Shown here piece by piece: positions 1 through 64,000 of a DNA stretch of 64,000 nt. The notes beneath the pieces were generated by a model. It saw nothing but the letters and a program-made list of their open reading frames with translations. It did not search any database and had not been told where the DNA came from. The position numbers and the translations under genes were made by a program. The stretch's first letter is position 1; every line of letters starts with the position of its first letter. The DNA comes from Limonium bicolor (taxonomy: Eukaryota > Streptophyta > Magnoliopsida > Caryophyllales > Plumbaginaceae): the NCBI GenBank assembly GCA_023374045.1, contig CM041777.1:462115827-462179826 (forward strand), read 5' to 3'.

Positions 1-1255
1 AAATCAATACCGGGGGCAATCTGAGTTTAGAATCGTTGTCTTCGAATCTTTTGGTTAAGCTTGTGAACAAGTCTCTGAGTAAAGATCTCGCGAGAGTGTC
101 TTGAGTGGTAAAACCATGAGTGAACGAGCGTATCATTCTTACACGACTCCGGTGAGTCCACATTCAAAGGTGAGGTAAACGGTATAACTCCGACCGAAGG
201 AGATAATTTGTAAATTTACGCTTAGACCTGTGAAAGTAACAAGGAACGAATACACAACTATTAGGGATGACGAAGCACCTAGGTACAGCACCACACACCA
301 AAAGCTTGTGAACCCTGACATTATACCCTAGGCACCCCCGCTGAGCTTTTCATATATGACCTCTTTCACAATATTACCAACTCCACAAACAAGCCAGCCA
401 ATGATGAATAACCAACCCGTGACCAAAGGAAGCAAGGAGCCCGACTTTTGGACAGCAACTTCACAAGTCCAAAGAAGCAGAACCGCTACCAGCGTGACGA
501 AGCGATCCGCAAATGGTCCCAAAGTGACACAGGATCCAAAATGAGCTAACATCAAAAAACAGCTCTCAAAGTTCAAAACCGGGAAACACAAGAACCCCGA
601 AGGAAAGGAGATTCAAGGAAGGCAAACTTGAAAAGCCTCAAAGAAATCCAAAATCGGAAAAAGAAAGAAGATGCAAGGAACAATCCAAAAGTTCCAAGTC
701 CCAAGTTCATAAGCGAAGTCATCACGAAGTAGCCAAATGACTTCAAGGCAAAGAAGATAAGTCCGAGAGACGGTGCAAGTTGCAGCTTTGGTCATCCTTA
801 AAGCTCCACATATCCTAAACAATCCTCGATTATCCTGTTGTCATTCATCACATTCCATAGCCACATTATAAGCTCAAAAGACTTCCGACTTAGTAGTTGT
901 GTATCCAATCGAGTGAAAGTAACAGGTTGAACGCGTAAATCTAGCAAATGTCAAATTCAATGGTTGAGAAGCTGTGACCGTAAGTGAGAAACGAGTGCAA
1001 ACACCAAACACGTCGAGTGTAGGTTAGGAAGCACCACATCAAAACATAAGCCTTGACCCTGTGAGGACGAGACTTGTTCGCACATTTAGCCAAAGAAAAT
1101 ACTGGGGGCAATCGATCGTTCCGATCGATCGCCATGAACTCTAACTCAGATTGCCTTAAGAAAGAATACTGGGGGCAATTGTTGGTTCCAACAATTGCAA
1201 CAACGACACCGATGGAGGCCCAAAAACCCGAAACCTAAAGGTTTAAAACCCTCTC

Positions 1256-1495
1256 ATTCAAATATCCACAGGCCTGTCCTAAGCCCTTTCTCCACATTCA
1301 AATATCCACAGGCCCGTCCTAAGCCCTTTCTCCACATTCAAATATCCACAGGCCCGTCCTAAGCCCTTTCTCCACATTCAAATATCCACAGGCCCGTCCT
1401 AAGCCCTTTCTCCACATTCAAATATCCACAGGCCCGTCCTAAGCCCTTTCTCCACATTCAAATATCCACAGGCCCGTCCTAAGCCCTTTCTCCAC
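1256..1495. repeat. 40-bp minisatellite, six copies (LARD-A)
   Basis: Six head-to-tail, nearly perfect copies of a 40-bp unit starting ATTCAAATATCCACAGGCCC, followed by a decaying seventh (to about 1560). LARD-B carries the same motif as reverse complement at about 59680-59860, but its units are more diverged and irregularly spaced. The array therefore expanded or homogenised in LARD-A after the two copies separated. Confidence 0.9.
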
Positions 1496-1680
1496 ATCAA
1501 ATTCCCTCAAGCCTTACCCCCACATCGAAATTCCTCAGGCCCGTCCTAAGCCCTATCTTCACACTCAAACATTCATAGGCCCATCATGAGCCCCACCATC
1601 TCCAGATTTGACATAAACCCTAATCCTTCTACATCCATTTAGACCCATCATACATTTTGCTCACTTTCACTTAAAACAAC

Positions 1681-2228
1681 CTTTAGGCTCGTCATAAGAC
1701 CTAGATCCAACCTTTAGGCTCGTCATAAGACCTAGATCCATCCTTAGGCTCGTAGTAAGACCTAGTTCCAACCTTTAGGCTCGTCATAAGACCTAGATCC
1801 ATCCTTAGGCTCGTAGTAAGACCTAGTTCCAACCTTTAGGCTCGTCATAAGACCTAGATCCATCCTTAGGCTCGTAGTAAGACCTAGTTCCAACCTTTAG
1901 GCTCGTCATAAGACCTAGATCCATCCTTAGGCTCGTAGTAAGACCTAGTTCCAACCTTTAGGCTCGTCATAAGACCTAGATCCATCCTTAGGCTCGTAGT
2001 AAGACCTAGTTCCAATCTTTAGGCTCGTCATAAGACCTAGATCCATCCTTAGGCTCGTAGTAAGACCTAGTTCCAACCCTTAGGCTCGTCATAAGACCTA
2101 GATTCATCCTTAGGCTCGTAGTAAGACCTAGTTCCAACCCTTAGGCTCGTCATAAGACCTAGATCCATCCTTTAGGCTCGTTATAAGACCTAGTTGCATT
2201 CCCTTAGGCTCGTAGTAAGACCTAGCGT
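1681..2228. repeat. About 61-bp dimeric minisatellite (LARD-A)
   Basis: Tandem array built from two alternating half-units of about 30 bp: TTAGGCTCGTCATAAGACCT followed by AGATCC, and TTAGGCTCGTAGTAAGACCT followed by AGTTCC. About nine dimers form a higher-order repeat. LARD-B holds a shorter version at about 59360-59600, in which the half-units differ (GGCGAGCC, ACGAGCC and TACGAGCC types). Confidence 0.9.
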
Positions 2229-2546
2229 TACCCTTTAGCTTACCCACTCTCATCAAACACATTGCATTCATCACATTCAAATAGGCTCGTCATAAGACCT
2301 AGTTGCATCATCCAGGCGCGTCACAAGACCTGGCGACAGAAAAGTTGGCGAGGTGATGGCAATAAATCCTCCTTTTGCGATGTCAACTTATTTTCGGGAT
2401 CAACGAATGGTGGGCGATGGCAATAAGTCCCCAAGGTTTTTACCAGGAGTTATCCCTGCACACCGGCTTGGGGGGCGATGGCAATAAGTCCACATTGGGT
2501 CCAGCCAGGAGCATTGGCACGGGTTTCGGTCCCCAGAAGCATCCGA

Positions 2547-2643
2547 GCATCATCAGCATTATCATCAACATTATCATCAGCATCATCATCAGCATTATCA
2601 TCAGCATCATCAACATCATCAGCATCATTAGCATCATTACCAT
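2547..2643. repeat. ATC/CAT trinucleotide microsatellite
   Basis: Imperfect (CAT)n/(ATC)n run interspersed with CAG and CAA triplets. It produces low-complexity open frames on both strands (poly Ile-Ser and Asp-Asp-Ala type) that are not genes. The matching run in LARD-B is at about 58968-59043 and is of a different length. Confidence 0.85.
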
Positions 2644-2878
2644 TCCAGCATTTTTGCATTTGCATGCCACCTAGCTATCATCATTATAGGTAGTCAACGC
2701 CTTAGAATCGCTTGACATCATCTCATTCGTCATAGGTAGTCAACGCCTTAGAACCGCTTGACATCATCTCATTCATTGTAGGTAGTCAGCGCCTTAGAAT
2801 AGCTCGACACAATCAGTTTTCTGATAACATGCAGGGTCTTGGAAACATTTGAAATTTTGGGGTGTCACTCAGGCAATC

Positions 2879-4669
2879 TGTTATACCCAAAAATTTGACC
2901 CCCTGGTTAGGGTCTACGAGGTACTGGTGTTGTGAGAGGCATTTTAATCAAGTGGTGAGGGATCCCGGCCCGATCGGCACGTTCCATGGCATGGGGAGCA
3001 GCTTCGTCACTTTCAGGGGCGTTTGGTAATCTTTAAAGGCTCCTAAGACCTCTTGTAAGCTTTCTCTCTCCTCCAAAGGATGCCCAAATCAGCTTGAAAC
3101 GCTTTGATATTTTAACCCATGATAGAGGATGACATTTTAAGCATAATGGCGTTGGAATTTTGATTTTTCGAATTTCCAATAATTTTCTAGCAATTTCTGA
3201 CTGAATCTGACGAGAAATTCAATTTAAAAATATTCCAATATTCAAAAATTCGGTTCCACCTCAGAAAATTCATAATATCCATCCTTGACACGTGGTTAAA
3301 ATTTCACAGCAAAATTCCTTTGGGAAGTCACTTAACTAAAATATCGAAAAATCTTACTTTTACTAGATTTTCTTTATCTTTAAGAAAGTCTATATAAGGG
3401 GATAGGTTTTTGGATAAAGGAGAACCTCGTATGCTCAAGAACCCTAGAGAGTAAGAAAACACAGCCTCCTCACTCTCTCTCACGTTTTCCAACACCCGGC
3501 CACCCAAATCATACCGAAAATCCCCTGAAATCACCATCTAAACACGTTTTCCAATCCCCAAAGCATCAATAGTCATCAAAACCCCACAAAAACACCACCA
3601 AAACGTGAAGAACAGCAAGGACAACCAACAACCAGAAGCTTGGGTCGAAATCCCCTCGGGTCTGCCATCAACGGAGCACTCGACGAATCCCGGTGTGAAG
3701 AAACGTTGTGAATCCGAAGGTAAAACAGGTAGAAACTCCACTTCCCTAATTCTCCACGGCATTGTCTGTCCTGCCTCAAAATTTGGGCTCAAACTAACCT
3801 TCGTACGCTTCTGTATTGCTGTTTATTCAAGCTTCTGTCCAATAACTTGTTTACCAAGTTTCGTGCATAATTCGAATTCAAATTGAGAACTTTCGATCAC
3901 TAACGCATTGTACATCTTTCAGGCTACGCACCCATAAAATTTGAGCCAAAAACACCTTCGGGAACAGCCTTAACGCCGCCGTCCGAGGGCGGTCCGCACC
4001 CACGGACGTCATGTCCGGGTCCCGGACTCCTTGTCCGTAAGCCCGGACGCCCACGGACGGCGGCGAGTTTTTTAAATTTTAAAAAATTTAGGTTTTTCTA
4101 ATAATGTCCGGGCCCACGGACAGCCTGTCCGTGGCCCCGGACTTTACAATTTTCTATTTTCTATTTAATTCGACTTTTATTTTTCATATAGGTTAACTAG
4201 GGTCCGTGGTCTCGGACATTAGGTCCGTGGCCACGGACGGAAACAAAATTTGACCTAATTCTGCCTTCGAAACCCTAGTTTAGGTAATTTCAATTTCCAC
4301 TTTAATTTTCTATCAAAAAATGCTAAAAAACACAAAAAAACAGAAGCGCGCACTTAGGTTAAAAAGCAACTTTGTAAAAAGCCGTAATTAAACCAAGTAG
4401 AGGAAAAACGACCTAGGAGGGGTAATGAAAGTAATTGAACCCTAATTAAGTCGAATATCGAGCCCCCGAACCCGAAGTCTCCTTTCCTAATTTGATCTAG
4501 GTTAAATTAGGTGGCGACTCATAATAGGTTCCAGTGAGCTAGCTTAGGTTTTAGTAATCATTGTTATATGACATAGTTATTAATCTTAGACTATAAGTGG
4601 ACCTAAAACCCGGTTAGATCCTAATCAACTTTAGTCAACATAGGATAGGGTTTAAAATCGAGGCTCACA
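2879..4669 (+). repeat. LARD-A 3' LTR
   Basis: 1791-bp LTR starting TGTTATACCC and ending GGCTCACA. It corresponds to the 1787-bp LTR of LARD-B at 56800-58586 on the other strand. A CpG-rich block at about 3975-4245 holds repeated GTCCG/CGGAC inverted motifs. The DNA just upstream lacks the G-rich polypurine tract seen before the LARD-B LTR: about 60 bp between the CACTCA and GGCAATC motifs are missing. Confidence 0.88.
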
Positions 4670-4678
4670 CCCACAGTC

Positions 4679-6781
4679 CATGTCTCTAATGGTGCAAGGG
4701 ATGATGGGCTGCCCTGGATCTCCACACTTTGGAGGAAGCTTCTACTGGATGGCTGTAGAGCATGTCTCTGTCAGCTGAATGATCTCACTCTCCTTAAACT
4801 TTTGCTTGTTAGAAATCAAATCCTTCACAAAGCGAGCATAATTAGGCATCTGCTTGATAGCATCAATCAAAGGGATATTGATAGTAAGCTTAGAAAACAC
4901 ACTCAAAAATTTCCCAAATTGATCATCAAGTTCTTTTTCTTTCAATCTATTAGGGAAAGGAAGTTCCTTAGATACCACCTTACCCTTGGAATTTTTAGCA
5001 AACAAAGTATGAGAAGGGGAAGAGATAGGAGCCTGGGTCTCCTCAACAACTACCTCAGGAGGGGCTGGAGGCCCTGACGGTGCACCAGTGCTTGAAGAAG
5101 GAAGATCGGTCTCTTCGCCATCTTGGTCCTCAGCCACTTGATCTTTATTTATCAACTGCTTCCCACTTCGTAAGGTAACTGCGGCTACCTCTCCAGAATC
5201 TGGACAGGCCTTAACTACCACGGCTTCTGAGACCGACACTGCCTTCAGCTGCTCCTTAGGATTGGGATCTGGTTGAGAAGGCAGTAATCCAGAAGGTCTC
5301 TGCTGTAAGAGGAACTGAGTCAACTGACTCATCGTTCCCTGCATTTCCATCACGACGTTCTCTAGCTTTTGCTGACCAGCTGCCAGATTCTGATTTATTA
5401 CTGTTTGCTGCTCTTAAGAAGCCATCAGCTTATCCACCATCTCTTTTAGATTGGCATTGTTTGAGCTCAATGATGGTTGTTGAGCTTGAGACTGTTGTGG
5501 CCTGAACTGACTGTACTGAGGCCTAGCAAAGCCGGATGGTCCTCCCTGATTCGCCCTCTGAGGCTGCATCTGATGTGAGTTGAGGGCATTATTTGGATTT
5601 CCGTACCTCAGGTTTGGATGCTGATTCTCAATCCAAGGCTGCCTATTGTACTGACCTATTGCATGCGCCTCCTCGGTCTGCCTCATCTCAGTAACCATTG
5701 GGCAGTCCTCGTACTCATGGCTGTCCCCGCACTGAGAACAGCAGACCTCGTTGGAACCAGTAGACACCTTCTTGACAGTTTGCACAGATGTTTGTCCCAT
5801 AGTGAGCTGCTCGAGCATCTTCGCCATGTTACCCACTGTAGTACTTAAATGGGCCTGCTCAGCAGCAATTTGCTCCATCATAGGGTCTGGAGTCCGAGAG
5901 GAAGTCTGACCAACTGTGAAATCTTCCACCACTGCTGCTCCACTGGCGGAGCTCCTCGCAGTAGGACTTCATAGCCGACATAAACTCTTCTCCGCTTTTA
6001 GCAAGCAGATTTCCACCCAGTGTAGCTCTGACCTCACCTCTATGCTCATCTCTTAGCCCTTGAAGAACCCTTGGGCCAAAGATGTTGTGGTCTGACCGTG
6101 ATGAGGGCACTGGTGGAGCAGCTCCTTGAATCTATCCCAGGCTTCGCAGACTGTCTCACTACCGGACTGTCTGAAGGCGGTCAGGTCAGCGATCATCTGT
6201 CTGGTCCTGGAGATGGGGATGTACTTCTCGTAAAACCTTTTTGTCATCAGCTCCCAGGTAGTGATGAAACCTGGTGGTAGACGGTGGAACCACTTTGATG
6301 CTTCCCCTGATAGACTGTGCTGGAATAAACACAGCCGAGCATACTCCTCTAGCCCTTGAGACATCCCCAACGAATCCAGATGAACTAGGAAATGATGGAC
6401 ATGGTCGAGCGCATCAGTCGTGTCTGCACCTGAAAAGGTCCCCGCAGGGTGATTCCTGACAGCATTTGTTTGATGGCTTGGTTTTAATTTTTGCCATTCT
6501 GCGGTTAACTCTGCTGTGAGATTTGGTAGAGTCACAGGTCCTCTTCTAGGAGCAGCTGGCGGGCGATTAATTCTTCCCAATGTGGCTTGCTCATTATTCA
6601 CTGGTCTGTTAGCAGCCATGGTGAAGGTAAGTGCTCTTCTTGCCCAGTGAGCTGTACGGTTGATCTCTGGGTCTAGATTAAATCTTGGTGGCCTCGAGAT
6701 CGGGTACCGTGCATTCACCAAACACCTGCACAGTTTTACACAAATAAACACGAAATTTAAAGTTAGTAATGGTATGAACAA
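4679..6781 (-). pseudogene. gag: Athila-type gag, broken
   Basis: Structural capsid/nucleocapsid polyprotein of an LTR retrotransposon. The open frame from 6781 has an ATG at 6619 (protein start MAANRP), but recognisable gag-like residues (LDPEINRTAHWARRA) lie upstream of that ATG, so the true start may be upstream. The retrotransposon gag domain is clear: LSGEASKWFHRLPPG, then ETVCEAWDRFKELLHQCPHHG-like residues at about 6110-6350. A frameshift near 6070 moves the reading to the 6110-5859 frame, and another near 5900 moves it to the 5932-4742 frame. That last frame has a zinc knuckle CSQCGDSHEYEDC (CX2CX3HX4C, about 5720) and a Gln/Pro-rich stretch. In-frame stops are TAA at 5414-5416 and a terminal TAG at 4742, after which homology continues in the same frame. 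Not functional as it stands. Confidence 0.85.
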
Positions 6782-7111
6782 GAATGAACAAACTAATAAA
6801 TGATAGAATGTCTAATTAACAAATAACAAAATGAACTGCAATTAAATTGAAGGTAAGATAGAGTTCAGAGAATATTGAACACAAAACAAAACAAATTAAA
6901 ATGCGTATAAACAACTACGAATATGCTGAATGTAAAATAAAACACAATTGTTCAAACGAAATAAATTCAAAGTTATTCTTAAAATTAAAACAAAACTAGC
7001 AAACACAAAAGTAAGACTATAATCGAGTTAAAATAAAGAGGAAATAAATAGCGCAAATAAAATAAAGTAAAAACAATTGACAACCAGGGCAAAGGACTAG
7101 ACAAAGTCAAG

Positions 7112-7129
7112 TCCCCGGCAACGGCACCA
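7112..7129 (-). other. Athila-1 primer binding site
   Basis: On the minus strand TGGTGCCGTTGCCGGGGA, lying 3 nt inside the 5' LTR end. This is the PBS class typical of plant Athila elements (tRNA-Asp type), with one base unlike the usual TGGCGCC start. It fixes both the orientation and the LTR border. Confidence 0.9.
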
Positions 7130-7132
7130 TTT

Positions 7133-8667
7133 TGCAAACAGGGAAAAATGTTCTACTAAAACTAAATTGGTAAACCTAGAAATTAATAAAACCAAAAGCC
7201 TGTCGGGTAGCGAAAATCCCGGTCACTATAGCATAGGAAATTAAGTAACCAGGTATCGAACCACGGGACTTGAATAAATAAGCCTAAGTCCTAAGAAAAC
7301 TGGAAATCTAGGGTGGTTGTGAATTGTTTTTGTAACTGAATTGAGAAAACGCAAATCAAAGTTTAAATGAACGTTTAATGAAAGTAAATGTTAAAGTTGG
7401 TAAAGTGAATGGAACTCCGGGTTTGGGCTGTTCTTTGCCGGATAAATCTAGCCAAACCTACAATTCAATTGTGAGAAACGGAAAGGCCAATTCTTAAATT
7501 CTCTTCGATCCTAAATCTTAGTTAAAGGAAGAGCTCACCTATCAGGACATGTCAACTCTAATCTAGAAGCTGGCAAAACACATATAGGCGGAATACGCGC
7601 GAAGAATTATTAGCTTTTACAGGAAAAATTATGTATCCAACTAATCTTTCCCCAAATCTCCAGGTTAATTCGAACTTCCTATTAATCACCTTATCTGATC
7701 CTAATAGGATTCACAGAATGACTCTATAAATGTGCAAATTTAATAGAGAGGATGAATGATTAGCATTAACCTAGAAACAATCCATTACAATCCCATAGTC
7801 AAATTGCAGGAATCCTAACTAAAATGTATCCATCACGAATAACCCTACCCCAGAGTTAATCCCTACTAGCCAGACATATCAAAGAAGCGAATGAATACAA
7901 TCAAAAGAGAATTCATCTACGGAAAGAAAAACTCCCAAATTGAGTAATTATCCAGACTCGACGACTGCTGGCGCAAGGTTGAAGATGATGGATGACTTTC
8001 CTCTGGCGATGCTCCTCAACGATGACGATGATGTGCGTGATGAATGCGGATGAAAGTGAAGCTGATGCTGATGGAGTGGATGAGTGGAAAGAGAGCTGTT
8101 TTTCAGCCTGAGAGTGTCGTGATGTAATGATTTGTCATGTGATACCTCCTCTCCTCTGATTAGGTCACTTATATAGAGTTTCTTCCTCTTTTCCCTTCAA
8201 AACACCGAACTTCTGCTGAGAATTTAGTCGCATCTGAACTTCAATGTTCGGACACAAGTTCGGACATGCACCGTTGAGCAGAGTTTCGACTTTCTTTCAT
8301 TGCTATTCTCGACCCATGTCCGAACTTCAATGTTTGGATAGAAGTTCGGACACATCATCAGGCACAGCACTCGAACTCTCGACTTGTGTCCGAGCTTGGA
8401 TGTTTGGACACAAGCTCGGACATACCTTCAAAACCTTCTAAATTCTTCGTTCTGACTCTAATTCGACCCCCGTTTGTTGTATCGTCACCCTCGTGAGTTA
8501 ATCTACTGTTTCCTTGGCTTTTCTCTGCATTTAGCATACAAAACGATATCAAGTCTTAACAAGCAACAAACCAAAGGAAAACGTAAGATAAGTGTGGAAT
8601 ATTATCAATGCGCATATGAAAATTAAGCATTAAAGACCACTAAACCATTCATATTTCACATTTATCA
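7133..8667 (-). repeat. Athila-1 5' LTR
   Basis: 1535-bp LTR. On the minus strand it starts TGATAAATGTG at 8667 and ends TTTGCA at 7133, followed by the PBS. The LTR start resembles that of Athila-2 (TGATAAGTGC, 55271), and blocks such as 7198-7275 match Athila-2 at 53690-53765, so the two are related subfamilies. A block at about 8230-8425 repeats GTTCGGACACAAGTTCGGAC-type inverted motifs. The outer border (8668) abuts, and interrupts, a TkN-family LTR. Confidence 0.85.
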
Positions 8668-11619
8668 ACATCCAAGCCACACACAAATACGTTGCTCATA
8701 TACACATCCATACAAGATACAATACAATACACAAGTACAGTACAAGGTACGAATTCACTTCATCTTTATCCATATATTTCATGAATTATACAAACTCGTG
8801 TTCAAGACAATATATATTAAGAACAACCTAAAGCAAGCACAAGTAAGTGCAATATAGTCCGATTCATGCATTTATCTTATTTAGGTGATCAAATAAGCAC
8901 ACAAATCGGGGTAACCAGGTTAGGATACAGAGCATGAAGAAATCATACCTTTCACCGGGATTCACGTTACCGGGTGCTCTCGCTTTTCCTTTGGTTAACT
9001 CTCGTTCCTCGAGTCTTATTCTCAACCCATTGACTACATGCCAAATGGTTCAATTAATACTAAGCATTACAGTACATACACAATTACTACTCCCGTACTT
9101 ACCCCGTTATCCCGTTATTTCGGTTTAACTTAAGGTTCTTAAACTTACAATTTTCTTAATCACTTCTCATTCTTGTTTACACTTATTAGGGCCTTTAAAG
9201 GTCACCAAACAAGGCCTTAACAACTTCTAAAACCATTACCCATCAATCCCCCATGTTTACAACCCTAAAAATCACATTCTGCAACAATTTCGGGGTGGTC
9301 TGGGACTTGGTCCGAACCCAAGGTCCCGGACCATGCACTGAAGTTACTCTTGGCCTATTTTTCATTGTGGTCCGGGACTTGGTCCTGGACCAATACCAGT
9401 TTTTGCTCTCGGGGTGTTTTAAGTGCGGTCCGGGACTTGGTACATACCCTAGGTCCCAGACCCTGCTAAAAACGGCTACTAAGAGGATTTTTCAACCTCT
9501 AATCAACGCTTAATCCACCTCCAATCATTCCATAATCTTTCCACATGTTTAAACACACTTAAACACTCACTAATACTCCTTAAATCCATGGTCTAATACT
9601 CCTTAAATCCATGGTCTAATACTTACTCAACTTCTTGTTCAAATTCTACAAATTTCCATTCACATTTTCACACTTTGCACACTTGTGCATTCCTACACTC
9701 CTCTTTGCATTTTGCACTTTGTTCTAATTCCATCTTACCATTCCAATTCATCCCCAAGCAACTACACCATCAATACACAAGTCCAACACTCATTTTACCA
9801 ATTCTTGCACACTATTTTTCCTAACTTCTCCAATGCATTTTAACACTCCTTGCTACAGATTTTACACTCTCATATATACTACAACTACCAATCCATGGTT
9901 ACTAAACATCCTTACTCAATCCAATACACCCTTGGTTTTTCCCATTCATCAAGTCATTCATAAATGCACATTTCCTACTAAAATTCTGCCATAGTTCACC
10001 TACAATTCTCACTTATCCACACCATACTTTCTCACCAAATTCATTCCTATTCTAGCCACACCCATACAAGGGTCCTACCAGCACTCAAAGCAATCTTAAT
10101 ACATCAATACTCCATCAAACTACAATACCAATACACATACGCAATTATTTGGCTCTAAGGCTTATAATCCAAATACTTAGCTCACAAATACTCATACTTC
10201 CATAACTTCAATACTAATACAATATTTGGGTTTCTTTAATTAGTTTACCCATTCCCATTACTCTAATGCATTTAAAATTTAGCATTAAGAATGAGCCCTT
10301 ACCTTAATCTTACATTTCCTTATTTCTTTTCCCATTCTCCTCCTTCTCTCTTTCTTACACAAATTGGCCATATGGGGGATGGAGTTTCCAAACTCCATCC
10401 CAACACCCAAATTACATAAAGAGAATATAATTAAACTTCTAATCCCTTAAAACAACTCTAATCCAGTGAAGGTTTTAATTTACCACAAGTTAGGGTTTAC
10501 CTTTAGAAGTCTTTTAAGAGGGGTTTTAGCCCTTGGTTCAAGAAGGTGATTCCACCACCATTGCAAGGTTGAATTGATGCTCAAAAGAGAGAGAAAAATG
10601 GAGCATTACAAGGGGTAAAAATCGGCTACAAAAGAAGATGGAAAAAACTTGAGTTTTTCATGAAGATTTTTACCTTAATGGAGAGAGAAGACTCCAAGCT
10701 ACCCATTGATGCTATTTTCTCTTTGAATGGGGAAAACCCATGGAGAAGAAATTCCTCATTTTGAAATTCTAAAAAGAGGGAAGTGTAGAGAATGATGAGG
10801 GGAATAAGAATATGTGGTTATTTTTGCATTTGGAGTTCAAATGGAGATGGAGCATGCTTGGAAAGATGAAGAAGCCATTGTTGCTTTGTGAAGAACTCCA
10901 AAATCGCCAGCCACAAGGGGAGAAAGAAAGAGAGAAATTGGCTTGGAGGGAGGAGGAAGGTGAGAGAATAGAGAAAGGTGAGGTGAGAGAAAAGGTAAAT
11001 GCTTTTTACTTTATCTATTTTTGCTTTTTGACTCCTTTTATTTGTTAGCTAGTTACATGTGTGTGAGAGGGTTATTTGACTGATTAAAAACCCCCCTACT
11101 GTTGTACTAGCTGGAGCGTTTTTCGTCTTTTACAGAAAACGCTCGTTAATTTACCCGGTTTTGGTACTATTCACTAACCGGGCCCGTTTTCCGGAATTTT
11201 CTCGTTTCTTTAATTTTATTGATTATTAAGCTTCCATTAATGCTTAATTATTTCTATTTAATAATTTATAATTTTTATGGGTTCGTTTGACCACTCAAAG
11301 TCACGTTTTCGGGTTTCCTCAAAAAACGTGCGCTAAAGCTCTATTAGCGTTTTAATACATTATTTGGTTCCGTTTTCTTCGGGAGTTGTTCCCGTTTATT
11401 ATTTAGGTCTTATTAAGCCTTAGGAATCCATATAATACGCTAATCGAGGTCTTGTACCTCCTATGGTTATTTAACGCTTATTTTACGTTTTTCGCTTTTT
11501 AAGCGTTTCTTTATTTCTTTTGGATTTTTTTTCCTTACCAAAATTACTTAGGCACTATTAGACCCTTAAATACATATTAGGATTATTTTAATTGCTATAT
11601 TTAAGTTAGGGGTATTTCA
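8668..11619 (-). repeat. Truncated TkN-family LTR, minus strand
   Basis: Reverse-complement homologue of the TkN 5' LTR at 16552-about 19700. The minus-strand LTR begins at 11619 (TGAAATACCCC-like, here TGAAATACCCCTAAC), and the left end is cut at about 3 kb into the LTR by Athila-1. Shared landmarks are the promoter-proximal GGGGG..GGTTTTTA..CAGTCAAATAAC stretch (about 11050-11100), the GGTCCGGGACTTGGTCC-type block (9293-9470), and the sequence around 8880-8980 matching 19440-19520. DNA to the right of 11619 is not polypurine, so this is a 5' or solo LTR end rather than a 3' LTR preceded by a PPT. Confidence 0.8.
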
Positions 11620-12336
11620 GAACACTTATTGGATGTCTAAATCTTCATTATGTGTTTTTGGTTTCAAGATTAGTTTTATGGTTGGAACAACTATAGTAGA
11701 TTTAGATATAACAAAGCATTCGGGTGGATTTGGTTTGGGTTGATTCAGTTTGGGTGAAGTTAGTTTGGGTGAATTCGGTTCGGGTGGATTCGGGTTGTAT
11801 CAAATTTTGGTTTGATTCAGTTTGGTTTGGTTCAGATTTTCGAGTCACATTTTGGGTCACACAATTCAGATTAAATTCGGATTCAGATCGGGTTTGATCG
11901 GTTCAATTTTTCTGGTTCGGGTTACCTTTGTCAGGTCTAGTTACGACACCACCCTATTGTAACTCAAGAGAAAAAAACTAAACATTGAACTAAATTAGCT
12001 ATCATTTTTGAAGCAAAATGTTCAACCATGCTTTGTCGCAACATATGTTGGTCATCATTGTAATAAATCCGCTTTTTTTTGGGACATTATAGAACTACAA
12101 TAAAGTTGACAAATCATTTTAGTGAGTTACGTTGAGACTATATGTAGAGAGAGTTAGGGGTGCGTTCACTTTGAGGTGAGGAAACGAAATGGAATCAGGA
12201 AAGGGAACAGAGAGGAAAGGAAAGGGATTCTCCCGAATCAAGAAGATTGTTTGGTTCTAATACGGAAATGAAATAGAATTCTCAATACAATGAAGTTATA
12301 AATAATATATATATATATATATATATAAATTATATG
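11620..12336. other. Non-coding island left of the hAT nest
   Basis: No gene seen. About 11700-11930 is a degenerate run of GGTTTGGTT/TTCGGGT motifs of the kind common in plant intergenic DNA. About 12155-12300 is purine-rich (GGAAAGGAAAGG) and starts GGGGTGCGTTCACTTTGAGG, which may be the remnant end of another transposon; I found no second end. A short (AT)n run occupies 12304-12327. Confidence 0.5.
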
Positions 12337-12662
12337 TAGAGGCGAAGACAAGGAGGGGGGCGGGTGGGTGTTCGTCCCCCCAACTCCCTCGAGTACATGC
12401 TAAAATCAGTTTTAGTTTTTTGGGAAAATTCACAAAATGTCACGATTTGAGTTTATAGTTCATGATATACCCCTTTTCGGAAAGTTGTTAACAAAATGCC
12501 ACGATTTGAGTTTGAAATTCACAAAATGTCACTGCGCTAACAGTTATTAGTTTCGTCGTTAAGTCCCCCTGGTAAATGACCAAAATTCCCCTGACGGCAA
12601 AAGGGGTATATCGTGAATTATAAACTCAAATTGTGGCATTTTGTGAATTTTCCCTTTTTTTA

Positions 12663-14309
12663 AAAAAGGGAAAATTCACAATATACCCCTATTTTCTTTC
12701 GTAATTCACAATATACCCCTTTTTTGAAACTGTGTCACAAGATACCCCTGTTTTCTTTACTAATTCACAAAATGCCCCTTTTTACTAACGACCGTCAAAT
12801 ACTCCGTTAACCTCCCCTGGAAATCACTATTTTTCCCCTGACCCGTTTTTTTTTTGAAAATTCGTAGTTTGTTTTGCTATGTTTTTTGAAAATTTTAAAT
12901 TTTATAATATACCCCTATTTAAGTTTTTGTTCACGAAATACCCCTGTTTATGTTTTGAAGTTCACAAGATACCCCTATTTATGTTTTGTAGTTCACGAAA
13001 TACCCTTGTCACCCTGATGACCTGGTAAAGCATCGCCTAGTTTTCTCTTGTTTTTTAAGTACCTTCAGCCTCTTCATAATCCCAGGACCAATGTTGTTTG
13101 CATTCCAGTTCTCTGAGGTTTCTTGTCAATCGAAATGTCTCACCAATAGCTGAGTATGAATCCCTATCATACACAATTAAACACAATTATAATATATGAC
13201 TAGAGACAAAATAGGATAGCATTGATTATTTACATAGTTAGGTAAATACCTTCAAGTAAAGAGTAGATTGGGTTAGTCATGTGGACAAACAATAATGTCA
13301 CATACATTGGGTTTAAAATGGTTATCGCTTGGTCAAACTCAGTAGCGGACCAGTACTTTTGTTTAGGGGGGGCAACAAAATTTTTTGACACTATTGTTCT
13401 TTAAACATTATCTTATTTTGTATTTTTCAAAAATTTATAAGAGCATTTTGCAAATTTTCAAAAGTTTCGGGGGGGGGGGGGGGGGCGGGGGGCCTTTGTG
13501 TCCGCCCCTGGTCAAACTTATGTTGTGCCTAGCACTCTAATGGGATATCGCTCAGATATTTGAATGCACCAAAATCCACCATCTCCCTAATGGGCCACCG
13601 CCCCCCCCCCCCCGAAACTTTTAAGTTCTGGTCCGCTACTGAGTTCGACGAAGAGGTAGCCATTTTAACCCAATGCCTGTGACATTATTGTTTTGAACAC
13701 AGGGACTAAATCAATCTCTCTCTTTACTTGAAGGTATTTACCTAACTGTGTAAATAATCCATGTTATACTAGTTTGTCTCTGGTCTATATTATAATTGTG
13801 TCTAATTGTGTGACAGAGATTCACTCAGCTATTGGTGAGATATTCCGAGAGACAAGAACCCTCAGAGAACTGGAATGCAAACAACATTTGTCCTGGGATT
13901 ATGAAGAGACTGAAGGCACTTGGAAAACAGAGAACACTAGGCGATGCTTTACCAGGTCATTAGGGTGATAAGGGTATTTCGTGAACTACAAAACATAAAC
14001 AGGGTATCTTGTGAACTTCAAAACATAAACAGGGGTATTTCGTGAACAACAAACTTAAATAGGGATATATTATAAAATTTAAAATTTCCAAAAAAATAGC
14101 CAAACAAACTGCGATTTAAAAAAAAAACAGGTTAAGGGCAAAATAGTCATTTTCCAGGGGAGGTTAACGGAGTATTGACGCCGTTTTTAAAAAGGGGAAT
14201 TTGTGAATTAGCAAAGAAAACAGGGGTATCTTGTGACACAGTTTCAAAAAAGGGGTATATAGTGAATTACGAAAGAAACAGGGTATATTGTGAATTTTCC
14301 AAAAAAAAA
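12663..14309. repeat. 1.65-kb palindrome inside the Mutator-like element
   Basis: Left arm 12663 to about 13380 pairs with right arm about 13610-14309; the unpaired centre is about 13511-13595. The arms include TIR-like AATTCACAATATACCCC repeats at their ends and a more gene-like inner stretch (13013-13170 and 13800-13975). The inner stretch shares AGAACTGGAATGCAAACAAC, and its coding-like frame ends GATGCTTTACCAGGTCAT. Arms differ by small indels. A transcript would fold into a long hairpin. Confidence 0.75.
13340..13510. mobile_element. hAT MITE, 171 bp
   Basis: Flanked by a perfect 8-bp duplication GTCAAACT (13332-13339 and 13511-13518). The ends CAGTAGCGGAC and CAGGGGCGGAC (reverse complement of the right end) match at 9 of 11 positions. 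It contains a 17-G run (13469-13485) and then GGGGGG. A deleted counterpart sits in the opposite palindrome arm at about 13597-13645: a C-run, then TCTGGTCCGCTACTGAGTTCGA. Confidence 0.75.
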
Positions 14310-15371
14310 TTGAATTGCGCTGAGTTGACTGTGAAAAAATTTATGCGTTCACAAATACCCTTTTTTGTTTTATAGTTAACAATATGCCACTATATTGGTT
14401 TTTATGTTTATAATATGCCACTATTTGAGTTTTGATGTTCACAAAATGCCCCTATTTTTTGCAGTAACGGCTAGTTTGAGCCCAACACCTCTTTTTTGCC
14501 TTTATAAGGACATTTTTGCCATGTAAACAAAGCACCAACATCATCTAAAGCCAGCAGTTAGAGTACGCCCTTACAATCAAAGTTTCTTTGCGGAAGAGGG
14601 TAAGATTTGATGGGGCTCCACATTTGCATTGAATTTTTGAAATTTTTTATTGATTGTAGTTGTAAAAAGGTCATGACTTTAGTATGGTGTTTGTACTTTG
14701 TTTACATGGTAAGAAGGCCCTTATAAAGGCAAAAAAAGGTATTGGGCTCAAACTAGCCGTTACAACAAACAAAAATAGGGGCATTTGTGAACATTGAAAC
14801 TTAAATAGTGGCATATTGTGAACATAAAAACTCATATAATGGCATATTGTGAACTATAAAACAAAAAAAAAGGTATTTTTATGAACTTTAAATTTCAAAA
14901 AATTGCACAGTCGACTCAGCGCAATTCAATTTTTTTTAAAGAAAAATTCACAAAATGTCATGATTTAAGTTTATAATTCATGATATACCCTTTTTGCTGT
15001 CAGGGGTATTTTGGTCATTTACCAGAGGGACTTACAGGTGACACTAACGTTTGTTAGCGGACAGTGGCATTTTGTGAATTTAAAACTAAAATCATTGTAT
15101 TTTGTGAACAACTTTCCAAAAGGGGTATATCGTGAATTATAAAATCAATCGTGTCATTTTGTGAATTTTCCCTAGTTTTTTTGTTATATAGTTTATTTAT
15201 GTTATTTGCTATTTGTTCGCCCCTATAACATTTTGTAAAATATCACTAGATTTCACCAACTTCCATTTGCTATCAATTTTATTTATATTAATATGTAATA
15301 ATTGTTCTAGAATTATATTGTAAAAAAACATTTTAGTCTATAGTAGATAAGAAAACTCTTAATATTTTTAT

Positions 15372-15917
15372 GAGAAAATTGCATCCCCAGCCCATGACGT
15401 TTAGTGAAATTACACACCCTACCCACGAGGTTTCAAAAATTACTTTGCCCACCCATGTGGTTTCCTCTATTTTACATCCGGCAAATTTTCTAATATTTGA
15501 TCAACTTAAAAGATGCTTAAATGTTGTCCAAAATTGATTAAACTTTACATGAACAAAGCTAAAGTGTTATATTTTGGTCTAGCCTAAAATCCAATGTTTT
15601 TATGCTTATATGTGATATGTGGGACCCAATGAATCACGCGACATGTCAACGTGTTTTCATTGGGTCCCACAGGTCATATATGAGCTTTAAAAACTTTAGA
15701 TTTGGCATAGAACAAAAATATAACACCTTAGCATCATCAATGTAAAGTTTTATCAATTTTGTACAACATTTAGACATCTTTTAAGTTGATTAAATATTAG
15801 AAAAGTTGTCAGATGTAAAATAGTGGAAACCACATGGGTGGGCAAAGTAAATTTTGACACCTCGTGGGTAGGGTGTGTAATTTCATTAAACGTCATGGTG
15901 GGGGATGTAATTTTCCC
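15372..15917. mobile_element. 546-bp foldback (MITE-like palindrome)
   Basis: Near-complete inverted repeat centred at about 15640. The left end GAAAATTGCATCCCC mirrors the right end GGGGATGTAATTTTC, and the arms share ATTACACACCCTACCCACGAG and TGTGGGACCCAATGAA. The flanks TATTTTTAT (15363-15371) and TATTTTATT (15918-15926) are similar but not identical, so a 9-bp duplication is possible but unproven. No coding content. Confidence 0.7.
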
Positions 15918-15926
15918 TATTTTATT

Positions 15927-16551
15927 TTAGCAACATAGTCTAAAGTGAACCTAATGATTAAGTGTTTCTAGTTTTTTATTATAGATTTTGCAAATTAAAA
16001 TAATATTAGAATTACTTAAAATTAATTTTTATAAGGAGTTTGTAGAAAAAAAACCTAATAGGTTTGAACTATTGTTCTATGTTATTTACAATACCTTATA
16101 ATTTTGTATACCCGTTTTTAAACGAGAAGTAAAAAAGGTAAAACAAACTTTTTTATATATATATTTCAATTTAAATATGAATTATGTCAAACTATATATC
16201 TAATATAATTTTAAAATATAATTATATATATATTTGAAATGTTATATTTTAAAATTAAATTAATATTAATATATAATTATATTAATATTAATATATTATT
16301 AAAAATTCAGCCCCGCTTAGAAAATTTTTCTACCTTCGCCCCTGATTATATGGAACATAAATTAACATTTATATAAATTAGATAGCATATATAAATAATT
16401 ATTCACATTTTTCAATTTAATATATTATACTTATATAAATTATATAATATTATTCATAACAAAATATTGTATATTAATATTAAATCATAAACAATTTATT
16501 AAATTTATATACATTATATATACTATATTATATTATTTATTTATAAATAAT
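15927..16551. other. AT-rich DNA: hAT remnant and its flank
   Basis: Very AT-rich (many ATAT/TTAATA runs) with no open frame worth naming. It includes the right terminus of the hAT-like element (CTTCGCCCCTG, ending 16344) and its target duplication. It ends at the start of the TkN LTR at 16552. Confidence 0.5.
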
Positions 16552-19500
16552 TGAAATACCCCGAACTTAAATATAGGGATTAAAATTAATCTCATATGTA
16601 TTTAAGGGCCTAATGGTACCCAATTAATATTATTAAGGAAAAATAAATCCAAAAGAAATAAATAAACGCTTAAAAAAAAACGAAAACGCTAAGTAAGCGT
16701 TAAATAACCATAGGAGGTATGAGACCTCGGTTAGCGTATTATATTGATTCTAAAGGTCTAATAAGACCTAAATAATATATGGGAACAACTCCCAAGAAAA
16801 CGGATCCAAATAACGAATTAAAACGCTAATAGAGCTTTAGAGCACGTTTTTCGAGAAAAACCCGAAAACGTGACTTTAAGTGGTCAAGCGAACCCGTAAA
16901 AATAATAAGTCATTAAATAAATATCATTAAGCATTTATGGAAGCTTAATAACCAATAAAAATAATTAAACAAGAAATTCCAGAAAACGGACCCGGTTAGT
17001 GAGCAGTACCTAAACCGGGTAAAATAACGAGTGTTTTCTGTAAAAGACGAAAACGCTCCAGCTGGTGTAACTGTAGGGGGGGCCGGTTTTTATCAGTCAA
17101 ATAACTCCCTCACACACACATGTAACTAGCTAATTAAATAAGAGAGCCAAAAGCAAAAGTAGTAAAGTAAAAGGCTACTTTACCTCCTCTCTCACCTCAC
17201 TCTCTCATTTCCCTCATCTCTCTCCTACCCTCTTCTCCCCCATCGATTTCTCTCTCCCTCTCTCTTCTGGCTGCTGCGATTTGGAGCTCCACAAGAAGCT
17301 CTAATGGCTTCCCTCCTTCAACCTCATGCTCCATCCTCATGTAAGCTCCAAACTCAAAAATAATCACATATTCGAACTCCCCTCATCATCCTCTATCATT
17401 CCCTCTTTTCAAAATTCGAAAAGGATGAATTTCATCTCCATGGGTTTCCCCATTTGAGGAGAAAAGCACACCATTATGGAGCTTGGAGTCTCCTCTTTCC
17501 AACAAGGTAAGAATCTACATGAAAAACTCACGTTTTCCCCCACCTTATTTCATAACCGATTTTTACCCATATGTAATACCTTGTTTTCTCTCCCTCTCTT
17601 TTGAGCAAAATATCAACCTAGCAATGGTGGTGGATTCACCTTCTTGAACCAAGGGCTAAAACCCCTTCTAAAACTCTCCAAAGGTAAACCCTAGAAATTT
17701 CATTCAAACACTTCAATGATTGGCATTAATTTAAGGATTAGTATATTAATTGTAGTTGTTTTGTGTTCATTGGATGATGGGAATGGAGTTTGGCAACTCC
17801 ATTCCCCACATGGCCGATTTGGACAAGAAAGAAAGAAGAGGAGAATTGGGAGAATGAATGAAGGAATTATAAGCTCAAGGTAAGGACTCTTTACTAATGT
17901 TAATTTTTAGTGCATTAGAGTAATGGGAATGGGTAAACCAATCTAAAGAACCCAAATAATGTATTAGTAATGTAATTGGGGAAGTTTGAGTATTTGTGGA
18001 CTAGTATGTGGATTGTAGGCCTTGGAGCCAAGTGTATTGAGTAAGTGCATTGGTAATGTGGATTGAGGAAGTAATGATGCATTGGCATTGTAATTGAGGA
18101 AGTATTGATGTGCTAAAATTTTGTATGTGTGCTGGTAGGACCCTTGTATGGGTGTGGCTAGAATAGGAATGATTTTGGTGAGAATGTGTATGTGTGGCTA
18201 AGTAAGAAAAGTAGATGAACTATGGCAAAATTTTGGTAGGATATGTGCATTTATGGATGACTTGGTGAATGGGAGAACCAAGGTATGTATTGAGGATAGT
18301 AGAGATGTTTAATGACCATGGAGTAGTGATTATAGTATGAGAATGAAAGAATGTAAAATCTGCAACAAGAGTGTTGAATGGTATTGGAGGAACTAGGAGA
18401 ACTTATGTACTTGACCTAGGGAATGAGTGTTGGACTTGAAGAGGTGAGATAATGCATTGTAGGCCTTGGAGATGGCATTAGGAGAGGAAATTATGTATGG
18501 AGGAAGTAGGAACCAAAATCTGTGGCAAAGAGGTATCAAATTGTTTAGAAGAGCTAGGAAAGATTAGTGTACAAGAATTGGTAAAAAGAATGTTGGACTT
18601 GGGTATAGATGGTACAATTGCTTGGGAATGAATTGGCATGGTAAGAGGAGGTATTTGGGATGCTAGGAGTGACATTGGTGGAGGAAGTATTGGATGGTAG
18701 GAGTTTTAAAATCTGTAGCATTAGAGAATGAAAAACTGTTATAGGTGTTGAGAGGAAGTGAGGAAATTGTGTAAATTGGTTGATGATTTAGTAATGAATT
18801 GTGATGGATGAACTTAAGGTGAAAGGTGATTAGAGGATTTAATTAGTGCTTAAACAAACATGTGGAAAATGTAGAAAAGGAGTGTGGGGATTGGTGAGTT
18901 AGAAGTTTCAAAATGAGCAATAAAATAAGTATAAGCTGGCTGGACCGACCTAGGACCGACCCTAGCAGGTCGGTCGACCCGAAAAATTTCAATCTCGGAA
19001 GCTTCTGCATCCGACCGACCCTGACTGGGTCGGTCTAGTAGGAAGTTTTGACGGGAATTGCTTCTGTAACGGACCGACCCTGGCTGGGTCGGTCGGGTTG
19101 GAATTTTCTGTAATTGGAGTCTCTGCAGCCGACCGACCCATGGGTCCGACCCAGGGTGGGTCGGTCGGGTCAAAACTTACAAAAAAAAAAAACTAAAAGA
19201 TTTGATATAGTATATATATATGTATATGTATACCCACCTATACATATGAGCATATATATGTAAGTATACCATTGTTAAACAATGAAAAGTAAGTAAATAA
19301 AATGTGAGTATAGGAATGTAAAGACTTAGTAAGTATGAGTTAGGAAACGTAAGGATAATCGAATTAAATTAATGATAGTTAGATTAATTATTCGATTGTA
19401 TGTAAATCATAGGATTTGATTTGTGAACACCGGAGGAACGTTGGGATACAAGTACAACGGTGAAAGGTATGATTTTCTTCATGCTCTGTATCCTAACCTG

Positions 19501-20897
19501 GTTACCCCAATTTGTGTGCTTATGTGATCACCAATAAGATAAATGCACGAATCGGAATTATAATGCACTTAATTGTGTTTGAACTATTTTGTTCTTGATT
19601 GTACCTTCTTGAACATTTAGTTTGTATAATTCATGAAATGTACGAATGAGAATGAAGGGTATGTGTATGTAATGTGTACTTGTGTATTGTATGGATGTAT
19701 GGAAATGAAGTACTGACTTCTGCTAATTCCTAACAATCTAACTCCTAACATGAGTAATGAGTAAATGGAATGAGTAGAAGTCCGATATAGTTTCGGCCAC
19801 GCGTGAGGATAAGGAAACACAAGAGGTTGGATCCGAATCCTGGCTGTAATCTTTTCCATGGACCAATCCCCTTGAATGGGTAGCATCCTGGATTAGTGGG
19901 CCACCCTAAAGCCCGGTGGTGGGATGTAGTAATCCCTGCCCGGAGGTCATACCGACTTAACAGGAAGTAAAGTATGTAAGAAGTAAGTATCGTATGTGTA
20001 TTGGTCTTGACTGTTGTAAGTCATTGACCTTGAGTAAATGAGTATTGAACACCCGATTAACCCGGGTGTGTAAAGAAGCTAACAAGCCTTCTGTATGAAT
20101 TGGAGAAGTGTATCTCCGTATTGCGTATTGAGTATGTAACGAGTATGTATTGCGTATGTGTATTCTGGAGGATGGTAAGTAAGTATTGGTTGACTTGTAT
20201 TGTCTTCCAAGCATGTATTGTACTGTACGTATGTATGTGTACCTTGTGTAGTATTGTAGTACCGTGAATGAAAGCATGTATGTATGTATGTATGTATGTA
20301 TGAAAGTATGTATGCATGTATGTAATGCAAAATGAATTGCATGTATTCGGCCAAATGGTCGGCGTACCCTCGCTAGTACGCGGGGTATGCGGTTATCATA
20401 TTCAGCGAAAGCTGACCCCCTCGGGGGACAATTTTAGTGTGCAGGTACCCGGAGCGAATACAGTCAAGGTAAGAGACCGGGGGCGCCTCTTGTAATTAGA
20501 AGTATTTAGTTTGTGAGGAATGGGTAGCAGATTGACTTCTAGTGAGTGTGTATGAATTCGGGGAGAAGTACTGTATTGATTTTGGAACCTAGTAAACTCG
20601 GTATGCGTAGTGTATTATCTTGCACAGAATTGTGGAGTATTGTATTGAATGGAGTAATGTATCGAATGGAGTATTGTAGTATCCAGTATGTAATGAGAGT
20701 ATGTATTGTATTAAGTAGCACTCGGATATTCCGGTCCATCAGACCGATGCTGTATGTAGCAGTAGTAGCCTTGTTAGTCACGTGGGTGACTAACGGCATT
20801 GTAACACCCGATGTATGTAAGTATGTATCCGCTGCGTGACTCGGGAAGCACGAGGAGATTGGACGGTAATGATTGGATTAATAGTAGGGGTGTTACA
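16552..20897 (+). repeat. TkN 5' LTR
   Basis: 4346-bp LTR from TGAAATACCCC to GGTGTTACA, with the PBS 5 nt further. Unusually long. Contents: a pyrimidine-rich stretch at about 17180-17270; a CpG-rich GGACCGACC/GGTCGGTC block at 18940-19172; a (ATGT)n microsatellite at about 20276-20310; a CCCCCTCGGGGG hairpin at 20416-20427; and the hairpin GTTAGTCAC-GTGG-GTGACTAAC at 20773-20794. The short ORFs in it are low-complexity reads of these repeats. Confidence 0.85.
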
Positions 20898-20902
20898 AAA
20901 AG

Positions 20903-20914
20903 TGGTATCAGAGC
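20903..20914 (+). other. TkN primer binding site (iMet type)
   Basis: TGGTATCAGAGC, 5 nt after the LTR end; complementary to the 3' end of initiator tRNA-Met as in many plant LTR elements. It lies within a perfect 10-bp hairpin, ATCAGAGCGA-AGTA-TCGCTCTGAT, at 20907-20930. Confidence 0.9.
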
Positions 20915-20930
20915 GAAGTATCGCTCTGAT

Positions 20931-23900
20931 GACTGGAAATACCGAGTTTAGGGAATACCGAGTTAGGAATTAGAAGCTTAGGGCTAAGGGCTGAGTGTTA
21001 GCATTAGAGATATGCTAGATAGGAACTCCCGGTGAGTACCGGATACCTACAATACCAGTCCCGCCCGCCGCAAACCCCATTGTATAACTTGGGAAAGGAC
21101 GCCATAGAGAAGAAAAGCTTTCTCATACTCGGGGAAAACCCGATCTGGCAGTTGTGAAGCAATCACACAGTAAACAAGAACCGACGTATGGTAGATTCCA
21201 AGAAATGGAAGACCCGGAAGTGGATCCTGGTTGAACAACAATAACCGCACTTAATAGCGGTAGTATAAACACTCCAACCACAAGGAGGCTATAACTTGCA
21301 ACAGCATGGGGCGACATGCTTAGCAGTCGCAGAACCTAGCTAAACAACCAGCAACAGGAAAAGAAGCACTAACCGTGCAACGAAATGGAACAGGAGCAGT
21401 AATGAAACCCGAGACACAAGTCTGCGGGACAACAGTAATAGCCAAGCAACACCACCAACGGTGAGCTAGCTGGCTAAGGACATAGTCGGGAGTGACTGAC
21501 TCCAAAACTACAACGCCAAAAGGTTACAAACCTGGCCACATAGCTCAGACAGCTACAAGAATATTCACAAGATATAATCTGATGTAACTACAACCGTAGT
21601 GCCTGAACCAAATCAGGCTCAGTAACCACAACAAACGTGTGGGAACAAGCAACAAGGAACAACACAACCAAGTCAAAGGGGAAGCTCCAAGGATTGGAGA
21701 AGTACCCTGATCAATGACAGCCATGTCAAACTCACCGAGAAGTTACTCAGAAGAGTAATTAACCTAAGTAAATGATCAACAAGATCAAAGGAAGAGTAAG
21801 CAAGACTACCAATTATGAGTGGAAACCATACCGTGACCGGTATCGGCTTGCCCAAAAACCACCAGTACCACGCACTTGCCACAGCAAGTGCAGTAAGGAC
21901 AGAAACACGTAGAGGAACCCTAACACACACCACAAGTACATAGTAATGTACTGTGGCCGTAACAAAACAGCTAAAGGATCACACACCCAAAAAAATGGGA
22001 GAATGGAACCTCGAAAAGGCCTGACTGCCTGACCATTGCACGAGGAACATACCAGTCAGCAAGAAGCTAGACTTGGTTAAACCCCAGAACATGGCTATCC
22101 CATGAAGAACTCCTTTTAACACCGAACTGTTATTTTTCAAAACCAAGATTTCTTTCAAATACCACAACCTTTCTTTTAAAACCTTGGATTTTAAAACCAA
22201 AACAACAGAATTACGGTGAGTATCATAAAATGATACAAGAGGAGTTGACAATAGAATACTTCACCTAGGCGTGTGACGAACACTACGAGTGTACCCAATT
22301 ACGGGATATGGGACAACCGCACTCCGAAGGAGCTTGCGAGCCTGACACATAGTTAGGTAAGTGGTAACGTATCAACATGGTACCCCACGTATGTATACAT
22401 GTAGTGTGCGACACACGGGAAGTAGTCAACTCCATTCTACGGACCCTGAGTGATTTCAATCAGAACAGCTGGACACCTCAGACGATCAAGTATCAAGAAA
22501 CTCAGAGAATCCATCTGAAGATGAGGAATAAGAACTAGGAAGTGCAAAAAGCACAGACTAATAAGTATAGACATTGGATATGTCTCAAATAACCCAAGCA
22601 ACTACCTGAAAGCTGGATGGAATACCCAGCCTAAACACAGTGAGGCGAATGCCTAACGTGAACCTAACAATGCTCAACAAACGAGGCGGAATTCTCAAGA
22701 GCAACCCCAAGATTACCACAAGTATACTCCATCATTGAAGGAATATCAAACCTAGTCCTAAGCACTAGGAGCAAGTGTAAACAGTCTACCCAAGAATAGG
22801 AGATGTTACAACCCAAAAAGGGACAACTCAAGAACGATACCACACAGACGGTACAGTGGACAACATATCATAACCATTAGCCAGATGTAACGGCACAACT
22901 AACAGCACTCAGGAACAATCCTTGAAGGGTGTCTGAGATAACAGCAGTTGAACAAGCGCCATGATAAGAGCACATGAGCTAAGGGAACATTCGGTTAGGA
23001 CACCGAAGGGATTTCACTTAACAGGAAATACCCTAGACTACAAAAGGCACTGATCAGCACCAGATTGCTTGAGAGTCTCCTATGAACGGAAGCGTGATGC
23101 CACGACTTACCATGGAGCCCAATAATATCTCCAACCTATGACGGTATACGTGGAGTGGAAACATGTATAAGCAGCTTGCAAAGAGCATAGCTTGCAGCAA
23201 TACGGCTCAGAAGTCGTAAACCAAATACGTCATATAAACTTAAACGGTTGCAAAACCGGCACCAATTGTTAACAAGACCTACAAGAGATATTGCCTCATA
23301 CAACAAGAAATCAACAACTGGACCATAAATTCAAACCCAACATCCTGAGTGGCTTGGAGTAATGGCCAACTCAATGTCACTGTCACTAGAGCATCAGCCT
23401 GGTATACAGTTGACGGAGTTCTTAATTACCGCCATGCCTTCTGTAGCAATGGTAGCACAGAGGCATAAGAATCATGATAATGCCAACATTGGCCTAGTCC
23501 ACACTTGGACACTACGAGAAACCCAAGGGAAGGTACCCCTCGTTAACCAAAGACCACCGATGTGGTGGAGATGTGAGCCCTTGGTAAAGGCTTCCATCTA
23601 CTATAACAATAAAACCTACGCAATAGATATTGCCAAGGGGTGATGGGATAAGGAAATGAGATTTCCAAACCATTATGACTTAAGGAGTAAAGCATACCCC
23701 ATATGCACCTAAGCATGTGTGAACCATTGTGTAAACACCAACATAGCAAACCTTGTCATTAGACCTATGAGTGGAGACAAACCCTCAACAAGAACTTTCA
23801 TTATCAATGACAGAGTAAACTACACAGCTAGAGCCTAAACCACTGCTCAGCTCAGCACGAAAGGCAATAATTATCAAAGCAATTAATGTGAACACACATT

Positions 23901-26510
23901 GAACACCATGAATGACCAACGCTCAAGAGAGCTAGTAACCCGATAAATTACTTCATCCATGGTCAACCAAGACACTTGGTAAATTGTGTCACAAATGATG
24001 ATAGAATGTGAGGTAAGCTAACCTACACATGAAACCTAATTGGAACAGAACATCTCCACAAAGGGAAGATGATAACGTGCAGTATTCTACGACAACCGTC
24101 ATACACACGAACACTAGGAACCTCCTAGTGTATTTACACCAATAAGGAAATGGTGCCAACGACAATGGCAATGAGTAAAGACGAACTACCACAGTAACAG
24201 AAACAGTAAAGACAATGTTGTACAGTGAGTAAGAACACGGTGCGCAACAAGCGACCGCTATGAGGAAGTAACAGATATGACACGGAGTATAAGTATGAAA
24301 TGACAGACAAAAATATTCTTTCCTATCACATAAGTGACTTACTGCCAAGCGTTTACGCCTCTGCACTCTGTATGACTGAGTGTTTGGCATTGCACTTGTT
24401 CAGCTAATGATCTAATGAGATGGTTAGGGATATAGAGAATGTAAACCGTAGTAAATCCTTCCTTTCACACACAAACACGGCATAAGCCAGTTAAGCAAGC
24501 TTAGCAACAAACCGTGCGGCCTAAAGCCAAAGAAGCACGAAGAGTGTAACACACACTCACAGTCACAGATGTGAATTCCAATGGAATAAAAGGGGAAAGG
24601 AGATACAGGAAAGTCACTAGGACCGACGCATGGAAATGCAAGGTCATACAAGTAAAGAACACTTGTACTGAACCAGGGAAACTGGTAGAAAGATTCAGAA
24701 GCTAGTGACACCAGGAAGCACTACAACTAAGTAGTGACTTAACCTCGCCCGACAATAAGTCGAAGGAACTTAGTGAATAACCCTGGAAGCACGAATAGCA
24801 TGTGCAGTAGATTACCAGAGAGCTGGTTTAAATCTTAAACTCATTGAGTTCGAACGCGGTAAGAGAATACCACACTGTTAGTACACCCTATTCCCATAAC
24901 GAAGGGATAAAGGGGCGATGAGTAACATATTTGAAATAACCTAGGAGCAGTAATTACTAATTATCAGGGTCGCGCAGCAGAAGCTAGTGGACCCTAGCTA
25001 GGATTAATGTACCTAGTGAGCATAATACAATGGCTATTAATGCATTGAAGCCGATTAGGCTAGAATCGAATTAAATATGAGTTAAATAAACTCACATAGG
25101 AACTCTTGATGCAAAGACTAAACCATTGGTATGATTAAAACCCTTTGACCAGAGCATATTATATAGTATACCGTAGTGAAGCTAAACGCTTCAGTTTGCC
25201 CAAACTGATTAAACCAATGTTTAATAATAATAACATATGGTAGATTACGTGGACGTAATCCCTTTTAAGGGGGGTAGAGCGAAAACCGCTTAATGCAAGT
25301 TTTATAAATAAAACACTTAAACCGTAATGTGCATAGCACAAATGAGAATCAAATTGATGATTGGTACTATGTTAAATAAACATAAGTACTCATTCATATT
25401 GTAATTATGGTAACTAGGCATTAAACATGCAAATACCATAGGAGGAATATACCTATCTGGCAACACCAATGTAAGAGTATTAGTAAAAGAAAAGTAATGA
25501 GTAGTGGACGGAGCTTCACAAGTATTGTAACCTTTGAAGAAGCAGTATGAAGGAATGAGGATAGTAGATGAATGAAGTTTATGAGTAGTGGAATCGTAAG
25601 TAAAATATTTGAAACAATTGAAGTCAACTAAATCTTATAAATGTAGTATTCCTTAGTTAGAATATAGGATATGATGGTGAGTAATGAATGGAAGTAGTAA
25701 CAGTCGATGAAGTGAGCATTTAGGTATTGAACCATGGAGTAAAGCATTTGGGAAGTAGAGTGAGGATGATTGATGGATTGATTCCATCCTTTGGAGATGT
25801 ATGAATTCGTAATCACGACTAGAAAGAATAAAAAGATAGAAAATGAAAACAATTAAATTATTTGTTTGGTTGAACCTGATGTGGGAAGTCGAACTTGATC
25901 CTGATCAGATCAAGGGAAACCGAACACAAATTGGGGTGGAAAGGTAGTTCAACACTGATGCTGATCACATCAGGGTCGAATGATTCTTGAAGCTCCCTTA
26001 AGTGGTCACAAGAATCACACATAGGATAGAAGTAATGAATATAATTGGAATATGGAGTTGTATGTTTTAGAAATTTTAATTGGTAGTGGTGGAAGAATTT
26101 CTTTTAGTATGGAGAATGAGGATGTGTTAGAAGTGAGTACCGAAGAAGATAGTAAGGTAGTATGCGGTATTATTCCAAGGGCAGTGGGACATAGAGGAGT
26201 CCCGTGTTTAGATGACCTGAGCGCCTACGGGATTGGAAGGTGTATTGCATTGCTTTGGGATAGCCTTGCATTATGTATGTATAAATTGGTAATGAGGAAC
26301 CGGATGGTCAGTAGTAATGCGGATTGGAGTGAATATTGTGCATTAGTATGGTATGGTATGGTATAGTATGTAGGAACCTTGAGTAATGGATTTGGGATAA
26401 GTAAGGAGGAAGAACGTATGGCTTTGGTATTGGGCACGTAAGAATGAGTAAGCATTGTAAACCCATAACCTCGAACAACTTTGAGGACAAAGTTCATAAG
26501 GGGGGTAGAT
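20931..26510 (+). other. TkN non-coding internal region
   Basis: About 5.6 kb without any frame resembling gag, protease, RT or integrase; the longest ORFs (about 130 codons) show no motif. The first 600 bp (to about 21560) are homologous to 52970-53580 of the TkN-like element on the right, for example TCTCATACTCGGGGAAAA and GCGACATGCT, which suggests a conserved leader or packaging region. A hairpin (25243-25260) followed by CTTTTAAGGGGGGTAGA (25262-25278) lies 1.2 kb upstream of the 3' LTR and duplicates the terminal polypurine tract. Confidence 0.7.
26491..26510 (+). other. TkN polypurine tract
   Basis: AGTTCATAAGGGGGGTAGAT immediately precedes the 3' LTR. It matches the tract before Tekay LTR2 and LTR3 (AGTTCTTTTAAGGGGGGTAGA), and marks where plus-strand DNA synthesis would start. 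Confidence 0.85.
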
Positions 26511-27158
26511 TGAAATACCACGAACTTAAATATAGGGATTAAAATTAATCTCATATGTATTTAAGGGCCTAATGGTACCCAATTAATATTATTAGGAAAA
26601 ATAAATCCAAAAGAAATAAATAAACGCTTAAAAAAAGGAAAACGCTAAGTAAGCGTTAAATAACCATAGGAGGTATGAGACCTCGGTTAGCATATTATAT
26701 TGATTCTAAAGGTCTAATAAGACCTAATAATATATTGGATTGGAACTCCCGAAGAAAACGGATCCAAATAACGAATTAAAACGCTAATAGAGCTTTAGAG
26801 CACGTTTTTCGAGAAAACCCGAAAACGTGACTTTAAGTGGTCAAGCGAACCCGTAAAAATAATAAGTCATTAAATAAATATCATTAAGCATTTATGGAAG
26901 CTTAATAACCAATAAAAATAATTAAACAAGAAAATTCCAGAAAACGGACCCGGTTAGTGAGCAGTACCTAAACCGGGTAAAATAACGAGCGTTTCTGTAA
27001 AAGACGAAAAACGCTCCAGCTGGTGTAACTGTAGGGGGGCCGGTTTTTATCAGTCAAATAACTCCCTCACACACACATGTAACTAGCTAATTAAATAAGA
27101 GAGCCAAAAGCAAAAGTAGTAAAGTAAAAGGCTACTTTACTCTTCCTCTCTCACCTCT
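26511..27158 (+). repeat. TkN 3' LTR, truncated
   Basis: First 648 bp of the LTR (compare 16552-17195). It stops inside the CTCTCTCACCTC stretch, where the Tekay-AlkB array begins. The missing remainder of the LTR does not reappear after the array at 51756, so the junction is not a simple insertion with both flanks kept. Confidence 0.85.
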
Positions 27159-30100
27159 AGAAATACCCCAAACCTTGGTATGTTGGTTAAACATTAAAAC
27201 ATGATTTATTAAGACTAAAAAGAGTCTTAGAAACCTTAGTAAACAAATTTAAACAAAAGGAAACACAAATGTGCTTTAAAGTCAATAAGAGCTAAAATGT
27301 GCTCTAAGCTTGGGATAAACTTGAGTAAGGCCTAATGAGCTTACCAAGACTTCATTTATATACTAATGAACATATTAAACCAATTACCAAAGAAAACCAA
27401 GCTTGAAAACAAGTTAAAACTCAAAATGTGCTTTAAGAAGTCTTAAAGCACGTTTTTGAAAAATTGTCTTGTAAATGAGTTTTGAATGGCTAAATGTCCA
27501 TCATTACTCTTAAATATATGTGTACTATATAGTATCACATTTGGGTGGCTATATTAGTGGGAAATCAAAAATTTCACTTCTATGTGCCTTGTATAGGTGA
27601 ATAGTACTTTTTATAAGCTATTTTGTAACATATGTGGTATAAGTAATTAAATTGACAAACAAAGACTAAAACACCCCCACACTAATATAAGGGGCCGGTT
27701 TTTATAAGGGTGTGACTCACCACTCTCTTATTAATGTATTAAGTAAGTAAAGATAAGTAAATAAGCTACCTTTTTACTTTATAAGTATAAATATCTCTTA
27801 AAGCAAATTCTATCTTCATTCTCTCATTTCCCTTCCTTGCTCACACGGTTTCCCACTCATCTTCTCCCTTCTTCCTTGTTCTCTCACGATAAACTACTAC
27901 CACCATTAAAACACAAGCTTTGACCACTTGCTAAATCTAGCTCACTTGTCCAAATCAAAAACAAATACCACCAATCTCTTCCTCTCATCAAGCTCTTCAT
28001 TCCTATCTTCTCAAAACTCCTAGAGCTCCATTTCGGTGCCAAGGTGTTCCACCATTGAAGGAGCTTGAGCTTGGATTTCTACATATTATTACTCTCCTTT
28101 ACTTCTAGGTAAGGAATCTCAAACAAAAATCAAGTTTCCTCCTTGTTTTTGTCATGTCCGAAAATACACATTGATATAGCTCATTGTGTGACTTTGTTCT
28201 AGCTTCATTTCAACTCTTCATGGACTAGGTGGAGTCCTCTCTTGTTATATATTCAAACTCCCTTCAAAGATCAAGGTAAAACAATTACATTAATGTTTTT
28301 GAAACTATGTCAAATTAGGGTTTACAATGAGATGAAGCTCAAAGCTTGAATACTCATTATGGTGTTTGTATATTGTCTAGAACTTGACAAGGAATCAAAT
28401 TCATACGGTTTTGTAAGGAATCAAGAAGGAAGTGTTTTGGGAAAAGAGGTAAATCTACTAACTTAAATGTTGTTTAATGCCTTAGGAGAAATGAGCTTAT
28501 AAATGCTTATTAAAACTACCTAAAGAGCAAATGGTGAATGACTTAGTAAAGTGTTCTCAAGGGACTAGTAAAGGGCATATGTGTGTTGAGTGTATTTGCA
28601 GGTTAAAGGCATATATTGTGGAAATTCAGTGTTTATGATTTAAGCACTTTAAGGGCCTAAGAGCCATGCATTTTAAGGGCCTAAGTGCCATGCAATTTAT
28701 ATTGTGCACTATATTGTAATGTGGTGTAAATTTGGTGAAATTGTGTATGAGAGTGTTCTTGGATTTTAGATGTTCTTGTGTGTTTAAAGGAGAAGGTAAA
28801 GTGTTTAGGCTTAGTAATGTTCTAGGGAATCCATGTCAAAATTTAGGTAGGAAGTAAGAAGTTCTAAGTGTTTACATAAGGTTTGGTGAGTTAGAAAGTG
28901 TAGGAGATGAATAAGAAGTTTATGATGTTCTTAAGGAATTTTGATGAACTAGGAAACATTCTATAGTGTAATAAGGACTTAGGCATGATCTTGAGATTTA
29001 GTAGGTACCAAAGTCACTTTGGGACTTAGGTAAATACCTAGGCAAACTTTGGTAAAATAAGGAGAAGTGTACACTAGGAAAAGAGTTTCAAGAAGGAGAT
29101 AAGGAATTAGTGGTGAGAGATGATGCTTGGGAGATGATGTTAAGTTAAGGAGAAAGCATTTTGGGATAGTAGTTACCATAGGTGAGAAACACCATCTAGG
29201 AAACCTAGTATGAAATAACATGAGTGTTAAGGAATTTTTACAAGGAAATAAGTAAAGGCTTAAGGAGTTAGAAAATGAGTTTCATGGATGTTGTATGTGG
29301 GTATAAAGTTACCAAATGTTGCTAGGAAGCATTAAGAGGCCTTAGGAGAAGGTTGGTGAAGAATTGGCAAAGTTTGGGTAAGGTTAGAGGCGACCGACCC
29401 AGGGGCCGACCCAGTTTTTGGGTCGGTCGAGCCTCTGTAAAATGTTAGGAAAATGTTCGGTGATGGTCCGACCCAAAAGGGTGGGTCGGACATGGGTCGG
29501 TCGGTCAAGTTTCAAAGGAAGGAAAATGTTCGCACATGGACCGACCCAGAATGGTGGGTCGGACGTGGGTCGGACGGGCATAATTATAAGGAAGAAAAAG
29601 GGTTCTGTAATGGACCGACCCAGAAGGTTGGGTCGGACATGGGTCGGTCCAGGTAAGGTTCTTCAGACCCGAAAACCACTGGGAGGGTCCGACCCAGTTG
29701 TGGGTCGGACGGTGGGTCGGTCGGACCAAAACTTGTAAAAAAAAAAAACAGAAAAGAATGTGACTTATGTAGTTAACCCTAGGGTGTTTAATGAAGGTAA
29801 CCTAGGGTAAGATAGGCATTAAAACATGTCATACAAGCATGTTGAATATAGTAAGTGTGAAGTTAAATAATTAATTAACCGACCTTACTAATGTGTATAG
29901 GATTCTCTCAAGGTGGGAACGAAACAAGGCAAGGACCAAGGTATGGTTTTCTTGCAGTCTGTTGCCTAACGGTTTACACCGGCTTGGGTGTTGTTTTTTT
30001 CTGAGTGTTTACGACCTTATAAGATTAAGGCATGAAAAGAGTTTACAGTTGTTATATATTATGGTTTGTTATTATGACTCCTCTTCCCTTGGTGTGTCTA

Positions 30101-31075
30101 ACAAGACCTAAATGTTGCTTGTATGTGACTTACAAATGTTGTGTGTCACTAACAAGTGCTAACCGGGGGAGTGAGGAGTCCGGTTGTTCCGGCCACGCGT
30201 GTGATGGATGGGGGTCGATATCATATCCGGTTCGGCTCCTTGGTGTATGTTAGGTGTATTCCAATTTGGTTTCACCTTCCCTTAGCTTATCCAAAGCTAG
30301 TTACTGACTCACGTCGGGCCATAGGGGCATACGTGTTGTTTGGTGTGCTCGGGATTACTATATCCGACACACCTTGGTTAAGTTAACCGTTCATAACCGG
30401 ACGGTGATGAGGTAATTAACGAGCTTGGTATGGGTGGCAAAAACCCCTAGGCTCATGGTATGTACTAACTATGGTGGAAGGTTTTGTGACCGTTTTGTGG
30501 TGTATGTATTGATATGTGATGCTATGCAATTTCCCTTGCTATGCTATGGTATATATGTATATATATGTTGGTTGTTCTAAAATGAATGCCATGCTATTAT
30601 GACAATTGGTTGCGCGTATCCCGTTAGTCGATGGGCTGCGCGTTAGCCATACCAGCAAAGGTGCTGACCCCCTCGGGGGCCCCATATTTTTTATTGCAGG
30701 ATGAGGATCGAAGAGGCTGAGTGGCTCTAGGTCCTAGGTTGTTGATATACTTTTGGATAAGTAGGTTGTTGAGCCCGGGATGCGCCTGTGCTCCCGAGGT
30801 GTTACATTTTGATACCATTGTTATACGGTGTGATATGATTATGGTTTGGAGATGTAATGTAAATTAAATACTCGGTATGGTTACTTATGTTATATATGGA
30901 TGTTAGTTACTATGCTCGGGAGTCTGATCATCAGACCGATACACTTGTATTTATTCTGCCTAGTTAACCACGTGGGTGGTTAACGGCGTTGTAACACCAA
31001 AGCGATAGTTATTATTTGGTTGGTTATTTCCGCTGCGACTTCGGTAGATGATAGGAGCGTTGTAGGGGTGTTACA
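27159..31075 (+). repeat. Tekay-AlkB LTR1
   Basis: 3917 bp, from AGAAATACCCC (TG lost) to GGTGTTACA. A TATAAATA box at 27786-27793 sits upstream of a TC-rich initiator-like stretch (ATCTTCATTCTCTC); if used, U5 plus leader is over 3 kb. A CpG-rich block of GGGTCGGTC/GACCGACCC motifs is at 29390-29735. The hairpin CCCCCTCGGGGG (30668-30679), the palindrome GTCTGATCATCAGAC (about 30931-30945) and the hairpin GTTAACCAC-GTGG-GTGGTTAAC (30963-30984) follow. Confidence 0.85.
27786..27793 (+). promoter_or_regulatory. Putative TATA box of LTR1
   Basis: TATAAATA followed about 30 bp later by a CT-rich stretch, in the usual plant promoter arrangement. The same box is at 38095-38102 in LTR2 and 48432-48439 in LTR3. 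The start site is not proven; a second candidate, ATATAAGG, lies about 95 bp upstream. Confidence 0.5.
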
Positions 31076-31080
31076 AAAAG

Positions 31081-31108
31081 TGGTATCAGAGCGAAGTATC
31101 GCTCTGAT
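31081..31108 (+). other. PBS and overlapping hairpin, copy A
   Basis: TGGTATCAGAGC (31081-31092), initiator-Met type, 5 nt after LTR1. It overlaps a perfect stem ATCAGAGCGA/TCGCTCTGAT with loop AGTA (31085-31108), so eight of the twelve PBS bases would be paired in the folded RNA. Confidence 0.9.
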
Positions 31109-31963
31109 GACTAGAATACCGAGCTTAGGAATATACCGAGTTAGGAAACCTACTACAGTTACCTAAGTGAGCGGACTTGGAAGGGTTAACCACTAACTAA
31201 GTGTGGAATTACCTGGTTGTCGGGAAGATGTTATAACCATTGGACCGATAAGTGTGCAAGCATAATGCTAATGAATGTTCATATGAATTCAGATGTCAGG
31301 TAGACCGCGAGGTCGAGGCCGCGGACGCGGTACTGGAGATATGGGTGACCAGGGCGAGAACCCTACGGCACAGACTATGGCTGAGGCAGTTGCAGCCGCC
31401 GTAGCCCAGATGGTCCCCCAGATTGTAGCTGCGGTGCAGCAGGGCAACAGCCCGGAGTTCAGCCACCACCACCACCGCCAGAGACCAATTGGGTCAAGGC
31501 GCTGGCTGATCTGAGGCCGCCATCATTTCATGGGGAGACCGATCCCCGTAAGCTAGAGGCGTACATCTCCGAGTTGGAGACCGCCTACGAGACTTTGGCC
31601 GTACCTGCTGAGGCTAAGGTCCGACTTGCCGCCTACTACTTGAAGGGGTCGGCACAGAGTTGGTGGAAACTGGTGAGGGAGGACAGGATGACTGATCCTG
31701 AGTTTGGATGGAGGGAGTACACGGCTCTGCTGCGAGCCAAGTATTACCCGGTGCATGTGCAGGAGGCAAAGCGCCTCGAGCTTGACAGTCTGAAGCAGGG
31801 GGATAAGATGTCGGTTGATGACTACTACACCGCATTCACCGGCCTTATCCACCTGTTACCAGACCTTGGGTATTCGAACCGGGTGTTGGTGAACCGGTTC
31901 TACAATGGACTGAGCCACCGTCTCCGCTATGGGATGGGGCCAGCTGAGTATACCACCTTGCAG

Positions 31964-32066
31964 GTAATTAGAGTACCTTGTTGTGAATCAATTTATACCT
32001 GTGTGAATGCTAATGTGAGTTGGTGAGTTTTGTTTTGCGGGGCATGACTGACATCCTAAAATTCAG
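31964..32066 (+). other. Predicted gag intron 1, copy A
   Basis: 103 nt, CAG|GTAATT ... AAATTCAG|GAG, with a branch-like CTGAC about 18 nt before the acceptor. It contains in-frame stops. The exons on both sides have gag-like coding sense and join in phase 0. It is kept at the same place in copy B (42264-42364, 101 nt). Confidence 0.65.
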
Positions 32067-32325
32067 GAGTGCTATCATGCCGCTGCAAAGGTTGAAATTA
32101 CCGTCCGTCTGAGGGACGAGGAAAATGCGCTCAAGCGCAAGGCCACCAACGAGGGCCAAAATCAGCAAGGGTATGGGGGAGGAAAGAAGAAGAAACCCTA
32201 CCCTCAGCCCCAGAAGGGCCAGTACCAGGGTGACAAGGGCCAAGCCCAGACCACCACAGCTGATGAGCCACTGAAGCTCACGTACGCGTATGCGGCGAAG
32301 CCTCTACGCTCCTACCCGCCTAAGG

Positions 32326-32405
32326 GTAATTACTTAACCATGTGTATCTAGTTGAGGTGTATGTTGTTGAGGTGGAAAGTGAGTATTGATTGTGTGTTGT
32401 TATAG
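32326..32405 (+). other. Predicted gag intron 2, copy A
   Basis: 80 nt, CCTAAGG|GTAATT ... TGTTATAG|CAG. Removal gives PKAAS across the junction and brings the zinc-knuckle exon into the gag frame. Copy B has the equivalent at 42619-42697 (79 nt). Confidence 0.65.
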
Positions 32406-32750
32406 CAGCTAGCGCGGGTTCTGAACCGGAGCGCCACTTTTACTGTAAGTGGTGCAATGGAGACCACCCCGGCAAAGACTGCAAGGGGAATAATGTGAGG
32501 TGCCGCCACTGCCAGAAGATGGGGCACCGTGAGTTTGAGTGTTGGACGAATCCCAACGGCAGAAACTATAAGCCAAAGGGGCAGTGGAAGGGTAACACTA
32601 CCACGACCACTGAAGGCCCGAAGGCGATTACTCAGCAGACTTCTGACAGGAAGTACACTGAATCCCAGAAGGGGAAGGCTACGGGGTCCGGCAAGGCCAC
32701 CCTGAATGTGGTGGACCGGTCTGAGGCACCAGGATCCTCTTCGAGACCAG

Positions 32751-32893
32751 GTACCGCCTAAACTGATAAATGAAAAAGTGATTGCTTACCGCATTTCATG
32801 CATGAGTGTTAGCAAGTCTAAGGGTATAAACATATAAGTAAAGAGTTAAAACATAATGTGGAAAACACCTAAATTAGGCAATTTGAAACTTAG
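32751..32893 (+). other. Predicted gag-AlkB intron 3, copy A
   Basis: 143 nt from donor AGACCAG|GTACC to acceptor GAAACTTAG|GAACC. Splicing joins the last gag codon (phase 1) in frame to the AlkB exon, giving RPGTFN across the junction. The same donor can instead join the pol acceptor at 33806/33807. Unspliced, the gag frame ends at the TAA at 32759-32761. Confidence 0.6.
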
Positions 32894-33630
32894 GAACCTT
32901 CAATATCTGCTATCCAATCCCACCCGCACCAAACCCTGAAGAAACCGCCATCAACATCACGACTTTCCATTGGAGCAATGTCAGGTTATCCAGCCAGGTA
33001 TGATACTCTTAAATGGATACCTGACACCGGAAGCACAAATCCACATCATCAGACGATGCGACGAACTTGGAGCAAAACCAGGAGGGTTCTACACACCCGA
33101 ATACCCGAACGGAGCAAGGATGCAATTGAAGATGATGTGCATGGGTAAGGACTGGAACCCTTACACCAAGTCATATCAAGAAGTACGAGCTGAAGATGGA
33201 GCAACAGTAGCAAGCATACCAGAGGAGTTCCACGCGGTCGTTAACCACGCCGTGGGAATTGCTCAGCAAGTTGAGACGGAATCAATTCCAAGTGTAAAGG
33301 CAGATTTATGCATTGTAAACTTCTACCAGAAAGGTGGACGTTTGGTATGCACCAAGACAAGGACGAGTCACCCGAGTCTCTAAGTAAGGGAGTACCCGTG
33401 GTGTCTTGGTCCATTGGTGATACCGCTGTGTTTGTGTATGGCGAGCAGAAGCGTGCTGATCTCGCAAAGAAGCTACTTCTGAAATCGGGGGATGTATTAA
33501 TCATGGGTGGGCAATCAAGGATGCTATACCATGGCATCAGAAAGATCAAACTGAATACCGCACCGTCGGCAGTGATCAATGCCACACACATGAAACCCGG
33601 ACGTTTAAATTTGACTTCAGGCAGTTTTGA
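32894..33630 (+). pseudogene. AlkB-family dioxygenase exon, copy A (frameshifted)
   Basis: 2-oxoglutarate/Fe(II)-dependent dioxygenase domain of the AlkB family, closest in wording to plant ALKBH1-type proteins as far as I can judge by eye. Readable stretches are QPGMILLNGYLTPEAQ, GGFYTPEYPNGARMQLK, VPVVSWSIGDTAVFVYG and GDVLIMGGQSRMLYHGI. Relative to copy B it lacks one base near 32960, one at about 33343 (just before the HxD motif), and has a changed and shortened 3' end, so the final Arg of the RxNxxxR motif is lost from frame. In contrast, the QLKMMCMG region near 33120 is intact here but broken in copy B. No introns interrupt the domain. AATAAA follows at 33735-33740. Confidence 0.85.
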
Positions 33631-33806
33631 GCCTTGTGTAATCATGTATGTATTAAGCCAGTGTGTTTGACAAAGGAGCATATCTAGCAATGTCTACAAT
33701 GTAACCAATTTATGGTGTAAAGACTGTGTTAATGAATAAAGGAATGTTGTTTTGGAGTGTATCAACGTGTTGTTACCCAATACTTATTAGTTTGCCAATG
33801 AATTAG

Positions 33807-36800
33807 GCTGTGCACTCGGAACGGGAGGTATACTGAGTGTCTGCAATAAGGCAGAAGCCGGCAAGAGCGGCACAATCCTCACCGGTACCTTTCCAGTGAA
33901 TGGCGTGGATGCATCGATTTGTTCGACTCTGGAGCCTCACACACATTCATTTCGCTATCATTTGCGAAGAGGCTGGGGTTAGATGGTGAAGAGATGCCAG
34001 ACTTCGTGGTCACTCTCCCGTCGAAAGAGCAGATCAGATGTACCCGCTACTACCGAGATGCTGTTGTTCGAATCATGGATGAGGAGTTTCCGATCGACTT
34101 GATAGAGTTCGACGGACTGGGTTTTGATGTGATTGTCGGGATGAACTGGTTGGAGCGGTACAAGGGTAGAATCCTATGTGCCGAGCATCGACTGCTTCTT
34201 AGGAGTCCATCTGGGGTTACTATATCATACCGCCAGAGGCCCAGGGAGCCTTCGACACAGATCATCACCGCCATGGCCATGTACGTGAGTACGACGGGGA
34301 AATGATGTATACCTCTGCTATGTCCAGGACATAGAGAGAGACCCTGAGTTTAGCCCAGATGTGCCGGTAGTGTCGGAGTTTCCTGATGTATTTCCTAAGG
34401 AACTGCCGGGCATGCCGCCACACGAGAGGTTGAGTTTGAGATTGACTTGATTCCGGGCACCGGACCCATTGCGAAAGCACCTTACCGTATGGCTCCAGCA
34501 GAGATGACAGAGCTCAAGGAGCAGCTGCGAGACCTACTCGACAAGGGCTTTATCCGCCCTAGTGTGTCACCATGGGGAGCGCCGGTCCTCTTCGTGAAGA
34601 AGAAGGACGGTAGCCTCCGCCTATGTATTGATTATCGGGAGCTGAATGCTGTTACGGTGAAGAACCGTTACCCCTTACCACGCATCGACGATCTATTTGA
34701 TCAGCTTAGGGGAGCATCAGTATTCTCCAAGATAGACCTACGTTCCGGATATCACCAGATTGCCATCCGTGACAGTGACATCGAAAAGACAGCTTTCAGA
34801 ACTAGGTATGGGCACTATGAGTTCACCGTTATGCCGTTTGGCTTATCAAATGCACCAGCAAAGTTCATGGACTTAATGAACCGTTTGTTCCAAGATCAGT
34901 TGGACAAATCAGTGGTAGTCTTCATCGATGACATACTTGTGTATTCGAAATCGAGAGGTGAGCATGAAAGCCACCTAGAGATGTATTGCAGACGTTGAGA
35001 AAGAATCAGCTGTATGCTAAATTTTCTAAATGTGAATTTTGGTTGAACCAAGTATCATTCCTTGGACATGTAATTTCTGAGGCCGGGATCGCTGTTGATC
35101 CGGCGAAGATAGATGCAGTGCGCACCTGGCCTAGGCCGAAGACAGTTACCGACATCAGGAGCTTCCTCGGTCTGGCAGGTTACTATAGGAGATTTGTGAG
35201 GGACTTCTCCAGTGTCTCGAAGCCGATGACTTCCTTGATGAAGAAGGATGCACCATTCGAGTGGACAGTCGACTGCGAGAGAGCTTTCACGAGTCTCAAG
35301 GATGCTCTGACATCTGCACCGGTTCTGACATTACCAGACGGTCCAGATGGTTTTGAGGTCTATTGCGACGCATCAGGCAGGGGTATGGGTTGTGTGTTGA
35401 TGCAACACGGGAAGGTCGTGGCTTACGCCTCCCGACAGCTGAAGAAGCATGAGGAGAACTACCCTACCCACGACTTAGAATTGGGGGCCATTGTCTTCGC
35501 ACTGAAGATATGGCGACATCACTTGTATGGGGTAAGTGTGACGATCTATTCTGACCACAAGAGCTTGAAATACTTGTTCACTCAGAAAGAGTTGAACATG
35601 AGGCAGAGAAGGTGGGTTGAATTCTTGAATGATTATATCGATTTACAGTATAAGGAGGGTAAGGCAAATGTGGTAGCTGACGCATTGAGTCGCCGAGCAC
35701 ACTCTCTCCATTCGCTAGTCTCTCATACTGGCTTGGTTGAAGAGGTGCGGAGTGCTCAATGACGGATCAGTATATGGTGGAAATTAGACAGAAGCTTATT
35801 GATGGCACATTCGAGGGTCAGAAGTATGACTTCAGACTCCACGATGATGACCTGATTAGGCTCAATGGCCGGTTGTGTATACCGAGGAGTAGCGCTGAGC
35901 TGAAGGAGCGCATACTGAGTGAATCCCATTGTTCTACTACTTCGATTCACCCCGGAGCTTCAAAGATGTATAAAGGTATGAAAAGATATTCTGGTGGGCT
36001 GGAATGAAAAAGGATGTAAATGACTATGTGTTGAGGTGTCTCACTTGTCAGAAGGTCAAGTTTGAGCACCGACGGCCTGGTGGTATGGTGCAGCCAATGC
36101 CAGTGCCGGAGTGGAAGTTCCATGACATATCTATGGACTTCGTGGTAGGGCTTCCGCCTACAAGGGGAGGTCTAAATATGATTTGGGTGGTAGTTGACCG
36201 ACTGACCAAGGTGTCTCGATTCATTCCGATGAAGGACACCTGGAAAGTGGCAAGATTGGCAGAATTATTCGATAAAGAGATTGTAGACATCATGGTGTAC
36301 CAAAGACGATAGTATCTGACAGAGATACCAGATTCTATCCAGATATTGGAAGTCTACACGAGAGGCACTTGGTACTGAACTGAAATTGAGCACGGCGTTT
36401 CACCCACAGACCGATGGTCAGAGTGAGCGCACTATACAGACACTTGAGGATATGCTACGTGCATGTGCACTTGATTTCAGACCAGCTGGATTGATAAGTT
36501 ACATCTGATCGAGTTTAGCTACAACAACAGTTATCATGCATCGATCAAGATGTCTCCCTTCCAGGCATTGTACGGTAGACCATGCCGCACACCATTATGC
36601 TGGGATGAATCGAGTGAGACGGTCATTATAGGACCAGAGTATCTTGAGCAAGTTCAGGCAGAAGTTCGCCAGATCAGGGCTAATATGAAGCAGCTCAGGA
36701 TAGACAGAAGTCGTACGCAGATGTGCGCCGACGTGACCTGGAGTTCGCCGTGGGCGATCAGGTATTTTTGAGAGTATCCCCCATGAAGGGTATTTCGTTT

Positions 36801-37169
36801 TGGTCAGAAGGGCAAGCTGAGCCCGAAATATGTAGGTCCTTATGTTGTGACGGAGCGGATCGGCCCGGTAGCTTATAGACTTGATTTACCCGCCGAGCTG
36901 GGCAAGGTACATGATGTATTTCATGTGTCCCAGTTGAAGAAGTATATGTCTCATCCGTCTCATGTGCTTCAGCCTGAAAGGCTAACTTAGAGCCGACCAT
37001 GCGATCAGTGGAGACTCCGGTACGGATTCTGGATACTAAGACTCGAGACACTCGCCATAAGTCCGTGAGACTGGTGAAGGTCCTCTGGTCTAACCAGGAC
37101 GTTGAGGAGGCCACTTGGGAGCTGGAAGAAAAGATGAAGGCGAAGCACCCGTCATTGTTTGCTTCTTAG
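33807..37169 (+). pseudogene. pol: Tekay pol, copy A (many small indels)
   Basis: Same protein as copy B's pol but broken into at least seven frames: 33919-34305, 34447-34998, 34986-35762, 35759-36007, 36004-36312, 36550-36771, and a remainder to the TAG at 37169. Protease DSGAS, RT FIDD, RNase H CDAS, integrase CLTC and [10 protein letters not shown], and the chromodomain are all still readable. Breaks are 1-3 nt indels, for example at about 33918, 34290, 34427, 34978, 35636, 35757, 35988, 36285 and 36478. Substitutions against copy B are few. Either decay or uncorrected sequencing error. Confidence 0.85.
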
Positions 37170-37183
37170 TGTTTATATGTATA

Positions 37184-37218
37184 GGGTACGGGGCGTACCC
37201 CTTTTAAAGGGGGGTAGA
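37184..37218 (+). other. Hairpin plus upstream polypurine tract, copy A
   Basis: GGGTACG-GGG-CGTACCC (37184-37200) directly followed by CTTTTAAAGGGGGGTAGA, 15 nt after the pol stop. The tract duplicates the one at the 3' LTR border about 250 nt downstream. Confidence 0.7.
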
Positions 37219-37446
37219 GCCGTTTCGGTTATGGTTGTGTACGACATTACAGACCTTTGAGTCTGAATGGTATTATATGGTTTGGACCTCGAGTCCGTTG
37301 TGGTATTGTGTGGATTGGACCTTGAGTCCGTTGTGGTGTAAGAATGATGGTAAGGTTGGTAATGATGGTTGGAAGTATTGTTTTTATAAATGTTCCCCGT
37401 GTTCTAATAGTAAGATATGTGGGAAGTATGAACTTTGGGGACAAAG

Positions 37447-37466
37447 TTCTTTTAAGGGGGGTAGAT
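37447..37466 (+). other. Polypurine tract before LTR2
   Basis: TCTTTTAAGGGGGGTAGAT abutting LTR2. It is identical in core to the tract before LTR3 (about 47783-47802) and close to the TkN tract. Confidence 0.85.
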
Positions 37467-40400
37467 GGAAATACCCCAAACCTTGGTATGTTGGTTAAAC
37501 ATTAAAAACATGGTATTAAGACTAAAAAGAGTCTTAGAAACCTTAGTAAACAAATTTAAACAAAAGGAAACACAAATGTGCTTTAAAGTCAATAAGAGCT
37601 AAAATGTGCTCTAAGCTTGGATAAACTTGAGTAAGGCCTAATGAGCTTACCAAGACTTCATTTATATACTAATGAACATATTAAACCAATACCAAAGAAA
37701 ACCAAGCTTGAAAACAAGTTAAAACTCAAATGTGCTTTAAGAAGTCTTAAAGCACGTTTTGAAAAATTGTCTTGTAAATGAGTTTTGAATGGCTAAATGT
37801 CCATCATTACTCTTAAATATATATGTGTACTATATAGTATCACATTTGGGTGGCTATATTAGTGGGAAATCAAAAATTTCACTTCTATGTGCCTTGTATA
37901 GGTGAATAGTACTTTTTATAAGCTATTTGTAACATATGTGGATAAGTAATTAAATGACAAACAAAGACTAAACACCCCCACACTATATAAGGGGCCGGTT
38001 TTTATAAGGTTGTGACTCACCACTCTCTTATTAATGTATTAAGTAAGTAAAGATAAGTAAATAAGCTACTTTTTACTTTATAAGTATAAATATCTCTTAA
38101 AGCAAATTCTATCTTCATTCTCTCATTTCCCTTCCTTGCTCACACGGTTTCCCACTCATCTTCTCCCTTCTTCCTTGTTCTCTCACGATAAACCACTACC
38201 ACCATTAAAACACAAGCTTTGACCACTTGCTAAATCTAGCTCACTTGTCCAAATCAAAAACAAATACCACCAATCTCTTCCTCTCATCAAGCTCTTCATT
38301 CCTATCTTCTCAAAACTCCTAGAGCTCCATTTCGGTGCCAAGGTGTTCCACCATTGAAGGAGCTTGAGCTTGGATTTCTACATATTATTACTCTCCTTTA
38401 CTTCTAGGTAAGGAATCTCAACAAAAATCAAGTTTCCTCCTTGTTTTTGTCATGTCCGAAAATACACATTGATATAGCTCATTGTGTGACTTTGTTCTAG
38501 CTTCATTTCAACTCTTCATGGACTAGGTGGAGTCCTCTCTTGTTATATATCAAACTCCCTTCAAAGATCAAGGTAAAACAACTACATTAATGTTTTTGAA
38601 ACAATGTCAAATTAGGGTTTACAATGAGATGAAGCTCAAAGCTTGAATACTCATTATGGTGTTTGTATATTGTCTAGAACTTGACAAGGAATCAAATTGT
38701 CATACGGTTTTGTAAGGAATCAAGAAGGAAGTGTTTTGGGAAAGAGGTAAATCTACTAACTTAAATGTTGTTTAATGCCTTAGGAGAAATGAGCTTATAA
38801 ATGCTTATTAAAACTACCTAAAGAGCAAATGGTGAATGACTTAGTAAAGTGTTCTCAAGAGACTAGTAAAGGGCATATGTGTGTTGAGTGTTTGCAGGTT
38901 AAAGGCATATATATTGTGGAAATTCAGTGTTTATGATTTAAGCACTTTAAGGGCCTAAGAGCCATGCATTTTAGGGCCTAAGTGCCATGCAAATTAATTG
39001 TGCACTATATTGTAATGTGGTGTAAATTTGGTGAAATTATGTATGAGAGTGTTCTTGATGATTTTAGATGTTCTTGTGTGTTTAAAGGAGAAGGTAAAGT
39101 GTTTAGGCTTAGTAATGTTCTAGGGGAACCCATGTCAAAATTTAGGTAAGAAGCAAGAAGTTTTAAGTGTTACATAAGGTTGGTGAGTTAGAAAGTGTAG
39201 GAAATGAATAAGGAGTTCATGATGTTTTAAGGAATTTTGATGAACTAGGAAGTACTCTAGATGTAATAAGGACTTAGGCATGATCTTGAGATTTAGTAGG
39301 TACCAAAGTCACTTTGGGACTTAGGTAAATACCTAGGCAAACTTTGGTAAAATAAGGAGAAGTGTACACTAGGAAAAGAGTTTCAAGAAGGAGATAAGGA
39401 ATTAGTGGTGAGAGATGATGCTTGGGAGATGATGTTAAGTTAAGGAGAAAGCATTTTGGGATAGTAGTTAATAGGTGAGAAACACCATCTAGGAAACCTA
39501 GTATGAAATAACATAAGTGTTAAGGAATTTTTACAAGGAAATAAGTAAAGGCTTAAGGAGTTAGAAAATGAGTTTCATGGATGTTGTATGTGGGTATAAA
39601 GTTACCAAATGTTGTTAGGAAGCATTAAGAGGCCTTAGGAGAAGGTTGGTGAAGAATTGGCAAAGTTTGGGTAAGGTTAGGAGGCGACCGACCCAGGGGC
39701 CGACCCAGTTTTTGGGCGGTCGAGCCTCTGTAAAATGTTAGGAAAATGTTCGGTGATGGTCCGACCCAAAAGGGTGGGTCGGACATGGGTCGGTCGGTCA
39801 AGTTTCAAAGGAAGGAAAATGTTCGCACATGGACCGACCCAGAATGGTGGGTCGGGACGTGCATGATTATAAGGAAGTAAAGGGTTCTGTAATGGACCGA
39901 CCAGAAGGTGGGTCGGACATGGGCATGTCAGGTAAGGTTCTTCAGACCCGAAAACCACTGGGAGGGTCCGACCCAGTTGTGGGTCGGACGGTGGGTCGGT
40001 CGGACCAAAACTTGTAAAAAAAAAAAACAGAAAAGAATGTGACTTATGTAGTTAACCCTAGGGTGTAATGAAGGTAACCTAGGGTAAGATAGGCATTAAA
40101 ACATGTCATACAAGCATGTTGAATACTTAGTAAGTGTGAAGTTAAATAATTAATTAACCGACCTTACTAATGTGTATAGGATTCTCTCAAGGTGGGAACG
40201 AAACAAGGCAAGGACCAAGGTATGGTTTTCTTGCAGTCTGTTGCCTAACGGTTTACACCGGCTTGGGTGTTGTTTGTTTTCTGAGTGTTTACGACCTTAT
40301 AAGATTAAGGCATGAAAAGAGTTTACAGTTGTTATATATTATGATGTTGTGTTATTATGACTCCTTTCCCTTGGTGTGTCTAACAAGACCTAAATGTTGC

Positions 40401-41372
40401 TTGTATGTGACTTAACAAATGTTGTGTGATCACTAACAAGTGCTAACCGGGGGAGTGAGGAGTCCGGTTGTTCCGGCCACGCGTGTGATGGATGGGGGTC
40501 GATATCATATCCGGTTCGGCTCTCTTGGTGTATGTATAGGTGGTATTCCAATTTGGTTTCTACCTTCCCTTAGCTTATCCAAAGCTAGTTACTGACTCAC
40601 GTCGGGCCATAGGGGCATACGTATGTTATTTCGGAGTGCTCGGGATTACTATATCCGACACACCTTTGTATAAGTAACCGTTCTATATAACCGACGGTAA
40701 CGAGGGATGGTAACGAGCTTAACATGGGGTTGGTAAAAACCCCTAGGCTCTCATGGTATACTAACTATGGTGGAAGGTCCTTGTGAGGACCAAGTTTATG
40801 GTGTTATGTATTGATGTTGTGATGCTATGCAATTTCCCTTGCTATGCTATGGTATATATGTATATATATGTTGGTTGTTCTAAAATGAATGCCATGTTAT
40901 TATGACAATTGGTTGCGCGTATCCCGTTAGTCGATGGGCTGCGCGTTAGCCATACCAGCAAAGGTGCTGACCCCTCGGGGCCCCATATTTTATTGCAGGA
41001 TGAGGATCGAAGAGGCAGAGTGGCTCTAGGTCCTAGGTGGTAGATATACTTTTGGATAAGTAGGTTGTTGAGCCCGGGATGCGCCTGTGCTCCCGAGGCG
41101 TACATGTTGATACCTTGTTATACAGTTATGGATGATTATGGTTTGGAGATGATTGTAAATTAAATACTCGGTATTGTCGGTTATGTTTATATATGGATGT
41201 TAGTTACTATGCTCGGGAGTCTGATCATCAGACCGATACACTTGTATTTATTCTGCCTAGTTAACCACGTGGGTGGTTAACGGCGTTGTAACACCAAAGC
41301 GATAGTTATTATTTGGTTGGTTATTTCCGCTGCGACTTCGGTAGATGATAGGAGCGTTGTAGGGGTGTTACA
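37467..41372 (+). repeat. Tekay-AlkB LTR2 (shared central LTR)
   Basis: 3906 bp, serving as 3' LTR for copy A and 5' LTR for copy B. It starts GGAAATACC (TG changed to GG) and ends GGTGTTACA. TATAAATA is at 38095-38102, the CpG-rich block at 39686-40008, the CCCCTCGGGG hairpin at 40971-40980 and the U5 hairpin at 41260-41281. It has more single-base deletions than LTR1 and LTR3 (for example in the CpG block, where one GGGTCGGTC unit is damaged). Confidence 0.85.
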
Positions 41373-41377
41373 AAAAG

Positions 41378-41405
41378 TGGTATCAGAGCGAAGTATCGCT
41401 CTGAT
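41378..41405 (+). other. PBS and overlapping hairpin, copy B
   Basis: TGGTATCAGAGC at 41378-41389 with the hairpin ATCAGAGCGA-AGTA-TCGCTCTGAT at 41382-41405, identical to copy A. Confidence 0.9.
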
Positions 41406-42263
41406 GACTAGAATACCGAGCTTAGGAATATACCGAGTTAGGAAACCTAACTACAGTTACCTAAGTGAGCGGACTTGGAAAGGTTAACCACTAACTAAGT
41501 GTGGAATTACCTGGTTGTCGGGAAGATGCTATAACCATTGGACCGATAAGTGTGCAAGCATAATGCTAATGAATATTCATATGAATTCAGATGTCAGGTA
41601 GACCGCGAGGTCGAGGCCGCGGACGCGGTACTGGAGATTTGGGTAACCAGGGCGATGATACTACGGCCCAGACTATGGCTGAGGCAGTTGCAGCCGCCGT
41701 AGCCCAGATGGTACCCGATCTAGTTGCTGCTATTCAGCAAGGGCAACAGCCCGGAGTTCAGCCACCACCACCACCGCCACGTGAGACCAATTGGGTCAAG
41801 GCGTTGGCTGATCTTGAGGCCGCCATCATTTCATGGGGAGACCGATCCCCGTAAGCTAGAGGCGTACATCTCCGAGTTGGAGACCGCCTACGAGACTTTG
41901 GCCGTACCTGCTGAGGCTAAGGTCCGACTTGCCGCCTACTACTTGAAGGGGTCGGCACAGAGTTGGTGGAAACTGGTGAGGGAGGACAGGATGACTGATC
42001 CTGAGTTTGGATGGAGGGAGTACACGGCTCTGCTGCGAGCCAAGTATTACCCGGTGCATGTGCAGGAGGCAAAGCGCCTCGAGCTTGACAGTCTGAAGCA
42101 GGGGGATAAGATGTCGGTTGATGAGTATACCGCATTCACCGGCCTTATCCACCTGTTACCAGACCTTGGGTATTCGAACCGGGTGTTGGTGAACCGGTTC
42201 TACAATGGACTGAGCCACCGTCTCCGCTATGGGATGGGGCCAGCTGAGTATACCACCTTGCAG

Positions 42264-42364
42264 GTAATTAGAGTACCTTGTGTGAATCAAATTATACCTG
42301 AGTGAATGTTAATGTGAGTTGGTGAGTTTGTTTTGCGGGGCATGACTGACATCCTAAAATTCAG
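42264..42364 (+). other. Predicted gag intron 1, copy B
   Basis: 101 nt, CAG|GTAATT ... AATTCAG|GAG, matching copy A intron 1 with small differences that do not affect the splice sites or the TGACTGAC branch-like motif. Confidence 0.65.
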
Positions 42365-42618
42365 GAGTGCTATCATGCCGCTGCAAAGGTTGAAATACCG
42401 TCCGTCTGAGGGACGAGGAAAATGCGCACAAGCGCAAGGCCACCAACGAGGGCCAAAATCAGCAAGGGTATGGGGGGGGAAGAGAAGAAACCCTACCCTC
42501 AGCCCCAGAAGGGGCAGTACCAGGGTGACAACACCAGCCCAGCCACCACCACCTGATGAGCCACTGAAGCTCACGTACGCGTATGCGGCGAAGCCTCTAC
42601 GCTCCTACCCGCCTAAGG

Positions 42619-42697
42619 GTAATTACTTAACCATGTGTATCTAGTTGAGGTGTATGTTGTGTGAGGTGGGAAGTGAGTATGATTGTGTTTGTTATAG
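42619..42697 (+). other. Predicted gag intron 2, copy B
   Basis: 79 nt, AAGG|GTAATT ... TTATAG|CAG, phase 1, equivalent to the copy A intron. Confidence 0.65.
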
Positions 42698-43183
42698 CAG
42701 CTAGCGCGGGTTCTGAACCGGAGCGCCACTTTTACTGTAAGTGGTGCAATGGAGATCACCCCGGCAAAGACTGCAAGGGGAATAATGTGAGGTGCCGCCA
42801 CTGCCAGAAGATGGGGCACCGTGAGTTTGAGTGTTGGACGAACCCCAACGGCAGAAACTACAAGCCAAAGGGGCAGTGGAAGGGTAACACTACCACGACC
42901 ACTGAAGGCCCGAAGGCGATTACTCAGCAGACTTCTGACAGGAAGTACACTGAATCCCAGAAGGGGAAGGCTACGGGGTCCGGCAAGGCCACCTGAATGT
43001 GGTGGACCGGTCTGAGGCACCAGGATCCTCTTCGAGACCAGGTACCGCCTAAACTGATAAATGAAAAAGTGATTGCTTACCGCATTTCATGCATGAGTGT
43101 TAGCAAGTCTAAGGGTATAAACATATAAGTAAGAGTTAGAACATAATGTGGAAAACACCTAAATTAGGCAATTTGAAACTTAG

Positions 43184-43921
43184 GAACCTTCAATATCTGC
43201 TATCCAATCCCACCCGCACCAAACCCTGAAGAAACCGCCATCAGCATCAACGACTTTCCATTGGAGCAATGTCAGGTTATCCAGCCAGGTATGATACTCT
43301 TAAATGGATACCTGACACCGGAAGCACAAATCCACATCATTAGACGATGCGACGAACTTGGAGCAAAACCAGGAGGGTTCTACACACCCGAATACCCGAA
43401 CGGAGCAAGGATGCAATTGAGAGATGTGCATGGGTAAGGACTGGAACCCTTACACCAAGTCATATCAAGAAGTACGAGCTGAAGATGGAGCAACAGTAGC
43501 AAGCATACCAGAGGAGTTCCACGCGGTCGTTAACCACGCCGTGGGAATTGCTCAGCAAGTTGAAGCGGATTCAATTCCAAGTGTAAAAGCAGATTTATGC
43601 ATTGTAAACTTCTACCAGAAAGGTGGACGTTTGGGTATGCACCAAGACAAGGACGAGTCACCCGAGTCTCTAAGTAAGGGAGTACCCGTGGTGTCTTGGT
43701 CCATTGGTGATACCGCTGTGTTTGTATATGGCGAGCAGAAGCGTGCTGATCTCGCAAAGAAGCTACTTCTGAAATCGGGGGATGTATTAATCATGGGTGG
43801 GCAATCAAGGATGCTATACCATGGCATCAGAAAGATCAAACTGAATACCGCACCGTCGGCAGTGATCAATGCCACACACATGAAACCCGGACGTTTAAAT
43901 TTGACTTTTAGGCAGTTTTGA
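43184..43921 (+). CDS. AlkB-family 2OG-Fe(II) dioxygenase exon, copy B (one frameshift)
   Basis: Terminal exon of about 245 codons encoding an AlkB dioxygenase domain. AlkB enzymes use Fe(II), O2 and 2-oxoglutarate to remove methyl groups from nucleic-acid bases. Visible catalytic residues: HxD as HQD at 43640-43648 in GMHQDKDES; the distal His at 43820-43822 in MLYHGI; and the 2-oxoglutarate-binding RxNxxxR as RLNLTFRQF at 43892-43918, ending in a native TGA. The N-terminal half (PGMILLNGYLTPEAQ, GGFYTPEYPNGA) is nearly all readable. A 2-nt loss near 43421 puts the part before LRDVHG-like residues out of frame with the downstream frame starting at 43424. From 43424 to the stop (165 codons) it is open. 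No introns interrupt it, so capture of a host mRNA copy is likely. Upstream frame is continuous with the gag splice acceptor. Confidence 0.88.
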
Positions 43922-44026
43922 GCCTTGTGTAATCATGTATTGTATTAAGCCAGTGGTTTGACAAAGGAGCTATGTCTAGCCATGTCCACAATGTAACCAA
44001 TTTATGGTGTAAAGACTGTGTTAATG

Positions 44027-44032
44027 AATAAA
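44027..44032 (+). terminator. Putative polyadenylation signal after AlkB
   Basis: AATAAA 106 nt after the AlkB stop and before the pol splice acceptor (44098). Copy A has it at 33735-33740. If used, it would end a Gag-AlkB mRNA before pol. A single hexamer is weak evidence in plants. Confidence 0.4.
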
Positions 44033-44098
44033 GAAATGTTGTTTTGGAGTGTATCAACGTGTTGTTACCCAATACTTATTAGTTTGCCAATGAATTAG

Positions 44099-47000
44099 GC
44101 TGTGCACTCGGAACGGGAGGTATACTGAGTGTCTGCAATAAGGCAGAAGCCGGCAAGAGCGGCACGATCCTCACCGGTACCTTTCCAGTGAATGGCGTGG
44201 ATGCATCGATCTTGTTCGACTCTGGAGCCTCACACACTTTCATTTCGCTATCATTTGCGAAGAGGCTGGGGTTAGACGGTGAAGAGATGCCAGACTTCGT
44301 GGTCACTCTCCCGTCGAAAGAGCAGATCAGATGTACCCGCTACTACCGAGATGCTGTTGTTCGAATCATGGATGAGGAGTTTCCGATCGACTTGATAGAG
44401 TTCGACGGACTGGGTTTTGATGTGATTGTCGGGATGAACTGGTTGGAGCGGTACAAGGGTAGAATCCTATGTGCCGAGCATCGACTGCTTCTTAGGAGTC
44501 CATCTGGGGTTACTATATCATACCGCCAGAGGCCCAGGGAGCCTTCGACACAGATCATCACCGCCATGGCCATGTATCGAGAGTTACGACGGGGAAATGA
44601 TGTATACCTCTGCTATGTCCAGGACATAGAGAGAGATCCAGAGTTTAGCACAGATGTGCCGGTAGTCTCGGAGTTTCCTGATGTATTTCCTAAGGAACTG
44701 CCGGGCATGCCGCCACCACGAGAGGTTGAATTTGAGATCGACTTGGTTCCGGGCACCGGACCAATTGCGAAAGCACCTTACCGTATGGCTCCAGCAGAGA
44801 TGACAGAGCTCAAGGAGCAGCTGCGAGACCTACTCGACAAGGGCTTCATTCGCCCTAGTGTGTCACCATGGGGAGCGCCGGTCCTCTTCGTGAAGAAGAA
44901 GGACGGTAGCCTCCGCCTATGTATTGATTATCGGGAGCTGAATGCTGTTACGGTGAAGAACCGTTACCCCTTACCACGCATCGACGATCTATTTGATCAG
45001 CTTAGGGGAGCATCAGTATTCTCCAAGATAGACCTACGTTCCGGATATCACCAGATTGCTATCCGTGACAGTGACATCGAAAAGACAGCTTTCAGAACTA
45101 GGTATGGGCACTATGAGTTCACCGTTATGCCGTTTGGCTTATCAAATGCACCAGCAAAGTTCATGGACTTAATGAACCGTTTGTTCCAAGATCAGTTGGA
45201 CAAATCAGTGGTAGTCTTCATCGATGACATACTTGTGTATTCGAAATCGAGAGGTGAGCATGAAAGCCACCTGAGAGATGTATTGCAGACGTTGAGAAAG
45301 AATCAGCTGTATGCTAAATTTTCTAAATGTGAATTTTGGTTGAACCAAGTATCATTCCTTGGACATGTAATTTCTGAGGCCGGGATCGCTGTTGATCCGG
45401 CGAAGATAGATGCAGTGCGCACCTGGCCTAGGCCGAAGACAGTTACCGACATCAGGAGCTTCCTCGGTCTGGCAGGTTACTATAGGAGATTTGTGAGGGA
45501 CTTCTCCAGTGTCTCGAAGCCGATGACTTCCTTGATGAAGAAGGATGCACCATTCGAGTGGACAGTCGACTGCGAGAGAGCTTTCACGAGTCTCAAGGAT
45601 GCTCTGACATCTGCACCGGTTCTGACATTACCAGACGGTCCAGATGGTTTTGAGGTCTATTGCGACGCATCAGGCAGGGGTATGGGTTGTGTGTTGATGC
45701 AACACGGGAAGGTCGTGGCTTACGCCTCCCGACAGCTGAAGAAGCATGAGGAGAACTACCCTACCCACGACTTAGAATTGGGGGCCATTGTCTTCGCACT
45801 GAAGATATGGCGACATCACTTGTATGGGGTAAGTGTGACGATCTATTCTGACCACAAGAGCTTGAAATACTTGTTCACTCAGAAAGAGTTGAACATGAGG
45901 CAGAGAAGGTGGGTTGAATTCTTGAATGATTATGACATCGATTTACAGTATAAGGAGGGTAAGGCAAACGTGGTAGCTGACGCATTGAGTCGCCGAGCAC
46001 ACTCTCTCCATTCGCTAGTCTCTCATACTGGCTTGGTTGAAGAGGTGCGGAGTGCTCAAATGACGGATCAGTATATGGTGGGAATTAGACAGAAGCTTAT
46101 TGATGGCACATTCGAGGGTCAGAAGTATGACTTCAGACTCCACGATGATGACCTGATTAGGCTCAATGGCCGGTTGTGTATACCGAGGAGTAGCGCTGAG
46201 CTGAAGGAGCGCATACTGAGTGAATCCCATTGTTCTACTACTTCGATTCACCCCGGAGCTTCAAAGATGTATAAAGGTATGAAAAGATACTTCTGGTGGG
46301 CTGGAATGAAAAAGGACGTAAATGACTATGTGTTAAGGTGTCTCACTTGTCAGAAGGTCAAGTTTGAGCACCGACGGCCTGGTGGTATGGTGCAGCCAAT
46401 GCCAGTGCCGGAGTGGAAGTTCCATGACATATCTATGGACTTCGTGGTAGGGCTTCCGCCTACAAGGGGAGGTCTAAATATGATTTGGGTGGTAGTTGAC
46501 CGACTGACCAAGGTGTCTCGATTCATTCCGATGAAGGACACCTGGAAAGTGGCAAAATTGGCAGAATTATTCGATAAAGAGATTGTTAGACATCATGGTG
46601 TACCAAAGACGATAGTATCTGACAGAGATACCAGATTCTTATCCAGATATTGGAAGTCTACACGAGAGGCACTTGGTACTGAACTGAAATTGAGCACGGC
46701 GTTTCACCCACAGACCGATGGTCAGAGTGAGCGCACTATACAGACACTTGAGGATATGCTACGTGCGTGTGCACTTGATTTTCAGACCAGCTGGATTGAT
46801 AAGTTACATCTGATCGAGTTTAGCTACAACAACAGTTATCATGCATCGATCAAGATGTCTCCCTTCCAGGCATTGTACGGTAGACCATGCCGCACGCCAT
46901 TATGCTGGGATGAGTCGAGTGAGACGGTCATTATAGGACCAGAGTATCTTGAGCAAGTTCAGGCAGAAGTTCGCCAGATCAGGGCTAATATGAGGGCAGC

Positions 47001-47478
47001 TCAGGATAGACAGAAGTCGTACGCAGATGTGCGCCGACGCGACCTGGAGTTCGCCGTGGGCGATCAGGTATTTTTGAGAGTATCCCCCATGAAGGGAGTA
47101 TTTCGTTTTGGTCAGAAGGGCAAGCTGAGCCCGAAGTATGTAGGTCCTTATGTTGTGACGGAGCGGATCGGCCCGGTAGCTTATAGACTTGATTTACCCG
47201 CCGAGCTGGGCAAGGTACATGATGTATTTCATGTGTCCCAGTTGAAGAAGTATATGTCTCATCCGTCTCATGTGCTTCAGCCTGAAAGGCTAACCTTAGA
47301 GCCGACCATGCGATCAGTGGAGACTCCGGTACGGATTCTGGATACTAAGACTCGAGACACTCGCCATAAGTCCGTGAGACTGGTGAAGGTCCTCTGGTCT
47401 AACCAGGACGTTGAGGAGGCCACTTGGGAGCTGGAAGAAAAGATGAAGGCGAAGCACCCGTCATTGTTTGCTTCTTAG
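44099..47478 (+). CDS. pol: Tekay chromovirus pol: protease-RT-RNase H-integrase-chromodomain, copy B
   Basis: Uninterrupted frame of 1096 codons from 44188 (GTG, not a real start) to TAG at 47478; the open frame extends upstream to the predicted splice acceptor at 44099, adding about 30 residues. Domains, numbered from 44188: aspartic protease DSGAS 11-15; reverse transcriptase about 190-390 with CIDYREL 245-251, MPFGL 314-318 and active-site FIDD 344-347; RNase H with YCDAS 491-495, SDH 554-556 and ADALS 597-601; integrase zinc finger with His 681/688 and CLTC 718-721; catalytic core Asp751, Asp812 (SDRDTRF) and Glu848 ([10 protein letters not shown]); and a C-terminal chromodomain about 1045-1090 (LVKVLW, EEATWE). 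Length and order fit Tekay/Del elements, whose chromodomain is thought to guide integration to heterochromatin. This looks coding-competent; gag upstream is not. Confidence 0.95.
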
Positions 47479-47492
47479 TGTTCCTATGTATA

Positions 47493-47527
47493 GGGTACGG
47501 GGCGTACCCCTTTTAAAGGGGGGTAGA
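47493..47527 (+). other. Hairpin plus upstream polypurine tract, copy B
   Basis: GGGTACG-GGG-CGTACCC (47493-47509), then CTTTTAAAGGGGGGTAGA, 14 nt after the pol stop; same as copy A. Between it and the terminal tract are repeated GGACCT-GAGTCC palindromes (about 47586-47670). Confidence 0.7.
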
Positions 47528-47802
47528 GCCGTTTCGGTTATGGTTGTGTACGACAAGTATATGTATACATTGTCTATGATTGTTACAGACCTTTGAGTCT
47601 GAATGGTATTATATGGTTTGGACCTCGAGTCCGTTGTGGTATTGTGTGGATGGGACCTTGAGTCCGTTGTGGTGTAAGAATGATGGTAAGGTTGGTAATG
47701 ATGGTTGGAAGTATTGTTTTTATAAATGTTCCCCGTGTTCTAATAGTAAGATATGTGGGAAGTATGAACTTTGGGGACAAAGTTCTTTTAAGGGGGGTAG
47801 AT

Positions 47803-50800
47803 TGAAATACCCCAAACCTTGGTATGTTGGTTAAACATTAGAACATGATCTATTAAGACTAAAAAGAGTCTTAGAAACCTTAGTAAACAAATTTAAACAA
47901 AAGGAAACACAAATGTGCTTTAAAGTCAATAAGAGCTAAAATGTGCTCTAAGCTTGGGATAAACTTGAGTAAGGCCTAATGAGCTTACCAAGACTTCATT
48001 TATATACTAATGAACATATTAAACCAATTACCAAAGAAAACCAAGCTTGAAAACAAGTTAAAACTCAAAATGTGCTTTAAGAAGTCTTAAAGCACGTTTT
48101 TGAAAAATTGTCTTGTAAATGAGTTTTGAATGGCTAGATGTCCATCATTACTCTTAAATATATATGTGTACTATATAGTATCACATTTGGGTGGCTATAT
48201 TAGTGGGAAATCAAAAATTTCACTTCTATGTGCCTTGTATGGGTGAATAGTACTTTTTATAAGCTATTTTGTAACATATGTGGTATAAGTAATTAAATTG
48301 ACAAACAAAGACTAAAACACCCCCACACTAATATAAGGGGCCGGTTTTTATAAGGTTGTGACTCACCACTCTCTTATTAATGTATTAAGTAAGTAAAGAT
48401 AAGTAAATAAGCTACCTTTTTACTTTATAAGTATAAATATCTCTTAAAGCAAATTCTATCTTCATTCTCTCATTTCCCTTCCTTGCTCACACGGTTTCCC
48501 ACTCATCTTCTCCCTTCTTCCTTGTTCTCTCACGATAAACCACTACCACCATTAAAACACAAGCTTTGACCACTTGCTAAATCTAGCTCACTTGTCCAAA
48601 TCAAAAACAAATACCACCAATCTTCCTCTCATCAAGCTCTTCATTCCTATCTTCTCAAAACTCCTAGAGCTCCATTTCGGTGCCAAGGTGTTCCACCATT
48701 GAAGGAGCTTGAGCTTGGATTTCTACATATTATTACTCTCCTTTACTTCTAGGTAAGGAATCTCAAACAAAAATCAAGTTTCCTCCTTGTTTTTGTCATG
48801 TCCGAAAATACACATTGATATAGCTCATTGTGTGACTTTGTTCTAGCTTCATTTCAACTCTTCATGGACTAGGTGGAGTCCTCTCTTGTTATATATTCAA
48901 ACTCCCTTCAAAGATCAAGGTAAAACAACTACATTAATGTTTTGAAACTATGTCAAATTAGGGTTTACAATGAGATGAAGCTCAAAGCTTGAATACTCAT
49001 TATGGTGTTTATATATTGTCTAGAACTTGACAAGGAATCAAATTGTCATACGGTTTTGTAAGGAATCAAGAAGGAAGTGTTTTGAGAAAAGAGGTAAATC
49101 TACTAACTTAAATGTTGTTTAATGCCTTAGGAGAAATGAGCTTATAAATGCTTATTAAAACTACCTAAAGAGCAAATGGTGAATGACTTAGTAAAGTGTT
49201 TAAGAGACTAGTAAAGGGCATATGTGTATGTTGAGTGTATTTGCAGGTTAAAGGCACATATATTGTGGAAATTCAGTGTTTATGATTTAAGCACTTTAAG
49301 GGCCTAAGAGCCATGCATTTTAAGGGCCTAAGTGCCATGCAATTTATATTGTGCACTATATTGTAATGTGGTGTAAATTTGGTGAAATTGTGTATGAGAG
49401 TGTTCTTGGTGATTTTAGATGTTCTTGTGTGTTTAAAGGAGAAGGTAAAGTGTTTAGGCTTAGTAATGTTCTAGGGGAATCCATGTCAAAATTTAGGTAG
49501 GAAGTAAGAAGTTCTAAGTGTTTACATAAGGTTTGGTGAGTTAGAAAGTGTAGGAGATGAATAAGAAGTTTATGATGTTCTTAAGGAATTTTGATGAACT
49601 AGGAAACATTCTATAGCATAATAAGGACTTAGGCATGATCTTGAGATTTAAGTAGGTACCAAAGTCACTTTGGGACTTAGGTAAATACCTAGGCAAACTT
49701 TGGTAAAATAAGGAGAAGTGTACACTAGGAAAAGAGTTTCAAGAGGGAGATAAGGAATTAGTGGTGAGAGATGATGCTTGGGAGATGATGTTAAGTTAAG
49801 GAGAAAGCATTTTGGGATAGTGGTTACCATAGGTGAGAAACACCATCTAGGAAACCTAGTATGAAATAACATAAGTGTTAAGGAATTCTTACAAGGAAAT
49901 AAGTAAAGGTTTAAGGAGTTAGAAAATGAGTTTCATGGATGTTGTATGTGGATATAAAGTTACCAAATGTTGTTAGGAAGCATTAAGAGGCCTTAGGAGA
50001 AGTTTGGTGAAGAATTGGAAAATTTGGGTAAGTTTAGAAGACGACCGACCCAGGGGCCGACCCAGTTTTTGGGTCGGTCGAGCCTCTGTAAAATGTTAGG
50101 AAAATGTTCGGTGATGGTCCGACCCAAAAGGGTGGGTCGGACATGGGTCGGTCGGGCAAGTTTCAAAGGAAGGAAATGTTCGCACATGGACCGACCCAGA
50201 ATGGTGGGTCGGACGTGGGTCGGACGGGCATAATTATAAGGAAGTAAAAGGGTTCTGTAATGGACCGACCCAGAAGGTTGGGTCGGACATGGGTCGGTCC
50301 AGATAAGGTTCTTCAGACCCGAAAACCACTGGGAGGGTCCGACCCAGTTGTGGGTCGGACGGTGGGTCGGTCGGACCAAAACATGTAAAAAAAAAAAACA
50401 GAAAAGAATGTGACTTATTTAGTTAACCCTAGGGTGTTTAATGAAGGTAACCTAGGGTAGGATAGGCATTAAAACATGTCATACAAGCATGTTGAATACA
50501 TAGTAAGTGTGAAGTTAAATAATTAATTAACCGACCTTACTAATGTGTATAGGATTCTCTCAAGGTGGGAACGAAACAAGGCAAGGACCAAGGTATGGTT
50601 TTCTTGCAGTCTGTTGCCTAACGGTTTACACCGGCTTGGGTGTTGTTTGTTTTCTGAGTGTTTACGACCTTATAAGATTAAGGCATGAAAAGAGTTTACA
50701 GTTATTATATATTATGATGTTGTGTTATTATGACTCTTTTCCCTTGGGTGTCTAACAAGACCTAAATGTTGCTTGTATGTGACTTAACAAAATGTTGTGT

Positions 50801-51755
50801 GATCACTAACAAGTGCTAACCGGGGGAGTGAGGAGTCCGGTTGTTCCGGCCACGCGTGTGATGGATGGGGGTCGATATCATATCCGGTTCGACTCTCTTG
50901 GTGTATGTATAGGTAGTATTCCAATTTGGTTTCTACCTTCCCTTAGCTTATCCAAAGCTAATTACTGACTCACGTCGGGCCATAGGGGCGTACGTTATTT
51001 CGGAGTGCTCGGGATTACTATATCCGACACGCCTTTGGTATAAGTTAACCGTCCTATATAACCGGACGGTAACGAGGATGGTAACGAGCTTAACATGGGG
51101 CTGGTAAAACCCCTAGGCCTATGCTCTCAGGGTAACTAACTATGGTGGAAGGTTCCTTGTGAGGACCAAGTTTATGGTGTTGTGTATTGATGTTGTGATG
51201 CTATGCAATTTCCCTTGCTATGCTATGGTATATAGTATATATATGTTGGTTGTTCTAAAATGAATGCCATGTTATTATGACAATTGGTTGCGCGTATCCC
51301 GTTAGTCGATGGGCTGCGCGTTAGCCATACCAGCAAAGGTGCTGACCCCCTCGGGGGCCCCATATTTTATTTGATTGCAGGATGAGGATCGAAGAGGCTG
51401 AGTGGCTCTAGGTCCTAGGCGGTAGATATACTTTTGGATAAGTAGGTTGCTGAGCCCGGGATGCGCCTGTGCTCCCGAGGCATACATGTTGATACCCTGT
51501 TATACAGTTATGGATGATTATGGTTTGGAGATGATTGTAAATTAAATACTCGGTATTGTCGGTTATGTTTATATATGGATGTTAGTTACTATGCTCGGGA
51601 GTCTGATCGTCAGACCGATACACATGTATTTATTCTGCCTAGTTAACCACGTGGGTGGTTAACGGCGTTGTAACACCCAAGCGTTTAGTTATTGTTTGGT
51701 TGGTTATTTCCGCTGCGACTTCGGTAGATGATAGGAGCGTTGTAGGGGTGTTACA
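47803..51755 (+). repeat. Tekay-AlkB LTR3
   Basis: 3953 bp, TGAAATACCCC to GGTGTTACA; the only one of the three LTRs with intact TG..CA ends. TATAAATA is at 48432-48439, the CpG-rich block at 50040-50382, the CCCCCTCGGGGG hairpin at 51346-51357 and the U5 hairpin at 51642-51663. It is followed by CCGGGTCCC, which does not match the left flank of the array. Confidence 0.88.
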
Positions 51756-52260
51756 CCGGGTCCCATATTCCGGCCCACACTCTATGACCGGGTCCCATAT
51801 TCCGGCCCCGTGCCTCATGACCGGATCCCACATCCCACACTTTGGGGCCAGAAGGCTTTACAAGGAGAGAAGTCCAAAATTAGGAGGGCTGCTCTAATAA
51901 AGTAATACCACATATACAAGGACTAAGAGATAGACTTCACCCTCGAAAGTCTATAAATAGAGATGAGGGGTTCATTTGTAAGGACACACATTACTAGAAG
52001 AGAGAGAGAGAGCACTAGAAAGCTCTCTAGGGTTGTAATACTAAAGAAAGGAATAAAGATATTGTCAAGAAGTGGATATAGGCCGGATTATTGGCCGAGC
52101 CACTATAATTCTCTGTGTTCTATTCATTTGAGAGATTTGAGGGATGAGTTATACGTTTTCAATGGGATCTACCTAAATCCCAAATAATTTAAGAATTATT
52201 GTTTATTGAACCAGCACAGTTCTCGGCCGCCGGCTAGGGTTGCTTTTGACCTGACAAAAA
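51756..52260 (+). repeat. Fragment of an unidentified LTR
   Basis: Begins with two and a half copies of a TGACCGGGTCCCATATTCCGG-like unit. Then TATAAATAG (51951), a GAGAGAGAG run, AATAAAG and CTCTGTGTTCTATTC follow, an arrangement like the promoter and R region of a plant LTR. Neither end has been fixed: the left end abuts LTR3 and the right end merges into TkN-like LTR sequence at about 52260. The ORFs here are short and without motifs. Confidence 0.45.
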
Positions 52261-52938
52261 TAAACATTGAGATAAGATACAACCATTTCTATTTAAAGAA
52301 CGGTTTGTATTCTAAGACTGAGATAAGGACTAAGATTGAGGTAAGGTAAGAATGGACTGAGATTAAGAGGAATAATAACTTAAGGAGTTAATTGATTAAC
52401 TCACTAATTAAGGGAACACTTTTAAGTCGTTCATTGTGTTTGAACATTGAGTGTTCATATGTGGCTTGTTGTTTATTGCACTTTCTATTATGTTGTGCTT
52501 CTAATCAACATCCATGCTATCGAAAATTAGTCATCGTAGCCACGTTAGCTTGGGGGCCATGAGAGGATCGTACTAGCAATTTTGCTGACCCCCTTTGGGG
52601 GCTGTTTTTATTTCGTAGGTGAATGCCAGAAGGCGATAGTCCGGAGAGTAGGATCGGGTAGAATTTACTTCGGGTTGTCTTCTTTTAGTTGTACGAGTTT
52701 TGCCTGTACACTCGATTAGTGGTTGGTATGAGATGTAGTAAGTTGTGTAAGATGTAATGGGATATGAAGAATTTGTACTGAAGATATGTAATGGTTAAGA
52801 TTTAGCACACTAATGTTCGGTATATACTGTTAGTCAGACCGTGGCAAGGTGCTGGAGTGTATTTAATTCCGCTGCAACGTTTGTATATATGTTGTTAAGT
52901 TTGTGATAAAAACGATTGGATTGAGATGAGGTGTAACA
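52260..52938 (+). repeat. TkN-like LTR, 3' part (element TkN2)
   Basis: Recognised by landmarks shared with TkN: the hairpin CCCCC-TTT-GGGGG at 52589-52601 preceded by GCTGA, TCAGACCG near the end, and an ACA terminus followed by the iMet-type PBS. Overall it is diverged from both TkN and Tekay-AlkB LTRs. It lacks the G-box-like GTTAAC hairpin. Confidence 0.65.
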
Positions 52939-52943
52939 AAAAG

Positions 52944-52970
52944 TGGTATCAGAGCGTAGTTACGCTCTGA
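52944..52970 (+). other. PBS and hairpin of TkN2
   Basis: TGGTATCAGAGC (52944-52955) within a stem TCAGAGCGTA/TACGCTCTGA with loop GT (52949-52970). Compared with TkN and Tekay-AlkB, both sides of the stem changed together, so pairing is kept. Confidence 0.85.
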
Positions 52971-53613
52971 AGACATGTAATTACCAAACTTAGGAGAATA
53001 CTGAGGTTGAGTTTGAGTTATGGGTTAAGGGTTGAGAGATAGAGTGAGAAATGCGTTAGTTAGGACTTCCAAGTGTCTACCGGATATCCATAGTACCTAA
53101 ACCCGCCCTCCACATCCCTTGCTTGAAGTACGGGGAACAAACACCAGAGAGAAGAAAGCCTTCTCTTACTCGGGGAAACCCGATCTAGTAGTTAGTTAAC
53201 AGTAAGCAATACGAGAAACATCTTGTTGTACAACAGTTTACAAAAACTTGGAGGTTTTAATTGGAGCGCAATGTGAAAATAGGCGCACCAACAGAATTCT
53301 ACCAGTAAGAGAACGGTAATTACCGGCAACATGGGTCGACATGCTACGCAGTCGAGATACACCGTAATACCAATGATAAGAAAAGCACTACGAGTGCAAT
53401 GGATAGGAAAAGATAAGCGACATGAGTACCGGACAGTAGTCCGAAGGAGCATAACAGTGGGATAATACATAGCATGAGAGTTAAGATTACTAGAAAGTCC
53501 AGTTAGAAACGGGAACTCCGAACCCCATACAATGAGAAAGGTTACGAACCTGGTCGACATAGCATAGACGACGATAAAAACGTGTACAAATTGGATATTA
53601 GAATAGCGCTACG
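52971..53613 (+). other. TkN2 internal leader, truncated by Athila-2
   Basis: Non-coding. Homologous to TkN 20945-21560: it shares CTACCGGATA, TCTTACTCGGGGAAA/CCCGATCT, CGACATGCTACGCAGTCG and AAAGGTTACGAACCTGG. Cut at 53613 where the Athila-2 LTR begins. Confidence 0.65.
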
Positions 53614-55271
53614 TGCAGATGTTGTAAAGTGAGAGGTTAAACTGGGGAAGAAATAAAAGAAAAGAAATTAAAAACTCAAAATAAACGTCGGGCTGCAAAC
53701 AAATCCCGGTCGTGGTAGTATAGTGAAATGTAAGCGACCGGATGTCGAACCGTGGGACTAATATACATATAATAGTACCTAAGCGTGTCACAAAAAAGGG
53801 GAATTAATTGACTTGTATTATAAATAAAAAGGAAAGATAAAAAAACTAAGTTAGTAAATTAAACGGGACTCTGGTTCAGGTTAATACAATATCTGCTTAA
53901 TTATGCTATCTCTACTGGTTTAATATAATTGTTTGGCAAAATTCCTCTTATTATCTTAAGGACTAAATCATAGCCTCAAAAGAACTCGTTTACCTGAAAA
54001 TGCAATGTTCTAATCAAGGTTCAAGCACAATACGTGTAAACGGACGGTTTAGATATGAGAAATTATTTATGCATCTGAAAATACTAACTTATTAATCATA
54101 ATAAGCTTCTCCAAATTTACGGCTTAATTAACCTATCTATTTATCACCTGGTCTGATCAAAATAGACTTAGCAGGCAATTTAATAAACTCATGACATTTA
54201 TTAAAAAGGCGAGAGATAAGCTTTAAAACGTAACAACTGTAATTAAATAAAACCAGTAAAAATATTGCATAATTAATACAAACACATAATAACCATTCCC
54301 AGAGTATAAATATTCTAGCCTAACATATTAAATAGAATAACAGGAACAAGAGTAGTAGAAATCATCTGTAGTCACTCCTGCATTCGTTCTGCTATTTTGT
54401 ATACGTAGGACTAGAGGTGAATATGGTGGAAAGTGAAATAAAAATGGAGAAGACGGGAGGAGAGAAATCAGGTGAACGTGTGATGTGTGGTGAAGTGGTA
54501 CGGTGATGGATTGTATGGGTGAATTGGAACTCCAGGAGGAACCACAGACGGAACCTCTGGAAGGACACTGGAGAAGGTAAATGGAGCGTGGTATTTATAG
54601 AGGATGAAGAAGAGGCAGAGTTGCAGCTCATTGATTGCAGCTCATTGATTGCAGGGGACAGAGCTGCAACGCGTGAGCGATTTATGGTAGGCGGTGGGCG
54701 GAGTAGATGGATAAGGTAGAAACAAGTCGACGGGCGAAGTCGACGAGCGAAGAAGATAACCCGTTGCGTTAATTTCCAGATCTGTAATTTACACATGTCC
54801 GCATGGTGTCCGCTTGTTCTTTAGGCGGTTACGTAGGCGGTTTCATGGGCTGCATGTAGTCACGTCCGCCTTGCTTCTGGCGGTTGCAAGGGCGGTCTCC
54901 ACTTTCATGTCCGCCTTGCTTTAGGCGGTAGTAGAGGCGGACACATGCAATCTCTCGCGCACTCTTGTTCCTCTTCTTGTCCGCCCATTACAAGGCGGTT
55001 GTAGAGGCGGTTGCATGGGTGTTGTCCGCGTAACCCTAGGGTTGCAGGGGCGGACACACCACTGCACCTGCTTACGTGTGACCTTGTTTTAATCCCTATA
55101 AATACATGTGTGTATTAGGTATTTTTCCTACATATTAACACATAAAATACATCAGTTAATATAACAACATAATTATAGGAAAAACCCTAGATAAGTGAGA
55201 CACATTACTAAAAATGCTACAATTAATAAGGTGATTAAACCCTAATAAGTCTATATGTTTTGCACTTATCA
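53614..55271 (-). repeat. Athila-2 3' LTR
   Basis: 1658 bp. On the minus strand it starts TGATAAGTGC at 55271, immediately after a polypurine tract AAGTGTGAGGAAGTT (55272-55286), and ends CTGCA at 53614. The polypurine tract position shows that it is the 3' LTR. It is related to the Athila-1 LTR (53690-53765 against 7198-7275). A GTCCGCC/GGCGGAC-rich block is at 54800-55065. Confidence 0.8.
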
Positions 55272-56799
55272 AACTTCCTCACACTTGACTTTTGCTTGTC
55301 CTCAAGCGAATAAGGAATATAATTATCTCTAAGCCAAAATAATAAAACAAGATTAAACAAGTGTAGAAGGGAATTTAGACAAAGTGACAATTGAAAGAAT
55401 AATTCTGCTCCTAGAAGTAGGTTTTTATAAATAGTGAAGAAGAACAATTTAATAAAAGCACAGATAAACTAGACTGCAGAAAACAAGTTAGATTAACCTG
55501 GGATCTTCAACCAATTTCAATTCTCTAACCCGGGATGACAAGGGGTGTGAAGTAATGCCTTATTCCGCAATACCTTTCAACACCACGTACTCATGTTTAT
55601 AAACATAAATAGCAATTTATTATTTACATCTTTTTTTTTTGAATGTGCAAATTGTATATACAAAGCACATATTATTTATATATATATATATATATATATT
55701 TTTAATTTGCATTATTTTTCTGTACCCCAGACTTTTCTCTCTATCCTTGTAGCGGTGTTGGGTCTTCTATCCCAGGTCACGAGACCTTAGGTAGATAGGT
55801 GTTAAAGCACCCCAAAGAACTTAATAACCGGATAGACGAGGCCTGTTATTGGTTAGAAAAATTCATAAACAGTGGAGTACCTTGTCTTTTTCCTTTTCTT
55901 TCCTTGACTTTCCACATATTTCCATAATCCCAAGCTAAACTAAATTGGTTTTTACAACTAGCAGATCTATCATATTTTGAGTGGAAATAGAGTATTTTGA
56001 AGGAAAATAATTTTATACAAACTTCTTAAAATAAAACTATCTTCAGTTGTCACCCTGACAATTTCAGACACTTCTACAATTATTTTATCTCATTTTTATC
56101 AATTGTTTTTATTTAGGCAGTTTAGAGTAGCAAAAAGTGAGTGTGGCATTATCGAACTACTGTCATAATTTCAGGGAAAGGTCTCTCCTAACTTCCTCAC
56201 ACTTAAGAGGAGCAATGTCCTCATTGTTCAGAATTAAATTCAAGAAAAGGACCTTTCAAAATATGACAGACTCATAAAGGATTAAACTCATATAGGTTGA
56301 ACATTAATATAATAAAGGAAGAACTGAAACTCCCCTTGTATCATAGATTGAGGAAGGTATCCTTCCTCACACTTAAAGCTTTAGTAGGGGTGAGACGTTC
56401 CTCACACTTAAGTTCGCGCAAGTGTTCAACCGCAGATATCGAAATTCCTAGAGCAACTGAGGTTGCTTCCTTAGGCGAGTTCAGCTATATGTTGGATATA
56501 GAATTTATTCTGAAAAGAAAATCATATATAGCCAGCAGAACTCAAATGGCATCAAAAGAAAATATTAAAAGGCAAACCATAATTAATAATGCATTGCATA
56601 AAAACAAAACATAAAGTAAACTGAACTGTTACCTTCCTGTATGTAACAAAAGTTTGATATGGTTAAAACAGTATTAGTCTACAAAATGTTAGTAACAACA
56701 GAGAATATAAAATAAAAATAAAAATACAAATCACTGTGGTGGTGGTGGTGGAGGCTGTGAAGGCTGTGCTGGTCCCTGGCCTATCTGAGCGAGGAGATG
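55272..56799 (-). mobile_element. Athila-2 3' internal region
   Basis: Non-coding 3' end of an Athila-type internal region, cut at 56799 by LARD-B. The polypurine-like motif TAAGTGTGAGGAAG on the minus strand recurs at about 56191, 56361 and 56398 as well as at the LTR border. A (AT)n run occupies about 55676-55700. The 56297-56614 open frame on the plus strand has no recognisable domain and runs antisense to the element. Confidence 0.7.
56731..56799 (-). pseudogene. C-terminal tail of an Athila-2 ORF
   Basis: Reading leftward from the LARD-B junction gives a 22-residue tail, HLLAQIGQGPAQPSQ followed by a Pro run and Gln, then TGA at 56731-56733. Composition fits the end of a retroelement polyprotein or 3' ORF, but it is too short to assign. 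The upstream part is displaced by LARD-B. Confidence 0.4.
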
Positions 56800-58586
56800 T
56801 GTGAGCCTCGATTTTAAACCATATCCTATGTTAATTAAATTGATTGGGATCTAGTCGGGTTTTAGGTCCACTTAACCTAAGATTAATAACTATGTCATAA
56901 AAACAATTTTAAAACCTAAGCTAGCTCACTGGAACCTATTATGAGTCGCCACCTAATTTTGACCTAGATTAAATTAGGAAAGGAGAGTTCGGGTTCGGGG
57001 GCTTGATATTCGACTTATTTAGGGTTCAATTACTTTCATTACCCTTCCTAGGTCGTTTTTCCTCTACTTGGTTTATTTACGCTTATTACGAGTCGTTTTA
57101 ACCAAAGTGCGCGAGCTTCTGTTTTTTTGTGTTTTTTAGCATTTTTTGATAGAAAATTAAAGTAAAATTAAAGATTCCTAAACTAGGGTTTCAGAGGCAG
57201 AATTAGGTCAAATTTTGTTTCCGTCTGTAGCCACGGACCTAATGTCCGAAACCACGGACCCTAGTTAACCTATATAAAAATAAAAGTCGAATTAAACAGA
57301 AAACAGAAAATTTTAAAGTCCGGGGCCACGGACAGGCTGTCTGTGGGCCCGGACATTATTAAAAAAAACCTAATTTTTAAATTTTAAAAAATCCCGCCGC
57401 CGTCCATGGGTGTCCGAGCTTACGGACAGGGAGTCCGGGACCCCGGACACGACGTCCGTGGGTGCGGACAGCCCTCGGACGGCGGCTTTGAGGCTGTTCC
57501 CGAAGGTGTTTTTGGCTCAAATTTTATGGGTGTGTAGCCTGAAAGATGTACAATGCGTTAGTGATCGAAAGCTCTCAATTTGAATTCGAATTATGCACGA
57601 AACTTGGTAAACAATTTATTGGACAGAAGCTTGAATAAACAGCAATACAGAAGCGTACGAAGGTTAGTTTGAGCCCAAATTTTGAGGCAAGACAGACAAT
57701 ACCGTGGAGAATTAGGGAAGTGGAGTTTCTACCTGTTTTACCTTCGGATTCACAACATTTCTTCACACCGGGATTCGTCGAGTGCTCCGTTGATGGCAGA
57801 CCCGAGAGGATTTCGACCCACGCTTCTGGTTGTTGGTTGTTCTTGCTGTTCTTCATGTTTTGGAGGTGTTTTTGTGGGGTTTTGATGATTATTGGTGCTT
57901 TGGGAATCGGAAAACGTGTTTAGATGGTGATTTCGGGGGATTTTTGGTATGATTTGGGTGGCCGGGTGTTGGAAAACGTGAGAGAGAGAGAGGAGGCTGT
58001 GTTTTCTGACTCTCTAGGGTTCTTGAGCATATGAAGTTCTGATTTTATCCAAAAACCTATCCCCTTATATAGACTTTCTTAAAGATAAAGAAAATCTAGT
58101 AAAAGTAAGATTTTTCGATATTTTAGTTAAGTGACTTCCCAAAGGAATTTTGCTGTGAAATTTTAACCACGTGTCAAGGATGGAAATTATGAATTTTCTG
58201 AAGTGGAATCGGATTTTTTAAATGTTGGAATATTTTTAAATTGAATTTCCCGTCAGATTCAGTCAGAAATTGCTACAAAATTATTGGAAACTCGAAAAAT
58301 CAAAATTCCAACGCCATTATGCTTGGAATGTCATCCTCTATAATGGGTTAAAATATCAAAGCATTTCAAGCTGATTTGGGCATCCTTTGGAGGAGAGAGA
58401 AAGCTTATAGGAGGTCTCAGGAGCCTTTAAAGATTACCGAAACGCCCCTGAAAATGACGAAGTTGCTCCCAATGCCATGGAACGCGCCGATCGTGCCGGA
58501 ATCCCTCACCATTTGATTAAAATGCCTCTCACAACACCAGCACCCCGTAGACCCTAACCCAGGGGGTCAAAATTTTGGGTATAACA
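56800..58586 (-). repeat. LARD-B 3' LTR
   Basis: 1787 bp; minus-strand start TGTTATACCC (58586), end GGCTCACA (56800). Nearly identical to 63128-64000 where they overlap, and the inverse of 2879-4669. A GTCCG/CGGAC block is at 57225-57485. A TATATAAGG box lies at about 58063-58071 on the minus strand. Confidence 0.88.
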
Positions 58587-58739
58587 GATTGCCCCCCGTC
58601 AACTAGACTTTGTAGCGGATGTGAAAAGTCTGGTTGATGCTTGAGTGATGCCCCCAAAATTTTGGACCTCACGAAATTCTCCATGTTGTGTGAAACCGCG
58701 GTGATTGTGTGCAGCTATTCGGAGGCGCTGACTACCTAA

Positions 58740-58932
58740 GCAACAAAAACGTTGTCGAGCTATTCTAAGGTGCTGACTACCTATAAGCGAAAATGTGTCA
58801 AGCTCTTCTAAGGCGTTGACAACCTAAAATGTGGAAATGAGATAATGTCAAGCGATTCTAAGGCGTTGACAACCTAAAATGTGAAAATGAGATAATGTCA
58901 AGCGATTCTAAGGCGTTGACAACCTAAAATGT
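58740..58932. repeat. Short minisatellite in LARD-B
   Basis: Repeats of about 45-50 bp around GTCAAGCGATTCTAAGGCGTTGAC, four to five units, the last two nearly identical. LARD-A has fewer units at about 2690-2815 in inverse orientation. Confidence 0.75.
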
Positions 58933-61399
58933 GATAACTGGGCGGTATGCAAATGCAAGAATGCTGAAATGTTGATGATGCTAATGATAACGCTGATGAT
59001 GCTGATGATGCTGATGATGCTGCTGATGATGCTGATGATGCTCGGATGCTTCTGGGGACCGAAACCCGTGCCAATGCTCCTGGCTGGACCCAATGTGGAC
59101 TTATTGCCATCGCCCCCCGAGCCGGTGTGCAGGGATAACTCCTGGTAAAAACCTTGGGGACTTATTGCCTTCGCCCACCATTTGTTGATCCCGAAAATAA
59201 GTTGACATCGCAAAAGGATTTTTGCCATCACCTCGCCAACTTTTCTGTCGCCAGGTCTTGTGACGCGCCTGGATAATGCAACTAGGTCTTACGACGAGCC
59301 TATATGAATGAGATGAATGCAATGTGTTTGATAAGAGTGGGTAAGCTAAAGGGTAACGCTAGGTCTTACTACGAGCCTAAGGGAATGCAGCTAGGTCTTA
59401 TGGCGAGCCTAAAAATGGTTCTAGGTCTTATGGCGAGCCTAAAATGGTTCTAGGTCTTATGACGAGCCTAAGGGATGCAACTAGGTCTTACTACGAGCCT
59501 AAGGGAATGTGACTAGGTCTTATGGCGAGCCTAAAAATGGTTCTAGGTCTTATGGCGAGCCTAAAAATGGATCTAGGTCTTATGACGAGCCTAAAGGTCG
59601 GATCTAGGTGAAAGTGAGTAAAATGTATGATGGGTCTAAATGGATGTAGAAGGATTAGGGTTTATGTGAAACCTGGAGATGGTAGGGCTCAAGACGGGCC
59701 TGTGGATGTTTGAGTGTGAAGGTAGGGCTTAGGACGGGCCTGAGGAATTTTGATGTGGAGGTAGGGCTTAGGACGGGCCTGAGGGAATTTTTTTGTGGAG
59801 GTAGGGCTTAGGACGGGCCTGAGGGAATCTGATGTGGAGAAAGGGCTTAGGACGGGCCTGACTGGTATGAGAAGGGTTTGAATCCTTTGGGTTTCTGGCT
59901 TTTGGGCCTCAATCGGTGTCATTGTTGCAATTGTTGGGACCAACAATTGCCCCCAGTATTTTTCCTTAAGGCAACCTGAGTTCTTTGGAATTTTTGGCAA
60001 TCGATCGTTCCGATCGATTGCCCCCAGTATTTTCTTTGATTAATTGTGCAAAACAAATCTCATTCTCACAAGGTCAAGGTTTATCTTGTTATGGTGCTTT
60101 CTATCCTACACTCAAAGTGTTTAATGCTTGCACTCATGCTCTCCTTTTGGACAAAACATCTCGACCATTGAATTTGACATTTGTTAGATTTACGCGTTCA
60201 ACCTGTTACTTTCACGTGATTGGATACACAACTACTAGGTCGGAAGTCTTTTAAGCTTATAACGTGGCTACGGGGTGTGATGAATGACAACAGGACAATG
60301 GAGGAATGTTTAGGATATGTGGAGCTATAAGGGTGACCAAAGCTGCAACTTGCACCGTCTCTCGGACTTGTCTTCTTTGCCTTGAAGTCGTTTGGCTACT
60401 TCGCGATGATTTCGCTTGTGAACTTGGGACTTGGAACTTTGGGGTTGTTCCTTGCACCTTCTTTCTTTTTCCGATTTCGGATTTCTTAGAGGCTTCTCAA
60501 GTTTGCCTTCCTTGAACCTCCTTTCCTTTGGGGTTCTTGTGTTTCCCGGTTTTGAGCTTTGAGAGCTATTTTTGATGTTAGCTCATTTGGATCCTGTGTC
60601 ACTTTGGGACCATTTGCGGATCGCTTCGTCATGCTGGTAGCTGTTTTGCTTCTTGGGACTTGTGAAGTTGTTGTTCGGAAGTCGGGCTCCTTGCTTCCTT
60701 TGGTCACCGGGTTGGTTATTCATCATCGGCTGGCTTGTTTGTGGAGCTTGTAGTGTTGTGAAAAAGGTTATATATGAAAAGCTCAGCGGGGGGTGCCTAG
60801 GGTTTAATGTCAGGGTTCACAAGCTTTTTGGTTGTGTGGTGCTATACCTAGGTGCTTCGTCATCCCTAGTAGTTGTGTATCCGTTCTTTGTTACTTTTCA
60901 TAGGTTTAAGCGTAAATTTACAAATTATCTCCTCCTGTCGGAGTCAATGCCGTTTACATCACCTTTGAATGTAACCTCTCTGGAGTCATGTAGAAATGAC
61001 ACGCTCTTTCACTCTTGGTTCTACCGCTCAAGGTACTCTCGCGAAGTGCACACTCAGAGACTTGTTTGCACATTTAAACAAAAGAAGTAAACAAACGTTA
61101 TCGTTCCTTAACTCAGATTGCCCCCAGTATTGTTGTGGGGTTTCCTTGACTAACCTTAGAATGCCCAAGTTTTTTTTTTGTGGAGGGTGATTGCATGGGT
61201 GAGGATGGTGGTGAGATATTCCTGTGAAGAGGTGATGGGTGATCTTGCGGCAACAAATTTTGGCTTTGTGTAATTGGTGAAATGTTAAGAAAGCGCATGG
61301 GATGTATATGATGAAGGTGGCGGATGTGGGTGAAATGACGTGATGACTTATTTATTTTGGTGTTCTGGTTTTGTGAATAATGCACAAAAAATAATGAAA

Positions 61400-63060
61400 A
61401 TGGAACTATGCTCTAATTCAAGAATGGAAAGACAACATCAAAGATTGTAATCTTAAGAAAACTACCTAAAATAATAAAGGAAGCTAGCTACCATAAAAGT
61501 TGGAAGAACGACTGGAAAAAGAAAATTACTAAATCTAGAAAACTTCTAAAGTAGTGATGTTGGGCTGCCTGATGCCAACATACTGAAGACTCGAGCTCTG
61601 GGCCGTCGGGACGCCTTTGGGATGATCGTGATTGCCTTCCTTCTGAACTTCGAATAGGCCTCATAAAATGTTTGAACTAGGAATGCTTGTGGGTTATGTA
61701 GGAGGAATCCGGGTCTGAATCTTTTCCAAGCTGCGAGTGAAGTGCAAGAGCTAGAGTGACTCCTAGGATAGAACAGATTTGCGGGCCTGAATACCCTTAA
61801 TCTAGAAGTGAAGCAAACGGGCTGAAGGAGGCCACACGAACTGTGAATGGGCCACTGGGCCGAGAGGGAAAACCTTGAGGTCTGGGATTCGTTTGATGTT
61901 CTTGTTGGGCCTTGAAGCTAGAAACTGGAATGAATGAGTTACGCAACCTATCTTGGACCCAAATGTTTTGTGCTATGGGCTGAACTTCTGGATTGACAGC
62001 GAAGCTTATGGGCCAAAACTATGAATTGGTCTATGGGCCCAAAATAGATGATCATGATTATGGTATTTGAGCCAGAATGATTGCTCTATATGTGAACTGG
62101 AATTTGGGCCGAGTGATCATGGTTGGGCCTAAAAGATGATACCTAGATCTAGGGTTTTGGGTTAGGGTCATGATAAGAAGTCTACGTGGACTAGAATTAG
62201 CCCTTGGGCCAGAATGTGTTTGGGCCTGAAGTAAAGCACATGAGCTGGAATGGTCCCTAAATCACAAATGGGCCTAACTTTCTTCGGGCCAGAGAAGATG
62301 GTTGCTAAGCCAAAAAAAGATTTTATTTTCAGGACTTGTGAGTTATTTCAAGTTCAAGTGGATTTCTTTTTTATGGGCCAAGAACTAATTGGATAATACA
62401 AACTGGGCCAGAAGAGAAATCACCTAAGTCTAGGCTTTTGGGCCGAAGCCCGAGCGACTCACATGTTAAACCAAACAGGGCCTCTGGGCCGCAAACAAAA
62501 AGAGCTGTTAATTCATGTTGGGCTAGGTTGATGTAGGAGAAGTTCCTATCAATCTCTGGGCTGGGTAGTGGGCCGATCATACAAGCAAACAAGGCCCACA
62601 CAAATTCAACATGTCCTCACCAGATGTTTTTACCAAACCGAGTATGGATCGATCCGGAGAAGTGCTTGGGGCATGGGCCCAGGTCACCACAAAGGAATAG
62701 GGCTTGCACGCTATTCTCTTTGGGCTTCCCCACTTTTTCACATCACCTGAAGGTGTGCGTCTACGGCCGGGTCTTTGACCGACCAAACAATGGGCTAGGT
62801 AAGGACACTGCCAGGAAAACGCTTGGGGCTAAAGCCCAGGTATTAAGGGGATGTGGTTAGACGACATCCTTCTCTTTTCCCCCGCTTATTCACATCACCT
62901 AAAAGGTGTGAGTCCCAGACAAGGGACCCTCAAACGGGTCCCGGGATGAAATCGGTTTAGATGGACCCTCGCTCTCATATGATGCAAAGGTGCAGAAAAT
63001 TAAAGTGCGCACAAAAGTAAACAAACAAAGTAATAAAGCCATAAATAAACATTTTTCGAG
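61400..63060 (-). other. LARD-B 5' internal DNA without genes
   Basis: No coding region found. About 61600-62600 is a loose repeat field rich in GGGCC with CTGGGCC/TGGGCCT words. Two related blocks, at about 62715-62765 and 62870-62915, share CCCC..TT.TTCACATCACCT.AAGGTGTG. This part has no counterpart in the window's portion of LARD-A. Confidence 0.5.
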
Positions 63061-63106
63061 TTAAGCCATCTTTATTAAAATTAATCAAGTTAATATTAAG
63101 AAGTAG

Positions 63107-63124
63107 TCCCCAGCAGAGTCGCCA
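63107..63124 (-). other. LARD-B primer binding site
   Basis: Minus strand TGGCGACTCTGCTGGGGA, 3 nt inside the 5' LTR end. A PBS ending in this type of sequence is known from Tat/Ogre-lineage elements (tRNA-Arg type, from memory), which supports that lineage for the LARDs. Confidence 0.8.
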
Positions 63125-63127
63125 GTC

Positions 63128-64000
63128 TGTGAGCCTCGATTTTAAACCCTATCCTATGTTAATTAAATTGATTGGGATCTAGTCGGGTTTTAGGTCCACT
63201 TATAACCTAAGATTAATAACTATGTCATAAAACAATAATTATTAAAACCTAAGCTAGCTCACTGGAACCTATTATGATTCGCCACCTAATTTTGACCTAG
63301 ATTAAATTAGGAAAGGAGAGTTCGGGTTCGGGGGCTTGATATTCGACTTATTTAGGGTTCAATTACTTTCATTACCCTTCCTAGGTCGTTTTTCCTCTAC
63401 TTGGTTTATTTACGGCTTATCACGAGTCGTTTTAACCTAAGTGCGCGAGCTTCTGTTTTTTTGTGTTTTTTAGCATTTTTTGACAGAAAATTAAAGTAAA
63501 ATTAAAGATTCCTAAACTAGGGTTTCGGAGGCAGAATTAGGTCAAATTTTGTTTCCGTCCGTAGCCACGGACCTAATGTCCGAAACCACGGACCCCAGTT
63601 AACCTATATAAAAATAAAAGTTGAATTAAACTGAAAACAGAAAATTGTAAAGTCCGGGGCCACGGACAGTCTGTCCGTGGGCCCGGACATTATTAAAAAA
63701 AACCTAATTTTTAAATTTTAAAAAATCCCGCCGCCGTCCGTGGGTGTCCGAGCTTACGGACAGGGAGTCCGGGACCCCGGACACGACGTCCGTGGGTGCG
63801 GACAGCCCTCGGACGGCGGCTTTGAGGCTGTTCCCGAAGGTGTTTTTGGCTCAAATTTTATGGCTGTGTAGCCTGAAAGATGTACAATGCGTTAGTGATC
63901 GAAAGCTCTCAATTTGAATTCGAATTATGCACGAAACTTGGTAAACAAGTTATTGGACAGAAGCTTGAATAAACAGCAATACAGAAGCGTACGAAGGTTA
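63128..64000 (-). repeat. LARD-B 5' LTR (partial)
   Basis: Minus-strand 3' portion of the LTR, running off the window. It matches 56800-57660 with a few substitutions and small indels. It includes the GTCCG/CGGAC block at 63555-63815. Confidence 0.88.

What the first reader, a model, noticed from the sequence alone, without database searches (positions are those of the whole stretch)
43184..43921. A Tekay chromovirus carries an AlkB demethylase domain between gag and pol
Seen: an AlkB dioxygenase domain with HQD, distal His and RLNLTFRQF lies between the zinc-knuckle gag exon and the protease, in both copies (also 32894-33630) at the same site. Known: AlkB domains occur in some plant RNA viruses, and plant m6A erasers can affect retrotransposon activity; standard Tekay/Del elements encode only Gag and Pol. 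Inference: the element captured an ALKBH1-like host mRNA and may use it to remove methyl marks from its RNA, cDNA or primer. Because two copies share the insertion, it was mobilised as part of the element and is not a chance neighbour.
Basis: partly seen in the sequence, partly recalled or inferred. Interest (0 to 1): 0.96.

Follow-up and report, generated by a model that had tools for sequence, protein, structure and literature searches.

The report
Retrotransposon with spliced Gag–AlkB demethylase

Summary
Confirmed and extended. An ALKBH1-like 2OG-Fe(II) dioxygenase exon (43184-43921) lies between gag and pol of a Tekay-type Ty3/gypsy element. The two window copies form one tandem array sharing an LTR, and both AlkB frames are broken, so alone they do not prove mobilisation. 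The 2.9-Gb genome does: 28 of 28 close relatives fetched and 12 of 12 diverged relatives fetched carry gag-AlkB-pol; five of eight testable close copies have exact 5-bp target duplications. AlkB is open in 16 of 28 and 9 of 12; uncorrected nonsynonymous/synonymous ratios are 0.15 and 0.18. Element-type AlkBs form one clade beside plant ALKBH1 (95/90), and AlkB and pol relationships agree. gag has introns. Ten genomic places carry the predicted in-frame Gag|AlkB splice junction; one of four read is a single 417-aa Gag–AlkB frame. The predicted fusion is likely packaged and acts on element RNA; activity and packaging are untested. Precedent: orchid Ogre-like elements with an ALKBH5-type ORF that demethylates m6A RNA in vitro (PMC9289625). 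This is a separate capture: other lineage, other AlkB family, Gag-fused design. Gag→Pol splicing is predicted but unsupported (0 places in two spellings).

The parts
27159..31075 (+). LTR 1 of the tandem array
   Evidence: self-BLAST and LTR ends; LTR start TGAAATACC set from genome copies
37467..41372 (+). LTR 2, shared by the two copies
   Evidence: shares more sites with LTR1 than with LTR3 in its first 2.8 kb (23 vs 9) and more with LTR3 after that (57 vs 21), beside sites private to LTR2 (28 and 13)
47803..51755 (+). LTR 3
41378..41389 (+). primer binding site TGGTATCAGAGC (tRNA-Met type by recall)
   Evidence: sequence
41591..42263 (+). gag exon A (capsid); frame interrupted in both copies
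   Evidence: Pfam Retrotrans_gag E 1.8e-16; frames
42264..42364 (+). gag intron 1 (101 nt, phase 0)
   Evidence: intron-less junction in L015 and L016, clean 101-nt gap in L016; intron-less junction at 286 places on each strand of the genome, control 0; L032 of subfamily 2 codes straight through the site
42365..42618 (+). gag exon B
   Evidence: open in copy 1
42619..42697 (+). gag intron 2 (79 nt, phase 1)
   Evidence: exactly absent in L025 and in L079-L082
42698..43041 (+). gag exon C with zinc knuckle
43042..43183 (+). intron between gag and AlkB (142 nt, phase 1)
   Evidence: spliced junction at 10 genome places (1-3 mismatches), reversed-pattern control 0; fused frame in L081
43184..43921 (+). 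AlkB (ALKBH1-like 2OG-Fe(II) dioxygenase) exon, copy 2; one frameshift
32894..33630 (+). AlkB exon, copy 1; three frameshifts
43922..44119 (+). 3'UTR-like stretch after AlkB, with AATAAA at 44027-44032
   Evidence: sequence
43040..43044 (+). left copy of 5-bp direct repeat AGGTA flanking the AlkB insert
   Evidence: sequence
44118..44122 (+). right copy of AGGTA; holds the predicted in-frame acceptor (44119|44120) for Pol
   Evidence: sequence; no spliced or empty-site place found
44120..47478 (+). pol: protease, RT, RNase H, integrase, weak chromodomain; open in copy 2 (listed ORF starts at 44188)

Best explanation
The AlkB exon is a resident, selected gene of a deeply diverged Tekay-type retrotransposon lineage; splicing joins it in frame to gag, and the predicted Gag–AlkB protein likely travels in the particle and would remove methyl groups from the element's own RNA. 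Shown: position between gag and pol in diverged subfamilies, intact frames in many copies, purifying selection, one clade of element-type AlkBs beside plant ALKBH1, transposition with target duplications, genomic copies carrying the Gag|AlkB spliced junction, and one copy with a single open Gag–AlkB frame. Inferred: that the fusion protein is made, is packaged through Gag, is active, and that its main substrate is element RNA (m6A or m1A type), which would release that RNA from methylation-dependent host restraint. A second acceptor before pol would let the same donor give Gag–Pol instead, but no genomic trace of that was found.
For: Domain and fold: Pfam; AlphaFold model of the relative P0243, mean pLDDT 88, best match rice OsALKBH1 at 51% identity. 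Genome: 40 scored DNA hits at 98-100% out of 3,445 first-look candidates; 150 and 136 scored protein hits. All 28 loci fetched of the 40 and all 12 fetched of the 150 have AlkB between gag and pol. Selection: pooled uncorrected nonsynonymous/synonymous ratio 0.153 in 120 pairs and 0.179 in 36 pairs; between the window copies AlkB 5 synonymous/3 nonsynonymous, Pol 23/6. Fe- and 2OG-binding motif pattern kept in 25 of 25 intact copies. Descent: element-type AlkB clade 95/90; subfamily 2 is nearer P0243 in AlkB and nearer P0122 in pol, and those two proteins are listed on contigs of identical length, 26,561. Splicing. Mobility: exact 5-bp duplications in 5 of 8 testable copies and in one subfamily-2 copy.
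Against: No activity, protein or RNA data. Both window AlkB frames are broken. The ten Gag|AlkB junction places share one sequence variant, so they may stem from few events, and two of the four read (L079, L080) match AlkB only for its first 48 bases, while L082 is frameshifted. No such junction was found in subfamily 2 and none for Gag→Pol in subfamily 1, so how Pol is expressed is open. ALKBH1 relatives act on several substrates, DNA included, so RNA as target rests on analogy with the orchid ALKBH5-type enzyme. A poly(A) signal inside the element could also hinder full-length RNA.
Confidence: 0.55

Rival explanations
1. The domain acts on DNA: it would remove 6mA or alkylation damage from the element's cDNA or integrated copies, as the database name of plant ALKBH1 suggests.
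For: The nearest fold is OsALKBH1, and many plant relatives are named DNA N(6)-methyladenine demethylase in source records.
Against: A Gag fusion points to a protein that meets RNA first; no DNA evidence here.
Confidence: 0.2
2. The enzyme works in trans on host RNAs, such as tRNAs (the tRNA-Met primer included) or defence mRNAs, to favour the element.
For: The orchid paper's discussion raises cellular RNAs as possible targets (PMC9289625, section 17); ALKBH1 acting on tRNA m1A is recalled, not looked up.
Against: The Gag-fused form would keep it near element RNA; no data on host RNAs.
Confidence: 0.15
3. AlkB is a passenger: a captured host fragment carried along without function.
For: Both window copies are frameshifted; AlkB has relatively more nonsynonymous change than pol in the window pair; 12 of 28 and 3 of 12 fetched copies lack the full open exon.
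Against: Ratios of 0.15-0.18 within subfamilies, and open frames in both subfamilies although their synonymous sites are saturated; cofactor motif pattern in 25 of 25 intact copies.
Confidence: 0.04
4. The window copies are one dead insertion duplicated in tandem, so nothing follows for the family.
For: Shared middle LTR and no outer target duplication.
Against: Differences between the two pols are 23 synonymous to 6 nonsynonymous (P 1.5e-9), so most arose while the element was under selection; LTR2 switches similarity from LTR1 to LTR3; many separate copies exist.
Confidence: 0.03

Closest known systems
Orchid (Phalaenopsis) Ty3/gypsy elements with a 2-ODD/AlkB ORF, Gypsy_Pa_2799 (PMC9289625; abstract, introduction and sections 12, 13, 14 and 17 read)
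   Same: LTR retrotransposon carrying an AlkB-family domain with kept cofactor residues, abundant in a plant genome.
   Different: Those elements lie with Ogre in the Tat family, the AlkB is ALKBH5-type in a separate ORF2, gag-pol is one ORF, the reference element is 25.5 kb, and m6A demethylation of RNA was shown in vitro. Here a Tekay-type element has an ALKBH1-type exon between gag and pol, spliced to gag; activity is untested. The paper's screen of 121 angiosperm genomes found the domain only in two Phalaenopsis species.
Plant ALKBH1 proteins, such as OsALKBH1 (PDB 5xeg, 5xoi)
   Same: Fold, HxD..H and RxNxTFR motifs; about 49-60% identity over the catalytic part.
   Different: Element-type AlkBs form a separate clade; the host N-terminal region is replaced by Gag through splicing.
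Ogre elements of pea and Medicago (passage in PMC6317226)
   Same: Splicing of a retrotransposon intron to allow polyprotein translation.
   Different: There the intron separates gag-protease from RT; here introns lie in gag and before AlkB.
AlkB domains in plant RNA viruses (PMC544882 seen in a search listing; named in PMC9289625 section 17)
   Same: Mobile genetic agent with an AlkB domain; viral replicases appear among weak fold matches.
   Different: Embedded in replicases and remote in sequence; the element AlkBs belong beside plant ALKBH1.

Membership tests
Tekay (Del) chromovirus | RT/RH/INT phylogeny within the Tekay clade | not tested
   No reference Tekay sequences to hand; the lineage name rests on recalled pol hallmarks; nearest polyproteins come from many seed plants
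Tekay (Del) chromovirus | chromodomain after integrase | tested here: inconclusive
   Pfam Chromo E 2.9e-4, 21.1 bits against a curated cut-off of 25.1; none reported at E 0.001 in P0122; listed for 2 of the 120 hits shown
Tekay (Del) chromovirus | tRNA-Met primer site and 5-bp target duplication | tested here: met
   TGGTATCAGAGC after the LTR (tRNA match recalled); 5 of 8 exact 5-bp duplications. Both are shared with other lineages
AlkB / 2OG-FeII_Oxy_2 | profile match with Fe and 2OG residues | tested here: met
   E 1.4e-39 to 6.7e-48; HxD, distal H and RxNxTFR invariant or nearly so in 30 rows, pattern in 25 of 25 intact copies
Plant ALKBH1 | phylogenetic position with ALKBH1 rather than ALKBH5 | tested here: inconclusive
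   Sister to plant ALKBH1 rows and 51% identical to OsALKBH1 against 16-17% to ALKBH5 in fold matches; but no ALKBH5 rows were in the tree
Plant ALKBH1 | demethylase activity | not testable with these tools
   needs purified protein
Orchid AlkB-Gypsy (Tat/Ogre) lineage | ALKBH5-type domain in a separate ORF of a Tat element | tested here: not met
   ALKBH1-like, between gag and pol, Gag-fused frame in L081; orchid sequences themselves were not compared

The most novel reading that the evidence does not exclude
A deeply diverged plant retrotransposon lineage has turned part of its Gag into a packaged nucleic-acid demethylase: splicing makes a Gag–AlkB protein that enters the particle and erases host methyl marks from the genomic RNA, a counter-defence kept over saturating divergence and behind the element's spread to hundreds or thousands of copies. 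With the orchid Ogre case it would mean that unrelated retrotransposons captured different AlkB enzymes for the same war.
Probability: 0.42. Interest if true: 0.92.

Novelty: new variant of a known kind. Interest (0 to 1): 0.83.

Why it matters
Only one AlkB-carrying retrotransposon lineage turned up in the literature searched here (orchid, ALKBH5-type). A second case in another lineage, with another AlkB family and a spliced Gag fusion, makes it testable whether adenine methylation of transposon RNA is a real host restraint that elements escape. The family is abundant, many AlkB exons are open and natural spliced copies exist, so both the fusion and its substrate can be examined directly.

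Tried and rejected
Rejected: that the two window copies prove independent mobilisation (they share an LTR); that they are one dead insertion copied in tandem (23:6 synonymous excess in pol); a passenger AlkB; membership of the orchid lineage.

Led nowhere: viral-contig scans with P0001, the window AlkB and pol gave one remote virus AlkB (L001, 35% identity). No host ALKBH1 gene could be told apart from element copies: the scored hits are the best of about 47,000 first-look candidates, so it may be hidden. Never answered: a genome-wide count of unspliced gag|intron junctions in either subfamily (the wanted control), the subfamily-2 Gag→Pol pattern, and a P0243 search of the genome. Script 118 matched wrong places for several subfamily-1 strings, so its counts are not used (and the alignment are); script 120 returned nothing because of bad options; script 131 had a frame offset.

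Dropped rows: P0241 and P0242 (double domains) and six identical rows before the trees; one search then used 82 of the 125 rows left (66 host rows); one search used 39 host rows, 8 of 10 bacterial rows, and 4 of 16 and 7 of 9 intact copies, and its bootstrap had not fully settled. Non-intact copies (12 of 28, 3 of 12) were left out, which rests on best hits, so it is biased to window-like or host-like copies, and its pairs are not independent. L042-L044 and L076-L078 were not analysed; L073-L075 were only checked for introns.

Full report
Observation. At 43184-43921 an exon with the AlkB dioxygenase domain lies between the zinc-knuckle exon of gag and the protease, and the same holds in the second copy at 32894-33630. 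The nearest solved sequence is 5xeg, titled OsALKBH1. Both window frames are broken: three frameshifts in copy 1, one in copy 2. Of 36 gaps between the two internal regions, 27 are single bases, so some frameshifts could be assembly errors; that is not settled.

The array. The window holds LTR-internal-LTR-internal-LTR (27159-51755) with the middle LTR shared; the LTRs are 97.4-98.1% alike and the internals 98.6%. The outer ends show no matching duplication. LTR2 shares more sites with LTR1 than with LTR3 in its first 2.8 kb (23 vs 9) and more with LTR3 after that (57 vs 21), as a crossover between two elements would leave it; but 28 and 13 sites are private to LTR2, so the history is not simple. 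Differences between the two pols are 23 synonymous to 6 nonsynonymous, and in AlkB 5 to 3 (P 1.5e-9 and 0.028). So most of the divergence arose while the lineage was under selection, not after two dead copies landed.

The family. The genome has 2.92 Gb. A DNA search with the AlkB open frame scored 40 places at 98-100% out of 3,445 first-look candidates, on C1-C8 and on small contigs. I fetched 28 of the 40 (L002-L029; L002 is window copy 2). In 28 of 28 the AlkB and pol acceptor strings are present, and the gag donor string is exact in 25. Ends were fetched for ten copies: in eight both outer ends could be read, and five of these have an exact 5-bp target duplication (TTACA, CCTAT, CCGGA, TAGAG, ATATT), three do not; one copy is again a tandem and one lacks a readable 3' end. 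A search with carrot ALKBH1 scored 150 places (52-58% identity, most without stops) of 47,087 candidates; candidate counts come from a loose first look and are not copy numbers. I fetched 12 of those 150 (L030-L041), and all 12 are gag-AlkB-pol elements of a diverged subfamily: AlkB about 61-65%, capsid pieces about 32-47% and protease start (longest piece) about 47-58% identical to the window. One copy has LTRs of 5.1 kb, 97.7% alike, and a CTATG duplication.

Selection and descent. AlkB exons are open from the FDIC motif to the end in 16 of 28 and 9 of 12 loci. The pooled uncorrected nonsynonymous/synonymous ratio is 0.153 in 120 pairs of subfamily 1 (mean Ks 0.035) and 0.179 in 36 pairs of subfamily 2 (mean Ks 0.355, Ka 0.052); between them synonymous sites are saturated, with 55-59% amino-acid identity. 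The spaced cofactor motif pattern is kept in 25 of 25 intact copies. In a tree of 63 rows the 16 element-type AlkBs are one clade (95/90) beside 39 plant ALKBH1 rows (94/78), with bacterial AlkB outside; the bootstrap had not fully settled. Of those 16, eleven are from loci of this genome; P0001-P0004 and P0243 are unnamed proteins whose element context was not seen. But P0243 and the pol P0122 are listed on contigs of exactly the same length (26,561), which makes one contig very likely. Subfamily 2 is nearer P0243 in AlkB (66-72% against 57-58%) and nearer P0122 in the first 200 residues of pol (64-70% in 12 loci against 46-58% in the 8 subfamily-1 loci shown), so AlkB and pol seem to have descended together from one capture.

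Splicing. In the window lineage gag has intron 1 (42264-42364) and intron 2 (42619-42697), and a donor at 43041|43042 whose phase fits both the AlkB acceptor (43183|43184) and an acceptor before pol (44119|44120). In subfamily 2 the aligned copies keep a G|GTAAG donor (9 of 9), the AlkB acceptor (9 of 9) and a pol acceptor (8 of 9); in L032, read in full, all are in frame, and gag codes straight through the intron-1 site. Genomic copies give natural evidence: the intron-1-less junction is in L015 and L016 (a clean 101-nt gap in L016; in L015 the aligner placed a shifted 86-nt gap), and intron 2 is exactly absent in L025, that is 3 of 28. Genome-wide the intron-1-less junction occurs at 286 places on each strand (up to 2 mismatches; reversed control 0); part of these may be an older state rather than spliced copies. 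The Gag|AlkB junction occurs at 10 places (1-3 mismatches, control 0). All four read lack introns 2 and 3 and keep part of intron 1. L081 holds a single open frame of 417 aa from gag exon B through the zinc knuckle to the AlkB end, followed by the UTR-like stretch and pol; L082 is frameshifted; L079 and L080 match AlkB only over its first 48 bases. All ten share one variant, so they may be few events. Against the fuller model: the Gag→Pol (or empty-site) junction gave 0 places in two spellings and the subfamily-2 Gag|AlkB junction gave 0. Without an answered count of unspliced junctions these zeros are weak. They also mean that no AlkB-less sister copy was found.

Origin of the insert. The insert is flanked by AGGTA (43040-43044, 44118-44122). 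It contains an acceptor, an exon from the FDIC-like motif to the stop, and a UTR-like tail with AATAAA but no poly(A). AG|GT is demanded by splicing on the left, so the repeat is only suggestive of a target duplication. Capture of a terminal exon with some intron fits better than capture of a finished mRNA; this is inference.

Mechanism. A Gag–AlkB fusion would bring a demethylase to the particle and its RNA. A review's passage says that m6A on plant LTR-element RNA leads to its sequestration in stress granules and that ALKBH9B releases ONSEN RNA (PMC12786077, passages read; the primary paper is not held). The orchid enzyme demethylates m6A RNA in vitro (PMC9289625, abstract and section 17). 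That supports RNA as target by analogy only; ALKBH1-type enzymes leave DNA and tRNA open. The predicted fold of P0243 is sound: mean pLDDT 88, best match OsALKBH1.

Known or new. Searches for AlkB or demethylase terms with retrotransposon, chromovirus or Tekay terms (open-licence PMC only, listings read) gave one AlkB-carrying retrotransposon lineage, the orchid one. This case is a new variant: other element lineage, other AlkB family, gag-pol position, spliced Gag fusion, at least two deeply diverged subfamilies. The label Tekay rests on recalled hallmarks; the chromodomain match is below Pfam's cut-off.

Noticed in passing
27159-51755; also L047/L048, and pairs of places about 10 kb apart (e.g. 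C1:20345163 and C1:20355392): Tandem arrays of this family sharing LTRs seem frequent in the genome, not confined to the window.
   Followed up: partly
20884-20969 and 52911-53193: Ends of other Tekay-type LTRs followed by the same primer site type; tblastn found no AlkB in the window outside the two copies.
   Followed up: partly
51756-51830: Short repeat of about 33 bases right after the array, perhaps inside another element's LTR.
   Followed up: no
4742-6781, minus strand: Open frames resembling Athila-type gag (by recall).
   Followed up: no
1-4670 and 56799-61132: Long inverted duplication (87-93% identity) holding minisatellite-like arrays.
   Followed up: no
gag exons 41591-43041: A multi-intron gag with presence/absence of intron 1 among copies: intron gain or loss inside a retrotransposon family, worth a study of its own.
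   Followed up: partly
L079-L082: A third subfamily: gag exons about 78-83%, AlkB 88% and pol 90% identical to the window at DNA level.
   Followed up: partly
whole genome G000: No host ALKBH1 gene stood out among scored hits with carrot or legume ALKBH1; it may be hidden by element copies.
   Followed up: partly
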